NCBI GenBank assembly: GCA_902539235.1
Contig: CACBIC010000001.1
Location: forward strand, 1 to 64,000
DNA: 64,000 nt
Source: an uncultured Pelagibacteraceae bacterium
GTDB lineage: Bacteria > Pseudomonadota > Alphaproteobacteria > Pelagibacterales > Pelagibacteraceae
Reading direction: 5' to 3'
In this document: positions 1-64,000 of the stretch, piece by piece
Numbering within the stretch: position 1 is the stretch's first letter
How the letters are laid out: each line of letters begins with the position of its first letter
Notes under the pieces: generated by a model
Databases searched by the model: none
What the model saw: only the letters and a program-made list of their open reading frames with translations
Told to the model about the DNA's origin: nothing
Program-made: the position numbers and the translations under genes

Positions 1-2
1 AT

Positions 3-53
3 CCATTATTCTCATCATTTATAAAGGCTGCTAAAATCAATTCAAAAAAATGA
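3..53 (+). CDS. pyrG: CTP synthase, C-terminal fragment (runs in from left of window)
   Basis: Frame from nt 3 reads PLFSSFIKAAKINSKK*, typical PyrG C-terminus; stop overlaps the kdsA ATG (ATGA at 50-53); not in the ORF track because it is short. Confidence 0.75.
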   Translation, partial: PLFSSFIKAAKINSKK

Positions 54-439
54 AAAATCATAAAGTTAAATGCTCTAATTTTGAGATCGCTAATGATAAA
101 CCATTTACTTTAATTGCCGGTCCTTGCCAGCTTGAAAGCGAAGAACATGCTTTAAAGATTTCAACTGAATTAAAAAAAATTACAAGCGAACTAGGTATAA
201 ACCTTATTTACAAAACTTCATTTGATAAAGCTAACAGAACAAGCCTTAAAGGCAAAAGGGGTTTGGGTTTAGAAAAATCTCTGCCAATATTTGATAAGAT
301 AAGAAAAGAAGTCGGTGTTCCAATTTTAACAGATGTTCACACTTCAGAACAATGCTCCATTGTTGCGAAGCACGTGGATATTTTACAAATTCCAGCTTTT
401 ATATTAAGGCAAACAATGAAATACTTTATTGGAAATTGA
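50..439 (+). pseudogene. kdsA: 3-deoxy-8-phosphooctulonate synthase, N-terminal half only (truncated at ~415)
   Basis: LIAGPCQLESEEHAL, YKTSFDKANRTS, GLEKSLPIFDKIRKEVGVPILTDVH, DILQIPAFxxRQT are KdsA motifs; homology stops after RQT, protein is 129 aa instead of about 280. Confidence 0.85.
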
Positions 440-1607
440 AAAGTTAGGTATAACAATCAACGACAATGCGCTTAGAAATATTATTAAAAATGACCAGCAA
501 TTTTTCAAAGATGGAAAATTTTCTAGAACAGAGTATGAAAAATTTCTTATTACGGCTGGGGTCAATGCTCCGCGGTTCGAAGAAAATATTGTTGAACAAG
601 AAAAGAGAAGGCAATTTTTAAGCTCTTTATCGGGGGGAATAGTTGTGCCACAAATGTTAGTTGAAAAAGAGTATCAAAAGGAAAATCAAACCAAAACTAT
701 CAAATATATTGATCTTGATAAGTATTATTCAAAAAATAAACCATCTAATAAAAATATGAAAGAACTTTATGAGAGGAATAAAGATGTTTTTTTCTCAGAG
801 TTCAAAAAAATTCAATACGCTGAGATTACTCCAGCAAAAATTACTGGAAGTAAAGAATATGATGAAAGTTTTTTTAAACAATTAGATATTATTGAAAATA
901 ATGTTTTGGATGGGCAATCTTTTGCTGAGACGGTTCAAAACGATAATTTAGAAATTATTTTAATTGAAAGAATTAATTCAAAAAAAGAGGACGAAAATAA
1001 AACTAAAATAAAAAACTTACCAGATGACTTATTTAAAAAAATATATAATTTAAGCTCAATCAAATCTCCTGAAATAATAAATTTTAATAATAAATTCTAT
1101 ATAGCTGAAATTTCTAATATTGAAAAAAAAACCCGATCATTTAATGATCCTGAGGTACAAGAGGCATTAATCGCTCAATTAAATTTTAAGAATAAAATTG
1201 AAAAAAATAACTCGATACTTAAAGATTTAAGTATGGGTGCCTTTAATAAAGAAAGATACGAAAAATTCGCTTTAGATAATCAGTTAGATATTAAAGATTA
1301 TCAAATTAAAGATTTAAAGCAAAATGAAATATTTACTGAGGGTATAATTAAGAGAATATTTTTAGCAAAAGATGGAGAAATTGAATTAATTACAAATAAT
1401 ACTTTAACTAAAAATTTTTTAATCCTAGCTATAAAAAGCGATTATAAAAAAATAAAAAAAGGTAGTAATGAATATGAACAATATGAAGCTAAAGCTCGTT
1501 TAAATTTGATAAATAAGATTTATCAATCTCATGATAGTAACCTTAATGAAAAATATAAAGTAGAATTAAATCAGAGAACAATAGATAGAGTTAAAAATTC
1601 ATTTTAA
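429..1607 (+). pseudogene. ppiD: PpiD/SurA-type peptidyl-prolyl isomerase lacking its N-terminal membrane anchor (5'-truncated at the junction with kdsA)
   Basis: LEIEKLGITINDNALRNIIKND..F..GKFSRTEYEKFL is an internal PpiD/SurA_N motif; the usual N-terminal TM segment is absent; ORF begins with TTG directly after kdsA homology ends. Confidence 0.75.
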
Positions 1608-3064
1608 TGCAATTAAATATTAGCTTTAACGATTTTAAAAAAAAACACTCGAAAAAAACTGATCAAATTTTATTTAAATCTTTAAACTGCAGGAATTATC
1701 ATAGAGTTGAAAATTTGTATAAATTTCTTTTAGCAGAAAAAAATAGCTTTATATTTGAGTCAGTTGAAAAAGGTGTCAATCGAGGTAGATATACAATAAT
1801 TGGTCTTAATCCAGACAAAATTTGGGATATTAAAAATAATACAGTTACATTAAGTATTAATAAGAAAAAAACTAAGATTAAGACTAATCCCTTAAAATAT
1901 TTAAATAAACTTATTAAGGAATTTAAAATTAAAATTCCAAAGCAATTACCCTCTATGGGTTCAATGTTAGTTGGTTATTTTTCTTATGATATTATTCGTT
2001 ACATAGAGAAGATACCAAATAAATGCAAAGATGATTTAAAGATTCCTGATGTGAGACTTTGCCGGCCAAAAAATTTAATAATTTATGATAATTTAAAAAA
2101 AAAAATACATTATATAGAAAATGTATATGCGGATGTTAAAATTAAAAATTATAAAGAAACTTACGATTCTATTCTAAAAAGGTTTGAGTTATATAAAAGT
2201 TTTGAAAATATTAAACTTCCAGATCAATTTACTTTCAAGCCTAATAAAAATTTAGTAAAATCTAACACTGCAAAAAATAAGTTTAAATTATTAGTTAAAA
2301 AAGCAAAAAATTACATTAAAAAAGGTGATATTTTTCAAGTTGTACTGAGTCAAAGATTTGAGAGAAAAATAAATAAAAGACCTATTGAAATTTATAATCA
2401 TTTAAGAAAGTCAAACCCGTCCCCTTTTATGTTTTATTTTAATTATGAAGACTTTAATGTTTTAGGAAGTAGTCCAGAAATATTAGTTAGACTTAGAAAG
2501 GGCGAAGTTACTATCAGACCCATCGCTGGCACAAGACCAAGAGGAAAAAATATTAAAGAAGATAAAAAATACATGATTGATTTACTTAGAGATAGGAAGG
2601 AATTAGCTGAACATCTTATGTTATTAGATCTTGGCAGAAACGATGTAGGCAAGGTTTCAAAGGTAAATACTGTAAAAGTTACCGAAAAATTTAAGGTGGA
2701 AAAGTATTCGCATGTTATGCACATTGTTTCAAATGTAGTTGGAAAATTTAATAAAAAACTTTCAATTTTTGAAACACTTTTATCAGGTTTTCCAGCAGGC
2801 ACAGTAAGTGGTGCTCCAAAAATACGAGCAATGGAAATCATTGATGAGCTTGAAAAAAATAGAAGAAAATTATATGCGGGCGGTATCGGTTACTTCACTC
2901 CGAATAATGAATTTGACACATGTATCGCTTTAAGGACAGCTCTAATCAAAAACGACAAGTTTTACGTTCAAGCTGGTGCTGGAATTGTTGCTGATAGCAA
3001 ACCAGAGAAAGAATATACTGAAACAGTTAATAAAGCCAAAGCTTTAATGAAAGCAGTTGATTAA
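1607..3064 (+). CDS. trpE: Anthranilate synthase component I
   Basis: PIAGTRPRGKN, DLGRNDVGKVS, FPAGTVSGAPKIRAMEIIDELE, AGAGIVADSKPEKEY chorismate-binding motifs. Confidence 0.97.
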   Translation: MQLNISFNDFKKKHSKKTDQILFKSLNCRNYHRVENLYKFLLAEKNSFIFESVEKGVNRGRYTIIGLNPDKIWDIKNNTVTLSINKKKTKIKTNPLKYLNKLIKEFKIKIPKQLPSMGSMLVGYFSYDIIRYIEKIPNKCKDDLKIPDVRLCRPKNLIIYDNLKKKIHYIENVYADVKIKNYKETYDSILKRFELYKSFENIKLPDQFTFKPNKNLVKSNTAKNKFKLLVKKAKNYIKKGDIFQVVLSQRFERKINKRPIEIYNHLRKSNPSPFMFYFNYEDFNVLGSSPEILVRLRKGEVTIRPIAGTRPRGKNIKEDKKYMIDLLRDRKELAEHLMLLDLGRNDVGKVSKVNTVKVTEKFKVEKYSHVMHIVSNVVGKFNKKLSIFETLLSGFPAGTVSGAPKIRAMEIIDELEKNRRKLYAGGIGYFTPNNEFDTCIALRTALIKNDKFYVQAGAGIVADSKPEKEYTETVNKAKALMKAVD

Positions 3065-3631
3065 ATGAAAATTTTATTAATAGATAATTACGATAGTTTT
3101 ACTTACAATTTATTCCATTACATTTCAAAGATTAGGAAAAACGTAGAGGTAGTTAGAAATGATAAGATAGACGGAAAAACTATCTTAAAAAGGAAATATG
3201 ATAAAATAGTAATATCCCCCGGCCCCGGTAATCCTAATCAAGCCGGTAATTGTCTCAAAATTGTAAATGCAGTTTACAAAAAAATTCCAATTCTTGGGGT
3301 TTGTTTGGGTCATCAAATAATTGGCCAAGTTTTTGGAGGTAAAATTGTAAATGCTAAAAATTTAATGCACGGAAAAACCAGCAAAATTAAGCATAATAAA
3401 ATAGGTTTATTCAAGAATATTCAAAATAATTTTGAGGCTACTAGATATCATAGCCTAGTGGTAGATCGTAAAAAATTCCCGAAAAAACTCATAATTACTG
3501 CTGAAACTAATAATAAAACAATTATGGGATTAATGCATAAAGATTACAATATACATGGCTTTCAATTTCATCCTGAGAGTATAAGTACAAAGGTAGGAAT
3601 GAAATTAATTAAAAATTTTATAACTAATTAA
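3065..3631 (+). CDS. trpG: Anthranilate synthase component II (glutamine amidotransferase)
   Basis: DNYDSFTYNL, SPGPGNP, GVCLGHQ, GFQFHPES motifs; directly follows trpE. Confidence 0.96.
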   Translation: MKILLIDNYDSFTYNLFHYISKIRKNVEVVRNDKIDGKTILKRKYDKIVISPGPGNPNQAGNCLKIVNAVYKKIPILGVCLGHQIIGQVFGGKIVNAKNLMHGKTSKIKHNKIGLFKNIQNNFEATRYHSLVVDRKKFPKKLIITAETNNKTIMGLMHKDYNIHGFQFHPESISTKVGMKLIKNFITN

Positions 3632-3632
3632 A

Positions 3633-4628
3633 ATGACAAATTTAATTGATATTTTAAAAAATGGTAAAAATCTTTCATTTGATGAAAGTAAAACTCTTTT
3701 TAATGAGCTTATGGAAGGAAAATATAACGATAGTGCAATCATAGAAATATTAGAGTCCCTTTCAAAAAAAGGTGAAACTAAAGATGAATTGGCTGGGGGA
3801 ATTTTTGTTTTAAGAGAAAAGGCAACAAAAGTAGATGCTGATCAAAATACAGTTGATACATGCGGAACAGGTGGAGATGGACAAAATTCATTAAATATTT
3901 CTACTGCAGCTGCAATTGTTTTAGCAAGTTTGGGAGTAAAGGTTGCTAAACATGGTAATAAAGCCGTTTCCTCGAATTGTGGTTCAGCTGATGTGTTAGA
4001 GGCCCTTAAAATTAATATAAACTTAAAACCTAATGAAGCTGAAGAGAGTATAAAAAAATTCAATTTTGCATTTATGTTTGCTCCTAATTACCATTCAGCG
4101 ATGAAATATGTTGGGCCTGCTAGAAAGAAAATGGGAAAGAAAACAATTTTTAATTTAATTGGACCTTTAAGCAGTCCTGCCCAAATAAAAAGGCAAGTCG
4201 TTGGAGTGTTTCATAAAAAATGGATGAAACCTTTTGCAGAGGCACTGAAAGATAATGGTGTTATCCATGCGTACATAGTTCATAGCGATGATGGTATGGA
4301 TGAGATCTCACCTTTTGCAAAAACAAGCGTAGTTGAACTTAAAGATAAAAAAATTAAAGAATTTATCATTGACCCAAAAACTTTAGGTATTAATTGTAAA
4401 GATAAAGAAAGTTTAAAAGGAAAAAATGCTGAATATAATTCGGAAAAAATAATAGAAATTTTTAAAGGAAAAAAAAATGAATTTTCCCAGTCTGTTGCTC
4501 TTAATGTCGCTGCAGGATTAATTGTTTCAGGTAAGGAAACTGATTTTAAAACAGCATTTGAAATAGCTACAAAACATTTAAATTCAGGAAACGTGTTCCA
4601 ACACTTAACTAAGATTCAATCTTATTAA
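3633..4628 (+). CDS. trpD: Anthranilate phosphoribosyltransferase
   Basis: DTCGTGGDG, KHGNKAVSSNCGSAD, FNLIGPLSSP motifs. Confidence 0.97.
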   Translation: MTNLIDILKNGKNLSFDESKTLFNELMEGKYNDSAIIEILESLSKKGETKDELAGGIFVLREKATKVDADQNTVDTCGTGGDGQNSLNISTAAAIVLASLGVKVAKHGNKAVSSNCGSADVLEALKININLKPNEAEESIKKFNFAFMFAPNYHSAMKYVGPARKKMGKKTIFNLIGPLSSPAQIKRQVVGVFHKKWMKPFAEALKDNGVIHAYIVHSDDGMDEISPFAKTSVVELKDKKIKEFIIDPKTLGINCKDKESLKGKNAEYNSEKIIEIFKGKKNEFSQSVALNVAAGLIVSGKETDFKTAFEIATKHLNSGNVFQHLTKIQSY

Positions 4629-5419
4629 TGACAAATATTTTAGAAAAAATTATTGAGGAAAAAAAACAATCTTTAATATTAACTAAAAAGGAGAAATCTT
4701 TTGATGTTTTAGAAAAAAATATTAAAGTACAAAATTTTTTTAATTTTAAAGAGACTATCCAAAACAATAAAGGTATTTCATTAATTTCAGAAATAAAAAA
4801 AGCTAGCCCATCAGCTGGAATTCTAATTAATGATTTTAATCATTTAGACATAGCTAAAATGTACATAAATAACGGCGCTACTTGTCTTTCTGTATTGACG
4901 GAGGAAAAGTATTTTTTAGGTAAATTAGACTATATTCAAGACATTAAAAAAAAATTTAAAATACCAATCTTAGCAAAAGATTTTTTTATAGACCCCTATC
5001 AAATCGCTTTATCTAAAAGCTATGGCTGTGACTGTATATTAATAATTATAGCTGCTCTAAACGGCAGCCAAGCTGATGAAATTTATTCAGAGGCATTAAA
5101 ACACAATTTATCTGTAATAGTTGAAGTACATAATCAAAAAGAGGCTGAAATGGCTTTAAAATATGATCAGGCCTTAATTGGGATTAATAATAGAAATTTA
5201 AAAACACTTGAGGTTTCTCTAAATAATACAATTTCAATTTTTGAAATAATTAAAACACATAAAGGACCAATTATTTCTGAAAGCGGAATTAAAAATGAAG
5301 ATGATGCAAAATATATTTACGAAAAAACTGGAATTAAAAATTTTTTAATTGGAGAATCACTTTTAAAATCCGACAAACCTGATGAATTAATGCGAAAATT
5401 AATTCAAATTTCTCAATAA
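4628..5419 (+). CDS. trpC: Indole-3-glycerol phosphate synthase
   Basis: SEIKKASPSAG, LTEEKYFLG, ILAKDFFIDPYQ, IGINNRNL, ISESGI motifs. Confidence 0.97.
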   Translation: MTNILEKIIEEKKQSLILTKKEKSFDVLEKNIKVQNFFNFKETIQNNKGISLISEIKKASPSAGILINDFNHLDIAKMYINNGATCLSVLTEEKYFLGKLDYIQDIKKKFKIPILAKDFFIDPYQIALSKSYGCDCILIIIAALNGSQADEIYSEALKHNLSVIVEVHNQKEAEMALKYDQALIGINNRNLKTLEVSLNNTISIFEIIKTHKGPIISESGIKNEDDAKYIYEKTGIKNFLIGESLLKSDKPDELMRKLIQISQ

Positions 5420-5452
5420 ACTAGCCGCTTTTTTGAAGTTGTAATTTAAAAA

Positions 5453-5467
5453 GAACTTTTATAGAAC
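5453..5467 (+). promoter_or_regulatory. LexA/SOS box, GAAC-N7-GAAC, upstream of lexA
   Basis: Sequence gaac ttttata gaac is an exact match to the alphaproteobacterial SOS box GAACN7GAAC, 22 nt before the ATG at 5490. Confidence 0.8.
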
Positions 5468-5489
5468 ATTAATGTACGAGGTTTGTTCT

Positions 5490-6164
5490 ATGCTTACAAA
5501 AAAACAAAAAAACTTATTAATATTTATCAATAAGAAGATTAGATCTTCTGGCATTTCTCCGTCATACGAAGAAATGAAGAATTCACTCAACCTCAAGTCG
5601 AAATCTGGAATACATAGGTTAATTTCTGCTTTAGAAGAAAGAGGTTTCGTTAAAAGATTAGCACATAAAGCAAGAGCGTTGGAAGTAGTAAAACTGCCTG
5701 AAAATGCAAGCGCTAACGATATATTTAATACATTTACTCCAAGTGTAATTAAAGGTGGTCTAGACAAAAACGACAATAAATCTACAGATGTTTCTGTATT
5801 AGGAAGTATCGCTGCTGGTACGCCAATAGAAGCTATCCAACAAGAAGTAGATAGAGTTGCTCTACCAGAAGATTTACAAAATAATGGTGAACATTATGGT
5901 TTAAAAGTAAAAGGTGACTCAATGATAGAAGCAGGTATCGCTGATGGAGATACGGTAATTATCAAAAAGGTTTCTAATGTCGATAATGGTCAAATTGCAG
6001 TTGTATTAATCGATGATCAGGAAGCTACTTTGAAAAGAGTTAGAAAAAAAGGTAACACTATTGCTCTTGAAGCGGCAAACAGAAATTATGGAACAAAAAT
6101 TTATGCTGCTAGCAGAATAAAAATTCAAGGCAAACTTGTTTCTTTATATAGAAACTTTCACTAA
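5490..6164 (+). CDS. lexA: LexA repressor (start likely ATG 5490; ORF track opens at 5472)
   Basis: MLTKKQKNLLIFI HTH N-terminus, IAAG cleavage site, GDSM serine, ATLKR lysine; GAGG Shine-Dalgarno 5' of 5490. Confidence 0.95.
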   Translation: MLTKKQKNLLIFINKKIRSSGISPSYEEMKNSLNLKSKSGIHRLISALEERGFVKRLAHKARALEVVKLPENASANDIFNTFTPSVIKGGLDKNDNKSTDVSVLGSIAAGTPIEAIQQEVDRVALPEDLQNNGEHYGLKVKGDSMIEAGIADGDTVIIKKVSNVDNGQIAVVLIDDQEATLKRVRKKGNTIALEAANRNYGTKIYAASRIKIQGKLVSLYRNFH

Positions 6165-6183
6165 AATAGTCTAATTAATAGGA

Positions 6184-7572
6184 ATGTCTTTTAATTGTAG
6201 GTTTGCGCCCTCTCCTACTGGGCCTCTTCACATAGGCGGCGTTCGAACAGCCTTATTCAATTGGCTTTTAGCTAAAAAAAACAAGGGTAAATATTTTCTT
6301 AGAATAGAAGATACTGACAAAGAAAGATCTAAAGATGAATTCAAAAAACAAATTATTTCATCTTTGGCTTGGCTTGGAATTGAACATGATGGAGATGAAT
6401 ATATACAATCTAAAAATATATCTAAACACGTTGAAGTTGCAGAAGAACTACTTAAAAAAGGTTTTGCTTATAAATGTTATTGTTCTGAGGAAGAAATTAA
6501 TGAACAAAAAGAAAAATGTAAAAAACAAGGAATACCGTATGTTTATAATAGAAAATGGAGAGATGCTAAAGATTTAAAAATTCCAGACAGAGTAAAACCA
6601 GTAATAAGATTTAAAAGTAAAATATCAGGAAATACGATTATAAAAGATTTAGTACAAGGGGATAGAAATATTTCAAATTCTACTATTGAGGATTTTGTAA
6701 TTTTAAGAAAAGATAATACGCCAACATACCAGCTATCAGCCACGGTTGATGACCATGAAATGAAAATAACTCATGTTATTAGAGGAGATGATCATATGAT
6801 TAACTCTTTTAAACAGAGACAAATTTACGAAGCCATGGGTTGGGATGTTCCAAACTTTGCACACATTCCTTTAATTCATAGTGAACAAGGAAAAAAATTA
6901 TCAAAAAGAGATAATGCTTCCACTCTTGAGGATTATATTAAGATAGGGGTTATTTCAGATGCTTTGAGGAATTATTTATTAAGATTGGGATGGTCTTACA
7001 AAGATAAAGAAATTTTTACGAAGCAGGAAAGTATTGACTTATTTGATCTAAATGGTGTTGGTAAATCTCCTTCAAAATTAGATATGAATAGGATTTATTC
7101 AATAAATGAGACATATATTAAGAGTATCGATCAGAAAGATCTTTTTAATTTTTTTAAAGAATACGTTTCAAAATACAAAAAACCTTTAAATCAATCAAAA
7201 GAGAGTATTCTTTTAAAATCTATGGGTTTTTTAAAAAATAAGGCAAAAACTCTAGAGGATATTTGGAATAATGCTCAATACATTATCAAAGATAAAATTG
7301 AGATTAGCGCAGATGATAAAAAGTTAATTGATGATTTATCAAAAAAAATAATAACTGAGTTTATAAATGAGTATGAAAAACTTTCCTCATTATCTAGAGA
7401 AACTTTAGAACCTTTAATTAAGTCTTTAATTGATAAACATAAAACTAATTTTAAAGGTGTAGGACAACCTTTAAGGATAGCGCTAGTTGGATCAAGATTT
7501 GGGCCTGGTCTTTATGATGTTATTCTCTCATTAGATAAGGCTGAAGTACTAAAAAGACTAAAACAAATTTAA
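6184..7572 (+). CDS. gltX: Glutamyl-tRNA synthetase
   Basis: FAPSPTGPLHIGGVRTALFNWL (HIGH), GKKLSKRD (KMSKS). Confidence 0.96.
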   Translation: MSFNCRFAPSPTGPLHIGGVRTALFNWLLAKKNKGKYFLRIEDTDKERSKDEFKKQIISSLAWLGIEHDGDEYIQSKNISKHVEVAEELLKKGFAYKCYCSEEEINEQKEKCKKQGIPYVYNRKWRDAKDLKIPDRVKPVIRFKSKISGNTIIKDLVQGDRNISNSTIEDFVILRKDNTPTYQLSATVDDHEMKITHVIRGDDHMINSFKQRQIYEAMGWDVPNFAHIPLIHSEQGKKLSKRDNASTLEDYIKIGVISDALRNYLLRLGWSYKDKEIFTKQESIDLFDLNGVGKSPSKLDMNRIYSINETYIKSIDQKDLFNFFKEYVSKYKKPLNQSKESILLKSMGFLKNKAKTLEDIWNNAQYIIKDKIEISADDKKLIDDLSKKIITEFINEYEKLSSLSRETLEPLIKSLIDKHKTNFKGVGQPLRIALVGSRFGPGLYDVILSLDKAEVLKRLKQI

Positions 7573-8339
7573 TGAAAGACGCGGTATCTTTCAGAACAAG
7601 AAAAACTTCTATTTACGATAAAAAATCTAATACTCCTTTTAAAATTAGTAGGTCTAAATTTTTCAACTTTATGAGCTGTAAAAGGTGCTTTTATTTAGAT
7701 CGTGTAAAAGGACTAAAAGAACCCTCAATGCCTGGATGGGCTCTCAACGTTGCAGTCGACGAGTTATTAAAGAAAGAATTTGATCAGTATAGAAAAGAAC
7801 AAAAACCCCATCCAATTATGGTTAAGCATAATTTAAACTTTGTACCTTATCAACACAAAGACTTAGATAATTGGAGAAATTCTTTGAAGGGTGGAATTTC
7901 ATATTTAGATGAAAAAACTAATCTTATAATTCACGGAGGTATTGATGATATTTGGTTTGATTTAAATGAAAAAAAATTAGTTGTTGTAGATTATAAAGCC
8001 CAATCGTCAACTTATCCAGTAACAGTTTCTTCTTATCTCGATGCTGAATGGCATCTTAGTTATAAATTACAGATGGATATTTATGTTCATATCTTAAGAA
8101 AAATGAATTTTAAAGTTTCAGACCGAACTTTTTTTTATGTTTGTAATGGGGAGAAAACAAATAATAAATTTGATAATAAGATAGATTTTAAGACGACACT
8201 AATCCCATACCGAGTAAATACTGATTGGATAGAGAAAAAAATAATTGAAATGAAAGATGTTCTAAACTTAGATGAACCACCTAAAATTGAAAAAACTTGC
8301 GAAAAGTGTGCTTATCTTGAAGGTGGAAAGAAATTTTAA
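7572..8339 (+). CDS. PD-(D/E)XK nuclease-family protein, Cas4/RecB-like, with candidate Fe-S cysteines
   Basis: SKFFNFMSCKRCFYLDR N-terminus, GGIDDIWF...LVVVDYKAQS nuclease core, QMDIYVHIL helix, C-terminal CEKCAY cysteine pair. Confidence 0.75.
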   Translation: MKDAVSFRTRKTSIYDKKSNTPFKISRSKFFNFMSCKRCFYLDRVKGLKEPSMPGWALNVAVDELLKKEFDQYRKEQKPHPIMVKHNLNFVPYQHKDLDNWRNSLKGGISYLDEKTNLIIHGGIDDIWFDLNEKKLVVVDYKAQSSTYPVTVSSYLDAEWHLSYKLQMDIYVHILRKMNFKVSDRTFFYVCNGEKTNNKFDNKIDFKTTLIPYRVNTDWIEKKIIEMKDVLNLDEPPKIEKTCEKCAYLEGGKKF

Positions 8340-8340
8340 T

Positions 8341-8994
8341 TTATCTGTTATTATTTTCATCATCATTATTAGATGATTGATCTGTGTTAGATGATTGGTC
8401 TGTATTTTCTGATTGAGTTTCTTCTTGAGTAGTTTCTGTTGGTGTTTCCTCTTGAACTGGCTGTTCAGGTTCTTGCTGCGGTTCAGGTGTTGGTTCCTGT
8501 GATTGAGCTCTTGCAATATCTGCTGCACTTTGTGGAGATGGCTCTCTTCTCATAAAGAAATATATTCCAGCAGCAATTACTGCAATAGCACCTAGAATGT
8601 ACAACATGATATTTAAAATACTTAATCCTTCTTTTTCTTCTTCAATTGGTGTTTCTTCTGTAACTTGTTTCACCTCCTCTTCTTCAGGTTTAGCGTCTTG
8701 TTCTTGGTTGGCTTCAGCGTTAACTTGTTCTTTTGGCTCTTCAGTTTGAGGAGCTGGCTCAGGTTCTGGTTCCGGCTCAGGTTCTTTAGCTGGTTCTGGC
8801 TCAGGTTCTGGCTCTGGTTCAGGTTCAGGTTCTGGCTCTGGTTCCGGTTCTGGCTCTTTTTTAGGCTCAGGAGCAGGTGTTGAAACTTCAGTTTTAGGTG
8901 CTTGGGCTACGTCTTCTTTATTTTTAATTAAAGGATCTATTGCTCCTGTTACCACAAGAATTATACCAGCAGCTATAACTATAATCGGATCCAT
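8341..8994 (-). CDS. Glu-Pro-repeat membrane protein with two predicted TM segments
   Basis: N-terminal hydrophobic [17 protein letters not shown], long (EP)n region, second hydrophobic [26 protein letters not shown]-rich tail. Confidence 0.7.
8752..8862 (-). repeat. Tandem GAACCN/GAGCC-type hexanucleotide repeat encoding (Glu-Pro)n
   Basis: + strand ggttctggctcaggttctggctctggttcaggttcaggttctgg...; codes EPEPEPEP on the - strand. Confidence 0.8.
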
Positions 8995-9128
8995 GAGTCG
9001 GATTCTAAACTTTTGGTTTATTAAATCACCTTTATATGTGAACGATTTGGGTGCTGTGTGAATAAAAAAATACGAAAATATAGAGATTTTAATGATAAAA
9101 TTTACTCAAAATTTGATAATATCAAATA

Positions 9129-9251
9129 ATGAATTCAATTTTTCTATTTTTTTTGACGGCATATATTATTTATTACCTTTTTAGACCTGTAACAAAAAAA
9201 GAAATAGAAAAATTCGAAAACCCTGATAATTGGTCAAATATGGGTCTTTAA
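9129..9251 (+). CDS. Small (40 aa) single-pass membrane protein candidate
   Basis: Uninterrupted ORF MNSIFLFFLTAYIIYYLFRPVTKKEIEKFENPDNWSNMGL*: hydrophobic N-terminus, charged tail; below the ORF-track length cutoff. Confidence 0.45.
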   Translation: MNSIFLFFLTAYIIYYLFRPVTKKEIEKFENPDNWSNMGL

Positions 9252-10163
9252 ACCTTTAAGGTGCTCAATTATACTTTCAGATAAAGCTTGTAGATCATAA
9301 CCACCTTCCAAAAAAGAAATTACTCTTCCTTTTGAATGAATATTAGCAATTTCAATTATTTTTTTTGTAATCGTAAAAAAGTCGGTAGATTCTAAGTTTA
9401 TATTTGCTAGGGGGTCTCTTTTATGGGCATCAAAACCAGCAGAAATTAAAATAACTTCTGGCTTAAACTTTTCTACAGGAGTTAAAACTTTTTTTTCGAA
9501 AGTATCGATAAATTCTTTACTTTTTATGCCAGCTTTTAAAGTAGCGTTATAAATATTACCTACACCTGTTTCATTTTCAGCTCCCGTGCCAGGAAATAAT
9601 GGAAATTCATGAGAAGATCCATAAGCAACGGACTTGTCTTTAAAAAAGATTTCTTGGGTTCCGTTACCATGATGAACATCAAAATCAATAATAGCTACTT
9701 TTCCTATATCATATTTTTTTTGTAAATATCGTGCTGCAACTGCTACATTATTTATAAAACAAAAACCGTTAGCACGAACAGTTTCTGCATGATGTCCTGG
9801 AGGTCTAACTGCACAAAAAACTCGCTCGCTATTCTTAATTAAATCATCACAAGCGGCAATACCTGAACCACAAGATCTTAAAATTGCATTTTCACTATCA
9901 GGACATAACATTGTATCTGCGTAAGGTTCTTTCTCGACACCAACAATCCCTTCTTTTGGAATATTAGCAAATATCTGTTCAATATGTTTCTTAGGGTGTA
10001 CTAATGAAACTATTTCTAAATCAACCTTAGGAGCCTCTTTAAACTCTACTTTTAAATCAGATGATTTGATAGACTCTAGAATACTATCTAATCTTTCTTT
10101 TCTCTCTGGATGACCTTGTCCATTAAATTTTAGTAAACAATCTGGATGACTGTATACAATCAT
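9234..10163 (-). CDS. Histone deacetylase-family (AcuC/acetylpolyamine amidohydrolase-like) deacetylase
   Basis: GHPERKERL, RPPGHHAE, GFCFINNVAVAARYLQ, IDFDVHHGNGTQEIF, SAGFDAHKRDPLA, EGGYDL. Confidence 0.93.
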   Translation of the reverse strand: MIVYSHPDCLLKFNGQGHPERKERLDSILESIKSSDLKVEFKEAPKVDLEIVSLVHPKKHIEQIFANIPKEGIVGVEKEPYADTMLCPDSENAILRSCGSGIAACDDLIKNSERVFCAVRPPGHHAETVRANGFCFINNVAVAARYLQKKYDIGKVAIIDFDVHHGNGTQEIFFKDKSVAYGSSHEFPLFPGTGAENETGVGNIYNATLKAGIKSKEFIDTFEKKVLTPVEKFKPEVILISAGFDAHKRDPLANINLESTDFFTITKKIIEIANIHSKGRVISFLEGGYDLQALSESIIEHLKGLKTHI

Positions 10164-10906
10164 CTTAAATTTTTAATTTTTCCGCCGTCTATTGAAAAAT
10201 TTTTAAAATTTGAATTTTTATCTTTAATCAATTTATAAGCTAAATTTGCGACTTCTTCAGGTTTTGTAGGTCTTTTTATTTTCTCAACTTTGCACCTTTG
10301 TTTTAAAATTTGTTTAATGCTTCTTTTAAATATTTTTGCGTCTGTTTGTAGAAGTTTTTCTAGTCTACTTGTTAAAGTCATACCCGGATGAATTATCGAT
10401 ACAGAAACTTTATCAATTTTACCTTGCATAGCTAAAGCTTTTGAAAAATTATTTAATGCTGAATTAACAGCGCCGCCAATCATAAATGTATTTGAAGGAT
10501 TTCTAGCGGCCCCTCCTCCAATATTAATAACTTTTCCTTTGCTTTTTTTGAGAGCAGGCCAAAAAGCTCTGCTTAATCTTACTGCAGCTTTAAATTTTAA
10601 ATTAAATCCATCTTCCCAGATATTGTCATTCAAATTTAAAAATTTTCCTCCCTTTGTTGCCCCTGCTACATTTATGAGGAAATCCAATTTTTTAATTTTT
10701 TTAGCAATTGAATTGCATGCAGATAATGACCTCAAGTCTTTAGAAATGATTAAAGAATTTTTTGGAAATTTTAAATTCTTTTGAAAACTTTTTAATTTAC
10801 TTTTTGATCTTGAAACTAAAATAACTTTAATTTTTTTATCATTAAGTTTATCAGCTATTGCTGCTCCGATGCCTTGGCTAGCTCCTGTGATTAATGCTGT
10901 TTTCAT
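10160..10906 (-). CDS. Short-chain dehydrogenase/reductase family protein with atypical catalytic site
   Basis: TGASQGIG nucleotide-binding motif and NVAG; canonical YxxxK replaced by FMIGGAVN. Confidence 0.85.
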   Translation of the reverse strand: MKTALITGASQGIGAAIADKLNDKKIKVILVSRSKSKLKSFQKNLKFPKNSLIISKDLRSLSACNSIAKKIKKLDFLINVAGATKGGKFLNLNDNIWEDGFNLKFKAAVRLSRAFWPALKKSKGKVINIGGGAARNPSNTFMIGGAVNSALNNFSKALAMQGKIDKVSVSIIHPGMTLTSRLEKLLQTDAKIFKRSIKQILKQRCKVEKIKRPTKPEEVANLAYKLIKDKNSNFKNFSIDGGKIKNLR

Positions 10907-11682
10907 AAGATCTTAATACTAATATCTCTTAAATTTTCGTAAGTCACAATAATTTTATCTTTCATATTAATTTTGTATGGTTGGGTTAAAGAACCACAAA
11001 GTAGATAATCTCCTTTTTTAAAGCTTATATTTTTATCTTTAAACTCATCAACAAAAGCATTTAACGAATCTCTAGGATCTATTCTTTTTGTTCCAGTGAA
11101 ATAAGGTTCAGTAACATTATCGTTGATTTTTAATTTTATTTTAATTTTATTAACATCTGTAGTTTGCCAATTCTTTATCTCTTCTCCAATAATAATCTTA
11201 CCTCCATTTCCATGATCAGAAATTCCAAGATACATTTGAACTAATTTATTAAATTTATTTTTTGAGCTTTGTACATATCTAGAAGATGTAATATCAATAG
11301 CTGTATATAATTTAAAATTATTTATTTTATTTAGTAATTCGCCATCAATTTTTACATCTTGATCAATTTCAAATGCATATTCACATTCCAAGTTGGAGTA
11401 AGGGATTTCTGAATATTCAATCGTGCAATTAGAAGGTAAAATAGTTTCTTTAAAAATTTTACCTGGAACAGGCCCATCAAAGCCTTCCTCTTTTTGAACT
11501 TCTTTTGCGACTGCCCCTATTTTCCAACCAACTGTTTTTTTATCCAATTCTTCATAAAATAAATTTAAAGCTTTGTATGCTTCATCTCGATTTTTTGGAA
11601 TTTCATTTTCACTGAACCCATTTAGATCAACTAAAGTTTTTTTCATCCACGCGTTTGCTAGTTCTGTACCCAACTTGTTCAT
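10903..11682 (-). CDS. FAH/MhpD-family protein (2-keto-4-pentenoate hydratase-like)
   Basis: GWKIGA, GPVPGKIF, ECEYAFEI, ISDHGNGGKIIIG, KKGDYLLCGSLTQP resemble 2-oxo-pent-4-enoate/hepta-3-ene-dioate hydratases. Confidence 0.8.
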   Translation of the reverse strand: MNKLGTELANAWMKKTLVDLNGFSENEIPKNRDEAYKALNLFYEELDKKTVGWKIGAVAKEVQKEEGFDGPVPGKIFKETILPSNCTIEYSEIPYSNLECEYAFEIDQDVKIDGELLNKINNFKLYTAIDITSSRYVQSSKNKFNKLVQMYLGISDHGNGGKIIIGEEIKNWQTTDVNKIKIKLKINDNVTEPYFTGTKRIDPRDSLNAFVDEFKDKNISFKKGDYLLCGSLTQPYKINMKDKIIVTYENLRDISIKIL

Positions 11683-11733
11683 AATAAAAATTATATTTAA
11701 TTGATAAACTTCTTTAAATGATATTAATAGATT

Positions 11734-12687
11734 ATGGAATTAACAATCGAAAAAGCCAAGTTTCATCAAATTTCCTTAAAACAAGTAAGTGAAGCTTTAA
11801 AAAAAGGTTTATCAAAAAATTATAATGAAGTTGATGTTTCAATTGTTGAATGTCCTGATCTAAGAAAGTGGGATTGCCCTGCTGAAGGTATAAGTGGAAA
11901 CCAAAAAATCATAGATGTTGGAGGTGAGCCATACATGCACGATAAAAGGTTCATAGGCACAGAATTTGATTATGAAGAAATAGCAAAAAAAATAGGCTCT
12001 GAAAAATCATATGCTTTAGGTGCGGGATCAGGAGCTATGTCGTGCTTAGAGGGTCACTGTGGAGAGCTTATCATTAATGAAAATTTAATAACGAACGAGT
12101 CAAAATCAATAATTGCTCAAATTGATGAAAATAAAAAATGTAAATCAACTTCTTACAATCACCGAAAGCATGGCGGACTAGGAAATATCTATTACTCTGA
12201 GGGGAAAAAAGGAGATGTTATAAAAATTAAAATTAAAGGAAGGTCAGGTGAGCAAGGCTCTTTACCTCAATCTATGAGAACTGCACTAATTGAAAATTTA
12301 CAAACAAACTTTAGTGTTGCGCTGGGTGGTGTGTTTAGGATCTTAAATGGTAAGATAAAATCCCATGTCCAACCAGATTATGCAGATATAAAACACGAAT
12401 ATTATGATCCAAAACAAATGAAATGTGTTAAAGATTTTTTACAATTTTACGAACCTATAGGGCCACATTTACAATGCTATTCAGTTTTATGGACTAATGA
12501 TCCCTCTGGAGGAAAATTAGATTTAAGAGAGTCAGGAGAACACACTCATTTTCATTCTTATAAAGGTGCTCAAGATGCCGGCCACTATCATTTCGATGTA
12601 ACGCCTGGTGAAATTGAATATGAATGTTATTTTAATATTGCAGAGGAAGTTCACAGAGTTAATAATATATATAAAGAATTGAGATAA
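11734..12687 (+). CDS. DUF1907 / C11orf54 (PTD012)-like putative metal-dependent ester hydrolase
   Basis: VECPDL, GGEPYM, GAGSGA, ALGGVFRILNGKIKSHVQPDY, GEHTHFHSYKGAQDAGHYHFDVTPGEIEYECYF match the human C11orf54 pattern as recalled. Confidence 0.85.
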   Translation: MELTIEKAKFHQISLKQVSEALKKGLSKNYNEVDVSIVECPDLRKWDCPAEGISGNQKIIDVGGEPYMHDKRFIGTEFDYEEIAKKIGSEKSYALGAGSGAMSCLEGHCGELIINENLITNESKSIIAQIDENKKCKSTSYNHRKHGGLGNIYYSEGKKGDVIKIKIKGRSGEQGSLPQSMRTALIENLQTNFSVALGGVFRILNGKIKSHVQPDYADIKHEYYDPKQMKCVKDFLQFYEPIGPHLQCYSVLWTNDPSGGKLDLRESGEHTHFHSYKGAQDAGHYHFDVTPGEIEYECYFNIAEEVHRVNNIYKELR

Positions 12688-12690
12688 AAA

Positions 12691-13617
12691 TTAATCTTTT
12701 TTAATTGGTATAGTTGGGTGTCTCGCAGTAGATGTAACTATATTTTTCTTTAACTTCATTTCTCTCATAACTATGTAAAGTCCAGCTGCAATAATTATTG
12801 CATTTCCTACATAATTATTAATTGTGGGAATTTCGCCAAACACTATGTAACCTAGCAACACTCCTGCAAATATCTGAACATAAATAATCGATCCAAAAAT
12901 AGCGCCAGGAAGATGTCTTGCTGCATTAATTACTAAAATCATCGCTGTTCCTCTAAAAATGCCAGAGATACCATTTAAAACTAAATCATTAAAATTCATA
13001 GTTTTAAAGGAAAAGATTACAAATATGCCTGAAAATATAATCATTAATATTTTTCCATATATAATAAATGAGAATATACTTTCCTGATATCCGTATTTTC
13101 TAACAATCAGATAGCTAGCTGCTGCGCAAAGTGGGCATAATAAAGCTACAAAAACATATGCATCAATTTTTGAGCCAAATGGATCAATTGAGATTAAAGC
13201 CCCTACTAATCCAAAGATAATTGCAGTAAACCTCTTCCATCTCACTACCTCATTTAAAAAAAAAACTGAACCAATCGTTATGATTAATGGAGTTAAAAAA
13301 ACAATGCTGTACATTGTAACCATTGGCATTAAATAAAATCCTGTGTAAGCAAAGAAAACTGCTAGCGCCATTGTTAAAGATCTAAAAAAATGTACTTTAA
13401 AATTTGCGCCCTTTAATTTATTCCATCCATCTAAAGTTTGTGTGTAAAGTATTACAGGTATTAAGGCGAACCAAGAATTAACAAAAATAATTTGAGTAAT
13501 TTTATAATCTTCTGCAATATATTTTACTATTGCATCTTGAGAAACAAACAAAAAATAACCTAAACAGGCGAAAAAAAACTCTGGGAGATAATTTTTCTCC
13601 GATGTTGATGAACTCAT
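12691..13617 (-). CDS. EamA/DMT-family transporter
   Basis: About 10 hydrophobic segments; FFAYTGFYLMPMVTMYSIVFLTPLIITIGSVFFLNEVVRWKRF and C-terminal FGEIPTINNYVGNAIIIAAGLYIVMRE typical of EamA. Confidence 0.9.
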   Translation of the reverse strand: MSSSTSEKNYLPEFFFACLGYFLFVSQDAIVKYIAEDYKITQIIFVNSWFALIPVILYTQTLDGWNKLKGANFKVHFFRSLTMALAVFFAYTGFYLMPMVTMYSIVFLTPLIITIGSVFFLNEVVRWKRFTAIIFGLVGALISIDPFGSKIDAYVFVALLCPLCAAASYLIVRKYGYQESIFSFIIYGKILMIIFSGIFVIFSFKTMNFNDLVLNGISGIFRGTAMILVINAARHLPGAIFGSIIYVQIFAGVLLGYIVFGEIPTINNYVGNAIIIAAGLYIVMREMKLKKNIVTSTARHPTIPIKKD

Positions 13618-14600
13618 TAAATAATATTCGCTAAATCTCTTTTAGTTCCTTTGAAAGTAGGAAGAGGATATTTATAAGACCATTTTCTTGGAATGCATTT
13701 TACTTTAGCTTTTTCCCATAAAGCAATCCATTGTTTATAATTTCGTACTTTTATGTTGTTTTTGTTTTTACTTTTAACAATAAAATTAGGCAATGGATCT
13801 CTTCCTGAAGGCTGACCTGCTTTATTATATCTCAAGTCCATACTTATTCTAAAATATTTTGATTTATTTGGTAGTGAACAATGAAGTAAATATCTATTTA
13901 ATAATATTATATCGCCGACATCAGCTTCAAGAGGTACGGTAGACAACTTATCAATTATTTCTTTGCCTCTAACTTCTACTTGTCCCTTACTTCCATAATC
14001 ATGGTTAACAAGTCCAAATTTATGACTTTCTTTTACAGCAAGCATACAGCCATTTTCTATTCTTGTTTTAGTAAAAGGTATCCAACAAGTTACTAATTCA
14101 GTACCCTTCTGTCCTTTTTTATTCATAACGCCAGCATCTTGATGCCAAGGTGTTCTTCCAACTAGGCCGTCATTTAAATTCTTTTTTGAAACACCTTTTT
14201 CAGGTTGTTTAATTCTTGAATTTTGACAAGGATTAGAAGCTATTTCGGGACCTAGAATTTTTTCAATCTTATTTAAAATCTTTTTATTATTAATTAAATT
14301 CCATATTGATTGACTTGCAAAAAAATCACTATTAGCGTTTATGTTTTTTTCAGGAAGTCTAATGTTAAAATATTGGTCAAGCTCGGGAATATCTAAAGAA
14401 ACCAAATATGAGTATTTTTTCTTAAACTCATAATTTAATACTTTCACTTTATGATTTTTTGGAACGAATCTATGAATAAGCCTATCCATGATAAAAGCCA
14501 TATCATTCAAAATTGGCTCTAAATCCTCTTTATAATTTAAAACGCCTTTTAATCTTATGAAACCTTGTTTCTCAAAAATTCTCTTAATATTTTGGCTCAT
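13617..14600 (-). CDS. Phytanoyl-CoA dioxygenase (PhyH)-family Fe(II)/2OG oxygenase
   Basis: TPWHQDAGVM (HxD), GDIILLNRYLLHCSLPN distal His, FRISMDLRYN. Confidence 0.88.
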   Translation of the reverse strand: MSQNIKRIFEKQGFIRLKGVLNYKEDLEPILNDMAFIMDRLIHRFVPKNHKVKVLNYEFKKKYSYLVSLDIPELDQYFNIRLPEKNINANSDFFASQSIWNLINNKKILNKIEKILGPEIASNPCQNSRIKQPEKGVSKKNLNDGLVGRTPWHQDAGVMNKKGQKGTELVTCWIPFTKTRIENGCMLAVKESHKFGLVNHDYGSKGQVEVRGKEIIDKLSTVPLEADVGDIILLNRYLLHCSLPNKSKYFRISMDLRYNKAGQPSGRDPLPNFIVKSKNKNNIKVRNYKQWIALWEKAKVKCIPRKWSYKYPLPTFKGTKRDLANII

Positions 14601-14641
14601 TGAATTGATAGTACTAATTTGAAAATATTATCAAACTCATT

Positions 14642-15439
14642 TTAGACTGCAAGAGCTTTTCTCATCTCTTCGTCATTCATCTTTTTACCCAGATAGGCTT
14701 CTATTACTGCATTATCGTCTTTAACTTGACTAGGTGTTCCCTCGGCAATTTTTTGCCCATGATCGAGAACTGTCACAGTATTACAGGTATCCATAACTAC
14801 TTTTAATATGTGCTCTATTATAATAAGTGTTAATCCATACTTATCTTTTAATTGCATGATTATCTTCATAAGATTATCAACGTTAACTGGAGATAGTCCT
14901 GCTGCAGGTTCATCTAACATCAATAATTTTGGTTTCATGGCTATTGCTCTAGCTAAAACTAACAAACGTCTTTGGCCTCCAGATAACTCACTTGCATTTA
15001 ATTCTGCATAATCTGCGAGACCTACAAAGGATAATAGTTCCATCATTTCATCTTTGATTTCTTTTTCCTGATCCCAAATTTTCTTTCTTCCAATTACAGC
15101 ATCAAAAAATTTATATTTTACTCTTGTGTGGTAGCCAGACATAACATTATTAATTACTGACATATCTTGGTAAAGTCTTAATAGCTGGAAAGTTCTAGAT
15201 AAACCCAACGCTCCAATCTTATGAGGAGGTTCATTGGTAATATCATGACCATCGAATTCAATATAACTACCTGGATCAGGATCATAAACACCGGAAACTA
15301 AATTAAAAAAAGTGCTTTTTCCTGAACCATTAGGGCCTATTATCCCTCTGATTTCTCCAGCTGGTAACTCGAAGTCAACTTTATTAATAGCTTTTAAACC
15401 ACCAAAAGCTTTCATTAAATTTTTTGTTTTAAGCAACAT
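14642..15439 (-). CDS. livG: Branched-chain amino acid-type ABC transporter ATP-binding protein
   Basis: GPNGSGKST Walker A, LSGGQRR signature, LLMLDEPAAGLSP Walker B; LivG-type length and context. Confidence 0.94.
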   Translation of the reverse strand: MLLKTKNLMKAFGGLKAINKVDFELPAGEIRGIIGPNGSGKSTFFNLVSGVYDPDPGSYIEFDGHDITNEPPHKIGALGLSRTFQLLRLYQDMSVINNVMSGYHTRVKYKFFDAVIGRKKIWDQEKEIKDEMMELLSFVGLADYAELNASELSGGQRRLLVLARAIAMKPKLLMLDEPAAGLSPVNVDNLMKIIMQLKDKYGLTLIIIEHILKVVMDTCNTVTVLDHGQKIAEGTPSQVKDDNAVIEAYLGKKMNDEEMRKALAV

Positions 15440-16428
15440 TACTTGCCTTCCTCAACTTTCTTTTTTTTAAATCTTTTATCTATAAATATCTTATCTATAA
15501 ATCCACCAATACCTTTTGGCATGAATAAAATTGTTAAAACAATTGTTAAGCCAAATATAAATAGTTGATACTCATAAAGAGGACGAGTTAAATCATAGAC
15601 AATTGTAATTATTATTGCTCCTATTATTCCACCCCAAATGTGCCCTAGGCCTCCAAAAACAACCATTGCTAAAAAAGTTACCATCTCAATAACTGTATAA
15701 TTATTTGGATGGATATAACCTGGTGGAAGGTGCGCATATACAGCTCCAGCAGCTCCAGCAAACATTGCGCTTAATATAAATGCCAAAATTTTGTATTTTT
15801 TTATATCTATTCCAGATGCTGCTGCAGAAATTGGATCTTCTCTTACTGACATAAATGCTCTTCCAATAGAGGATTTTAAAATACTGTAAGAAAAGTAAAC
15901 AGCAATTATCATAACTGGTAGGGATATATAATAATATTTATCTGGTGTATCGAATGGAACTCCAAAGATTACAGGTTGAGAAATACTTGAAATTCCATAT
16001 GTTGAATTAAAAAATTCTCCGTTCTCAATAAATAATCTTATTGCTTCTCCCCCTCCTAATGTGGCTAAAGCTAAATAAGGTCCTTCTAATCTAAATGATG
16101 GAATTCCAAAAGCTATTCCAAATAACCCTGTTACTATGATCGCTGCTGGTAAAGTCATCCATAAGTCAGAACCTAAATACATAAACATACATCCAGCTGT
16201 GTAAGAACCGACTGCATATAGACCAACGTGTCCTACAGTGACCTGACCGCAATAACCTTTAACAATGTTTAGTCCCGCAGCAACAATTATATTTATAAAT
16301 ATTAAGCTTGATAAGTGTGATTGATATAAATCAGTAAAAAAAATTGATGGTACAGTTAAAAGTATTAAATAAGCGATTATAAAACCTAAAAATGGGTACT
16401 GGCTTATTATTTTCTTAACTTTTTCCAT
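15439..16428 (-). CDS. livM: Branched-chain amino acid-type ABC transporter permease
   Basis: NIVKGYCGQVTVGHVGLYAVGSYTA, FRLEGPYLALATLGGGEAIRL, VREDPISAAASGIDIKKYK LivM motifs. Confidence 0.94.
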   Translation of the reverse strand: MEKVKKIISQYPFLGFIIAYLILLTVPSIFFTDLYQSHLSSLIFINIIVAAGLNIVKGYCGQVTVGHVGLYAVGSYTAGCMFMYLGSDLWMTLPAAIIVTGLFGIAFGIPSFRLEGPYLALATLGGGEAIRLFIENGEFFNSTYGISSISQPVIFGVPFDTPDKYYYISLPVMIIAVYFSYSILKSSIGRAFMSVREDPISAAASGIDIKKYKILAFILSAMFAGAAGAVYAHLPPGYIHPNNYTVIEMVTFLAMVVFGGLGHIWGGIIGAIIITIVYDLTRPLYEYQLFIFGLTIVLTILFMPKGIGGFIDKIFIDKRFKKKKVEEGK

Positions 16429-17294
16429 TAACCTGCCTCTCTCATTAAATAATCAGAGTCATGTGAAGAAGTTAGCAATTTTTTATTAGTTTTTTTTATT
16501 TTCGGTAAATAGCTGACATTTTTATATCTCCAAACAACCGGTTTGCTTAGAGCATAACTTCCATATATAAAAAATCTTTTTTTCCCTTTAATCTCTTTAA
16601 ATAATGAGACACCGTGATATGAATTAGGAGTAGATTGAAAGAAAATTACACTACCTTTTGATGGGGTAAATTCTTTTACTTTTACAAGTTCAGAAATACT
16701 CGGAAATCTTTTAAAACTTTTTCTAAATTTCATATTTGTCCTTTTTTTAAAAATAGATAATGCTCCACCATTTTTTTTTGGTATGTCGTTTAAATAAATT
16801 AGGAAATTATAAAGTCTTGTAACATCATCTCTATGTGGCCTCAATCTGTAACCACCTCTAGATACCGAAAAATCTATGTCTAAATTTACATTTGGATTTT
16901 TATAAGTCTTTCCTAGCATTTTCATTAGTTCTTTAGAATTCATTAATTTTTTATTAGTAAATTTTTCTCTTAAAAATTTTTGTGGCAAAAACGTATTGGA
17001 CCAACCGTAATTCTTAAAGGTTTTTTTAAATCTTTTTTCAACTTTTTTGTAAAAGGACTGACTATTAAATTGTTTATACAATTTATTAGATAGTTTTGAC
17101 TTTTTTAAATAATTTTTAAAGTTGCTTGATCCTTTATTAATTCTATTTCTTCCACCTTGTATTAAGTCATCAAACGCATTTGCATTTTTGATTTCATTTA
17201 TAAGTTTATCGCAATCTTTTTTTGAAATAATTCCTTTGCCAACCATCACAGGAAAGTTGCTTTTCACTTTCATTAATCCGTTAACATTTATCAT
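16428..17294 (-). CDS. 2OG-Fe(II) oxygenase (prolyl 4-hydroxylase-like fold)
   Basis: GGYRLRPHRDDVTRLYNFLIYLND (HxD), GGALSIF, GSVIFFQSTPNSYHGVSLF (distal His), RFFIYGSYA. Confidence 0.82.
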   Translation of the reverse strand: MINVNGLMKVKSNFPVMVGKGIISKKDCDKLINEIKNANAFDDLIQGGRNRINKGSSNFKNYLKKSKLSNKLYKQFNSQSFYKKVEKRFKKTFKNYGWSNTFLPQKFLREKFTNKKLMNSKELMKMLGKTYKNPNVNLDIDFSVSRGGYRLRPHRDDVTRLYNFLIYLNDIPKKNGGALSIFKKRTNMKFRKSFKRFPSISELVKVKEFTPSKGSVIFFQSTPNSYHGVSLFKEIKGKKRFFIYGSYALSKPVVWRYKNVSYLPKIKKTNKKLLTSSHDSDYLMREAG

Positions 17295-17310
17295 TTTTAT
17301 GATTCCCTTA

Positions 17311-17345
17311 GAAAAATGAGCGGTGTATTAAACACCGCTCATAAA
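17311..17345 (-). terminator. Rho-independent terminator downstream of livK
   Basis: Perfect 10-bp stem TGAGCGGTGT / ACACCGCTCA (17317-17326 / 17332-17341), 5-nt loop, followed on the - strand by ATTTTTC. Confidence 0.85.
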
Positions 17346-17354
17346 TTTTTTTAA

Positions 17355-18551
17355 TTATAGACCGTCACTTGGGTTGAATGTAACTGTACCAGCAACTGCT
17401 GTTTTCCAGTTTTTTCCACCTCTTGAGTATTTGATCATAACTGGTGTTTTGTTACCATCTCTACACTCTGGTGAACCATTCGCACAAAAACTAATTGGTC
17501 CTGAAGCTAATCCAGTAAAATTAGTTATGCCAGCGATAGCATCTCTGACAGCTAACCTATCAGCAGCTAAATCACCTGTGAATTTAGCAGAAGCTTTTGT
17601 CAATGCAGGTTTAAGCATGTCTAAAAGATCTTGCATTTGTGAAAAGTCGTGACCTGGTGTTACACCGTAGGTGTCTTTGATCTTCTTCACAAATTTTTTA
17701 GCGATTGGTCTTGTGTCTGAAGCAGCGAAAGCAGCTGAGTAAACAACTCCAACCGCAGCTTTACCTGCGTTTGTTGGCACTTCTACTTTTGAAGCTACTG
17801 AGTTTGCTACTCTGTGTACGCTTTTTGGTATTCCAACTTCATATGATTGAACAAGCATACGAACTGTTTCATCAACTAGACCAGATAAAACTATTACATC
17901 TGGGTTAGTAGCTTTAGCTTTCATTAAGTAAGATCTAAAGTCAGTTTCTTTTTCACCGGCTTGAACTGCATAAGTTGGTTCAACTCCGTACTCGTCTTTC
18001 ATAAATTGTATCATCTCTTTAGCAAAAACCATGCTGGCTTGGTCAGGCACATAGATATACGCTATCTTTTTACCTTGTTGCTCAGCAGTGAATTTACCTT
18101 GTACAAGTTTATAAAATCTAGAAGATACTGGTACTCTGAATATATATTCACTTCCCTGCATAGTGATTTTAGAACTTGTAGAGTGAGGTATAATTTGCGG
18201 AACTTTTGCTTTAGTTATAACTGGAACCATTGGTAAAGTTACAGAACTACAGCTTGATCCGATTATTACGTGAACTTTGTCTTGGTAGGCAAGTTTTGTA
18301 GCATTCGCTACTCCTTTTTCTGATTTACACTCATCGTTATATAGAGTTAAATCAATTTTTCTACCATTGATACCGCCTTCTTTATTCCACATCTCTACAG
18401 TATCAGTTATTAATTCACCGTGCTTATATCCAACATCTGATAACATTCTAAATGAAACACCAATTTTGATGTCATTTGCTTGTGCTATTGATGATAGGGC
18501 TAAACCAGCAGTGAATACTAGTGTCGAAAAAATAACTTTTAATTTTTTCAT
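17355..18551 (-). CDS. livK: Branched-chain amino acid-type ABC transporter substrate-binding protein (start at 18551; ORF track extends to 18611)
   Basis: MKKLKVIFSTLVFTAGLALSSIAQA signal peptide after GAGGGAAAT SD; DIKIGVSFRMLSDVGYKHGEL, GGINGRKIDLTLYNDE, VIIGSSCSSVTLPMVPV. Confidence 0.93.
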   Translation of the reverse strand: MKKLKVIFSTLVFTAGLALSSIAQANDIKIGVSFRMLSDVGYKHGELITDTVEMWNKEGGINGRKIDLTLYNDECKSEKGVANATKLAYQDKVHVIIGSSCSSVTLPMVPVITKAKVPQIIPHSTSSKITMQGSEYIFRVPVSSRFYKLVQGKFTAEQQGKKIAYIYVPDQASMVFAKEMIQFMKDEYGVEPTYAVQAGEKETDFRSYLMKAKATNPDVIVLSGLVDETVRMLVQSYEVGIPKSVHRVANSVASKVEVPTNAGKAAVGVVYSAAFAASDTRPIAKKFVKKIKDTYGVTPGHDFSQMQDLLDMLKPALTKASAKFTGDLAADRLAVRDAIAGITNFTGLASGPISFCANGSPECRDGNKTPVMIKYSRGGKNWKTAVAGTVTFNPSDGL

Positions 18552-18594
18552 ATTTCCCTCTTTCCTTTTTATTTTAAATCTTCGGCGTTTTTGA

Positions 18595-18632
18595 TTGACG
18601 TCAAAGATCAAATTTAATTAAATGCATTTAAT
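18595..18632. promoter_or_regulatory. Divergent livK/livF promoter region with two perfect palindromes (TTGACGTCAA 18595-18604; ATTAAATGCATTTAAT 18617-18632)
   Basis: Perfect inverted repeats in the 110-bp gap between the livK start (18551) and the livF start (18662). Confidence 0.5.
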
Positions 18633-18661
18633 AAAATATAGAATTTTAAATCAAGTGTTAT

Positions 18662-19387
18662 ATGCTTAAAATAGATGGTCTAGTTTCTGGCTACGGGTCA
18701 GTGCAAATTTTAAATGGTGCAAACATGAAAGTAGATGCACAATCAATAGTTGCATTACTGGGTGGAAATGGCACAGGTAAATCTACAATTTTAAAAGCTT
18801 GTTCTGGATTAATTAGATCTTGGAGTGGGAGTATTAACTTTGATGGAGAAGATATTCATAACAACCCACCTCATAAAATCGTTGAGAGAGGATTAGTTCA
18901 AGTTACCCAAGGAAAAGATGTTTTCCCGGCTATGTCTGTAATTGAAAATTTACGATTAGGTGGGTTCGTTTTAAATTCAAAACAAAAATTAAAAGATAAT
19001 CTTGAAAAAGTATTCGATTATTTTCCAAGATTAAATGAAAGAAAAAATCAATTAGCAGCAACGCTATCAGGTGGTGAACTACAAATGTTATGTATAGGAA
19101 GAGGATTAATGTCTAATCCTAAAATGATAATGCTGGATGAGCCAAGTGCAGCTTTAGCTCCTCAAATCGTTTTGGATATTTTTAAAAATATAAATCGAAT
19201 AAGAAAAGATGGCTTAACAGTACTAGTAGTTGAGCAAAATGTAAGAATGGCATTATTACTAGCTGATTACGGTTATGTGATTAAAGATGGTGTTATTAAA
19301 GTTGAGGGTGAGTCTAAAAAGCTAATGTACGATGACACAGTAAAAGACTCTTATCTAGGAGGCGGAGGAACTACTGCAAATGTTTAA
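18662..19387 (+). CDS. livF: Branched-chain amino acid-type ABC transporter ATP-binding protein
   Basis: GGNGTGKST Walker A, LSGGELQML, MIMLDEPSAALAPQ; LivF-type length. Confidence 0.94.
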   Translation: MLKIDGLVSGYGSVQILNGANMKVDAQSIVALLGGNGTGKSTILKACSGLIRSWSGSINFDGEDIHNNPPHKIVERGLVQVTQGKDVFPAMSVIENLRLGGFVLNSKQKLKDNLEKVFDYFPRLNERKNQLAATLSGGELQMLCIGRGLMSNPKMIMLDEPSAALAPQIVLDIFKNINRIRKDGLTVLVVEQNVRMALLLADYGYVIKDGVIKVEGESKKLMYDDTVKDSYLGGGGTTANV

Positions 19388-20417
19388 AACATTTAAATTT
19401 ACAAGAAAAGTTGAAAATATTTTAATGCTAATATTTACAGCAATTTTTTTAATTTATATCAGCTTAAGTCCTGATATGAGCATTGACTCCTTAAAAGGAG
19501 TATTAGTCATTGGTGTTACCGTTGGAATTATCTACGGCTTAGTAGCAGTTGGTATATCCCTTATTTATACCGGTTTAGATGTTGTTAATTTCTCTCACGG
19601 AGAATTTTTTATGATAGGTGCCTTTACTGGTTTAACAGTTTACAACTTTCTTATAGATGGTGAGTTAATATATGCAATTTTTCCTGAAGCTTATGGTGTC
19701 GTTGGTTATGTAATAGGATTATTTTTTGCCTTTGTATTAATGGGTCTTTTTGGTGTTTTAATAGAGAGAATATTTTTAAGACCTTTAACTAAAAAAGGTG
19801 GTGGATATACTGTAGCTGGAATGGGAATAATCATTTGTGGATTTGGTTTATCTGTAATACTTCAAAATATCGCATATTTAATTTGGAATCCAACTGCACA
19901 TCCCTTTCATGCAGACTTGGGTTTACCAATTAATATAGCTGGAATTACATTACCTATGACATATTTATGGATGTTAGTTACTGGTTTTGTTGTAGCTGGA
20001 GCACTTTACTTCTTCCTGAATAAAACAAAAATGGGGTTAGGCGTAAGAGCAGTAGCATTTTCAAAAGACATCTCTAATTTAGTAGGAATAAATGTTCCAC
20101 TTTATATCTCAATAATTTTTGGTATTGCTTGCGCCCTAGCAGGTATAGCTGGAACATTGGTAGGACCAACTTATCAAGTTGTAGTTTACATGGGGTATAT
20201 TATACTTTTAAAAGCCTTTGCCTCTGCAGTAGTTGGTGGATTTGGAAGTTTACCAGGAGCTATTGTAGGAGGTTTTACAGTTGGGCTTTTTGAAACTGCT
20301 TGCTCATTTTTTATTTCTGGTAGTCATAAAGATGCCTATGCGTTTTTACTTATGGTTGTTGTGTTATTAATTAAACCAACTGGTTTTTTTGGTGTTCAAG
20401 TAAAAATGAAAGCTTAA
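19380..20417 (+). CDS. livH: Branched-chain amino acid-type ABC transporter permease
   Basis: GLVAVGISLIYTGLDVVNFSHGEFFMIGAF, ILLKAFASAVVGGFGSLPGAIVGG LivH motifs. Confidence 0.94.
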   Translation: MFKTFKFTRKVENILMLIFTAIFLIYISLSPDMSIDSLKGVLVIGVTVGIIYGLVAVGISLIYTGLDVVNFSHGEFFMIGAFTGLTVYNFLIDGELIYAIFPEAYGVVGYVIGLFFAFVLMGLFGVLIERIFLRPLTKKGGGYTVAGMGIIICGFGLSVILQNIAYLIWNPTAHPFHADLGLPINIAGITLPMTYLWMLVTGFVVAGALYFFLNKTKMGLGVRAVAFSKDISNLVGINVPLYISIIFGIACALAGIAGTLVGPTYQVVVYMGYIILLKAFASAVVGGFGSLPGAIVGGFTVGLFETACSFFISGSHKDAYAFLLMVVVLLIKPTGFFGVQVKMKA

Positions 20418-21361
20418 TGATAAAGAAAGATACAAAAGTTGCAGTATTAGGTGCTGGTGCTATGGGCTGTCTTTTCGGTGGGTTGTTAGCTGAAAAAGGT
20501 TTAGAGGTTCATCTTATTGATGTTTGGAAAGAACATGTAGACGAAATTAATAGTAAAGGTTTAAAAATGATGGGTCATGGCGGAGATAGGACAATAAAGA
20601 TTCATGCTACGACTGATCCAAAAACTTTAAAACCAGTCGATGCAATAATTATTATGTGTAAAGCCACAGCTTTAGAAGAAGCATTAACAAATTCAAAAAA
20701 TATTATTGGAGATAATACAATGCTTATGTCATTTCAAAATGGTATCGGGCATGAAGAAATCATGCAAAAAATAGCCGGTAAAGAAAAAGTTTTAGGTGGC
20801 TCCACAACACAAGCTTCTAGTATTCAAGGTCCTGGAATAATTCAAAATCATGCAAGTTTACCCTCATGGATTGGTGAATACGAAGGTGGTTCAAGTGATA
20901 GAGTAAAAGATTTAGCTGAAACTTTTACTGCACATGGCTTAGAAACTATTGCAGAAGAAAATATCAAAAGAAGAAAATGGATGAAATTATTTGCTTTAAC
21001 AGCAATTGGTCCATTATCAGCAATATTTGATTTACATCATACAGATTTATACATCGCAAATAAAAATCAAACTATGTCTCGAAAATTAGGTAAAGATATT
21101 ATTCTTGAAACTAGAGAAGTAGCTAAAGCTGATGGGGTTGATGTTAGTGAAAGTGATTGTTTAGAAATGTTCAATAGAATAGTCGACTCAAGACAAACTA
21201 ATAAATCATCTATGGCATTTGATGTTGTAAAGCATAGAAAAACAGAAATTGATTTCATAAGTGGAGCTGTTTCTAAAATTGGAAAAAAACATGGGATTAA
21301 GACGCCTTTAAATGACCTCATGTACAACATTATTAAGATTAAAGAGGGTATGTACGTATAA
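20417..21361 (+). CDS. Ketopantoate reductase (ApbA/PanE)-family protein
   Basis: VAVLGAGAMGCLFGGLLA, MSFQNGIGHEE, RRKWMKLFALTAIGPL, KSSMAFDVVKHRKTEIDFISGAV. Confidence 0.9.
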   Translation: MIKKDTKVAVLGAGAMGCLFGGLLAEKGLEVHLIDVWKEHVDEINSKGLKMMGHGGDRTIKIHATTDPKTLKPVDAIIIMCKATALEEALTNSKNIIGDNTMLMSFQNGIGHEEIMQKIAGKEKVLGGSTTQASSIQGPGIIQNHASLPSWIGEYEGGSSDRVKDLAETFTAHGLETIAEENIKRRKWMKLFALTAIGPLSAIFDLHHTDLYIANKNQTMSRKLGKDIILETREVAKADGVDVSESDCLEMFNRIVDSRQTNKSSMAFDVVKHRKTEIDFISGAVSKIGKKHGIKTPLNDLMYNIIKIKEGMYV

Positions 21362-21366
21362 GGCCT

Positions 21367-23280
21367 GTGTCTAAAGAAATTATTTGGCAACCATCAAAAG
21401 AGCAAATTGAAAATTCAAAACTAACTAAGTTTATACAACATTGTAAATTAAAAAATTACGATGAGCTTGAGAAAAAAAGTTTTTCTGATCCTGGATGGTT
21501 ATGGGACAATGTAATCAAATTTTCGGATATAAAATTTTATAAACCTTACTCAAAAATATTAGATGAATCAAAAGGTGTTCCTTGGACAAGGTGGTGTATC
21601 GGAGGTAAAACTAATATAGTTTTAAATTGTATAGATCGACATAAAGATAAGGAATTTTTTAACAACACTTTCATTTTTGCTGAAAGAGAAGACGGTAAAG
21701 AAAGCTCAATTACTTATAAAGAATTTGATAAGCAAATCTCAAAGGTTGGGAATACTTTAAAAATAAATGGCTTTAAAAAAGGTGATGTAATTGCACTTTA
21801 CATGCCTCAATTTATAGAAACTTACATTGCTTACTTTGCTATTTTAAAAATTGGGTGTGTAGTGCTACCTTTATTCTCTGGATATGGATCAAAGGCAGTT
21901 ATTGAAAGACTCAACATAGCAAAAGCTAAAGGTATTTTTACTGTTGAAAAAACATTTAGAAAAGCAAAAGAAATAAGAATGTTTGATCAAATTAAAAATG
22001 AATTAGATCAAGTCACTTCTTTAGAAAAAACTTTTTTATTAGGAAAAGAGAAAGGAAAGAAAATCTTTAATTGGGAAAATTTTCAAAATGTTTCTGATAA
22101 TTTAAAAACAGAAGAAACCGATGCTGAAGATCCTGCTATTATCCACTTTACATCAGGTACAACTGGAAAACCGAAAGGATGTGTTTATACTCATATTGGT
22201 TTAGTTGCTAAGATGTCGTTTGATGAAGGAGTGTTAGCAGACTTTAAACAAACTGATATTCATTTGTGCATGGCCGATATGGGATGGATGGTGGGTTCTA
22301 AGTCTGCAACAATAGCTTCTTCACATGGAGCACAAATGGTAATCGCTGAGGGAGTTCCTGATTTTCCTGATGAAGTGCGTTTTTGGAAACTCATTGAAAA
22401 ATACAAGGTTTCCTGGACAGAGCTTTCCCCTGCTCTCATCAGAGCACAAATGATTAAAGATGAAAAACTTTTTAAAGATTTAGATTTGAGCTCATTAAGA
22501 ATGATTTGTACTGGTGGAGAACCTTGGACAGAAAAACCTTGGAAATGGTTATTTCAAGTAATTGGTAAGTCAAAAGTTCCCATTATGAATTCAGCTGGGG
22601 GTACTGAGGTTTCTGGTTCTATTTTACATTGTTGTTTACATCGTCCTTTTAAGGTTGGATCTTTTAATGCTCCCATTCCTGGAATGAGTGCAGACATCTT
22701 AAATTTAAATGGAAAAAAAGTTTCTACAAATGAAATGGGTGAATTGGTCATGAGAAAATCATCAATCGGATTAACAAAGAGTTTATGGAATGACGACAAG
22801 CGTTACATCGATAATTATTGGAGTATAATTAAAAATTATTGGGTACATGGTGATCTTGCAAGTAGAGACACTGACGGCCATTGGTATTTGCATGGAAGAT
22901 CTGATGATACTATAAAAGTATCAGGCAAAAGAATTGGTCCATCAGAGCTCGAGAGCGTAATAGTCAAAAGTGGAAAAGCAAAAGAGGTCGCTGCTGTTGG
23001 AATACCTGACGCAAATAAAGGGTCAAAAATTATTTTATCTATCGTTCCAGCAGAAAATAATGATCAAAAAGAAAGTTTTTTTGAAGATTTAGTTATAAAA
23101 GATTTAGGGAAATCATTTAAGCCTGATAAGGTAATTTTTGTAAAAGATTTACCTAAAACAAGAAATATGAAAATAATGAGAAGAGTTATAAAATCATGTT
23201 TAGCAAACCAAGACCCAGGTGATTTATCAACGCTATTAAATCCAGAATCTGTAGAGGAGATTAGATCACATGCAATTTAA
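21367..23280 (+). CDS. AMP-forming acyl-CoA synthetase (acetoacetyl-/acetyl-CoA synthetase-like); GTG start
   Basis: IIHFTSGTTGKPKGCVYTH, NSAGGTEVSG, WVHGDLASRDTDGHWYLHGRSDDTIKVSGKRIGPSELES, LPKTRNMKIMRRVIK. Confidence 0.93.
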   Translation: MSKEIIWQPSKEQIENSKLTKFIQHCKLKNYDELEKKSFSDPGWLWDNVIKFSDIKFYKPYSKILDESKGVPWTRWCIGGKTNIVLNCIDRHKDKEFFNNTFIFAEREDGKESSITYKEFDKQISKVGNTLKINGFKKGDVIALYMPQFIETYIAYFAILKIGCVVLPLFSGYGSKAVIERLNIAKAKGIFTVEKTFRKAKEIRMFDQIKNELDQVTSLEKTFLLGKEKGKKIFNWENFQNVSDNLKTEETDAEDPAIIHFTSGTTGKPKGCVYTHIGLVAKMSFDEGVLADFKQTDIHLCMADMGWMVGSKSATIASSHGAQMVIAEGVPDFPDEVRFWKLIEKYKVSWTELSPALIRAQMIKDEKLFKDLDLSSLRMICTGGEPWTEKPWKWLFQVIGKSKVPIMNSAGGTEVSGSILHCCLHRPFKVGSFNAPIPGMSADILNLNGKKVSTNEMGELVMRKSSIGLTKSLWNDDKRYIDNYWSIIKNYWVHGDLASRDTDGHWYLHGRSDDTIKVSGKRIGPSELESVIVKSGKAKEVAAVGIPDANKGSKIILSIVPAENNDQKESFFEDLVIKDLGKSFKPDKVIFVKDLPKTRNMKIMRRVIKSCLANQDPGDLSTLLNPESVEEIRSHAI

Positions 23281-24040
23281 AGATATATTATATGAAGTCA
23301 AAGGTGACTACGCTCATGTCACTATAAATAGACCTAAAGTGTTAAATGCTTTTACACCAGTAACTCTTCAAGAACTTAAGACAGCTCTTGATGCTGCAGA
23401 AAAAGATAAAGAAGTTGGAGTAATAGTTTTATCAGGTGCTGGAGATAGAGCCTTTTGCTCTGGTGGAGATATGAATTGGGAAAGTTCTAAAGAATTTCAA
23501 AATCATGAATACGAATTTCATATTCACTTAACAAAATGTAGTAAACCAATCATAGCTAAAGTTGATGGGTACGCGATTGGTGGTGGAAATCATATGGCTT
23601 ACTTTTGTGATTTAACTATAGCAAGTGAGAATTCTATATTTGGACAAAATGGTCCCCGAGTTGGTTCTCCAGCCGGAGGAGCTATCGTTGCTCATTCTGC
23701 GAATATTTTAGGACATAAACGAGCAAGAGAAATGTGGATGACTTGTAAAAGATACTCAGCAAAAGAGATGATGAATTGGGGTTTGGTAAATTCAGTAGTG
23801 AAAAAAGATAAATTAGATGAGGAAGTTAAAAAGTATGGCGATGAAATTTTAAAAGCTGCACCAACTTGTTTAAAAATATTAAAGGCCAGTTTTAGAAAAC
23901 AATTTGAAGAAATTTTAAAAATTACACAAAAAGGTATGGTTGAAGAAGTTGCTCCTGGCTATTTTAAAACTGGAGAACAGGCAGAAGGCGCTAAGGCCTT
24001 TCTAGGAAAAAGAAAGCCAAATTTCAAAAAATTTAGATAA
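23270..24040 (+). CDS. Enoyl-CoA hydratase/isomerase (crotonase)-family protein, BadI/MenB-like
   Basis: MQFKDILYEV, INRPKVLNAFTP, LSGAGDRAFCSGGDM, DGYAIGGGNHMAYFCDLTIAS, FGQNGPRVGS, HKRAREMWMTCKRYSAKEM. Confidence 0.9.
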   Translation: MQFKDILYEVKGDYAHVTINRPKVLNAFTPVTLQELKTALDAAEKDKEVGVIVLSGAGDRAFCSGGDMNWESSKEFQNHEYEFHIHLTKCSKPIIAKVDGYAIGGGNHMAYFCDLTIASENSIFGQNGPRVGSPAGGAIVAHSANILGHKRAREMWMTCKRYSAKEMMNWGLVNSVVKKDKLDEEVKKYGDEILKAAPTCLKILKASFRKQFEEILKITQKGMVEEVAPGYFKTGEQAEGAKAFLGKRKPNFKKFR

Positions 24041-25128
24041 TGAAAATTAAATCAATCAAAGCAATCACTTTGAGTATGCCGTTTAGCCATGGAGGAAAAA
24101 AGGTAATTTTTCATGGAAAAGAATGGAAAAGTTTAGAATTTAACTTAGTAAAAATTGAAACAGATAAAGGTATCACTGGTTGGGGTGAAGCCTTTGGTTA
24201 TACAAGTTGGAAAGCAGTAAAAATAGCAATTGAAGAGATGGTGGCTCCTTTACTCGTTGGAAAAGACATGAGTAATATACCAGAACTTCTTTTAACTCTT
24301 CAAAAATCTTTGCACTTATTTGGTAGATACGGGATAACAATGTTTGCAATATCTGGTATTGAAATTGCATTATGGGATGCTTTAGGCAAAGAAAAAAATA
24401 AGCCAATTCATGAATTGTTAGGAAAAAAAAATAAAGATCTATTTAAAGCCTATTCAAGTCTTTTTAGATATGGTGATCCAAAAATAATAGAGCAAAAATG
24501 CAAGCAATCACTAGATGATGGTTACCAAGCTATAAAACTTCATGAAATAGAAAATGATTCTATTGAAGCAGGAAGAAAAGGAACAGGTAATCTTCCTTTA
24601 ATGTTAGATACTAATTGTCCTTGGACTTATGAGGAAACATTATCCAAAAAAGATTTTTTAAAAAGTATGAAACTAACTTGGTTGGAAGAACCTATTTACC
24701 CGCCAGAAGATTATGAAACTCTTGCAAAATTGAATAAAGAACTTGGAATACCTATAGCCTGCGGAGAGAATGCGTGCACAGAATTTGAGTTTAAATCAAT
24801 GATCAAACAAAAAGCAGTTACTTTTGTTCAACCATCAGTAATTAAAGTTGGTGGTATTTATGAAATGTTTAAAATTATTCAGTATGCAGAAAAAAATAAT
24901 GTCTCTGTAATGCCTCATACTGCTTATTTTGGACCAGGTTTTTTAGCTACGCTTCAATTAGCTGCATTGATGGAAAAAGATACCTATATTGAGAGATTCT
25001 ATTTAGATATTGATCAAGAATTCTACCCAAATTTTAAAAGAGCATTAAATGGGAAATATAAATTACCTTCAGGACCAGGTCTTGGTATTGACTTAGATTA
25101 TAATAAATTAAGTAAATATGAAATATAG
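24040..25128 (+). CDS. Mandelate racemase/muconate lactonizing enzyme (enolase superfamily)
   Basis: AISGIEIALWDALGKEKNKPIHELLG, AIKLHE, LMLDTNCPW, WLEEPIYP, CGENACTEFEF, VMPHTAYFGPG metal and base positions. Confidence 0.92.
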   Translation: MKIKSIKAITLSMPFSHGGKKVIFHGKEWKSLEFNLVKIETDKGITGWGEAFGYTSWKAVKIAIEEMVAPLLVGKDMSNIPELLLTLQKSLHLFGRYGITMFAISGIEIALWDALGKEKNKPIHELLGKKNKDLFKAYSSLFRYGDPKIIEQKCKQSLDDGYQAIKLHEIENDSIEAGRKGTGNLPLMLDTNCPWTYEETLSKKDFLKSMKLTWLEEPIYPPEDYETLAKLNKELGIPIACGENACTEFEFKSMIKQKAVTFVQPSVIKVGGIYEMFKIIQYAEKNNVSVMPHTAYFGPGFLATLQLAALMEKDTYIERFYLDIDQEFYPNFKRALNGKYKLPSGPGLGIDLDYNKLSKYEI

Positions 25129-25768
25129 ATCTGTTTTATTCGTTCCAGGACATGAAGAAAAAAAAATTAAAAAAGCATATACATTAAATGCAGATTTAAT
25201 AGTTCTTGACTTAGAATCAACTGTTCCTGAAAATCAGAAAGATCAGGCTAAAAAAATAATAAAAGAATGCAATGTTAATAAAGATCAAACATATATAAGG
25301 ATAAATAATAATTTAGATTTAGAATTTGTTACATCAGAAAAATTCCCTGGAATATTTCTTCCATTTACAGAAACAAAAAAACAATTAATTGAGATAGATA
25401 TATTATTAAAAAAAACTGAGAAATTGAAAACTGATATAATCCCAATTTTGGAAAGTATAAACGGTCTAGCTAATCTTGAGGAAATTTGTTCTTTTTCAGA
25501 AAGAATTCAAATTATATCTTTTGGCTCTCATGATTTAGCTAAATCTATAAATCTTAAGATTTCAGAAGATGAAAAAGAAATAGTAGAATTTAGAAAAAAT
25601 ATAGTAAATAAATCTAAAAATATTAAGAGCCCAATAGATACCTCTTATTTAAATTTTAAAGATTTAAATGGATTTGAAAAATCATGTAATTTTGTAAAAA
25701 AATTAGGTTTTGGTGGTAAAGCTTGTATTCATCCGGACCAAGTTCAAATCTCAAACAAAATTTTTTAA
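25118..25768 (+). CDS. HpcH/HpaI aldolase / CitE-like CoA ester lyase
   Basis: RSVLFVPGHEEKKIKKA, ADLIVLDLESTVPENQK, IPILESINGL, FGSHDLA, GFGGKACIHPDQV. Confidence 0.88.
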   Translation: MKYRSVLFVPGHEEKKIKKAYTLNADLIVLDLESTVPENQKDQAKKIIKECNVNKDQTYIRINNNLDLEFVTSEKFPGIFLPFTETKKQLIEIDILLKKTEKLKTDIIPILESINGLANLEEICSFSERIQIISFGSHDLAKSINLKISEDEKEIVEFRKNIVNKSKNIKSPIDTSYLNFKDLNGFEKSCNFVKKLGFGGKACIHPDQVQISNKIF

Positions 25769-26172
25769 TGATAAATACTAAGAAACTTTTGTACTTTGCT
25801 TATGGTACAAATCTTAATAAAAAAATTTTTTTAAAAAAATATAAAAACGCTAAATATCTAAGCAAACATATTTTAAAAGATTTTGAATTAGTCTTTAGAT
25901 CAAAATATAGGGTACCAGATATACAAAGAAAAAAAGGTTCAAGTGTGAAAGGTATTATCTATGAAATAGATAAAATAACCGAGAAAAAATTAGATAGATA
26001 CGAAGACTATCCTAAGTTATATATAAAAAAATTTTTTAATAAAAAAAATAAAAATGTAATGTATTATTTCATGAAAAGAAAAACTCCTATTTTAAAGCCT
26101 GCAAAATACTACCTTAAAGTCATGAAAAGCGGCTATCGACAAAATAACTATAAATTTAACTTCAAATATTAA
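25768..26172 (+). CDS. Gamma-glutamylcyclotransferase (AIG2/GGCT)-like protein (likely start ATG 25768)
   Basis: LLYFAYGTNLNKKIFLKK, GSSVKGIIYEI, KKLDRYEDYPKLY. Confidence 0.8.
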   Translation: MINTKKLLYFAYGTNLNKKIFLKKYKNAKYLSKHILKDFELVFRSKYRVPDIQRKKGSSVKGIIYEIDKITEKKLDRYEDYPKLYIKKFFNKKNKNVMYYFMKRKTPILKPAKYYLKVMKSGYRQNNYKFNFKY

Positions 26173-26173
26173 A

Positions 26174-27214
26174 GTGAAAAACAAAATAAAGATTGCAGTT
26201 GTTGGGATTGGCTTGATGGGGAGTCAGCATTTAAAAGCTTTAAGTGTTTCAAAAAAAGCAAAACTCCATTCTATTGTAGATGTAAATAAAAATTCTATAA
26301 CACATGCTAAAAAATTTAAAGTTCCATTCTATAGATCGTCGACTGAATTACTTAGTAATAATAAACCAGATGCCGTAATTGTTGCTACACCCAATCAGTT
26401 TCACGAAAAACATACGATAAGTTTTTTAAATGCAAAAATACCTGTTTTATTAGAAAAACCAATTTCCGATAATATTTCAAAAGCAAAAAAAATTATTCAA
26501 AGCTCAAAAAAAAATAAAACTCATCTACTTATTGGCTATCATAGAAGGCACAACAGTATCGTAACTAAAGTAAAGAAACAAATCGATAGCGGAAATCTTG
26601 GAAAAATTGTTGCTGCTAATGTTATGTGCTGGTTGTACAAAAATAAAGATTGGTACAAAGAAAAATGGCGTATTAAAAAAGGAGGAGGTCCTCTAGGTAT
26701 TAATCTAGTACATGATATTGATCTTATTTGTTACTTATTAGGTCCCATAACATATGTTCAAGCAACAACCTCAAATAAAATTAGAAAATATGAAGTTGAA
26801 GATACCGCAATTGTTAATTTTACTTTTAGATCAGGTGCTTTATGCACATTAAGTGTTTCTGATACAATTGTAGCTCCTTACAGTTATGAGCTTACAGCTG
26901 GAGAAAACCCTGCATACCCTATAACAAATCAATCAGCATATTTTATTGGAGGGACAAAAGGCTCGATACAATTTCCTAATTTAAAACATTGGTACAATAG
27001 AGGTGAGAGAAGTTGGTGGAAACCAATCTATCATAAAGATTTTAATATTCGTTTGAGTAGATTTACTTTAATAAATCAAATTGATCACTTATGCGATGTT
27101 GTGTCTGGAAAAGCTAAACCAAAAGTAAGTGGAAATGATGGCTTGCAATCGCTTAAAATATTTGATGCCATACTAAAAAGTACTAAAACTGGGAAAAAAA
27201 TAAGAGTAAACTAA
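26174..27214 (+). CDS. Gfo/Idh/MocA-family oxidoreductase (1 of 3 tandem); GTG start
   Basis: AVVGIGLMGSQHLKAL, PDAVIVATPNQFHEKH, LLEKPIS, INLVHDIDLICYLLG. Confidence 0.92.
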   Translation: MKNKIKIAVVGIGLMGSQHLKALSVSKKAKLHSIVDVNKNSITHAKKFKVPFYRSSTELLSNNKPDAVIVATPNQFHEKHTISFLNAKIPVLLEKPISDNISKAKKIIQSSKKNKTHLLIGYHRRHNSIVTKVKKQIDSGNLGKIVAANVMCWLYKNKDWYKEKWRIKKGGGPLGINLVHDIDLICYLLGPITYVQATTSNKIRKYEVEDTAIVNFTFRSGALCTLSVSDTIVAPYSYELTAGENPAYPITNQSAYFIGGTKGSIQFPNLKHWYNRGERSWWKPIYHKDFNIRLSRFTLINQIDHLCDVVSGKAKPKVSGNDGLQSLKIFDAILKSTKTGKKIRVN

Positions 27215-28344
27215 TGAAAAGACTTAAACTTGGTATCATTGGTGGTGGCCCTGGATCTTGGATTGGTCATGTACATAGAATAGCCTCAAGATTCGATGAT
27301 AAATATGAAATTGTAGCTGGCGTTTTTTCAAGAAATTATAAAATCAATCAATCTTTTGGGTCAAGTATAGGAATAAAAAAAAATAGGTGTTACAAAAATT
27401 ATAAAGATCTTTGCTATTCTGAAAAAAAAATTAAAAATGGTATCGATGTAGTAGCGATTATGACACCCCCTGGGAGTCATCAAGAAATAGCGGAATTATT
27501 CATTAAAAATAATATTCATGTAATATCTGATAAACCATTTGCGGGTTCTCTACCTCAAGCTAAAAAACTTTATAAAACAATTAAAAGTAATAAAAAGATT
27601 GTTTACGGGCTCACACATAATTATTCAGCCTATCCAATGGTAAGACATGCTAAAAAATTAGTAGAAGATAAGAAGCTTGGAAATATTGAATATATTAACG
27701 TCGAATATGTTCAAGATTGGTCTAACGGTAAAAAAGTTACCCCGGGTTCTGCAAAAAAAATATTTAAATGGAAATTAGATAAAAAAATAGCTGGAGTTTC
27801 TACTGTGCTTAATGAAATTGGATCTCATGCATATCATTTATGTAATTACATTACTGGTCTTAAAGGAAAAAGCTTATTTGCAGATATCAAGCAATACTCC
27901 AAAAAAATTAAATTTGATACAAACGCCCAAGTTTTCATAAATTACGAGAATGGTGCAAAGGGTTTATTTTGGGCATCAACTACTGCTAAAGGGGGTGTTT
28001 ATGGATTACGAATAAGAATATTTGGTTCGATGGGAAGTTTGGAATGGGTACAGAATGACCCCAACTATTTAAAATATAATGCTGCTAATGGCGCAACGAA
28101 AGTTTTAGAAAGAGGTTTCAATGAAAGTGGTTTTTCAAAAAACTTTTCAAGAATCAAGTACGGACATCCTGAGGGATATTTAAGTGCCTTTTCAAATTTA
28201 TATAAAGAAATTGCATCAAAAATTAATTCAAAAAATAGTAAGAAAAGGTTTTATTTTCCAACAGCATATGAAGGTTTACTTACAGCAAGATTTATAGACG
28301 GATGTGTAAAGTCATCATCCAAGAAAAAATGGGTAGCTTTTTAA
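27214..28344 (+). CDS. Gfo/Idh/MocA-family oxidoreductase (2 of 3 tandem)
   Basis: GIIGGGPGSWIGHVHRIASR, DVVAIMTPPGSHQEIAELFI, VISDKPFA, GLTHNYSAYPMVRHAKKLV. Confidence 0.9.
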   Translation: MKRLKLGIIGGGPGSWIGHVHRIASRFDDKYEIVAGVFSRNYKINQSFGSSIGIKKNRCYKNYKDLCYSEKKIKNGIDVVAIMTPPGSHQEIAELFIKNNIHVISDKPFAGSLPQAKKLYKTIKSNKKIVYGLTHNYSAYPMVRHAKKLVEDKKLGNIEYINVEYVQDWSNGKKVTPGSAKKIFKWKLDKKIAGVSTVLNEIGSHAYHLCNYITGLKGKSLFADIKQYSKKIKFDTNAQVFINYENGAKGLFWASTTAKGGVYGLRIRIFGSMGSLEWVQNDPNYLKYNAANGATKVLERGFNESGFSKNFSRIKYGHPEGYLSAFSNLYKEIASKINSKNSKKRFYFPTAYEGLLTARFIDGCVKSSSKKKWVAF

Positions 28345-29256
28345 ATGATTAAATCCTGTGTGATAGGATTATCAAAAGTTGGTATAATTCATTGTAAAAG
28401 TTTAATAAAAATAAAAAAAACTTCGTTAAATTATATTTTTGATAAAAATTACAATCTAAGCAAAAGACTATCTAAAAAATTTAAATGTAACACTTCAAGA
28501 AATTTCGACAGTATATTAAAAAAAAAAGATATAGAACTATTTATAATTGCATCACCTACAATTACGCATGATTTTTACATAAAAAAATTAATAAAATTTA
28601 GGAAAATGATCTATTGTGAAAAACCAATTACAAATAATAATAAAAGCCTTAATAAACTCAAATACTTAATAAAAAAACATAAAATTAAATTTTGCGCTGG
28701 TTTAAATCGTAGATTTTCAAAGGAATATGTTGCTTTAAAAAAGAAAATTAACAAAAAAAAAGTTAATTATATCCAAATAATATCTAGATCGGCCAATCAT
28801 AATATTAATTTATCTGTAAGAAACGGAGGTCTTTTTTTTGATAAAGGATTTCATTTTTTTGATTTAGCTTGTTGGTTGAGTAATTCGAAACCAGAAAAAA
28901 TGATTGTAATTTCAAAATCAATAAGTACCGAGGATTTCTTAAATAATGGAGATTTCTCAGATGCAATAATTAATCTAAAACTAAGGAATGGAATAGTCGT
29001 TGAAATAGTATTTAGTAGAAAGTGCAGATTTGGAAATATTGAAAAAATTAAAGTATATGGTGAAAAATTTTCATTAGACTCTGACGACTTTTCTGACAAA
29101 AAGACATTATATGATGACTTTTCTGTAAGACACAGAAAGTCATACTTAAATTGTTTAAAAAAATTTATTGAAAGTAAAAATAATCTCTTAATGAATGAAG
29201 CAATATTAACTCAAAAGATATGTGCTGATGCTTTGAAAAAAGCAAGGTACCAGTAA
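28345..29256 (+). CDS. Gfo/Idh/MocA-family oxidoreductase (3 of 3 tandem), divergent
   Basis: IELFIIASPTITHDFYIKKLI, IYCEKPITNN, FCAGLNRRFSKEY, GGLFFDKGFHFFDLACWL; N-terminal Rossmann motif degenerate (GLSKVG). Confidence 0.82.
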   Translation: MIKSCVIGLSKVGIIHCKSLIKIKKTSLNYIFDKNYNLSKRLSKKFKCNTSRNFDSILKKKDIELFIIASPTITHDFYIKKLIKFRKMIYCEKPITNNNKSLNKLKYLIKKHKIKFCAGLNRRFSKEYVALKKKINKKKVNYIQIISRSANHNINLSVRNGGLFFDKGFHFFDLACWLSNSKPEKMIVISKSISTEDFLNNGDFSDAIINLKLRNGIVVEIVFSRKCRFGNIEKIKVYGEKFSLDSDDFSDKKTLYDDFSVRHRKSYLNCLKKFIESKNNLLMNEAILTQKICADALKKARYQ

Positions 29257-30402
29257 TTATAAATATTTACTTAAAGCTCTACTTGCAAGTATTGATGAGG
29301 AAATATCAGTTTTAAATGTATTTAAGATTGATTGAGTCTTTTCAACCTGCTCCTTTATCTTACTCGGGTCATCAATAAAAGAACTTACAGATTTGAATAA
29401 ATCTTTTGGATTACACTTAGATTGAAGTAATTCAGGTATTACCTCTTTTCCTGCTGCAATATTAATAATATTTGCGAATTTAACTTTAATCAAAGATTTA
29501 ACAATTAAATAGTTTAAAAAATTCATTTTATAGAGAATGATGGATGGAACTTTAGATTTACAAATTTCAAGCGAGACCGTTCCTGATTTAGCAACTGCAA
29601 ATACAGATTTCTTAAGAGTGTGAGACTTTATTTTATCATCACTAATAATTTCACAATTACTTATATTTTGAGATTTTACGTAAGATTGAATTAAATCATA
29701 ATGTTGCTTTGTAGAGTGAAATATATAAATAAAATCTTGATAACTTTTATTCATTAATTTTATAAAATCTAAGAGTATAGGCATTAAGACATCAATTTCA
29801 GATGCTCTACTTCCTGGAAAAACTGATATTAATGCTTTATTTTTTTCAAATATTTGATTGATGTCGATTTTACCTTCAGAAGACTCATCTAATAAGGGAT
29901 GGCCCACAAACTCATTGCTCATATTCTCTTTATCAAAATACGGTTTTTCAAAATTAAATAATAATAATATATGATCAATAAACTTCTTAATTTTCTTAAC
30001 TCTTCCTTCTCTCCAAACCCAAACTTGTGGTGCAACATAATGAATTGTTTTTATATTTGAATTTTGTTTTTTTACGCGTTCAGCAACTCTTAAAGTAAAA
30101 TCGGGACTATCAACTGTAAATAAAATATCTGGATTAAAATCTTTTATAGCATTAACAGTTTCATTAATTTTTTTATTAATTTTGAAAATATTTTTTATAA
30201 CATTTGTAAAACCTATATAGGTAATCTCTTTTAAATCATAAATCGATTTTATACCTAAAGCTTCTAAATTTTCACCCCCCACACATAAATACTCGATTTC
30301 GGAATTGTCTTTTTTAAATTCTTTAATTACTTTTGATGCGAGTTTGTCTCCAGACGGCTCACCTGTAAGTATAAATATTTTTTTCACTTGTGCATTCTCC
30401 AA
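29257..30402 (-). CDS. lpxB: Lipid-A-disaccharide synthase
   Basis: ILTGEPSGDKLASKVI, HYVAPQVWVWREGRVKKI, FVGHPLLDE, SVFPGSRASEI. Confidence 0.96.
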   Translation of the reverse strand: MENAQVKKIFILTGEPSGDKLASKVIKEFKKDNSEIEYLCVGGENLEALGIKSIYDLKEITYIGFTNVIKNIFKINKKINETVNAIKDFNPDILFTVDSPDFTLRVAERVKKQNSNIKTIHYVAPQVWVWREGRVKKIKKFIDHILLLFNFEKPYFDKENMSNEFVGHPLLDESSEGKIDINQIFEKNKALISVFPGSRASEIDVLMPILLDFIKLMNKSYQDFIYIFHSTKQHYDLIQSYVKSQNISNCEIISDDKIKSHTLKKSVFAVAKSGTVSLEICKSKVPSIILYKMNFLNYLIVKSLIKVKFANIINIAAGKEVIPELLQSKCNPKDLFKSVSSFIDDPSKIKEQVEKTQSILNTFKTDISSSILASRALSKYL

Positions 30403-31439
30403 AGTTCACCCTTGTCAGATAGTAAATAAAGATCTCCGCTCTTGTGTATTTTGATATCTCTTATTCTTCCTATATCACCTTTGAATAAAATTTTTTCATC
30501 GATAAAATTTGATTTATTAAATCTTATTTTTCTTAAAGATTGATCTTTAAGAGATGTAATTAAAGCTTCACCATTCCATTCTTTAAATGTTTCGCCTTTA
30601 TAAATTGTCATAGCGCTTACTGCGATAGAAGGAACCCAGTACTTAATTGCTTTTGTAAAGCCAGGTTTCCATTTTGGACCAATTTTAGTTCCAGAGTAGT
30701 TAGTTCCTCCCCAACCTAATATCTTCCAACCATAGTTTTCTCCAAAATTTGCTGTTCCAAACCAATCGCCTCCCCTTGCGCCATGATTGGTCAGATATAT
30801 TTTGTCATCAAATGGTGAAAGAGACATACCCTGAGGATTTCTAACTCCAATCTGATAAATTTCTGGTAGCCAATCTTTTTTATTAATAAATTTTGGATTA
30901 TCTTTTGGGATCGAACCATCCAAATTTATTCTTATAATGCTTCCAGGATGTTTAGTGAAATCTTGGGCGATCATCCCCTGGCCTCTTTCTCCAGCGGTCA
31001 CATACAAATGTTTATTTTTTATTACTAGTCTAGATCCAAAATGATATCCTGAATTTATGGGGGGTTGGGCTTGAAAGATGTTTTTAAAATTAAGTTTCTC
31101 AGTATTAAGTTTTGCTTTTGCAACAGAGGTGCTAGACATTCCGTTTGATCTATTTTCAGAGTATGACACAAATACAATGCTATCATTATGAAGTATATCT
31201 AATAACCCTCCCTGGCCATCTTCTAAGACTTTAAGATTATGGCTTATATCTTTTATTTTTTTTTCTTTTAAGTTTATAAATTTTATATTTCCTGGTTTTT
31301 CTGTAACCAATAAATTTTGGTTGTCTATAAATGTTAAGCTCCATGGGCTATCAAACCCTTGTACAATTTTCTCCAATTTAAATTCTTCAGCACTTAAATT
31401 TGTGAATAATAGAAGAAAAATTGATAATAATTTTTTCAT
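30384..31439 (-). CDS. PQQ-dependent sugar dehydrogenase (soluble GDH / YliI-like), secreted
   Basis: Signal peptide; GFDSPWSLTF, GGLLDILHND, YHFGSRLVI, HPGSIIRINLDGSIPKDNP, GVRNPQGMSLSP, NHGARGGDW. Confidence 0.92.
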   Translation of the reverse strand: MKKLLSIFLLLFTNLSAEEFKLEKIVQGFDSPWSLTFIDNQNLLVTEKPGNIKFINLKEKKIKDISHNLKVLEDGQGGLLDILHNDSIVFVSYSENRSNGMSSTSVAKAKLNTEKLNFKNIFQAQPPINSGYHFGSRLVIKNKHLYVTAGERGQGMIAQDFTKHPGSIIRINLDGSIPKDNPKFINKKDWLPEIYQIGVRNPQGMSLSPFDDKIYLTNHGARGGDWFGTANFGENYGWKILGWGGTNYSGTKIGPKWKPGFTKAIKYWVPSIAVSAMTIYKGETFKEWNGEALITSLKDQSLRKIRFNKSNFIDEKILFKGDIGRIRDIKIHKSGDLYLLSDKGELWRMHK

Positions 31440-32227
31440 TTGATTAAAATAAACATTTTATGTCTATTTGCATACTGAACACTTTGACTTTTATTTAAAA
31501 AAATATTTAATTTATGTTTTAGAACTATTCCTTTTAGTCCTGCCATTTTACATTGTTTCAAAGTTTCTAATCCTACGGTTGGAAGATCGACTCTCAAATC
31601 TTGTCTTTTTTTTGGGAATTTTATTAGTATTCCATTAGGGAATTTAGTTATTTTTTTTACTTTTTTAATCATTTTTTGTGTTCCACCAATTCCCTCAATT
31701 GTTAAAATTTTATTATTTCTACAAATAGCGCCTTGGGTAAATGAGAAATTACCAGACTTTTTAAGAGCTTTTTGCCCACAAAGAATATCTTTTTTATCAG
31801 AGGCATTTGGTTTAATTGTTGTGTAATTTCCCTTGGGCAGACTTATTTCTGGAGTAAATTTATTTGAGCTAACAGTTTGAATCTTTTCTTTTTTTAAAAT
31901 ATTTATTATTTGTTTTAAAATTGCTGCATCCCCTAATTTTGAACTTTTTATAATTTTTGGCATATAATAAATTCCTTTAAAATCTAATTTTATAGATTTA
32001 AAATTTGGTTTTGTTACTTTTCCAGCAAATAAAACTTTTTTACAATTTTTCGATTTCAGTATCGAAATAATTTTGCCAAATTGACCAATCGATACTGAGT
32101 AAGAATTTTTATCTTTTTTAAATATCTTTTTTTTTGTTAAATCTATAATTACATATTTACTTTTCTTTTTAATTTTTTTTAATATGTATTTTGGAAATTC
32201 TGTTTCACCAAAAATAAGCCCAATCAT
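31436..32227 (-). CDS. lpxI: UDP-2,3-diacylglucosamine diphosphatase LpxI (DUF1009)
   Basis: IGLIFGETEFPKYILKKIK, LKSSKLGDAAILKQI, RVDLPTVGLETLKQCKMAGLKGIVL; adjacent to lpxA. Confidence 0.9.
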   Translation of the reverse strand: MIGLIFGETEFPKYILKKIKKKSKYVIIDLTKKKIFKKDKNSYSVSIGQFGKIISILKSKNCKKVLFAGKVTKPNFKSIKLDFKGIYYMPKIIKSSKLGDAAILKQIINILKKEKIQTVSSNKFTPEISLPKGNYTTIKPNASDKKDILCGQKALKKSGNFSFTQGAICRNNKILTIEGIGGTQKMIKKVKKITKFPNGILIKFPKKRQDLRVDLPTVGLETLKQCKMAGLKGIVLKHKLNIFLNKSQSVQYANRHKMFILIK

Positions 32228-32234
32228 AAGTTAT

Positions 32235-33014
32235 CTAATTTTGTGGTGCGCAAATCGGTCTTTTTTTATCTTTTTCTATAAATCTTATTACTTCACCTAC
32301 TAGCTCGTTATCTTTATACTCACCATTTATTTTGTTTAGATTTTCATGTAAATTTTTGGATGAGAATATTTCTTTGAATGCTTTATCTAGTCCGATAATT
32401 TTTTGATTTTCATATTTATGTCTTCTTAGACCTATCAAATTAAGACCTTGTAAGAAATTTCTATTACCTATTGATAGTCCAAAAGGTATGACATCTTTTA
32501 GTACTCCAGTCATTCCTCCAATCATCGCAAGTCTTCCTATTCTCGTAAATTGTTGAACTGCAGAATTACCTCCAATAACGACGGAGTCCTCTATAGTAAC
32601 ATGACCTCCTAAGGGAACATTGTTGGCAATTATAACATTATTTCCGATCTTACAGTCATGAGCTATATGTGACGAAATCATAAACAAACAATTATTACCA
32701 ATTATTGTTTTGGAGCCTCCTCCTTCAGTACCGGGGTTAATGGTAACATACTCTCTAATTAAATTATTCTCTCCTATTACTAAGTTATTTTTTTCACCTT
32801 TAAATTTTAAATCTTGAGGCTGCGTTCCAATACTTGCAAAAGGAAAGATTCTTGTTCCTTTACCGATGCTAGTATTTCCCTCTATATGAACGTTCGAGAT
32901 TAATTCAACATCATCTTTCAGCTCTACATTTGGCCCAACGTAGCAGAAAGGTCCTATTTTAATTTTTTTTGATATTTTTGCTTTTTTGTCGATTACGCTT
33001 GAATTGTGTATCAT
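32235..33014 (-). CDS. lpxA: UDP-N-acetylglucosamine acyltransferase
   Basis: Hexapeptide repeats; MIHNSSVIDKKAKISKKIKIGPFCYVGPNVEL, FPFASIGTQPQDLKFKGE, GLNLIGLRRHKY. Confidence 0.96.
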   Translation of the reverse strand: MIHNSSVIDKKAKISKKIKIGPFCYVGPNVELKDDVELISNVHIEGNTSIGKGTRIFPFASIGTQPQDLKFKGEKNNLVIGENNLIREYVTINPGTEGGGSKTIIGNNCLFMISSHIAHDCKIGNNVIIANNVPLGGHVTIEDSVVIGGNSAVQQFTRIGRLAMIGGMTGVLKDVIPFGLSIGNRNFLQGLNLIGLRRHKYENQKIIGLDKAFKEIFSSKNLHENLNKINGEYKDNELVGEVIRFIEKDKKRPICAPQN

Positions 33015-33466
33015 TATTTTCTATCTACAATTGTTGCTGACCATTCTGCATCGGCCATTCTTTTTCCCTCAACTATAGCAGTTCCTTTATATTTCCAAAC
33101 TCTTCCGTGAGATCTTATTGCTTCGATTTCTAAATTTAATTCACAATCAGGAATGACTGGATTTCTAAATCTGGCTTTATCAACACTCATTAAAAAAACC
33201 AACTTATCTTTATACTCTTTCGGATCTATACCATGAGCAGTTAGAGCAGCAGCAGCTTGACCAAATGCCTCAACGATTAAGACACCGGGCATAACTGGCT
33301 GACCAGGAAAATGGCCTTGAACATAAAAACCGTTCTTTTTTACGTACATAATTGCAGTAGCAGATTTAAGCGGAACTATATTTATTAATTTATCAATTAA
33401 TAACATTGGTTCCCTATGAGGCAATAATCTCTCTATTGTCTTTCTATCTATTTCTTTAACACTCAT
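33014..33466 (-). CDS. fabZ: 3-hydroxyacyl-ACP dehydratase FabZ
   Basis: LLPHREPMLLID, GHFPGQPVMPGVLIVEAFGQAAAAL. Confidence 0.96.
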   Translation of the reverse strand: MSVKEIDRKTIERLLPHREPMLLIDKLINIVPLKSATAIMYVKKNGFYVQGHFPGQPVMPGVLIVEAFGQAAAALTAHGIDPKEYKDKLVFLMSVDKARFRNPVIPDCELNLEIEAIRSHGRVWKYKGTAIVEGKRMADAEWSATIVDRK

Positions 33467-34428
33467 TTTTTTAAATTTCTTAAAAAATCTTTTATTGGAA
33501 CTGCTGGGTATCCCATAACAATTTGATTATCTGAGATATCTTTTACTACTCCGCTACCTCCTCCTATTTTCACATTATTTCCAATTTTTAAATGACCCGA
33601 GATGCCTGCTTGGCCACCTATAGAAACATTATTTCCAACTTTTGTACTTCCAGCGAACCCAACTTGTCCAGCAATCATACAATTAGAACCTATTTGAACA
33701 TTATGAGCGATATGCACCTGGTTATCTAAATAAGTATTATTTCCAATAACAGTGTCATCAACAGAACCACGATCAATTGTACAACTTGTAGCTATCTCAA
33801 CATCATCTTTAATTAAAACTTTTCCTATATGAGGAAATTTTATATTTTTCCCTTTAAGGGGGATAAAACCAAATCCCTTTTGTCCAATCATACATTTATC
33901 TTGCAACACTACCCTATCTCCAATTATAGAATTTTTAATTATAACTCCAGAGCCTATGACACAATCTTTTCCAATTAAAACATCATGTTCTAAAACACTG
34001 TTAGATCCAATTATTGTGTTTTTACCGATTTTTACGTTTTTACCAATTAAAACATTATTACCAAATTTAACAAATTTATGTTTATTTTTATTTGGTTTTT
34101 TTAGTGATAAATCTGGGTAATCAACATCAGCGTTTAAATATAATTTTGTTAAAACTTTAGCTAATTCAAATAATACGTTTTTAACTATTACTTTTTGAGT
34201 TTTATTGGGTAAATGTTTTTGTAAATCTTTTGTAGTGATACAAACTCCACAATCTGTATTGCTTGCAAAAGATATATATTTAGAGGAGTCGAAGAAAGAT
34301 ATATCGTTTTTTTTAGCAAGATGTAAAGGTTTAACTTCATTTACGACAAAACTTGTTTGAAATTTTACATTAGGGAAAATTTTATCAATTTTAATATTTT
34401 TTTTTGAAAAAAAAAAATTTGATTTCAT
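33463..34428 (-). CDS. lpxD: UDP-3-O-(3-hydroxymyristoyl)glucosamine N-acyltransferase
   Basis: Hexapeptide repeats with IGQKGFGFIP, CTIDRGSVDDTVIGNNTYLDNQVHIAHNV, IAGQVGFAGST. Confidence 0.96.
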   Translation of the reverse strand: MKSNFFFSKKNIKIDKIFPNVKFQTSFVVNEVKPLHLAKKNDISFFDSSKYISFASNTDCGVCITTKDLQKHLPNKTQKVIVKNVLFELAKVLTKLYLNADVDYPDLSLKKPNKNKHKFVKFGNNVLIGKNVKIGKNTIIGSNSVLEHDVLIGKDCVIGSGVIIKNSIIGDRVVLQDKCMIGQKGFGFIPLKGKNIKFPHIGKVLIKDDVEIATSCTIDRGSVDDTVIGNNTYLDNQVHIAHNVQIGSNCMIAGQVGFAGSTKVGNNVSIGGQAGISGHLKIGNNVKIGGGSGVVKDISDNQIVMGYPAVPIKDFLRNLKK

Positions 34429-34434
34429 TCAAAT

Positions 34435-34959
34435 TTAATTCAAAGTTATTGATTTAAGTTTTTTATTTAATCGTTCAATAATATCTTTTGTAATATCTAA
34501 ATTTTGGTCGGCTAATAATAAACTTTTTCTTTCAATTACCATTCTAATTTTTTTTTCTTTCATATATTCTTCTATAATGGGATTTAAATTTTTTAAAAGT
34601 TCCTTTCTGGCATTAGATCTTTGCTTAGAAACTGTCTCTAACAATTTATTTCTCTCTTTTTGCAACTTTGAAACTTTTGTTCTCAATTCCTTTACTTTAT
34701 TTTTATATTCTTCAGGTTTAATAATTTTTTTTTGTTGAATTATTTTTTTTTCCTCTTCTTGTATTGTTTTTTCTTTTTCTTTAATTTTTTTGATGCCTAC
34801 TTCTAGTTTTTTCTTTAATTCATTCTGAGCTTTTTTTCCTGCATTACTCTCATTTAATACATATTTAAAATCAATAAAATGTGGGACTTCCGCATTTAGA
34901 TTAAAATTGAAAAAAGTGATCAAAATTAAAACGATTATTTTTTTAGCAAATTTTTTCAT
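34435..34959 (-). CDS. skp: OmpH/Skp-family periplasmic chaperone
   Basis: Signal peptide, long Lys/Glu coiled coil, adjacent to bamA/lpxD. Confidence 0.85.
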   Translation of the reverse strand: MKKFAKKIIVLILITFFNFNLNAEVPHFIDFKYVLNESNAGKKAQNELKKKLEVGIKKIKEKEKTIQEEEKKIIQQKKIIKPEEYKNKVKELRTKVSKLQKERNKLLETVSKQRSNARKELLKNLNPIIEEYMKEKKIRMVIERKSLLLADQNLDITKDIIERLNKKLKSITLN

Positions 34960-34960
34960 A

Positions 34961-37195
34961 TTAAAATGAAGTTCCTAAATTGAAATTAAATGACTCAGTT
35001 TTATCGGTAGATGCTTTTGATAAGTTTGTAGCTAAAGTAAAAGTCATAGGTCCTATAGGTGATATCCAACTAGCATTAATTCCTGTAGAAGATCTAAGTT
35101 TATTGCTGTCATCAATGCTGTCGTCATAATCAACTTCCCATACATTTCCAAAATCAACAAAAAAAGAAACGTCTGTGTTACTTGAGTCTGGTAATAAGTT
35201 TGGTAAATTCACGTCGAAATTTACAGCTGCAGCATAATTACCTCCTATATGGTCATTACCATCAACTGGGCCTATTTTACCCTTGCTAAAACCTCTCAAT
35301 CTCCTTGTACTTAATGATTTTCTTTTACTTAACCTGACATCCTCATCATTTAGGCCGTTAATTGCTGATAAAAATATTTTTCCTGAGCCAACATAATTTT
35401 CATTAAATTCATGATATGTGCTAAATCTTAACGTATTATCAACAAAGGGTTTATCCGCATATATTGGCAAAGATTGAACAAAATTAAACACAGATCCATC
35501 CGTTGGCATAAATGACCTATTTCTCTTGTCGTATGTTAATCCATAAACTGCTGCCAACTCTGTAAAATCTCCGTCCTGTTTCTGTAATGATGCCGAAGCA
35601 TTACTATTTGTTCTTAAATCATCATAAGAAAAATTTAATGCCAAATTTGTGTAAATGTCTTTATATTGTTCAAATGAAGTACCTGCACCAAAAGTAATTA
35701 GTTTGTTCTCATAACCTTGATCAGGTTTATCATTCGAAGTATTTTGTATATGATATTCAATGGAATTACCAAGTAAATCATAATTTGGATTTGTATAAAA
35801 TAATTTTCCTTTTAAAGATTCTTCGCTTAATTCTACGTTAATACCTACTATTTTTCCTTCCCCAAGCCAGTTATTTTCTTGTATATCAAAAGCAAATGTT
35901 CCACCATTTGTTCCGACTCCAGCGCCAGCACTTAATTCTCCAGTTGGTTTTTCTTCTATGTTAATTTCAATTATTTTTTGATCATCACTAGAACCAGGAA
36001 GAACTTTAGATTTTACACGATTAAATATATTTTTAGATTTTAGTTTTGCAATAGATTTATCAAGATTTAAATTAGTAAAAGGATCACCTTCGTCTAACAA
36101 AAGTTCGCTTCTTATAACGCTTTCATTTGTAACATTATTCCCTTTTATGTTAATCCTTTCAACTATAATTTTTTCTCCCTCTTTAATCTTAAATGCTAGA
36201 TTAATTTTATCTCCTTCGATAGTTTCTTGAACTGAATGTTCGACAAACTGTAAATTATTATTATCAATTATAATATCTATTTCTTCTAAAATTTTTTTAA
36301 TTTTGAATGGAGAATAATACGTTCCGACTAGCTCATTATAATTTTCTCTAAGTGGAAAAAAGATTTCTTTATCAAAAGTAGTATCTAAAACCGTTTCTAT
36401 TTTTGCAAAGACATATCTCTTTCCTGCATCAATACTATAATATAGATTAATATTTTCTGTGTCTTGTATTTCTGCAGACGAGGAAGTAACTTTTACATCG
36501 TGATATCCCAAATTTTTATAATAATTGATTAAAAGTCTTTTATCTAATTCGATTTGATTTTCATTAAACCTTGTATTTCTTGAAATTACTTTCCAAAACT
36601 TATCCTCTTCACTAGCAATAATATCTCTTAACCTTTTATCTTTAATCTTTTTATCGCCTGTAAAAAAAATTTTTGAAATTCTTGTAATCTCTCCTTTATC
36701 GATATCAATTGCTAAATCAACGTTATTTTTATCAATATTTCTTATTTTTGTTTCTACTTTGGCAAATTTATAACCTAAGGTCGAATAATACTTTTTAATT
36801 AAATTGATATCATTATTTAAATTATTTTTTATAAAAGAGTTTTTTTCTTTAGAGCTTATTATCTTTTTAATTTGATTTTGTACTCTAGTATTTTGTTCAC
36901 CGATTAATATAATTTCATTGATCACAGGATATTCTGTTAACTTAATAATTAATTTCTTATTACGTATTTCAACATTAACATCCTCAAAAAAATTAGTTGA
37001 ATAAAGATTTTTTAAAATATCATTTATGTCTGAATTGCTAAAATCTGAGCCTATTGGTTTTATTTCTCCATAAACTTTTATTGTTTCATCGCTAACTCTT
37101 TTATTTCCGCTTATCTCTATTTCATTCACTATTTCCGCTAAAGATGATACGACAGTAAATGAAACAGCTAAAATTATGGATAAGAATTTTTTCAT
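34961..37195 (-). CDS. bamA: Outer membrane protein assembly factor BamA
   Basis: Signal peptide, repeated POTRA motifs, LRGFSKGKIGP, C-terminal FNFNLGTSF. Confidence 0.95.
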   Translation of the reverse strand: MKKFLSIILAVSFTVVSSLAEIVNEIEISGNKRVSDETIKVYGEIKPIGSDFSNSDINDILKNLYSTNFFEDVNVEIRNKKLIIKLTEYPVINEIILIGEQNTRVQNQIKKIISSKEKNSFIKNNLNNDINLIKKYYSTLGYKFAKVETKIRNIDKNNVDLAIDIDKGEITRISKIFFTGDKKIKDKRLRDIIASEEDKFWKVISRNTRFNENQIELDKRLLINYYKNLGYHDVKVTSSSAEIQDTENINLYYSIDAGKRYVFAKIETVLDTTFDKEIFFPLRENYNELVGTYYSPFKIKKILEEIDIIIDNNNLQFVEHSVQETIEGDKINLAFKIKEGEKIIVERINIKGNNVTNESVIRSELLLDEGDPFTNLNLDKSIAKLKSKNIFNRVKSKVLPGSSDDQKIIEINIEEKPTGELSAGAGVGTNGGTFAFDIQENNWLGEGKIVGINVELSEESLKGKLFYTNPNYDLLGNSIEYHIQNTSNDKPDQGYENKLITFGAGTSFEQYKDIYTNLALNFSYDDLRTNSNASASLQKQDGDFTELAAVYGLTYDKRNRSFMPTDGSVFNFVQSLPIYADKPFVDNTLRFSTYHEFNENYVGSGKIFLSAINGLNDEDVRLSKRKSLSTRRLRGFSKGKIGPVDGNDHIGGNYAAAVNFDVNLPNLLPDSSNTDVSFFVDFGNVWEVDYDDSIDDSNKLRSSTGINASWISPIGPMTFTLATNLSKASTDKTESFNFNLGTSF

Positions 37196-38373
37196 TTTTT
37201 TTTCAGTTTAATTTTATTCACAGTAATATTTCGAGCCCAAGAGTCTATTAGTTTGATTTGATAAATTTTATCAGGCTTTTTTACAGCATATTTCTTGTAA
37301 TTTCTATCGTTCATAATGGTCTTAATAGTTTTAAATATACTTAAAAAGGGTATCTTTTTTCTTAAAAAATTATCAACTAATACCTCATTTGCAGCGTTAA
37401 TTATAATCGGAGATGATGGAAATTGATTTATTTTTGATTTAAGTGAAATACTAGGAAATATTTTTTTATCTACTTTCTTAAAAACTAAATTTTCAGTTTT
37501 ATTTTTTTTAAAAGAAATTTTATTGTTTTTAATATATTCAGTTATATTTAAATTTCCATCGTATATAGCGTTTGCAATTGGTATAATCATAGAGGTTTCA
37601 TGATAAAGAAATTGCGTTAAACCATTTTTAAATTCTACGATTGCATGTACTAAAGAATTAGGGTGTATTAAAATATCAATTTTGTTATTTGGTAAATTAA
37701 ATAATTTTTGAGCTTCAACTAATTCAAACATTTTATTCATAAGAGTAGAAGAGTCGACTGAAATTTTTTTTCCCATTTTCCACTTAGGATGTCTAAGAGC
37801 ATCTTCAGGCCTAATATTTTTAAATTTATTAGACTTTAAGTTTAAAAAAGGTCCACCTGAGGCAGTTATAAATATCTTTTTTATACTACTTAATTTATGA
37901 TTTTGTATTAATTTAAATATAGAATAGTGTTCAGAATCTACTGGAACAATTTTTGTTTTATTTTTTTTAGCAATTCCTCTAATTACGCTCCATCCACAAA
38001 TTATAGCTTCCTTATTTGCAATAAGAATATTTTTACATAATCTTATCATGAATAGAGTTGGATAGAGTCCTGCAATACCAGGTATAGCAGAAATTACAAA
38101 ATCTATTTTTTTTCTTTTTAACTTAAAATTAAAATTATTCAATATTTCTATTTTCTTATTTTTAAATTTTTTTTTAACTTTTTTAAAAACAAAGTAATTA
38201 TTAATTATATAATATTTTGGTTTATACTTTTTAATTTGCTTACAAATAAGTTTATAATTTTCATTTGCTGATAGTAAAATTATTCTGAAGTGTTTTTTTT
38301 TCGTATCTATAATTTTTAAAGTATTCAATCCTACAGATCCTGTGGAGCCAAGTATTGAGATATTTTTAATCAT
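37192..38373 (-). CDS. dxr: 1-deoxy-D-xylulose-5-phosphate reductoisomerase
   Basis: ILGSTGSVGLNTLKII, NKEAIICGW, PVDSEHYSIFKLI, ITASGGPFL, HPKWKMGKKISVDSSTLMNK. Confidence 0.96.
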   Translation of the reverse strand: MIKNISILGSTGSVGLNTLKIIDTKKKHFRIILLSANENYKLICKQIKKYKPKYYIINNYFVFKKVKKKFKNKKIEILNNFNFKLKRKKIDFVISAIPGIAGLYPTLFMIRLCKNILIANKEAIICGWSVIRGIAKKNKTKIVPVDSEHYSIFKLIQNHKLSSIKKIFITASGGPFLNLKSNKFKNIRPEDALRHPKWKMGKKISVDSSTLMNKMFELVEAQKLFNLPNNKIDILIHPNSLVHAIVEFKNGLTQFLYHETSMIIPIANAIYDGNLNITEYIKNNKISFKKNKTENLVFKKVDKKIFPSISLKSKINQFPSSPIIINAANEVLVDNFLRKKIPFLSIFKTIKTIMNDRNYKKYAVKKPDKIYQIKLIDSWARNITVNKIKLKKK

Positions 38374-38374
38374 T

Positions 38375-39025
38375 TTAATTAAGTGTAGCTAAGGCTATTA
38401 AACCAAATGGAACCCCAAGAAAAATTCCATCTAATCTGTCCAGCACCCCTCCATGTCCTGGTAAATATTTTCCAAAGTCTTTAAATTTAGCTTTTCTTTT
38501 TAAATAAGAAAAAAACAAATCTCCCATTTGACATGCTATGGATGTTACCAGACCTACGAATAAAATATTGAAGCTATATACTCCAAAAAAAATAAAAGTT
38601 AAAACAAAGATTATTAAAATTGATGTAAAAAGTGATCCAATTGATCCTATAACAGTTTTGTTGGGACTTATTTTTGTTAATTTAGGGCCTCCAAAAGTTT
38701 TACCAAATATATAACCCCCAATGTCAGAAAATACACAACCTAAAAGAATTATAAATAATATTAGTTTTAATTGTTCGTTATAAGAAAAGAACAAAAATAA
38801 GTAGCAAAATACAGTTACATAAATACTAAAAATAAAATTTATTGATATTATAAAAAATTTAGATTTTATTATTTTATTTATTACATTATAAAACTCAATT
38901 AATGAAAGAACTCCTAAAACTATTAAACTATATATAAGAAGAAAATTAAAATTAAAAATTAAAAAGAAAAGAAAAAACAATAATAAAGAGGTAAGTAATC
39001 TTTTTCTTAAATTAGTAGAGATCAT
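38375..39025 (-). CDS. cdsA: Phosphatidate cytidylyltransferase
   Basis: DIGGYIFGKTFGGPKLTKISPNKTVIGSIGS, C-terminal GKYLPGHGGVLDRLDG. Confidence 0.95.
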   Translation of the reverse strand: MISTNLRKRLLTSLLLFFLFFLIFNFNFLLIYSLIVLGVLSLIEFYNVINKIIKSKFFIISINFIFSIYVTVFCYLFLFFSYNEQLKLILFIILLGCVFSDIGGYIFGKTFGGPKLTKISPNKTVIGSIGSLFTSILIIFVLTFIFFGVYSFNILFVGLVTSIACQMGDLFFSYLKRKAKFKDFGKYLPGHGGVLDRLDGIFLGVPFGLIALATLN

Positions 39026-39690
39026 AATGAACCAAAATTTCTCTTTATATTTTTGTATTTTAAAATTATCTTTTTTAAATCTAAAGAATTGAAGTCAGGC
39101 CACAATTTTTTGAGAAAAAATAGTTCAGTATAAGCAAGCTGCCAAAGCATAAAATTACTGAGTCTAAATTTTCCTCCAGTTCTAATCAAGATATCCGGGT
39201 TTGGCATACTTTTTGTATAAAGATTTTTTGTGAAATTCCTCAAATTCACTCTTTTTTTTATCTTTTTCAATGCATAAAAAATTTCTTGTCTCGATCCATA
39301 ATTAATAGCTAGATTAACTGTAATTTTTTTGTTTTTTTTTGTTAATTTTTCTGTTTTTCTGAGGATGTTTCTAAGCTCCTTTGATAACTTGTTTAAATCA
39401 CCTAAAATATTAATTTTAATACCTTGAGATATAACGCTATGAATTTCCTTAGTGAAGTAGCTTTTTATCAATTTAAATAAGAAAGAAATTTCTGTTTTCG
39501 GTCGTTTCCAATTTTCTGAGGAAAAAACATAAAATGTCACAATTGGAACGTTAAAACTTATGCAGGATTTCACAATTTTTTTTACTGTATCGACTCCTTT
39601 TAAATGCCCGTAATTTCTTTTTTTTCTTTTTTTTTTACCCCACCTACCATTGCCATCCATTATAAAGGCAATATGGTTGAGCTTGTTCAT
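39022..39690 (-). CDS. uppS: Isoprenyl transferase (undecaprenyl diphosphate synthase family)
   Basis: HIAFIMDGNGRWGKKKRKKRNYGHLKG, FSSENWKRP, NPDILIRTGGKFRLSNFMLWQLAYTELFF. Confidence 0.96.
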   Translation of the reverse strand: MNKLNHIAFIMDGNGRWGKKKRKKRNYGHLKGVDTVKKIVKSCISFNVPIVTFYVFSSENWKRPKTEISFLFKLIKSYFTKEIHSVISQGIKINILGDLNKLSKELRNILRKTEKLTKKNKKITVNLAINYGSRQEIFYALKKIKKRVNLRNFTKNLYTKSMPNPDILIRTGGKFRLSNFMLWQLAYTELFFLKKLWPDFNSLDLKKIILKYKNIKRNFGSL

Positions 39691-40244
39691 ATCTGAATTA
39701 TCTCTTTTTCTTTTTCGACCAGGATTTTTTCAATATTTTCTATATTTGTATCTGTTAATTTTTGAATATTCTTTTCAAAATTGTTGCTTAAATCTTCAGA
39801 AATTATTTTTTCTTTTAATTTTTTTTTTAATTCTTCATTAGCCTCTCGTCTAATGTTTCTAATTGCAATTTTTCCTTTCTCTCCCATGTTTTTTAATATT
39901 TTAATTAAGTCTTTTCTTCTTTCTTCGGTTAGATCAGGAATTCTCAGTCTTATAATCTGACCATCTATTTGAGGGTTTATTCCAAGTTCAGATTTTTGAA
40001 TAGCTGACTCAATTAATGTCACATTTGACTTGTCCCATACCTGAACTGATATCAATCTAGCTTCTGGAACATTGATTGTTGCAAGTTGTTCTATGGGCAT
40101 TAGCTGCCCATAAACGTCTACTTTAATTGTATCAAGCATGCTTGTATTAGCTCTTCCAGTTCTTAGTGTAGAAATATCTTTTTTAAAAGATTGAATGCTT
40201 TTATCCATTTTTAAGGAATAATTTTTTTCATTGAATTCGCTCAC
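39687..40244 (-). CDS. frr: Ribosome recycling factor
   Basis: LRTGRANTSMLDTIKVDVYG, LATINVPEARLISVQVWD, IRLRIPDLTEERRKDLIK. Confidence 0.97.
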   Translation of the reverse strand: MSEFNEKNYSLKMDKSIQSFKKDISTLRTGRANTSMLDTIKVDVYGQLMPIEQLATINVPEARLISVQVWDKSNVTLIESAIQKSELGINPQIDGQIIRLRIPDLTEERRKDLIKILKNMGEKGKIAIRNIRREANEELKKKLKEKIISEDLSNNFEKNIQKLTDTNIENIEKILVEKEKEIIQI

Positions 40245-40247
40245 TTA

Positions 40248-41114
40248 TTATACTCCTTCTCCAACTTTATATCTTATAAAGTCTAACACTTTAACTTCTT
40301 TTTCAAAACTATTCTCTTTAAGTATGTCTGAGACTTTTTTCTTTGGATCCATAATCCAAATCTGATTTAATAGTGAATTATCATTTAAAAATTTTGAAAT
40401 CTTACCTTTTGAAATTTTTTCAATCATTTCTGTTGGTTTACCGGAATTAGAAATTTCAGCTTTTATAATTTCTAATTCTTTATCAATAATATTTTTATCA
40501 ATGCCCTTAGGTTCGATAGCTAAAGGGTTCGATGCAGCAATATGCATAGCAATTTTAGAACCTATTTGATCATTTTTTCCTTTAACTATATTTTCTAATT
40601 TTACAATAGAAACTATTTTACCAATATTTTTTTCTAAGGCAGAATGTACATAAAAAAAATTAACACCCATATTGTTATCAAAAAAGAATGATCTTCTTAT
40701 TGTAATTTTTTCTCCAATTTTTGCGATAAGATTTACCAAATTATCTTTTACCAAAATATTATTTTTCATCTTAGAATTATTTAATTTTTCCAAATTTCCT
40801 TTAAGAATAAAATTTAATTCAGATAGTTCTTTGCAAAAACTTATAAAATTTTCATTTTTAGCTACAAAATCCGTCTCACTATTAATTTCAATTATAGAAA
40901 TTTTTCCCTGATTTTCTTTAACAAGCGCTAATCCCTCAGAGGCTGTTCTGCTCATTTTTTTTGAGGCCTTGGCAATTCCCTTTTTTCTTAAATATTCTAC
41001 TGATTTATTAATATCACCTTTAGATTCATCTAAAGCTAACTTGCAATCCTTAAAGCCGACACCGGTCATTTCTCTAAGTTTTTTTATATTTTCTAGTAAA
41101 TTTTTATCTGACAT
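40248..41114 (-). CDS. tsf: Elongation factor Ts
   Basis: LREMTGVGFKDCKLAL, AVEYLRKKGIAKASKK equivalent, EINSETDFVAKNENF. Confidence 0.96.
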   Translation of the reverse strand: MSDKNLLENIKKLREMTGVGFKDCKLALDESKGDINKSVEYLRKKGIAKASKKMSRTASEGLALVKENQGKISIIEINSETDFVAKNENFISFCKELSELNFILKGNLEKLNNSKMKNNILVKDNLVNLIAKIGEKITIRRSFFFDNNMGVNFFYVHSALEKNIGKIVSIVKLENIVKGKNDQIGSKIAMHIAASNPLAIEPKGIDKNIIDKELEIIKAEISNSGKPTEMIEKISKGKISKFLNDNSLLNQIWIMDPKKKVSDILKENSFEKEVKVLDFIRYKVGEGV

Positions 41115-41130
41115 TGAAAATTATAAAAAA

Positions 41131-41871
41131 TTATTTTTTTTTATTAGAAAGTTTTTTAGTTGATTGTTCTTTTTCTTGTCCTTTAATATTTTTTTCAGCA
41201 TCTTTGATCGTACTTTTTAAAAGCTCACAATACAAATTTATTGATCTTCGAGCATCGTCATTACCTGGTATTGGAAAATTTATTCCTGTCGGATCTGAAT
41301 TTGTATCCAATACTGCTATGATCGGTATACCAAGTTTTTTTGCTTCTGCTACTGCTAAAGACTCTATATTTGTGTCAATAATAAATATTATATCTGGAGT
41401 TTTTTTCATTTCTGAAATACCTCCAAGTGATCTTTTTAACTTTTCTTTTTCTTTGCTAAACTTTATGATTTCTTTTTTTGTAAAACCTAAGTTCTCTTTT
41501 GAAAGTTGATCCTCTAATTTTTTTAGTCTTTTAATAGAATTTTGAATAGTGTTCCAGTTAGTGAGCATGCCTCCCAGCCAACGATAATTTACGAAATATT
41601 GGCCAGTCTCTTTTGCTAACTCACTTACTTGTTCTGATGCTTGTTTCTTAGTTGAAACAACAAGTAGTTTTCCTCCACTTGATATTACTTTGTGAACTTG
41701 GACAAGTGCATTTTTTATAAATTCTACTGTTTGGGTTAGATCTATTATGTGTATTGAATTTTTTTCACCAAAAATGTATTTCCTCATTTTTGGATTCCAT
41801 CTGAGCGTTTTGTGCCCAAGATGTACCCCAGCTTCTAAAAGTTGTTTAATATCTACTTTTGGTACGTTCAT
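41131..41871 (-). CDS. rpsB: 30S ribosomal protein S2
   Basis: LLEAGVHLGHKTLRWNPKMRKYIFGEKN, HIIDLTQT, WLGGMLTNW, DTNSDPTGINFPIPGNDDARRSI. Confidence 0.97.
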   Translation of the reverse strand: MNVPKVDIKQLLEAGVHLGHKTLRWNPKMRKYIFGEKNSIHIIDLTQTVEFIKNALVQVHKVISSGGKLLVVSTKKQASEQVSELAKETGQYFVNYRWLGGMLTNWNTIQNSIKRLKKLEDQLSKENLGFTKKEIIKFSKEKEKLKRSLGGISEMKKTPDIIFIIDTNIESLAVAEAKKLGIPIIAVLDTNSDPTGINFPIPGNDDARRSINLYCELLKSTIKDAEKNIKGQEKEQSTKKLSNKKK

Positions 41872-41960
41872 TTTTTTTTCCGGTTAATCCACCACAGTAA
41901 TTCCAATTATTGGACCGGTAGGGATTTACCCTTATAACTGTGTGCGAAATTAATATCTGA
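41872..41960 (-). ncRNA. Candidate ribosomal protein S2 (rpsB) leader RNA
   Basis: 119-bp gap upstream of rpsB, unusually long for this window; nested inverted repeats TCCAATAATTGGA within CCGG...ACCGG plus GGTA..TACC; a Pelagibacter rpsB leader has been described. Confidence 0.6.
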
Positions 41961-41990
41961 TATATACAAACAGATTAAAAAATCAATACT

Positions 41991-44900
41991 CTAAACAGTT
42001 ATTTTTGTTACGTATTCCTTAGCTTTTAAGACTTTTAAATGATTTAAATCAAATTTTCGATTTTTTTGAAAAGAATAATGGGCTTTTTTATTATTCATTT
42101 TAACTATTAAACTTATCTTTGTTTCACCATGTTTAGATAAAATTTCTTTTAATTCATTTATTTTATAATTTTCAGTTAATTCAATCGTAACATTAGAGTA
42201 AGGCTTATTAAGCACTTCATCTAAGCTTAATATTTTTTTAACATTTATTCTTTTAGGAGAATTATCAGCAACTTTGTCTTTTTGCACAGTTAAAACAAAG
42301 GACTCAGACTCTTTTAATTTATCTCTATTATTAATTAGTATTTCTGCGAATAAAAATAGCTCAAATTCACCTTTTTTATCACTGAATTTTACTATTGCGT
42401 ATGGGGTGCCTTTAGCGCTTTTTTTTTCCTGGATTGACATAATTGTTCCAGCTACTAAACCCTCACTAGTTTCATCTTTATTAAACTGATGAAACGAAAT
42501 AATTTTCAATTGATTAAATATTTTCTCATATTCATTCAATGGATGATTTGAAACATAAAACCCAAGGGATTTAAATTCCTCAGATAAAAGCTCTTTTTCT
42601 TTCCAGGGTTTTGAAGGTAAAAATTCAAATTGATTATCCTCGCTCTCACTATTCCCAAACAGGCTTGATTGATTATTTTCTTTATCTTGATTTAAATTTT
42701 TATTTTGTTGAATAATTTTCGGTATTGAGACGAAAATTTTATTTCTATCCTTGTCAAAGCTATCGAAAACCCCTGCTTTTGTTAAACCTTCAAGTTGTAA
42801 TTTGTTAATATCTTTAGAGTCAACTCTTGATATAAAATTTCCTAATGATTTAAACTTCCCGTTAAGTTCTCTTTCTTTAATAATATTAGAAATTGCCTCG
42901 TAACCAACATTTTTAATTGCACCTAAACCATAAAAAATTTTTCCATCTAATGCTTTAAATTCTGCAAAACATTTATTTATATCTGGCCTTATAATTTCAA
43001 TTTTTAATCTTCTTAATTCTTCTACAAACTCTCTCAATTTTGAGGTATTGGTTAATTCCGTTGACATGGTTGCAGCAATAAAATCCTCTTTATAGTAAGT
43101 TTTTAAATAAGCTGTTTGATAAGCAATCATTGCGTATGCAGCTGCATGACTTTTGTTAAAACCATATTGCGCAAATGGTTCAATTTTTGTAAAAACAAAA
43201 TTAGCAACATCTTTAGTAATACCATTTTTAATTGCACCGTTAATAAATCTTTCTTTTTGCTTGTCAAGTTCAGCTTTTTTCTTTTTTCCCATTGCTCTTC
43301 TTAAAATATCGGCCTCACCAGCGGTAAACCCTGCTAAAGTTTGAGCAATTTGCATTACTTGTTCTTGGTAAATAATAATTCCATATGTTGATTTTAAAAT
43401 TTTTTTTAATATAGGGTGTATATAGTCTGGCTCCTTGAGACCATTCTTGCAGTCATTGTAGATAGGAATATTACTCATTGGACCTGGTCGATACAAAGCA
43501 ACGAGTGCAATTATGTCATCAAATTTATTTGGTTTCATTTGTTTTATAGCCTCTCGCATTCCAGCACTTTCTAATTGAAATAGCCCTGTTGTTTCTCCAG
43601 TTGAAAGAAGTGAGAAAACTTTTTCATCGTTTTTATTTATTTTTGATATATCTAAGTCTTTTTTTTTTGCTTTTAATCTTTTTAACGTTTTATCAATAAC
43701 TGTAAGGGTTTTTAGGCCCAGTAAATCGAATTTTACTAAACCTGCATTTTCTGATGAATACATATCGTATTGAGTTGAGGGCAATATAAGATTAGAACCA
43801 TGGTCAACATAAAGTGGAAATTGCTCTGCAAGTTTATTTCCTGCGATTACTACCCCTGCTGCATGAGTTGCCATATTTCTATTTAAACCCTCAAGTTTTA
43901 AAGATAATTCTAATAATTTTTTTACCTTTGAATTATTTTTTACCTCTTCTTTAAATCTTGGCTCTCTGTCAATTGACTCTTGAAGGGTTAATGGCCGAGA
44001 TGGATCGAAAGGTACCATTTTACAAATTCGATCAACATGTCCGTAAGATAGGCCAAGAACTCTACCTACATCTCTCAATACCATTCTTGCTTTAAGTTTG
44101 CCAAAAGTAATTATATGAGCGACACCGTCTTTATACCTTCTCTTTAAATATTCAAATACTTGATCTCTTTTTTCCTCACAAAAATCTATATCAAAGTCTG
44201 GCATCGAAACTCTATCCGGATTTAAAAATCTTTCAAAAATTAAGTCATATTCTATTGGATCAAGATCGGTAATATCTAAACAATATGCTACTAAGGATCC
44301 TGCTCCAGAGCCTCTTCCAGGTCCAACAGGTATTGAATTTTTTTTAGCCCATTTGATGTAATCTGAAACAATCAAAAAATAACTGGAATAATCCATGGAA
44401 TTTATAATACCTATCTCATGATTTAATCGGTCTTTATAAATTTCAACTATCTCTTTTGTTGCTTTAGAAGTATTTTTTTTTAAAATAAAATTTTGCATTC
44501 TTTTTTCTAACCCTTCTACAGCTTGTTTATTTAATTCTTCCTCCGGTGAATTTTGATTGTCATTAATTATTGAAGGTAAAATCGGCTTCGATTTTTTTGG
44601 CTTAAAATTAAACCGTAAGTGAAAATTATAATTATTTTCTAAGGCCTCTGGTATATCAGAGTATAATTTTTCTAACTCTATGTGATTTTTTAAAAAGTGT
44701 TGATTGCTAAATCTAAATCTGTTTTCATCATCTACAAAATTTTTTTGTCCAATACAAGTCAATGCATCGTGTGCTTCGTACATTTCTTGATCCAGATAGA
44801 ATACCTCTTGAGTAGCAATCAAAGGAATTTGGGTAGATTTTGAAACATTTAAAAGATGATTTTCAAAGTTTTTTTCGTTATTTTCATTGTGTCTTTGAAT

Positions 44901-45401
44901 TTCGATATAAATTCTATTAGGAAAATGTTTTTTTAGTAAGGTAATTGTTTCAATTAAATTCTTAATCTTATTAGAATGTAATAATTTCCCAAAAAAATCT
45001 CTATAACTACCGGTTAATAAAATTAAATCTTTACTATTTTTTATTAAATCTGCTAAGCTACAAGCAGGTTCTTCTGTTTCATTACTTTTTAGATAGCTTA
45101 ATGATGAAAGCTTCGTTAAATTTTTATAACCATCTTCTGTTTTTGCATATAAAGTTATTTTACCTATAATATTATGTTCTTTTAAATTAATTTGTGTACC
45201 AATAATTGGTTGTGTACCAACTTTTGATAATTTTTCAGAAAATTCAAGTGCTCCACAAAGATTATAATTGTCAGCAAGACCAAGACATCTAATCTTTTTG
45301 GCTTTACAATACTCTGCTAGTTCATCAATTTTAATAGCTCCCTCACATATTGAATATTGAGTGTGGATTTTGATATTGTTAAATATATTATTAACGAGCA
45401 T
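41991..45401 (-). CDS. dnaE: DNA polymerase III subunit alpha
   Basis: GPGRGSGAGSLVAYCLDITDLDPI, RVSMPDFDIDFCEEKRDQV, YGFNKSHAAAYAMIAYQTAYLK. Confidence 0.97.
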   Translation of the reverse strand: MLVNNIFNNIKIHTQYSICEGAIKIDELAEYCKAKKIRCLGLADNYNLCGALEFSEKLSKVGTQPIIGTQINLKEHNIIGKITLYAKTEDGYKNLTKLSSLSYLKSNETEEPACSLADLIKNSKDLILLTGSYRDFFGKLLHSNKIKNLIETITLLKKHFPNRIYIEIQRHNENNEKNFENHLLNVSKSTQIPLIATQEVFYLDQEMYEAHDALTCIGQKNFVDDENRFRFSNQHFLKNHIELEKLYSDIPEALENNYNFHLRFNFKPKKSKPILPSIINDNQNSPEEELNKQAVEGLEKRMQNFILKKNTSKATKEIVEIYKDRLNHEIGIINSMDYSSYFLIVSDYIKWAKKNSIPVGPGRGSGAGSLVAYCLDITDLDPIEYDLIFERFLNPDRVSMPDFDIDFCEEKRDQVFEYLKRRYKDGVAHIITFGKLKARMVLRDVGRVLGLSYGHVDRICKMVPFDPSRPLTLQESIDREPRFKEEVKNNSKVKKLLELSLKLEGLNRNMATHAAGVVIAGNKLAEQFPLYVDHGSNLILPSTQYDMYSSENAGLVKFDLLGLKTLTVIDKTLKRLKAKKKDLDISKINKNDEKVFSLLSTGETTGLFQLESAGMREAIKQMKPNKFDDIIALVALYRPGPMSNIPIYNDCKNGLKEPDYIHPILKKILKSTYGIIIYQEQVMQIAQTLAGFTAGEADILRRAMGKKKKAELDKQKERFINGAIKNGITKDVANFVFTKIEPFAQYGFNKSHAAAYAMIAYQTAYLKTYYKEDFIAATMSTELTNTSKLREFVEELRRLKIEIIRPDINKCFAEFKALDGKIFYGLGAIKNVGYEAISNIIKERELNGKFKSLGNFISRVDSKDINKLQLEGLTKAGVFDSFDKDRNKIFVSIPKIIQQNKNLNQDKENNQSSLFGNSESEDNQFEFLPSKPWKEKELLSEEFKSLGFYVSNHPLNEYEKIFNQLKIISFHQFNKDETSEGLVAGTIMSIQEKKSAKGTPYAIVKFSDKKGEFELFLFAEILINNRDKLKESESFVLTVQKDKVADNSPKRINVKKILSLDEVLNKPYSNVTIELTENYKINELKEILSKHGETKISLIVKMNNKKAHYSFQKNRKFDLNHLKVLKAKEYVTKITV

Positions 45402-46077
45402 TAACTCGTTTTATAGTACCTTGAGAAATATACAACTTGTAATCAGCCCTGTTAGCAAGTTCTCTATTATGAGTTGCAAAAATTATTGTTTTTTTTAATT
45501 TTTTTAATTTTAAAAAAAGTGAAAAAATTTCTTTAGAAGTTTTAAAATCTAAATTACCCGTGGGTTCATCTGCTAAAATTATTTTTGTTTCTGCTATTAA
45601 AGCTCTTGCTATTGCTATTCTTTGCTGTTCACCTCCAGAAAGTTGATTAGGAAAATGCTGCGATCTATTAAAAATTTTTACATTTTTTAAAATTTGTTCA
45701 GCCTTTTTAAAAATTACTTTGGTGTTTTCTCCTCTAATTATTAAAGGCATCATCACATTTTCAATTGCTGTGAAATCGGTAAGTAAATTATTATCTTGAA
45801 ATATAATTGAAACACTGCTTCTTCTTAACTCATCTTTCTGATAATTTGATAAATGTTGTGTCTCTTGCTTATTTAAAATAATCTCACCTTTTGTAGGTTC
45901 ATCAAGTAGTGCTAATAAGTGAAGAAGAGACGATTTACCTGAACCCGAAGGTCCTACTAAAGCCACCAGCTCTCCTTCTTTGATCTTAATATTAAAATTT
46001 TCAAATAGTGTAATTTTACCATTTACATGATTAAAGCTTTTTTTTAAATTATTTGTTTCTAAAATAATTTTATTCAT
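45391..46077 (-). CDS. lolD: Lipoprotein-releasing ABC transporter ATP-binding protein
   Basis: GPSGSGKSSLLHLLALLDEPTKGEI, LSGGEQQRIAIARALI, LADEPTGNLD. Confidence 0.94.
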   Translation of the reverse strand: MNKIILETNNLKKSFNHVNGKITLFENFNIKIKEGELVALVGPSGSGKSSLLHLLALLDEPTKGEIILNKQETQHLSNYQKDELRRSSVSIIFQDNNLLTDFTAIENVMMPLIIRGENTKVIFKKAEQILKNVKIFNRSQHFPNQLSGGEQQRIAIARALIAETKIILADEPTGNLDFKTSKEIFSLFLKLKKLKKTIIFATHNRELANRADYKLYISQGTIKRVNAR

Positions 46078-47302
46078 ATCTTAAAGCTCTAAATGTACTC
46101 ATCTTAGAAATTTTCATTGCTGGCAAGTATGAGGCAATAGCTGAAATTATTATTGATATTGAAAATATAATAAAAATGGAATTTAAATTAATTTCGCTTG
46201 GTAGTTTATCTAAAAAATAAATATCAGAGGGGAAGATTTCTAAATTAAAAAATGAGGAAAGAAAAATTCTAAATTTTTCAATGTTAATTGAAAATAGAAT
46301 ACCTAAAATTACTCCACTAATTGTCGCAAAAAAACCTATTGTCAAACCGGTAAGAAAAAAAGTTTTTTTAATAGATTTATTACTTAAACCTAATGTTTTT
46401 AAAATTGCTATTTCTTTGGTTTTGTTTTTAATAAGTATCGTTAAACCGGAGATTATATTAAAAGCAGCTACGACTACTATAAGAGTGAGGATGATAAACA
46501 TTACGTTTCTCTCTACTTTAAGAGCGCTGAAAAGAGACTTATTTAAATCTGACCAAGTGTAAATGAAAAAATTTGGGTTTATTTTTTCAAACTTTTTTTT
46601 ATAATAATTTGCTTTTAAAGGATCTTCTAAGTATATCTCAATATTTTGGTCTCTGTCAGTCTTATCAAATATTGACAGAGCATCTTGTATATTTAAAAAA
46701 ACTATATTTTTATCAAACTCTAAAAAACCAGTGTTAAATATTCCAGCAACTTTGAAGTTTTCTTGCTTTGGTAAACTTCCTAAAGGAGTAGACACAAAAG
46801 CTGATGACATTAAACTTAGCGTATCTCCATTCTGAAGATTTAAATCAAAAGCAAGTTCTGATCCAATAAATACATCGTTTAACTTAAGATTTTCAAGCTT
46901 TCCCTTAGAAGTATACTCTTTAAAAAATCTTATTATATTTTTTTCATTTTTATCAATACCTTTTAATATAACGCCTTTAGCATTATTATTGCTAATTGTT
47001 ATGCCTTCACCTGTATAAGATTTACTCAAGCTTATTTCTTTAAAATTCTTTTTTATATTTTGAATAAACTCTTCATCTATTTCAAAACTATTTGGTTGAA
47101 TAACAACATGAGGGTTAAGTCCTAAGATTTTATTAGTAAGATCTGTTTTGAAACCATTCATCACTGACATCACAATAATTAAAATTGCTACGCCAAGCAT
47201 TATCCCTAAAAAGGAGAATATTGAAATGATTTTTAAAAAACCCTCCTTTTTTTTAGGTCTTAAATTTCTTAATGAAATAAGTCTCTCTGCTTTTGTAAAC
47301 AA
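46070..47302 (-). CDS. Lipoprotein-releasing ABC transporter permease (LolC/E family)
   Basis: FLGIMLGVAILIIVMSVMNGF, IISGLTILIKNKTKEIAILKTLGLSN, LPAMKISKMSTFRALRYE; next to lolD. Confidence 0.92.
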   Translation of the reverse strand: MFTKAERLISLRNLRPKKKEGFLKIISIFSFLGIMLGVAILIIVMSVMNGFKTDLTNKILGLNPHVVIQPNSFEIDEEFIQNIKKNFKEISLSKSYTGEGITISNNNAKGVILKGIDKNEKNIIRFFKEYTSKGKLENLKLNDVFIGSELAFDLNLQNGDTLSLMSSAFVSTPLGSLPKQENFKVAGIFNTGFLEFDKNIVFLNIQDALSIFDKTDRDQNIEIYLEDPLKANYYKKKFEKINPNFFIYTWSDLNKSLFSALKVERNVMFIILTLIVVVAAFNIISGLTILIKNKTKEIAILKTLGLSNKSIKKTFFLTGLTIGFFATISGVILGILFSINIEKFRIFLSSFFNLEIFPSDIYFLDKLPSEINLNSIFIIFSISIIISAIASYLPAMKISKMSTFRALRYE

Positions 47303-47306
47303 TGTA

Positions 47307-48620
47307 TTAGCTTTTTAATTTTAATTGGATTTTATCAAGATTTAATATTTCACTTTGAGAGTTTAATTCTTTAAATTCAAAATTGTCTCCATCAGATTTT
47401 GAACCTATAATTATTTGATAAGGAACCCCAATTAAGTCATGTTTTTTAAATTTATTTGACATATTTTCATCAACATCGTCTAACAATACGTCAACATTTT
47501 GTTTTTTAAGTTTTTTGTAAACTTTTTCAGCTTTTTCTAAGTTTTCTTTATTATTTTTAGAAATGCTTGGGATAATTACAACATCAAATGGCGATATTGA
47601 TTTAGGCCATTTCATTATATCTTTGGTGTAATTTGCTTCAATAATTGCACCAACCAATCTTGAAACACCTATTCCATATGAACCCATTTTTACTGATGTT
47701 TTCCTTCCATCTTTATCATCAATTAAACAATTCATAGGTTTAGAATACTTATCGCTAAAATAAAAAATATGACCTACTTCAATACCTTTGGTTATCATTT
47801 GATTTTCTTTTTTAACATGATTATCAAAATCTGCTTTTTTATATTTTTCATCTGTGACTGCATATATTTTGCTTATATCTTCTCTCATTTTACTTAGAGA
47901 GTCATCATTTAGTTCATACTGATTAAGATTAATATCAATAATATTTTTATCAGCGTAAATCTTACTTTCTCCAGTCTCTGCAATTATTACAAATTCATGT
48001 GAAAGATCTCCTCCAATAGGGCCTGTATCAGCAGCCATTGGTATAGCTTTTAAACCTAGTCTGCTAAATGTTTTTAAATAAGAAAAAAACATTTTATTGT
48101 AAGATTTATTTGCCTCTTCATCTGAAAGATCAAAAGAGTATGCATCTTTCATATAAAATTCTTTACATCTCATAACTCCAAACCGTGGTCTAATTTCATC
48201 TCTAAATTTCCACTGTATGTGATAAAGAAGTTGAGGTAGAGACTTATAAGATTTAACACTTGATCGGAATACATCTGTAATTAATTCCTCATTAGTAGGT
48301 CCATAAAGCATTTCCCTTCCTTGACGATCCTTAATTCTCAACATCTCTTCACCATAATCGTCATATCTTCCGCTTTCTTTCCATATTTCAGACGATTGTA
48401 TTGTTGGCATCAACATTTCTTGAGCACCAATTGCATTTTGTTCCTCTCTGACAATTTGCTCAATTTTTTTCATAACTTTAAAACCAAGTGGAAGCCAAGA
48501 ATAAATACCCGCTGAAGATTGTTTTATCATACCTGTTCTAAGCATTAATTGATGTGATTTAATTTTTGCTTCTGCTGGAAGGTCTTTCGAGATAGGTATA
48601 AAAAGTTTTGAAAGAAACAT
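47307..48620 (-). CDS. proS: Prolyl-tRNA synthetase (short alphaproteobacterial type)
   Basis: LMLRTGMIKQSSAGIYSWLPLGFKVMKKIEQIVREE, QWKFRDEIRPRFGVMRCKEFYMKDAYSFD. Confidence 0.96.
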   Translation of the reverse strand: MFLSKLFIPISKDLPAEAKIKSHQLMLRTGMIKQSSAGIYSWLPLGFKVMKKIEQIVREEQNAIGAQEMLMPTIQSSEIWKESGRYDDYGEEMLRIKDRQGREMLYGPTNEELITDVFRSSVKSYKSLPQLLYHIQWKFRDEIRPRFGVMRCKEFYMKDAYSFDLSDEEANKSYNKMFFSYLKTFSRLGLKAIPMAADTGPIGGDLSHEFVIIAETGESKIYADKNIIDINLNQYELNDDSLSKMREDISKIYAVTDEKYKKADFDNHVKKENQMITKGIEVGHIFYFSDKYSKPMNCLIDDKDGRKTSVKMGSYGIGVSRLVGAIIEANYTKDIMKWPKSISPFDVVIIPSISKNNKENLEKAEKVYKKLKKQNVDVLLDDVDENMSNKFKKHDLIGVPYQIIIGSKSDGDNFEFKELNSQSEILNLDKIQLKLKS

Positions 48621-48875
48621 TTATTGTAAAAATTCTCTTAAATTTAATAGTTCTGCTTCAGCAAGATAATATATTACTGAAAATATTACAGTAGTAATTA
48701 AAGTAGTAATAAAAAATTTTTTTGCAATATTTGGATTTTTTGGAGCTCCGGGATCCATTCCCTCAATTTTTTCCTTAAAAACTTCCTTATTTGATTGAAT
48801 TCCGATTGGTAGTACTGAAAAAAAAATTATCCACCAAATCATTACGTAAACGATTATAGAGCCTGTTATACCCAT
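48621..48875 (-). CDS. DUF1467 family membrane protein
   Basis: Two TM segments, WWIIFFSVLPIGIQS...GAPKNPNIAKKFFITT; position between proS and rnj as in alphaproteobacteria. Confidence 0.85.
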   Translation of the reverse strand: MGITGSIIVYVMIWWIIFFSVLPIGIQSNKEVFKEKIEGMDPGAPKNPNIAKKFFITTLITTVIFSVIYYLAEAELLNLREFLQ

Positions 48876-50536
48876 TAAATCCTAGCAATATTGATATTAG
48901 TAAACGGTTTTTTTCCTGTTTTTTCTCTTACTATTCTTCTACAATTTTGTTTGAGAGTTTCAATCAAATTTTGTTGCTGTTTTTTATTATCCATTGAGAA
49001 AGTTCTGCATATATTCATTATTTCATCTTCCATATCAAATAGAAAAGTATTTTCCTCGCTCTTTTCAGGTATGCCTTTGTAAGAAATGACTGGTTTTTTA
49101 ATATTACCATTATTTGTAACAATTAAAGTAATCTCAAGATATCCATTCAAAGATAAATTTTTTCTATCTTTTATAGATTTCGAGTCTGTTTCAACATTTA
49201 CATTTCCATCAAGATAAATCTTACCAGATGGCGCCTTATCAATTATTTCTGGTTTATTTCCTGGTAAAATTTTTATTATGTCTCCGTTTTCAATTAATAA
49301 TGTTTTTGGAATTTGCATTTCTTTAGCAAAAGAAACGTGTTCTGCCATATGTCTATGCTCTCCATGAACAGGTATTACACATTGGGGTTTAACCCAATTA
49401 TACATATCTTTCAAATCATCTCTATTAGGGTGTCCAGAAACATGAACAAAAGCATTTTCTTCACTAATCATTTCCATCTTATTTTTTACTATCAAATTTT
49501 GTAAGTGATATAATTTTTTTTCATTGCCTGGGATAATTTTTGAGGAAAAAATAACACAATCTCCACATTCCAAGAATACTTCCGGATGAACACCATTGAT
49601 TATTCTATTGATAGCTCCCATTGGTTCTCCTTGACTCCCAGTGGCTAAATATAAGATTTTATTTTTTGAAACTTTTTTTGCGTCTTTTGGCTCTAAAGGT
49701 TCAACAAGACCTTTTAGATAGCCACATTTTCTAGCAGCCTTATAAATTCGCTGCATTGATCTACCTACCAGACAAATATTTCTTCCAGTTTTTTTTGCAC
49801 AGTAAAAAATAGACTCCATTCTAGCCACGTTTGAGGCAAATGATGTCACTAAAATCCTGTTGGTTTTAATTTCCATTATTCTTAAAAGACTATCTCTAAC
49901 TTCAGACTCTGATCCTGCCCTCCCTGGGCTAAATATATTGGTCGAATCGCATATCATTGCTGACACACCTTTATTACCAATAGATTTTAGTTTCTGTTCA
50001 TCAATCTGACTTCCAATTAGTGGATTTGGATCAATTTTCCAATCACCCGTATGCAAAACTGTTCCAAGAGGAGTTTTAATGCTTAGACCATTCGGCTCTA
50101 ATATAGAGTGAGTTAGTGTAACAAAATCAATCTCGAAATTTCCAAGTTTTATTTTACTGTTAAGTGCAACAACTTCCAGATAAGACGAAATTTCAATTTT
50201 CTTCTCCTTAAATTTTTCAAAAATAAGTGCAGCAGTAAATGGTGTTGCATATATTTTACATTTTAAGTAAGGCCATATATGTGCGACTGCCCCAATGTGA
50301 TCTTCGTGAGCATGAGTAAGAACAATTCCTAACAAATCATCTTTTTTATCTATTATAAAACCCGCATCAGGCATGATTAGATCAACTCCAGGAACTGAAT
50401 CGTCAGCGAATGAAACACCCATATCTACAATAATCCATTTTTGATCATCTTCTTTTCCATAGGCATACAAATTCATATTCGCGCCTATCTCACCTGATCC
50501 CCCTAAAGGACAAAAAAGTAATTCTTCTTTGCTCAT
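48875..50536 (-). CDS. rnj: Ribonuclease J
   Basis: LTHAHEDHIGAVAHIWPYL, HTGDWKID, GSQGEPMGAI, HVSGHPNRDDLKDMYNWVKPQCVIPVHGEHRHM. Confidence 0.95.
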   Translation of the reverse strand: MSKEELLFCPLGGSGEIGANMNLYAYGKEDDQKWIIVDMGVSFADDSVPGVDLIMPDAGFIIDKKDDLLGIVLTHAHEDHIGAVAHIWPYLKCKIYATPFTAALIFEKFKEKKIEISSYLEVVALNSKIKLGNFEIDFVTLTHSILEPNGLSIKTPLGTVLHTGDWKIDPNPLIGSQIDEQKLKSIGNKGVSAMICDSTNIFSPGRAGSESEVRDSLLRIMEIKTNRILVTSFASNVARMESIFYCAKKTGRNICLVGRSMQRIYKAARKCGYLKGLVEPLEPKDAKKVSKNKILYLATGSQGEPMGAINRIINGVHPEVFLECGDCVIFSSKIIPGNEKKLYHLQNLIVKNKMEMISEENAFVHVSGHPNRDDLKDMYNWVKPQCVIPVHGEHRHMAEHVSFAKEMQIPKTLLIENGDIIKILPGNKPEIIDKAPSGKIYLDGNVNVETDSKSIKDRKNLSLNGYLEITLIVTNNGNIKKPVISYKGIPEKSEENTFLFDMEDEIMNICRTFSMDNKKQQQNLIETLKQNCRRIVREKTGKKPFTNINIARI

Positions 50537-51279
50537 AATAATTCTTTATAAACTTTTGAAACTCCTTTGATCGTTATATTTTGATCAACAATAACATTTC
50601 TCTTAATAACTTTTTGAAATAAATTAGCGTATCCACCCGTAAGTATAATTTTATAATTCATTTTCCAATTATGTGTAATCTTATTAATTATATTATTTAT
50701 TAACCCATCATAACCCCAAATAAATCCTGCGTTTAAGGCATCTTTAGTATTTTTACCATAGCTCTTTTGTTTATTTTTCAAACTAAAAATAGGAAGCAAG
50801 GCAGTAGATTGACTTAAATTTTTAATAGATAGTTTCACACCTGGAGCGATAACACCGCCTTCGTAAGCTCCATTTCTTACAATATCAAATGTAGTAGCTG
50901 TTCCAAAATCTATAATTAGACAATTTTTAAATCTTTTTGCTTCGACAGAATTAACAATTCTATCAGAGCCTAATTGTTTGATATTTCTTATATTTATTTT
51001 AATTATCTTTTTCAAATTTAGATTTTTTATTTCAAAAATCTTATAATTAGCTTTCTTTAGAACTTTTTTTATTTTTTTTAAAGCTAGTGGTACAACGCAT
51101 GAAAAAAGCACTTCTCTTTTAATATTTTTTTTTGAAAGTTTTTTGAAAATATTGTTAATATAGCCTTTCAAATAAATTTTTTTTGTATCAAAAATTACCG
51201 ACTTTAATATTTTTGATTTATCATTTAAAACACAAATTCTTGTTGATGTATTTCCGATATCTCCGATGATATAATGCAT
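50533..51279 (-). CDS. coaX: Type III pantothenate kinase
   Basis: GDIGNTSTRICVL, GSDRIVNSVEAKR, IIDFGTATTFDIV, GGVIAPG. Confidence 0.93.
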   Translation of the reverse strand: MHYIIGDIGNTSTRICVLNDKSKILKSVIFDTKKIYLKGYINNIFKKLSKKNIKREVLFSCVVPLALKKIKKVLKKANYKIFEIKNLNLKKIIKINIRNIKQLGSDRIVNSVEAKRFKNCLIIDFGTATTFDIVRNGAYEGGVIAPGVKLSIKNLSQSTALLPIFSLKNKQKSYGKNTKDALNAGFIWGYDGLINNIINKITHNWKMNYKIILTGGYANLFQKVIKRNVIVDQNITIKGVSKVYKELL

Positions 51280-51284
51280 TTGTA

Positions 51285-51851
51285 TTATTTATATTTCCTT
51301 TTAAGATCCACGAATGAAAATTTATTTTTTTCACTAAGGAGTTTCTCGTAAGCAATTAATATATCTTTCATAATTTTTTGGTTATTAACCTTTTTTTTTA
51401 ATATATTTTTTAAGCAAGTTGATTTAAAGCTTTTGTTTTCTGGAGCTATATTAGTATTTAGACCTATACCTACAATTAAATAATCGAAGTTGTTAAATTT
51501 AATTAACTCCTGCAAAATCCCACAAAATTTCTTTTTATTAAATAGGATGTCATTCGGCCATTTAATTCTTATTTTTTTGGAAATATTTTTTGAGATGACT
51601 TTTTTAAGTAAAAACGCATTTAGTACAGCGAATTGTTTAAAATTAATTTTTTTTTGGTCGAGCTTAAAAAATAAAGAAATAAAAAGATTACCTTTTTCGG
51701 AAATCCACTTTTTTCCAACTCTTCCTCTCCCATTAGTTTGTTGTTCAGAGGTAACTAGCATCGGGCAAGAATTATTTTTTTTAATAAGCTTTAAAGCGAT
51801 GTCATTCGTACTTTTTACTTTTTTATATTTTTTTAACTTAATCTTCATCAA
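51285..51851 (-). CDS. birA: Biotin--[acetyl-CoA-carboxylase] ligase
   Basis: STNDIALKL, TSEQQTNGRGRVGKKWISEKGNLFIS, IKWPNDILFNKKKFCGIL, LIVGIGLNTN. Confidence 0.92.
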   Translation of the reverse strand: MMKIKLKKYKKVKSTNDIALKLIKKNNSCPMLVTSEQQTNGRGRVGKKWISEKGNLFISLFFKLDQKKINFKQFAVLNAFLLKKVISKNISKKIRIKWPNDILFNKKKFCGILQELIKFNNFDYLIVGIGLNTNIAPENKSFKSTCLKNILKKKVNNQKIMKDILIAYEKLLSEKNKFSFVDLKRKYK

Positions 51852-53263
51852 CTAATGAATAAAGAATTAACTAAATTATTTAAAATGGATGGATATAAAA
51901 AAAATGTTATTAAGATTGTGCAGCTAGCAAAAATAGAAATTTGAGCGGTTCTATTTTTTGTTTGTTCAAAAGCAATAATACTGTCATCAAAATAAATAGT
52001 TTTTATAATTTTAAGGTAGTAAAAGGCTGACATTACAGTTGTAAGCAAACCTATAATTGCTAGTGTGTACATTTCTCTCTCTAATACCGCAACAAAAACA
52101 TAAAATTTAGCAAAAAATCCTCCAAGCGGTGGAACTCCCGCCAAAGAAAATAAAATTATTAAAAATGAAATTGCTAGAAGAGGATGTTTTTTTGAAATGC
52201 CAGATAAATCAGAAATATTTTCTCTATATTGTCCATCTTTTTTCAATAAATACAAACAAGAGAAAGCTCCAATATTCATGATTACGTAAATTGAAATATA
52301 AACTATTGCACTTTCATAACCTGAAACTGATCCAGTGGCAACTCCAGCTAGAGCATAACCAATATGCCCTATAGAACTATATGCGAGAAGTCTTTTAAAA
52401 TTTTTTTGTACCATAGCTGCAACAGCGCCTAAAATCATCGAAGCAATTGAAATAAATATTATAATTGTTTGCCATTCTAATAAAATATTTGAAAATGGTA
52501 TAAACATAAATTTTATTAATAAAGCTAAACCAGCTACTTTTGGTACAACGGCAAAGTAGCTTGTTATAGATGTTGGCGCCCCTTCGTAAACATCTGGGGT
52601 CCACATGTGAAAGGGCACTGCAGATACCTTGAAAGCAAGACCTACTAATATAAATACCATTGCAAATACTGCTCCTGTATTTTCTTTATTAAGTTGACTA
52701 GCAATTAAATCGAAATTTGTAGAACCGGTAAATCCATATAATAACGAACATCCATATAATAATAAACCTGAGGATAACGCGCTTAATACAAAATACTTTA
52801 TTCCTGACTCTGTTGATCTCAAATTATCTCTATCTATTGATGCAAGAATATAAAGTGATAAAGATTGTAATTCTAAACCTAAATAAAAAAGTATTAAATC
52901 ATTAGAACTTACCATAAAAAACATCCCTAAAATTGATAACAAAATTATTATAGGGTATTCAAACTTATCAAGTTTATTTTCAACAATGAAATTTTTAGAT
53001 GAGTTAAGAACAAATAATGACGATAAAAGTATCAGAACTTTAAAGTAATTAGAAAAAGCATCCCTAGTAAAACTTTCTAAAAATATCTTTTCTTCATTAT
53101 TTGGACTAGAGATTATAATTGCAATAGTTATAATTATTATTAAAGAGGTAAGGTTAAAAATTATATTAAAACTTTTTTTTAAAAAGACGCCAATCATTAA
53201 GATAGAAAAAGTTGACAAAGATAAGAAGATTTCAGGAATCAATATATTTAAATTAGTAATCAT
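51848..53263 (-). CDS. nuoN: NADH-quinone oxidoreductase subunit N
   Basis: LGLELQSLSLYILAS, KVSAVPFHMWTPDVYEGAPTSIT, LLAYSSIGHIGYALAG. Confidence 0.96.
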   Translation of the reverse strand: MITNLNILIPEIFLSLSTFSILMIGVFLKKSFNIIFNLTSLIIIITIAIIISSPNNEEKIFLESFTRDAFSNYFKVLILLSSLFVLNSSKNFIVENKLDKFEYPIIILLSILGMFFMVSSNDLILFYLGLELQSLSLYILASIDRDNLRSTESGIKYFVLSALSSGLLLYGCSLLYGFTGSTNFDLIASQLNKENTGAVFAMVFILVGLAFKVSAVPFHMWTPDVYEGAPTSITSYFAVVPKVAGLALLIKFMFIPFSNILLEWQTIIIFISIASMILGAVAAMVQKNFKRLLAYSSIGHIGYALAGVATGSVSGYESAIVYISIYVIMNIGAFSCLYLLKKDGQYRENISDLSGISKKHPLLAISFLIILFSLAGVPPLGGFFAKFYVFVAVLEREMYTLAIIGLLTTVMSAFYYLKIIKTIYFDDSIIAFEQTKNRTAQISIFASCTILITFFLYPSILNNLVNSLFIS

Positions 53264-53265
53264 CT

Positions 53266-54741
53266 TTAATTTGAAATTAGCGCTAATTGATAATTATCGA
53301 TTAAGCTATTAACTGATACATTAAAAGTTTCCATTAACGGGAATGGGTAAAAACCAAAAAATATCACAAAGAAAGCTAATGTCGCTAACATTATAATTTC
53401 AGATTTGTTGACATCACTTAAATTTTTGATTTCTACATTATTTATTGTTCCAAAAATCACTCTTTTTGTAAGCCATAACATATAGGCTGCACCAAGAACT
53501 ACTCCAAACGTTGCTAACATTGCAGCTAAGTAACTTTTTTGAAAAGCCCCTGTTAATACTAGAAATTCGCCCAAAAATCCCGAAGTTCCAGGTAGTCCAA
53601 GAGCAGCCAAAGCAAATACTATAAATAAAAAAGAGTATTTAGGTAAATAACTAACTAAACCTCCATATGAACTTATCATTCTTGAATGAAGCCTGTCATA
53701 GACAACCCCTACACACAAAAATAGTGCTGCAGAAATAAGACCGTGACTTATCATTTGATATATACTTCCTTCTATACCTTGTTTTGTTAATGTAAAAATA
53801 CCTAAAGTCACATAGCCCATATGAGCAACTGATGAATAGGCAATTAATTTTTTCATATCGTCCTGCATTAATGCAACTAATGATGTATAAATTATTGCAA
53901 TTATACTTAAAGAATAAATAAGTGGTGTAAAATATTCTGACGCTATAGGAAACATAGGAATTGAAAATCTCAGAAATCCGTATCCAGCCATTTTTAATAG
54001 TATCGCTGCCAGTATAACAGATCCAGCAGTTGGCGCCTCTACATGTGCGTCCGGAAGCCAAGTATGAACTGGCCACATTGGCATTTTTACAGCAAAAGAA
54101 CTTAAAAATGCTAGCCAAAGTATATTTTGATAATCTTTTGGAATTTTAATTTTATAAATCTCAGTTATATCAGTTGTACCAGTTAACCAATAAATAACTA
54201 TTATAGCCACTAGCATTAAAACTGATCCAAGTAGAGTAAATAAAAAGAACTTAAATGCAGAATAAACTCTTCTAGGACCTCCCCATACCCCAATTATCAA
54301 AAACATTGGAATTAAACCTGCCTCAAAAAATAAATAAAATATAACGAGATCAAGTGAGCAAAACACACCGATCATAAAAGTTTCTAAAATTAATATTGCG
54401 ATAAGAAACTCTTTAACTCTTGTCTTAATACTATTTATACATGAAATTATGCATATAGGTGTGATGAAGGTAGTTAAAACTATAAATAAAATTGAAATTC
54501 CATCTACCCCTAATTTAAATTTTATATAATTGTTTATCCAGGATTTTTCTTCAACAAATTGAAATTCTGCACTGTTATTATCTAAAGAATACCATAAAAA
54601 CAAAGAAAGTAGGAAAGTAGCAATACTACTAAATAAAGATATATAAATAGAATTATGATTTTTTTTATCTCTTGATAAAAATATAAAGAGTGAACTTAAA
54701 AGTGGTAAAAAAATTAAAGTGGAAAGAATAGGAAAATTCAT
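53266..54741 (-). CDS. nuoM: NADH-quinone oxidoreductase subunit M
   Basis: FFEAGLIPMFLIIGVWGGPRRVYSAFKFFL, AVKMPMWPVHTWLPDAHVEAPTAGSVILA. Confidence 0.96.
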   Translation of the reverse strand: MNFPILSTLIFLPLLSSLFIFLSRDKKNHNSIYISLFSSIATFLLSLFLWYSLDNNSAEFQFVEEKSWINNYIKFKLGVDGISILFIVLTTFITPICIISCINSIKTRVKEFLIAILILETFMIGVFCSLDLVIFYLFFEAGLIPMFLIIGVWGGPRRVYSAFKFFLFTLLGSVLMLVAIIVIYWLTGTTDITEIYKIKIPKDYQNILWLAFLSSFAVKMPMWPVHTWLPDAHVEAPTAGSVILAAILLKMAGYGFLRFSIPMFPIASEYFTPLIYSLSIIAIIYTSLVALMQDDMKKLIAYSSVAHMGYVTLGIFTLTKQGIEGSIYQMISHGLISAALFLCVGVVYDRLHSRMISSYGGLVSYLPKYSFLFIVFALAALGLPGTSGFLGEFLVLTGAFQKSYLAAMLATFGVVLGAAYMLWLTKRVIFGTINNVEIKNLSDVNKSEIIMLATLAFFVIFFGFYPFPLMETFNVSVNSLIDNYQLALISN

Positions 54742-54742
54742 T

Positions 54743-56650
54743 TTATTTTAAAATTAAATAAGTTAATAAAATTGATAAACCCAATAACATTACGAAAGCG
54801 TAATCATAAATAAATCCAGTTTGTAAACGACCAGTTTTATTTGATATCATTTTTACTAATTTAGAGATGCCATTTGGACCAAACTTGTCTATGACTCCTA
54901 TATCGCCATTTTTCCAGAAAAAAGAGCCAATTTTTTTTGATGGTTCTACAAAAATTTTTTCATATAATTCGTCTATATACCATTTATTCAATAAAAAATT
55001 ATATAAAGGACTATTAGTTTTTTTAAAATTATCAAGAATTTTTGGATTTAAAATGTATAAGTAATAAGAAATTGGTATTGCTATTGAAACTAAAACTGGA
55101 GTAATTAACAAAAACCAAATTGGGATCGCTTCGTGTTTTATTTCATTTAAGAAAAAAATTGACACCTGCCAGAAATCCATACTGTGATGACCTATAAAAG
55201 TGTTTTTGAAAAAGTAACCTGAGAATACTGCACCTAAGCCTAAAAAAAATAGTGGAATTAACATAGCTATTGGTGACTCGTGAGTATCATTTAATGAAAT
55301 CTTTGTATTATTGTATGAGCCATGAAATGTTTTAAAGAATAATCTCCATGAATAAATTGAAGTTAAAAAAGCTGTAAAGATGCCTATTGTTGCTGCATAA
55401 TTTCCAATATGAGAATTTTTTAAATAAGCGAATTCAATAATCGCGTCTTTTGAAAAAAAACCTGAAAGAAAAGGGAAACCTGTTAATGCAAGCGTTCCTA
55501 TTAACATGTAAAAATAGGTAAAAGGTAGTCTCTTTCTCACCCCGCCCATTCTTCTGATATCTTGCTCATCCTTAAAAGCATGTATTACAGATCCAGCTCC
55601 TAAAAATAGAAGCGCTTTGAAAAAAGCGTGTGTAAATAAATGAAACATAGCAACATGATATGCGCCGACACCAGCAGCAAAAAACATATAGCCTAATTGA
55701 CTGCAAGTTGAGTAGGCAACTATTTTTTTTATATCATTTTGAACTAGCGCAACAGATGCAGCAAAAATTGCAGTTATCATTCCAACTATCGTAACTAAAT
55801 TTAGTGCGACTTGAGAATATTCAAACATGGGTGAACACCTAACGACTAGAAAGACGCCAGCAGTTACCATAGTAGCTGCATGAATTAAAGCTGATACTGG
55901 TGTAGGACCCTCCATAGCATCAGGTAACCAAGTATGAAGTAAAAATTGTGCAGATTTTCCCATTGCACCAATAAAAAGAAATACACAAATTAAAGTAACT
56001 AAATTTAATTCAAATCCAAAAAAAATTAGTTTTTTTTCAGCATACTGTTCTGTGATATTAAATACTTCGTCGAAGTTAATAGTACCGAAAAAGAAAAAAA
56101 TTAAAAAAATTGCAATAGCTAATCCAAAATCACCAATTCTGTTTACTATAAATGCTTTTATTGCAGCATCATTAGCTGTTTCTTTTTTATACCAAAAACC
56201 TATCAATAAATAAGAACACAAACCAACTCCTTCCCATCCAAAAAAGAGCTGTAAAAAATTATCCGAAACAACTAAGGCTAACATTGAAAAAGTGAACAAT
56301 GATAAATAGGACATAAATCTTGGCTTATGCGGATCGTGGCTCATATATCCGATAGAATAAATATGCACTAGAGCTGATATGAAAGTTACTACAACTAACA
56401 TCACTGAGCTTAATGGATCAATATTTATTGACCAATTAGCAGTAAAATCACCAGAACTTATCCATTCGAAAATTTTATAATTCCCGTAAATGTCATTATG
56501 GAAACCGTTCCAGAAAACTATAATTGATAAAACTGCTGAAATGCTAACAAGGAAACTTGTAATTATTTCTGAGAAATATTTTGTTGCCGACTTGCCTAAA
56601 TATCCAATTATCGAACCGAGTAATGGTAAAAATAAAATTGCGTACTCCAT
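54743..56650 (-). CDS. nuoL: NADH-quinone oxidoreductase subunit L
   Basis: FFGWEGVGLCSYLLIGFWY, GKSAQFLLHTWLPDAMEGPTPVSALIHAATMVTAGVF. Confidence 0.96.
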   Translation of the reverse strand: MEYAILFLPLLGSIIGYLGKSATKYFSEIITSFLVSISAVLSIIVFWNGFHNDIYGNYKIFEWISSGDFTANWSINIDPLSSVMLVVVTFISALVHIYSIGYMSHDPHKPRFMSYLSLFTFSMLALVVSDNFLQLFFGWEGVGLCSYLLIGFWYKKETANDAAIKAFIVNRIGDFGLAIAIFLIFFFFGTINFDEVFNITEQYAEKKLIFFGFELNLVTLICVFLFIGAMGKSAQFLLHTWLPDAMEGPTPVSALIHAATMVTAGVFLVVRCSPMFEYSQVALNLVTIVGMITAIFAASVALVQNDIKKIVAYSTCSQLGYMFFAAGVGAYHVAMFHLFTHAFFKALLFLGAGSVIHAFKDEQDIRRMGGVRKRLPFTYFYMLIGTLALTGFPFLSGFFSKDAIIEFAYLKNSHIGNYAATIGIFTAFLTSIYSWRLFFKTFHGSYNNTKISLNDTHESPIAMLIPLFFLGLGAVFSGYFFKNTFIGHHSMDFWQVSIFFLNEIKHEAIPIWFLLITPVLVSIAIPISYYLYILNPKILDNFKKTNSPLYNFLLNKWYIDELYEKIFVEPSKKIGSFFWKNGDIGVIDKFGPNGISKLVKMISNKTGRLQTGFIYDYAFVMLLGLSILLTYLILK

Positions 56651-56962
56651 TTAACCCTTCATTCCATGTATATCTTCTACTCTAATAGAGCCTCTATTTC
56701 TGTAATAAACAACAATTATAGCTAATCCGATTGCAGCTTCAGCAGCGGCAACAGTTAAGATTAACATTGTAAAAATTTGACCTACAATATCTCCAGAAAA
56801 AATCGAGAATGAAATTAAATTTATGTTCACAGCTAGTAAAATTAGTTCTATTGACATTAAAATTACAATTACATTTTTTCTGTTTAAAAAAATTCCAATT
56901 ACACCTAGAAAAAAAATTATTGCTCCTAATGATAAGTAGTGGCCTAAACCAATTTCAATCAT
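56651..56962 (-). CDS. nuoK: NADH-quinone oxidoreductase subunit K
   Basis: [44 protein letters not shown]. Confidence 0.96.
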
Positions 56963-57581
56963 CTAATTTTACTCCTTCATTAGATTTTACATCTTTGAGC
57001 TCAACAGCAGTTGATGGATTTCTTGAAATTTGTGTAAAATAACTCTGTTTTTTAACTCCTACTCGTTCTCTAAATGTTAAAAGTATAGCACCGATCATCG
57101 CTAGAAGAAGCACTACTCCTGCTAATTGAAAATATAAAATATAATCAGTATACATAACCAGACCTAATTGGTGAGTGTTAGAAATATTAGAAAGCACTAA
57201 TGTACTGCTAGACATCACATCCTCTTTGTATTTCCAACCTCCTACGACAACCAGTAATTCAAGAAGAATTAATACACTAACTATTAAACCGGTTGGGATA
57301 TGAGTTGATTTTTTTCCTATAAACCACGATTGTTTTTGTTCAGCTACGTTAAGCATCATGACAACAAATAAAAACAAAACTGCTACCGCGCCTACATACA
57401 CAATTAATAGAATCATTCCTAAAAACTCAGCACCAACCATGATGAACAAACATCCAACTGAGATAAAATCTAATATCAAAAAGAAAACTGAATTAATTGT
57501 ACTTCTTGAAGTTATTACCATTAAGGAAGAAAAAATTGCAATTATTGAGAAAAAATAAAAGAAAATTGAGTGAACTATCAT
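56955..57581 (-). CDS. nuoJ: NADH-quinone oxidoreductase subunit J
   Basis: [27 protein letters not shown]. Confidence 0.95.
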
Positions 57582-58067
57582 CTATCTGTATGGCTTATCA
57601 AGCTTAATATTCTTAGCTAACACTGACTCCCATCTATCTCCATTATCTAAAAGTTTTTCTTTATTGTAGTAAAGTTCTTCTCTTGTTTCAGTAGCAAATT
57701 CAAAATTCGGTCCTTGCACTATTGCATCAACTGGACAGGACTCTTGGCACAAGCCACAATAAATACATTTAAGCATATCAATATCATATCGAGTTGTTTT
57801 TCTACTACCGTCTGATCTCTCAGTCGACTCAATGGTTATAGCTTGAGCGGGACACACTGCTTCACATAATTTACATGCAATGCACCTTTCTTCACCGTTT
57901 GGATATCTTCTAAGTGCGTGTTCACCTCTCATACGTGGGCTAATTGCTCCTTTTTCAAAAGGGTAATTTATAGTTTTTGATTTTCTGAATAACTCCTTAA
58001 TTGCCATGTATAATCCAGATATAAACTCGAAGAGGAATATAATTTTTAAAAGTCTGACAATATTCAT
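57582..58067 (-). CDS. nuoI: NADH-quinone oxidoreductase subunit I
   Basis: Two 4Fe-4S motifs [16 protein letters not shown] and [16 protein letters not shown]. Confidence 0.97.
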
Positions 58068-59074
58068 TAAAAATTTACCTTTGGTAATTTATCAAAATAA
58101 AATAAGAAACTTGCTGTAAATACTAGATAAATTAATGAAAATGGAAGAAATATTTTCCAACCAAGTCTCATTAATTGATCATATCTATACCTTGGAACAA
58201 TAGCTTTAATCAAAGCAAATAGTAAAAATAAAAATAATATTTTTGATATCATCCAGATTGGAGCAGGAATTATATTAAGTGGATAAACATCCATTATAGG
58301 TAACCAACCTCCTAAAAAAAGTATCGATCCCATTGCACACATCAAAAGAATATTTGCATACTCTCCGAGCCAGAACATTGCATACATCATGCCTGAGTAT
58401 TCGGTCTGATAACCTGCAACCAACTCTGCTTCTGCTTCAGGTAAGTCAAATGGTGGCCTGTTTGTTTCTGCAAGTGCAGAGATAAAAAATATTACAAACA
58501 TTGGAAAAAGCGGAATTACATACCATAAGTTTTTTTGCGCAATTACAATATCGTTTAAGTTGAGTGAGCCAACACATAGAAGGACATTAATTATTATTAT
58601 CCCGATTGAAACTTCATATGATACCATTTGTGCTGCAGACCTAATAGCACCTAAGAAAGGATATTTTGAATTTGAGGCCCATCCCCCCATAATTATTCCA
58701 TAAACACCGAGAGAAGAAACTGCGAATAAATATAAAATTCCAACATTTATGTCAGATAAAACTAATTCTTCACTCATCGGAATGACTGCCCATGCAACTA
58801 AAGCTAAAGTCATTGTAATAATTGGTGCAAGAATAAAAACTACTTTATTTGCACTTGCAGGAATAATTATTTCTTTGAAAATATATTTTAAAGCATCAGC
58901 TATAGTTTGAAAAAGTCCAAAAGGTCCAACAACATTTGGTCCTCTTCTTTTTTGAACTAAACCCCAAACTCTTCTATCTAACCATACAATCATGGCTACT
59001 GAAACTAATATTGGAACTAACAGAAAAACAATTTTATAAACTTCTTGTCCAAAAATTTGTAAATATTCAATCAT
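58067..59074 (-). CDS. nuoH: NADH-quinone oxidoreductase subunit H
   Basis: [62 protein letters not shown]. Confidence 0.97.
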
Positions 59075-59078
59075 ATAC

Positions 59079-61127
59079 TTATGTTCCTGTTTTTCTTAAT
59101 TTTTGTTTAATTTGACGACATTCACTCATTGTCTTAGAGGCTCTAGAAATTGAGTTAGTATAAAAATAATCTAGATTTTTTATATTAACTGATTCACTGA
59201 TAAATTCTGAGGAAGTATTTACTTCTTGTGCTTCCTCAAAATTAGGTAATTCATTTAATTTTGTAAAATTTGGGATTAAATTTAAAACTTCTTTTCTAAG
59301 TGAGTCAAATTTTGACAAATCGTTAAACTTACCAAGTTTTTTTAAGATTAAATTAAATATTTTCCAATCTTCTAGCGCTTCTCCTATGGGATAAGATGCC
59401 TTTTTACTTTCCTGAACTCTTCCCTCTAAGTTTTCAAAAAGTCCATTTTGCTCTGTAAATGCTGCGCTTGGAAGCACTAAGTCCGCGATTTCAGCGCCCC
59501 TATCCCCATGACTTCCTTGGTAAACAATAAATTCATTGTCTTTTTTTATATCTAAATTGTCCGATCCTAAAAGATATAATAGTTTAAATTGATTTTTATT
59601 TAATTTTTCAAAGAAAGAATTTTTTTCTTCGTCCTCTTTTGATAAAACTTTGAGATCTATCAAACCAACTGTTGATGCATTTTGAGCTAAAAAATTAAAT
59701 GCATTCCATTCTTTACTGATAAAGTTATTTTTTTTTAGAAAATTTTTAACCTCTTCAACTATATATTGGCCGCTCTCTAGCTCTAAAGCAGACTCTCCTA
59801 TAATTATAATTGGTTTATTTGAAGAAGAGAGTTTTTTTGAAAATTCGTGTCCATTACTTAAAATTTTTTTCAAATCATCTGTTGTATTTCCAATAACAGT
59901 ATAATCATACGTAAGTTCGCCAGGGTCACCAATTGAGAAAATTGGAATTCGTTTTTTTACAAATGTTTTCCTTATTCTTGCGTTTAACATAGTCGCTTCA
60001 TGTCTTGGATTACTTCCGATCAATAAAATAAGATCTGATTCTTCTATTCCTTTAATTGATGAATTGAATATGTAGTTTATTTTTTCTGATGAATTGATAT
60101 AAAATTTTTTTTCTCTGAATTCTAAATTTTTACTCTTTAAAGTTGCAAAAAGTTTTTTAAAACTTAAAGCATTTTCCATGTTAACCATATCACCAATATG
60201 TCCACCAATTTCATTGGGATTAATTGATTGAATTTTATCTGCTAAAAGAGTTATAGCCTCGTCCCAATTTGATTTTTGAAGCTTGTTATCTTTTTTTATA
60301 TACGGAACATCAAGCCTCTGTTTTAGCAAACCATCGCAAGAGTATCTTGTTTTATCAGAAATCCACTCTTCATTAATGTCATTATTAAGCCTAGGTAATA
60401 TTCGTTTTACTTCCCAATTGTAAGTATCTATTCTAATATTAGATCCCACCGCATCCATAACATCTATGCTCTCAGTTTTTTTGAGTTCCCAAGGTCTTGC
60501 CTCAAAAGCATATGGTTTTGAAGTAAGGGCTCCTACCGGGCATAAATCTATAACGTTAGCTGAAAGCTCAGACTCCATGGCTTTTTCTAAGTAAGTTGTA
60601 ATTTCCATATTCTCTCCCCGACCAATAGCTCCAATTTCAGGGACACCTGCGACTTCCGTTGCAAATCTAACGCACCTTGTGCAATGAATGCACCTAGTCA
60701 TTTGGGTTTTTATTAGAGGACCCATATATTTTTCTTTAACTTGTCTTTTATTTTCAATAAATCTTGACTTATCTACTCCGTAGTACATTGATTGATCTTG
60801 CAAATCACACTCTCCTCCTTGATCGCATACTGGGCAATCAAGAGGGTGGTTAGCGAGTAAAAATTCCATCACGCCCTTTCTAGCTTTTTCAACTAGATGT
60901 GTATTCGTTTTTATATTCATACCCTCGGCTGCTGGCATCGCGCATGATGCAATAGGTTTTGGTGATTTTTCAAGTTCTACAAGACACATTCTACAATTTC
61001 CCGCAATTGAAAGTTTTTCGTGGTAACAAAATCTCGGTATCTCCACATCAGCTAGCTCGCATGCTTGTAGAACCGTCATTCCCTTTTCAAATTCTATTTC
61101 TTTTCCATTAATAATTATTTTAGGCAT
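59079..61127 (-). CDS. nuoG: NADH-quinone oxidoreductase subunit G
   Basis: [71 protein letters not shown]. Confidence 0.96.
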
Positions 61128-62463
61128 TCTTATTTTCCAATAAATGTTGATCTACTAAATAGGGGTTATTCGTTCTTTTTTTAATTAAAGGTTCATCTCT
61201 ACAACGACTATCGATCTCTTTCCTGAAATGCCTTAGCAACCCTTGCACAGGCCAAGCTGATCCCTCTCCAAATGCACAAATTGTATGGCCCTCTATTTGT
61301 TTTGTTACATCAGACAATAGATCTATATCGCTAAATGTAGCTTTTCTTTTAACAACTCTATCAAGAATTCTCCACATCCATCCTGCGCCCTCTCTACATG
61401 GAGTACATTGACCGCAACTTTCATGTTTATAAAACCTTGCTATTCTCGCCATGCAAGCAATGATGTCTTGATCTTTATTGATAACTACTATTCCAGCTGT
61501 TCCTAAACCGCTTTTATTCTCAATTAAAGAATCAAAGTCCATTGTAATTGTATCGCATATTTTTTTTGGAAGTAAAGGCATTGATGAGCCCCCAGGAATT
61601 ACAGCTTGAAGGTTTTCCCAACCGCCGACTACTCCTCCTGCATGTTTATCGATTAATTCTTTTAAGGGAATTCCCATTTCCTCTTCAACATTACAAGGTG
61701 AGTTTACATTTCCAGATATACAAAATATTTTAGTTCCTGTATTTTTTGGTTTTCCAATTGATGCGAACCATTTACCGCCTCTTCTTAATATTGTTGGAAC
61801 AACAGCTATTGTTTCAACATTATTTACAATTGTTGGGCAACCATATAACCCTACTAAAGCTGGGAAAGGAGGTTTTAACCTTGGTTGTCCTTTATTTCCC
61901 TCAATACTTTCTAATAAAGCAGTTTCCTCTCCACAAATATAAGCTCCAGCTCCGTAATGAATATGAATATCGAAGTCCCAACCTGAACTGCAGGCATTTT
62001 TTCCTAAAAAATTTTTTTCATAAGCTTGATCAATAGCCTCTTGAAGTCTTCTTCCTTCATTAAAGTATTCGCCTCTTATGTAAATATAACAAATATGGGC
62101 ATTAACGGCATAACCAGCAATTAAACATCCTTCTATTAATTTTTGAGGTTCAAATCTTAATATATCCCTATCTTTACATGTACCAGGCTCAGACTCATCC
62201 GCGTTAATTACTAAATAATGTGGTCTTGAACCAACTTCTTTCGGTGCAAAAGACCATTTAAGACCTGTAGAAAAACCTGCGCCTCCTCTACCTCTCAACT
62301 CAGAAGTTTTAACTTCATTAATTATCCATTCTCTGCCTTTAGAGATGATATTTTTTGTATCCTTCCAGTCATCTCTTTTTATTGCATGATCTATTTCCCA
62401 TCCAAGTTGATTATAAAGGTTTTTAAATATCTTATTTTCTGGTTTAAGCATGTTTTTCTCCAT
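61120..62463 (-). CDS. nuoF: NADH-quinone oxidoreductase subunit F
   Basis: [65 protein letters not shown]. Confidence 0.97.
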
Positions 62464-63049
62464 TAGTTATTTGTTTTTTTTCTGGGGCAGTATTTTTACG
62501 TCCCCTGAAAGACCCTGGTTTTAAGGGTTTGTCTTTTATAAGTGACTCTAAAACTTCCTTTGTGCTTTTTTCGTCTAGGTCCTCGTAATAATTGTCATTA
62601 ATTTGTATCATTGGAGCATTAACACATGCACCTAGACATTCTACTTCCATCCATGAGCAGCTTCCTTCCTTGGATAATTCATTTTCATTTGGTGAAATCT
62701 TTTCTTTACAAAGTCTTACAATTTTATCAGCTCCACGTATCAAGCAAGGTGTAGTAGTACATACCTGCACAAAATATTTACCTACAGGTGCTAAGTTGTA
62801 CATTGTATAAAAAGTTGCAACTTCGTAAACGGATATGTAAGGCATTGATAAAAAATTAGCGATATATTTCATTGCTGCTAATGGTATCCAATTACTATTT
62901 TGTTTTTGTGCTAAATATAGAAAAGGCATCACCGCACTTTTTTTATTCTCTGCAGGATATCTTTTTAAAATTTCCTCAGCTTTTTTAAAATTTTCGCTTG
63001 AAAATTTAAATTCTTTTGGCTGATCGTCATGAATTTTTTTTAAGGTCAT
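62444..63049 (-). CDS. nuoE: NADH-quinone oxidoreductase subunit E
   Basis: [52 protein letters not shown]. Confidence 0.96.
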
Positions 63050-64000
63050 CTGTCTACCTCTCCAAATACGATATCTAAAGAACCTAAAACTGCAGGGACA
63101 TCTGCTAACATATGGCCACGAATTAAATAATCCATTGCTTGAAGATGTGAAAATCCTGGAGCTCTAATTTTACATCTGTATGGCTTGTTAGTCCCGTCAG
63201 ATATTAGATAAACTCCAAATTCACCTTTTGGAGCTTCGACTGCGGTATAAACATCACCTTTAGGAACTCTATAACCTTCAGTAAAAAGTTTGAAGTGATG
63301 AATTAAAGCCTCCATAGATTGTTTTAGATCATCTCTATTAGGAGGGGAAATTTTTCCATCAATAGATTTTACAGGTCCCTTTGGTAATTTTTCGATACAT
63401 TGTAGTATAATTTTTACACTTTCTCTCATTTCCTCTATTCTACAGAGATAGCGATCGTAACAGTCACCGTTTTTTCCTACTGGAATTTTAAAATCTAAGT
63501 ATTTGTATATTTCGTAAGGTTGAGATCTTCTCAAGTCCCAAGGAACACCAGATCCTCTTAACATTACACCAGAAAAACTATGATCTAATGCTTCTTGCTT
63601 AGTAACAATACCAATTTCAACATTTCTTTGTTTAAATATTCTGTTATCAGTTAAAAGACCCTCTAAATCGTCAATAACTTTTGGAAATGATTTACAAAAT
63701 TTTTCTATATCGTCTATCAGTTTTAAAGGAATATCTTGGTGAACACCACCAGTTCTGAAATAATTTGCATGCAGTCTAGATCCTGATGCTCTTTCATAAA
63801 AAGTCATGAGAGTTTCTCTTTCTTCAAAACCCCATAGAGAGGGTGTTAACGCTCCGACATCTAAAGCTTGAGTTGTAACATTTAAAATATGGCTCAAAAT
63901 TCTTCCAATTTCACAAAATATAACTCTTATATATTTTGCCCTTATTGGAACTTCAATGTCCAGCAACTTCTCAGCTGCCAACGCAAATGCATGTTCCTGG
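63046..64000 (-). CDS. nuoD: NADH-quinone oxidoreductase subunit D (partial; continues beyond the window)
   Basis: [93 protein letters not shown]; frame is open to nt 64000. Confidence 0.97.

Follow-up and report, generated by a model that had tools for sequence, protein, structure and literature searches.

We found that a 19-kb gene island at positions 10160–29256 of a 64,000-nucleotide stretch of Pelagibacteraceae (SAR11) DNA, here called the window, encodes a dedicated importer together with some ten metabolic enzymes and is, judging from comparisons across genomes, a conserved accessory catabolic unit of close SAR11 relatives. With a probability of about 0.5, the island would import an alicyclic polyhydroxy carboxylate, similar to quinate or shikimate, and break it down by CoA-dependent chemistry. 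Our assignments of a substrate, a step order and products are inferences from gene families, active-site residues and related gene clusters.

In relatives without the island, an HDAC-like gene directly abuts lpxB, which marks the empty site, and the same gene set is found at different chromosomal sites in other genomes. We examined co-occurrence in 72 named SAR11 contigs, scoring each gene only at testable loci. The genes for the importer, PanE-like reductase, ligase, crotonase, MR/MLE enzyme, CitE-like lyase and GfoA were present wherever testable (54 to 69 loci per gene), and gene order was mostly preserved; the 16428 oxygenase, GGACT, GfoB and GfoC genes were variable. The association of the island's genes is far beyond chance. 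All named genes are intact, open reading frames whose assigned families were confirmed by profiles, and most neighbours overlap by 1–11 bases or are separated by at most 5 bases. These results bear out a sequence-only reading of the same DNA, which had located and named the genes, had proposed a dedicated uptake-and-catabolism system around a divergent Liv-type importer and had offered conserved co-occurrence as its check.

The same reading had drawn the system as 13617–29256, a left boundary that proved too narrow and missed genes including two shared pathway genes. On comparative evidence, the functional unit begins at 10160, and the SDR, HpaH-like, DUF1907 and EamA genes belong to it. The SDR oxidoreductase (10160–10906, minus strand) forms the left end, is orthologous to SDR1 of related alphaproteobacterial clusters (41% identity to the L170 protein) and moves together with the cluster where the island occupies other chromosomal sites. 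The adjacent HpaH/2-keto-4-pentenoate hydratase-like protein (10903–11682, minus strand) is a weak HpaH match (50.9 bits) and is weakly related, at 27% identity, to an HpaH-like gene product in the L170 cluster. A DUF1907 protein (11734–12687, plus strand; PF08925, 215.6 bits), which is C11orf54-like and a putative metal-dependent ester hydrolase, accompanies the island on either side depending on the locus, while an EamA-type permease (12691–13617, minus strand; PF00892) is present at 54/54 testable loci. Two oxygenases had also been assigned to the system. The PhyH-type Fe(II)/2OG oxygenase (13617–14600, minus strand; PF05721) keeps its place, occurring at 53 of 54 loci with 50–97% identity, but the 2OG-Fe(II) oxygenase between LivM and LivK (16428–17294, minus strand; PF13640) is optional, being found at only 36 of 56 loci, and is not part of the core.

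The importer is a complete HAAT system, with a substrate-binding protein, two permeases and two ATPases encoded by livKMG and livFH. The minus strand carries the LivG ATPase (14642–15439; 54/54 loci; 64% identical to L170 LivG), the LivM permease (15439–16428; 55/55 loci; 46% identical to L170 LivM) and the substrate-binding protein LivK (17355–18554; 59/59 loci), and the plus strand carries the LivF ATPase (18662–19387) and LivH permease (19380–20417), each at 62/62 loci. We placed the LivK start at ATG 18554, not TTG 18611, because orthologues begin there; LivK and LivF then diverge across a 107-base gap (18555–18661), a putative divergent promoter region whose sequence differs between two importer haplotypes. 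A promoter scan gave matches no richer than in shuffled sequences, and no Rfam families were found in the region. An 11-bp hairpin lies 3′ of livK (17316–17342, minus strand), and compensatory changes preserve its stem in other SAR11 loci.

In SAR11 and in the aligned distant orthologues, LivK retains the carboxylate ligands Ser79 and Thr102 and has His at position 100, and it has lost both amino-group ligands (Tyr150 → Ala and Glu226 → Ser), which are the alpha-amino ligand positions of LivJ/LivK. Therefore, leucine or valine uptake is unlikely, and the pocket supports a binding protein that would recognise a carboxylate without an alpha-amino group, and not an amino acid. The earlier proposal of a carboxylate substrate thus agrees with the pocket residues, which do not point to the binding of ordinary leucine or valine, the result that it had named as a refutation. 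The five-gene set is shared with Liv/HAAT amino acid importers, and the Liv-family names might suggest a standard importer for branched-chain amino acids with unrelated genes next to it. The loss of the ligand residues, together with the co-inheritance and co-movement of the island's genes, makes that explanation extremely unlikely. LivK is 47–50% identical to its distant orthologues, the best solved HAAT protein scores about 71 bits, and the AlphaFold model of LivK has a mean pLDDT of 50, too low to be of use.

Four alphaproteobacteria outside SAR11 (G294, G281, G203 and G452) have a catabolic cluster made up of importer and PanE orthologues, and relatives of the SDR, Gfo and HpaH-like genes are also found there where contigs reach. 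PanE adjoins the importer in three of these clusters and in the fourth (L170) shares the cluster with it, and the divergent importer layout is common to three of the four genomes. We found no published description of clusters of this importer/PanE/AroQ type (L166–L172). A type II 3-dehydroquinate dehydratase scores above its cut-off in the G294 and G281 clusters (the two of the four whose contigs extend to it), in addition to other copies in those genomes, and the G281 cluster encodes a full-length QuiC-like 3-dehydroshikimate dehydratase (845 bits, below the curated cut-off of 1200). The distant clusters also hold an acyl-CoA dehydrogenase, a CoA-transferase and an AP_endonuc_2 TIM-barrel protein, whereas the island employs the ligase, crotonase, MR/MLE and CitE-like enzymes. 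Both dehydratases of quinate and shikimate catabolism, which proceeds by dehydroquinate dehydratase, QuiC and protocatechuate, are thus present in related clusters, but neither was found within 10160–29256 of the window. Therefore, the shared importer, at about 50% LivK identity, is no proof of a shared substrate. Between the cyclic and branched hydroxy or keto acids put forward earlier, the comparative evidence favours a cyclic hydroxy acid. Plasmid searches with PanE and LivK as queries yielded no match. A mycosporine-like amino acid substrate, considered on account of a DmdA-like gene adjoining the G294 cluster, was rejected, as no such gene was present in the G281, G203 and G452 stretches.

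Downstream of livFH, the PanE/ApbA-family reductase (20417–21361, plus strand) scores 247.5 bits against TIGR00745, above the cut-off. In the L072 clade, PanB-like and BASS/PanS-like genes lie 3′ of the island; they score below cut-offs and were seen at that one locus only. Such genes and the PanE score would be expected of a system for pantoate or another branched hydroxy acid, organised around a genuine ketopantoate reductase. Considering the restriction of these sub-threshold genes to a single locus, and the location of PanE elsewhere in dehydratase-containing catabolic clusters, we regard this as very unlikely.

The next gene encodes a ligase of the acetyl-CoA synthetase superfamily (21367–23280, plus strand) with an enlarged acyl pocket, as judged from its profile and pocket residues. 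It keeps the AMP-binding and C-terminal domains and the catalytic Lys609 of an AMP-forming acyl-CoA synthetase. It has an ACAS_N domain, yet it scores under every curated acetate, propionate and acetoacetate cut-off (471.4 bits against the acetyl-CoA synthetase profile, cut-off 657 bits), and its acetate pocket is changed at three positions (Trp414 → Gly, Trp413 → Ala and Val386 → Gly). Activation of acetate, acetoacetate or propionate was rejected on these scores and the loss of Trp414. Catabolism of acyclic terpenes or other acyl-CoAs, raised by plasmid ligase relatives with about 35–36% identity, was set aside because their gene contents are unlike the island.

The crotonase (23270–24040, plus strand) belongs to a MenB/BadI-related subfamily (GGGNHxAY...GxRVGSPA) common to SAR11, a Leisingera and others. 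It scores about equally against MenB and BadI and falls under both cut-offs (BadI, 247.2 bits; NCBIfam cut-off, 467.6). The catalytic Asp of E. coli MenB (Asp163), retained in that enzyme and in the three BadI proteins compared, is Ala in SAR11, Leisingera, G309, G298, G107 and G441, and the positions of MenB Arg91 and Tyr97 fall inside a deletion. The BadI-like C-C bond hydrolysis proposed earlier is not supported, given these residues, and we rejected BadI ring hydrolysis as a membership claim. The island shares a CoA ligase and a MenB/BadI-family crotonase with the bad-ali pathway for cyclohexane carboxylate (PMC9795900), and the closest non-SAR11 ligases seen (44% identity) include some that adjoin a near-cut-off BadI (L128 and L129). 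However, the island has neither AliB nor BadK, lacks an acyl-CoA dehydrogenase, has a crotonase without the BadI Asp and employs another ligase family, and several more distant ligase relatives sit in other acyl-CoA clusters. Consumption of cyclohexane carboxylate, or of a simple alicyclic or branched acid, by a similar pathway is therefore distinctly improbable.

The remaining genes, all on the plus strand, begin with an MR/MLE enzyme of the enolase superfamily (24040–25128) that resembles sugar-acid dehydratases and cycloisomerases. Its three acidic metal ligands (D, E, E) and its catalytic His, in a PH(T/S) motif, are conserved with its relatives, and in SAR11 and three relatives the second barrel strand ends in K-L-H instead of K-x-K. 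The CitE/HpcH-family lyase (25118–25768) has 216 residues, stops near profile position 233 of 288 without the usual C-terminal region, and has metal-binding Glu and Asp residues that align with those of 5vxc and 8khl. The GGACT/AIG2-like protein (25768–26172; PF06094) likely starts near 25768 rather than 25723. It is followed by GfoA (26174–27214), which is inositol-2-dehydrogenase-like, weakly related to the L170 Gfo (28%, tblastn) and also related to the L172 Gfo, and then by the Gfo/Idh/MocA proteins GfoB (27214–28344) and GfoC (28345–29256), the latter forming the island's right end by empty-site comparison. The sequence-only reading had included the GGCT-like protein and all three Gfo proteins; GfoA stands (60/60 loci), but GGACT (31/61), GfoB (37/58) and GfoC (35/57) are optional.

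Import of a sugar acid or cyclitol (an aldonate, aldarate or inositol-like compound), with CoA chemistry occurring late, would account for this MR/MLE enzyme, the CitE-like lyase, the three inositol-dehydrogenase-like proteins and the AP_endonuc_2 protein of the distant clusters. Uronate and aldarate pathways likewise combine MR/MLE cycloisomerases or dehydratases with a CitE/HpcH-type lyase and Gfo dehydrogenases. However, the island has no Udh, no transporter dedicated to that part and K-x-H in place of K-x-K, and the distant orthologous clusters show dehydroquinate dehydratase, acyl-CoA dehydrogenase and CoA-transferase, with no MR/MLE or CitE homologue seen in them. We consider such a substrate unlikely.

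A possible, though doubtful, alternative is that two unrelated modules share the island, one of importer, PanE, ligase and crotonase for a carboxylate and one of MR/MLE, CitE and Gfo enzymes for a sugar acid. At three SAR11 loci (L069, L077 and L090), genes for a TRAP transporter and for a Udh/Azf-like dehydrogenase lie between the crotonase gene and a divergent MR/MLE gene, and an Agrobacterium plasmid (L157) has the same order of TRAP, dehydrogenase and MR/MLE. The MR/MLE-CitE part, which a sugar-acid version carrying a TRAP transporter of its own can replace, may thus serve another substrate. Against separate modules, the crotonase and MR/MLE genes are adjacent at most other loci, with a 1-base overlap in the window, MR/MLE and CitE are present at 68/68 and 62/62 testable loci, and the distant importer clusters include a Gfo gene too.

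Under the preferred reading of an alicyclic polyhydroxy carboxylate, the Liv importer would bring in the organic acid, and its hydroxyls would be oxidised by the PanE-like, GfoA and SDR dehydrogenases, whose genes are conserved along with those of the importer. The ligase would activate, as its CoA thioester, an acid that an acetate pocket could not accommodate. The crotonase would act on this thioester, probably by ring opening or hydration with different catalytic residues, and the HpaH-like, MR/MLE and CitE-like enzymes would turn the opened chain into central metabolites by dehydration and cleavage. A CoA route for quinate or shikimate would be new. More specifically, and rather less probably, SAR11 might have a CoA-dependent, non-protocatechuate route for opening the rings of phytoplankton metabolites of the quinate/shikimate type or of related cyclohexenones. 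It would rely on a crotonase subfamily that is new and has His where the acid normally stands, and on an importer family specific to these acids. An open-access full-text search, with most subscription journals outside its coverage, found no description of the island.

SAR11 are the most abundant bacteria of the ocean, and their streamlined cells are thought to use a short list of small molecules. A conserved, optional 19-kb island equipped with a binding-protein-dependent importer of its own would extend that list by a class of compounds. The importer family in other alphaproteobacteria and the crotonase subfamily in Leisingera and others provide handles for identifying the compound. The island would create niche differences among SAR11 and hint at overlooked dissolved carbon in the ocean.

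The comparisons support a single accessory island for the uptake and catabolism of a carboxylate other than an amino acid, with a probability of about 0.85. The window is A+T-rich and comes from a small assembly of 71% completeness; we assigned it to SAR11 because the closest named contigs to its ligase are Pelagibacteraceae single-cell genomes, with up to 98% protein identity. All ORFs named in the sequence-only reading were present and intact, and family searches upheld its gene names at family level.

We looked for lpxB in 12 genomes of the genus in which no ligase had matched; 11 of them gave an lpxB match, and we compared six of the regions obtained. In five, an HDAC-like gene (9234–10163) directly adjoins lpxB (29257–30402), indicating that the inserted segment is 10160–29256. 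In the sixth, from genome G036, GfoC lies next to lpxB at a contig end. A missing ligase can therefore be an assembly gap, and its presence in 17 of the 49 genus genomes sampled (about a third, one partial) is a lower bound on prevalence. The HDAC-like gene, of the acetylpolyamine/amide hydrolase family, defines the left edge of the insertion; where the island is absent, it is a stable neighbor of lpxB. Other SAR11 lineages carry the island genes at different chromosomal sites, mostly with SDR, HpaH-like and DUF1907 genes still attached. Consequently, these three belong to the unit, and the boundaries first proposed (13617–29256), which left them outside, were too narrow.

Among 72 named SAR11 loci, with each gene scored only in contigs long enough to include its position, EamA, LivG, LivM, LivK, LivF, LivH, PanE, ligase, crotonase, MR/MLE, CitE and GfoA were always present. 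PhyH (13617–14600) occurred in 53 of 54 testable loci, while the oxygenase between LivM and LivK (16428–17294; 36/56), GGACT (31/61), GfoB (37/58) and GfoC (35/57) were more often missing. Because the ligase served to find these loci, and because they are related to one another, the counts are not independent events; site-to-site moves and distant orthologues weigh more. Single loci also showed an inverted LivK-LivF-LivH-PanE segment (L085, 3110–11917) and, immediately beyond the island, PanB-like and BASS/PanS-like genes (L072, 18880–20774).

Two importer haplotypes with differing putative promoter regions are known among SAR11 loci. The window carries the one that elsewhere lacks the LivM-LivK oxygenase, yet the oxygenase is present. 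The importer (14642–20417) is a mosaic: its LivK is 97–100% identical to haplotypes without this oxygenase, and the oxygenase itself is about 92% identical to that of the other haplotype. A hairpin 3′ of livK (17316–17342), whose stem is kept through compensatory changes, is probably a partial terminator or mRNA stabilizer favoring the binding protein.

We aligned LivK of the window and its orthologues from three distant alphaproteobacterial genomes (G294, G281 and G203) against E. coli LivJ/LivK numbering. In the LIV-binding protein, Ser79 and Thr102 are established contacts of the carboxylate, and Tyr150 and Glu226 of the amino group. All four proteins keep Ser79 and Thr102, replace Tyr150 with Ala and Glu226 with Ser, and have His at position 100. 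Because the carboxylate residues are kept and the amino-group residues lost, ordinary leucine or valine uptake is unlikely, and a carboxylate is the likely ligand.

In the ligase, a member of the acetyl-CoA synthetase superfamily, Trp414 and Val386 are replaced by Gly and Trp413 by Ala, with the catalytic Lys609 kept; the enzyme is probably active, on an acid larger than acetate. The crotonase, previously called BadI-like, clusters with proteins from Leisingera and from a number of alphaproteobacterial genomes (54–59% identity), sharing GGGNHxAY and GSPA motifs. In the tree this group stands apart from MenB and BadI, its deeper order being unsafe with long-branch outgroups. It has Ala where MenB and BadI homologues have Asp, and hence the BadI reaction cannot be claimed. 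Some thioester step is likely; that the crotonase opens a ring is possible but less likely than not.

In the MR/MLE protein, the metal ligands and the catalytic His are present, but the motif is K-x-H; the CitE-like protein keeps its metal ligands and lacks the C-terminal region. Three loci have no plain MR/MLE gene: in its place stand a TRAP transporter, a Udh/Azf-like dehydrogenase and a divergent MR/MLE gene, an order also found on an Agrobacterium plasmid. This half may therefore be a swappable sugar-acid module. The inserts, between crotonase and divergent MR/MLE (L069, 4057–8951; L077, 12722–17620; L090, 12720–17611), also hold an M24 peptidase, and the divergent MR/MLE is about 60% identical to the window's. 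One other locus (L096, 12680–13834) has a weakly beta-lactamase-like gene (PF00144, below cut-off) between crotonase and MR/MLE.

Within the class sample, LivK matched above threshold only in G203, G281 and G294 (47–50% identity); G452 entered through the PanE search. Importer genes and PanE form one cluster in all four genomes, each of which also has HpaH-like, TIM-barrel and second SDR genes. Where contigs are long enough (G294 and G281), the cluster runs on into SDR, acyl-CoA dehydrogenase, CoA-transferase, Gfo and type II 3-dehydroquinate dehydratase genes. Both genomes encode other dehydroquinate dehydratases outside the cluster, which makes a catabolic role probable for the copy within it. 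In G281, the cluster also encodes a full-length homologue of QuiC (845 bits versus a curated cut-off of 1200). Beside the G294 cluster lies a DmdA-like gene (L170, 1015–2169; DMSP demethylase family, 371 of 410 bits), which was not found in the cluster stretches examined of the other three genomes.

The case for a quinate/shikimate-like substrate depends mainly on these distant clusters, with their dehydroquinate dehydratase and, in G281, the QuiC homologue; an alicyclic polyhydroxy acid is a tentative assignment, at slightly less than even odds. The open-access literature searched held no published description of the island. Phaeocystis pouchetii, a marine alga, is reported to contain a quinic-acid-like metabolite (PMC7686483); this makes a substrate of that type plausible, without proving anything.
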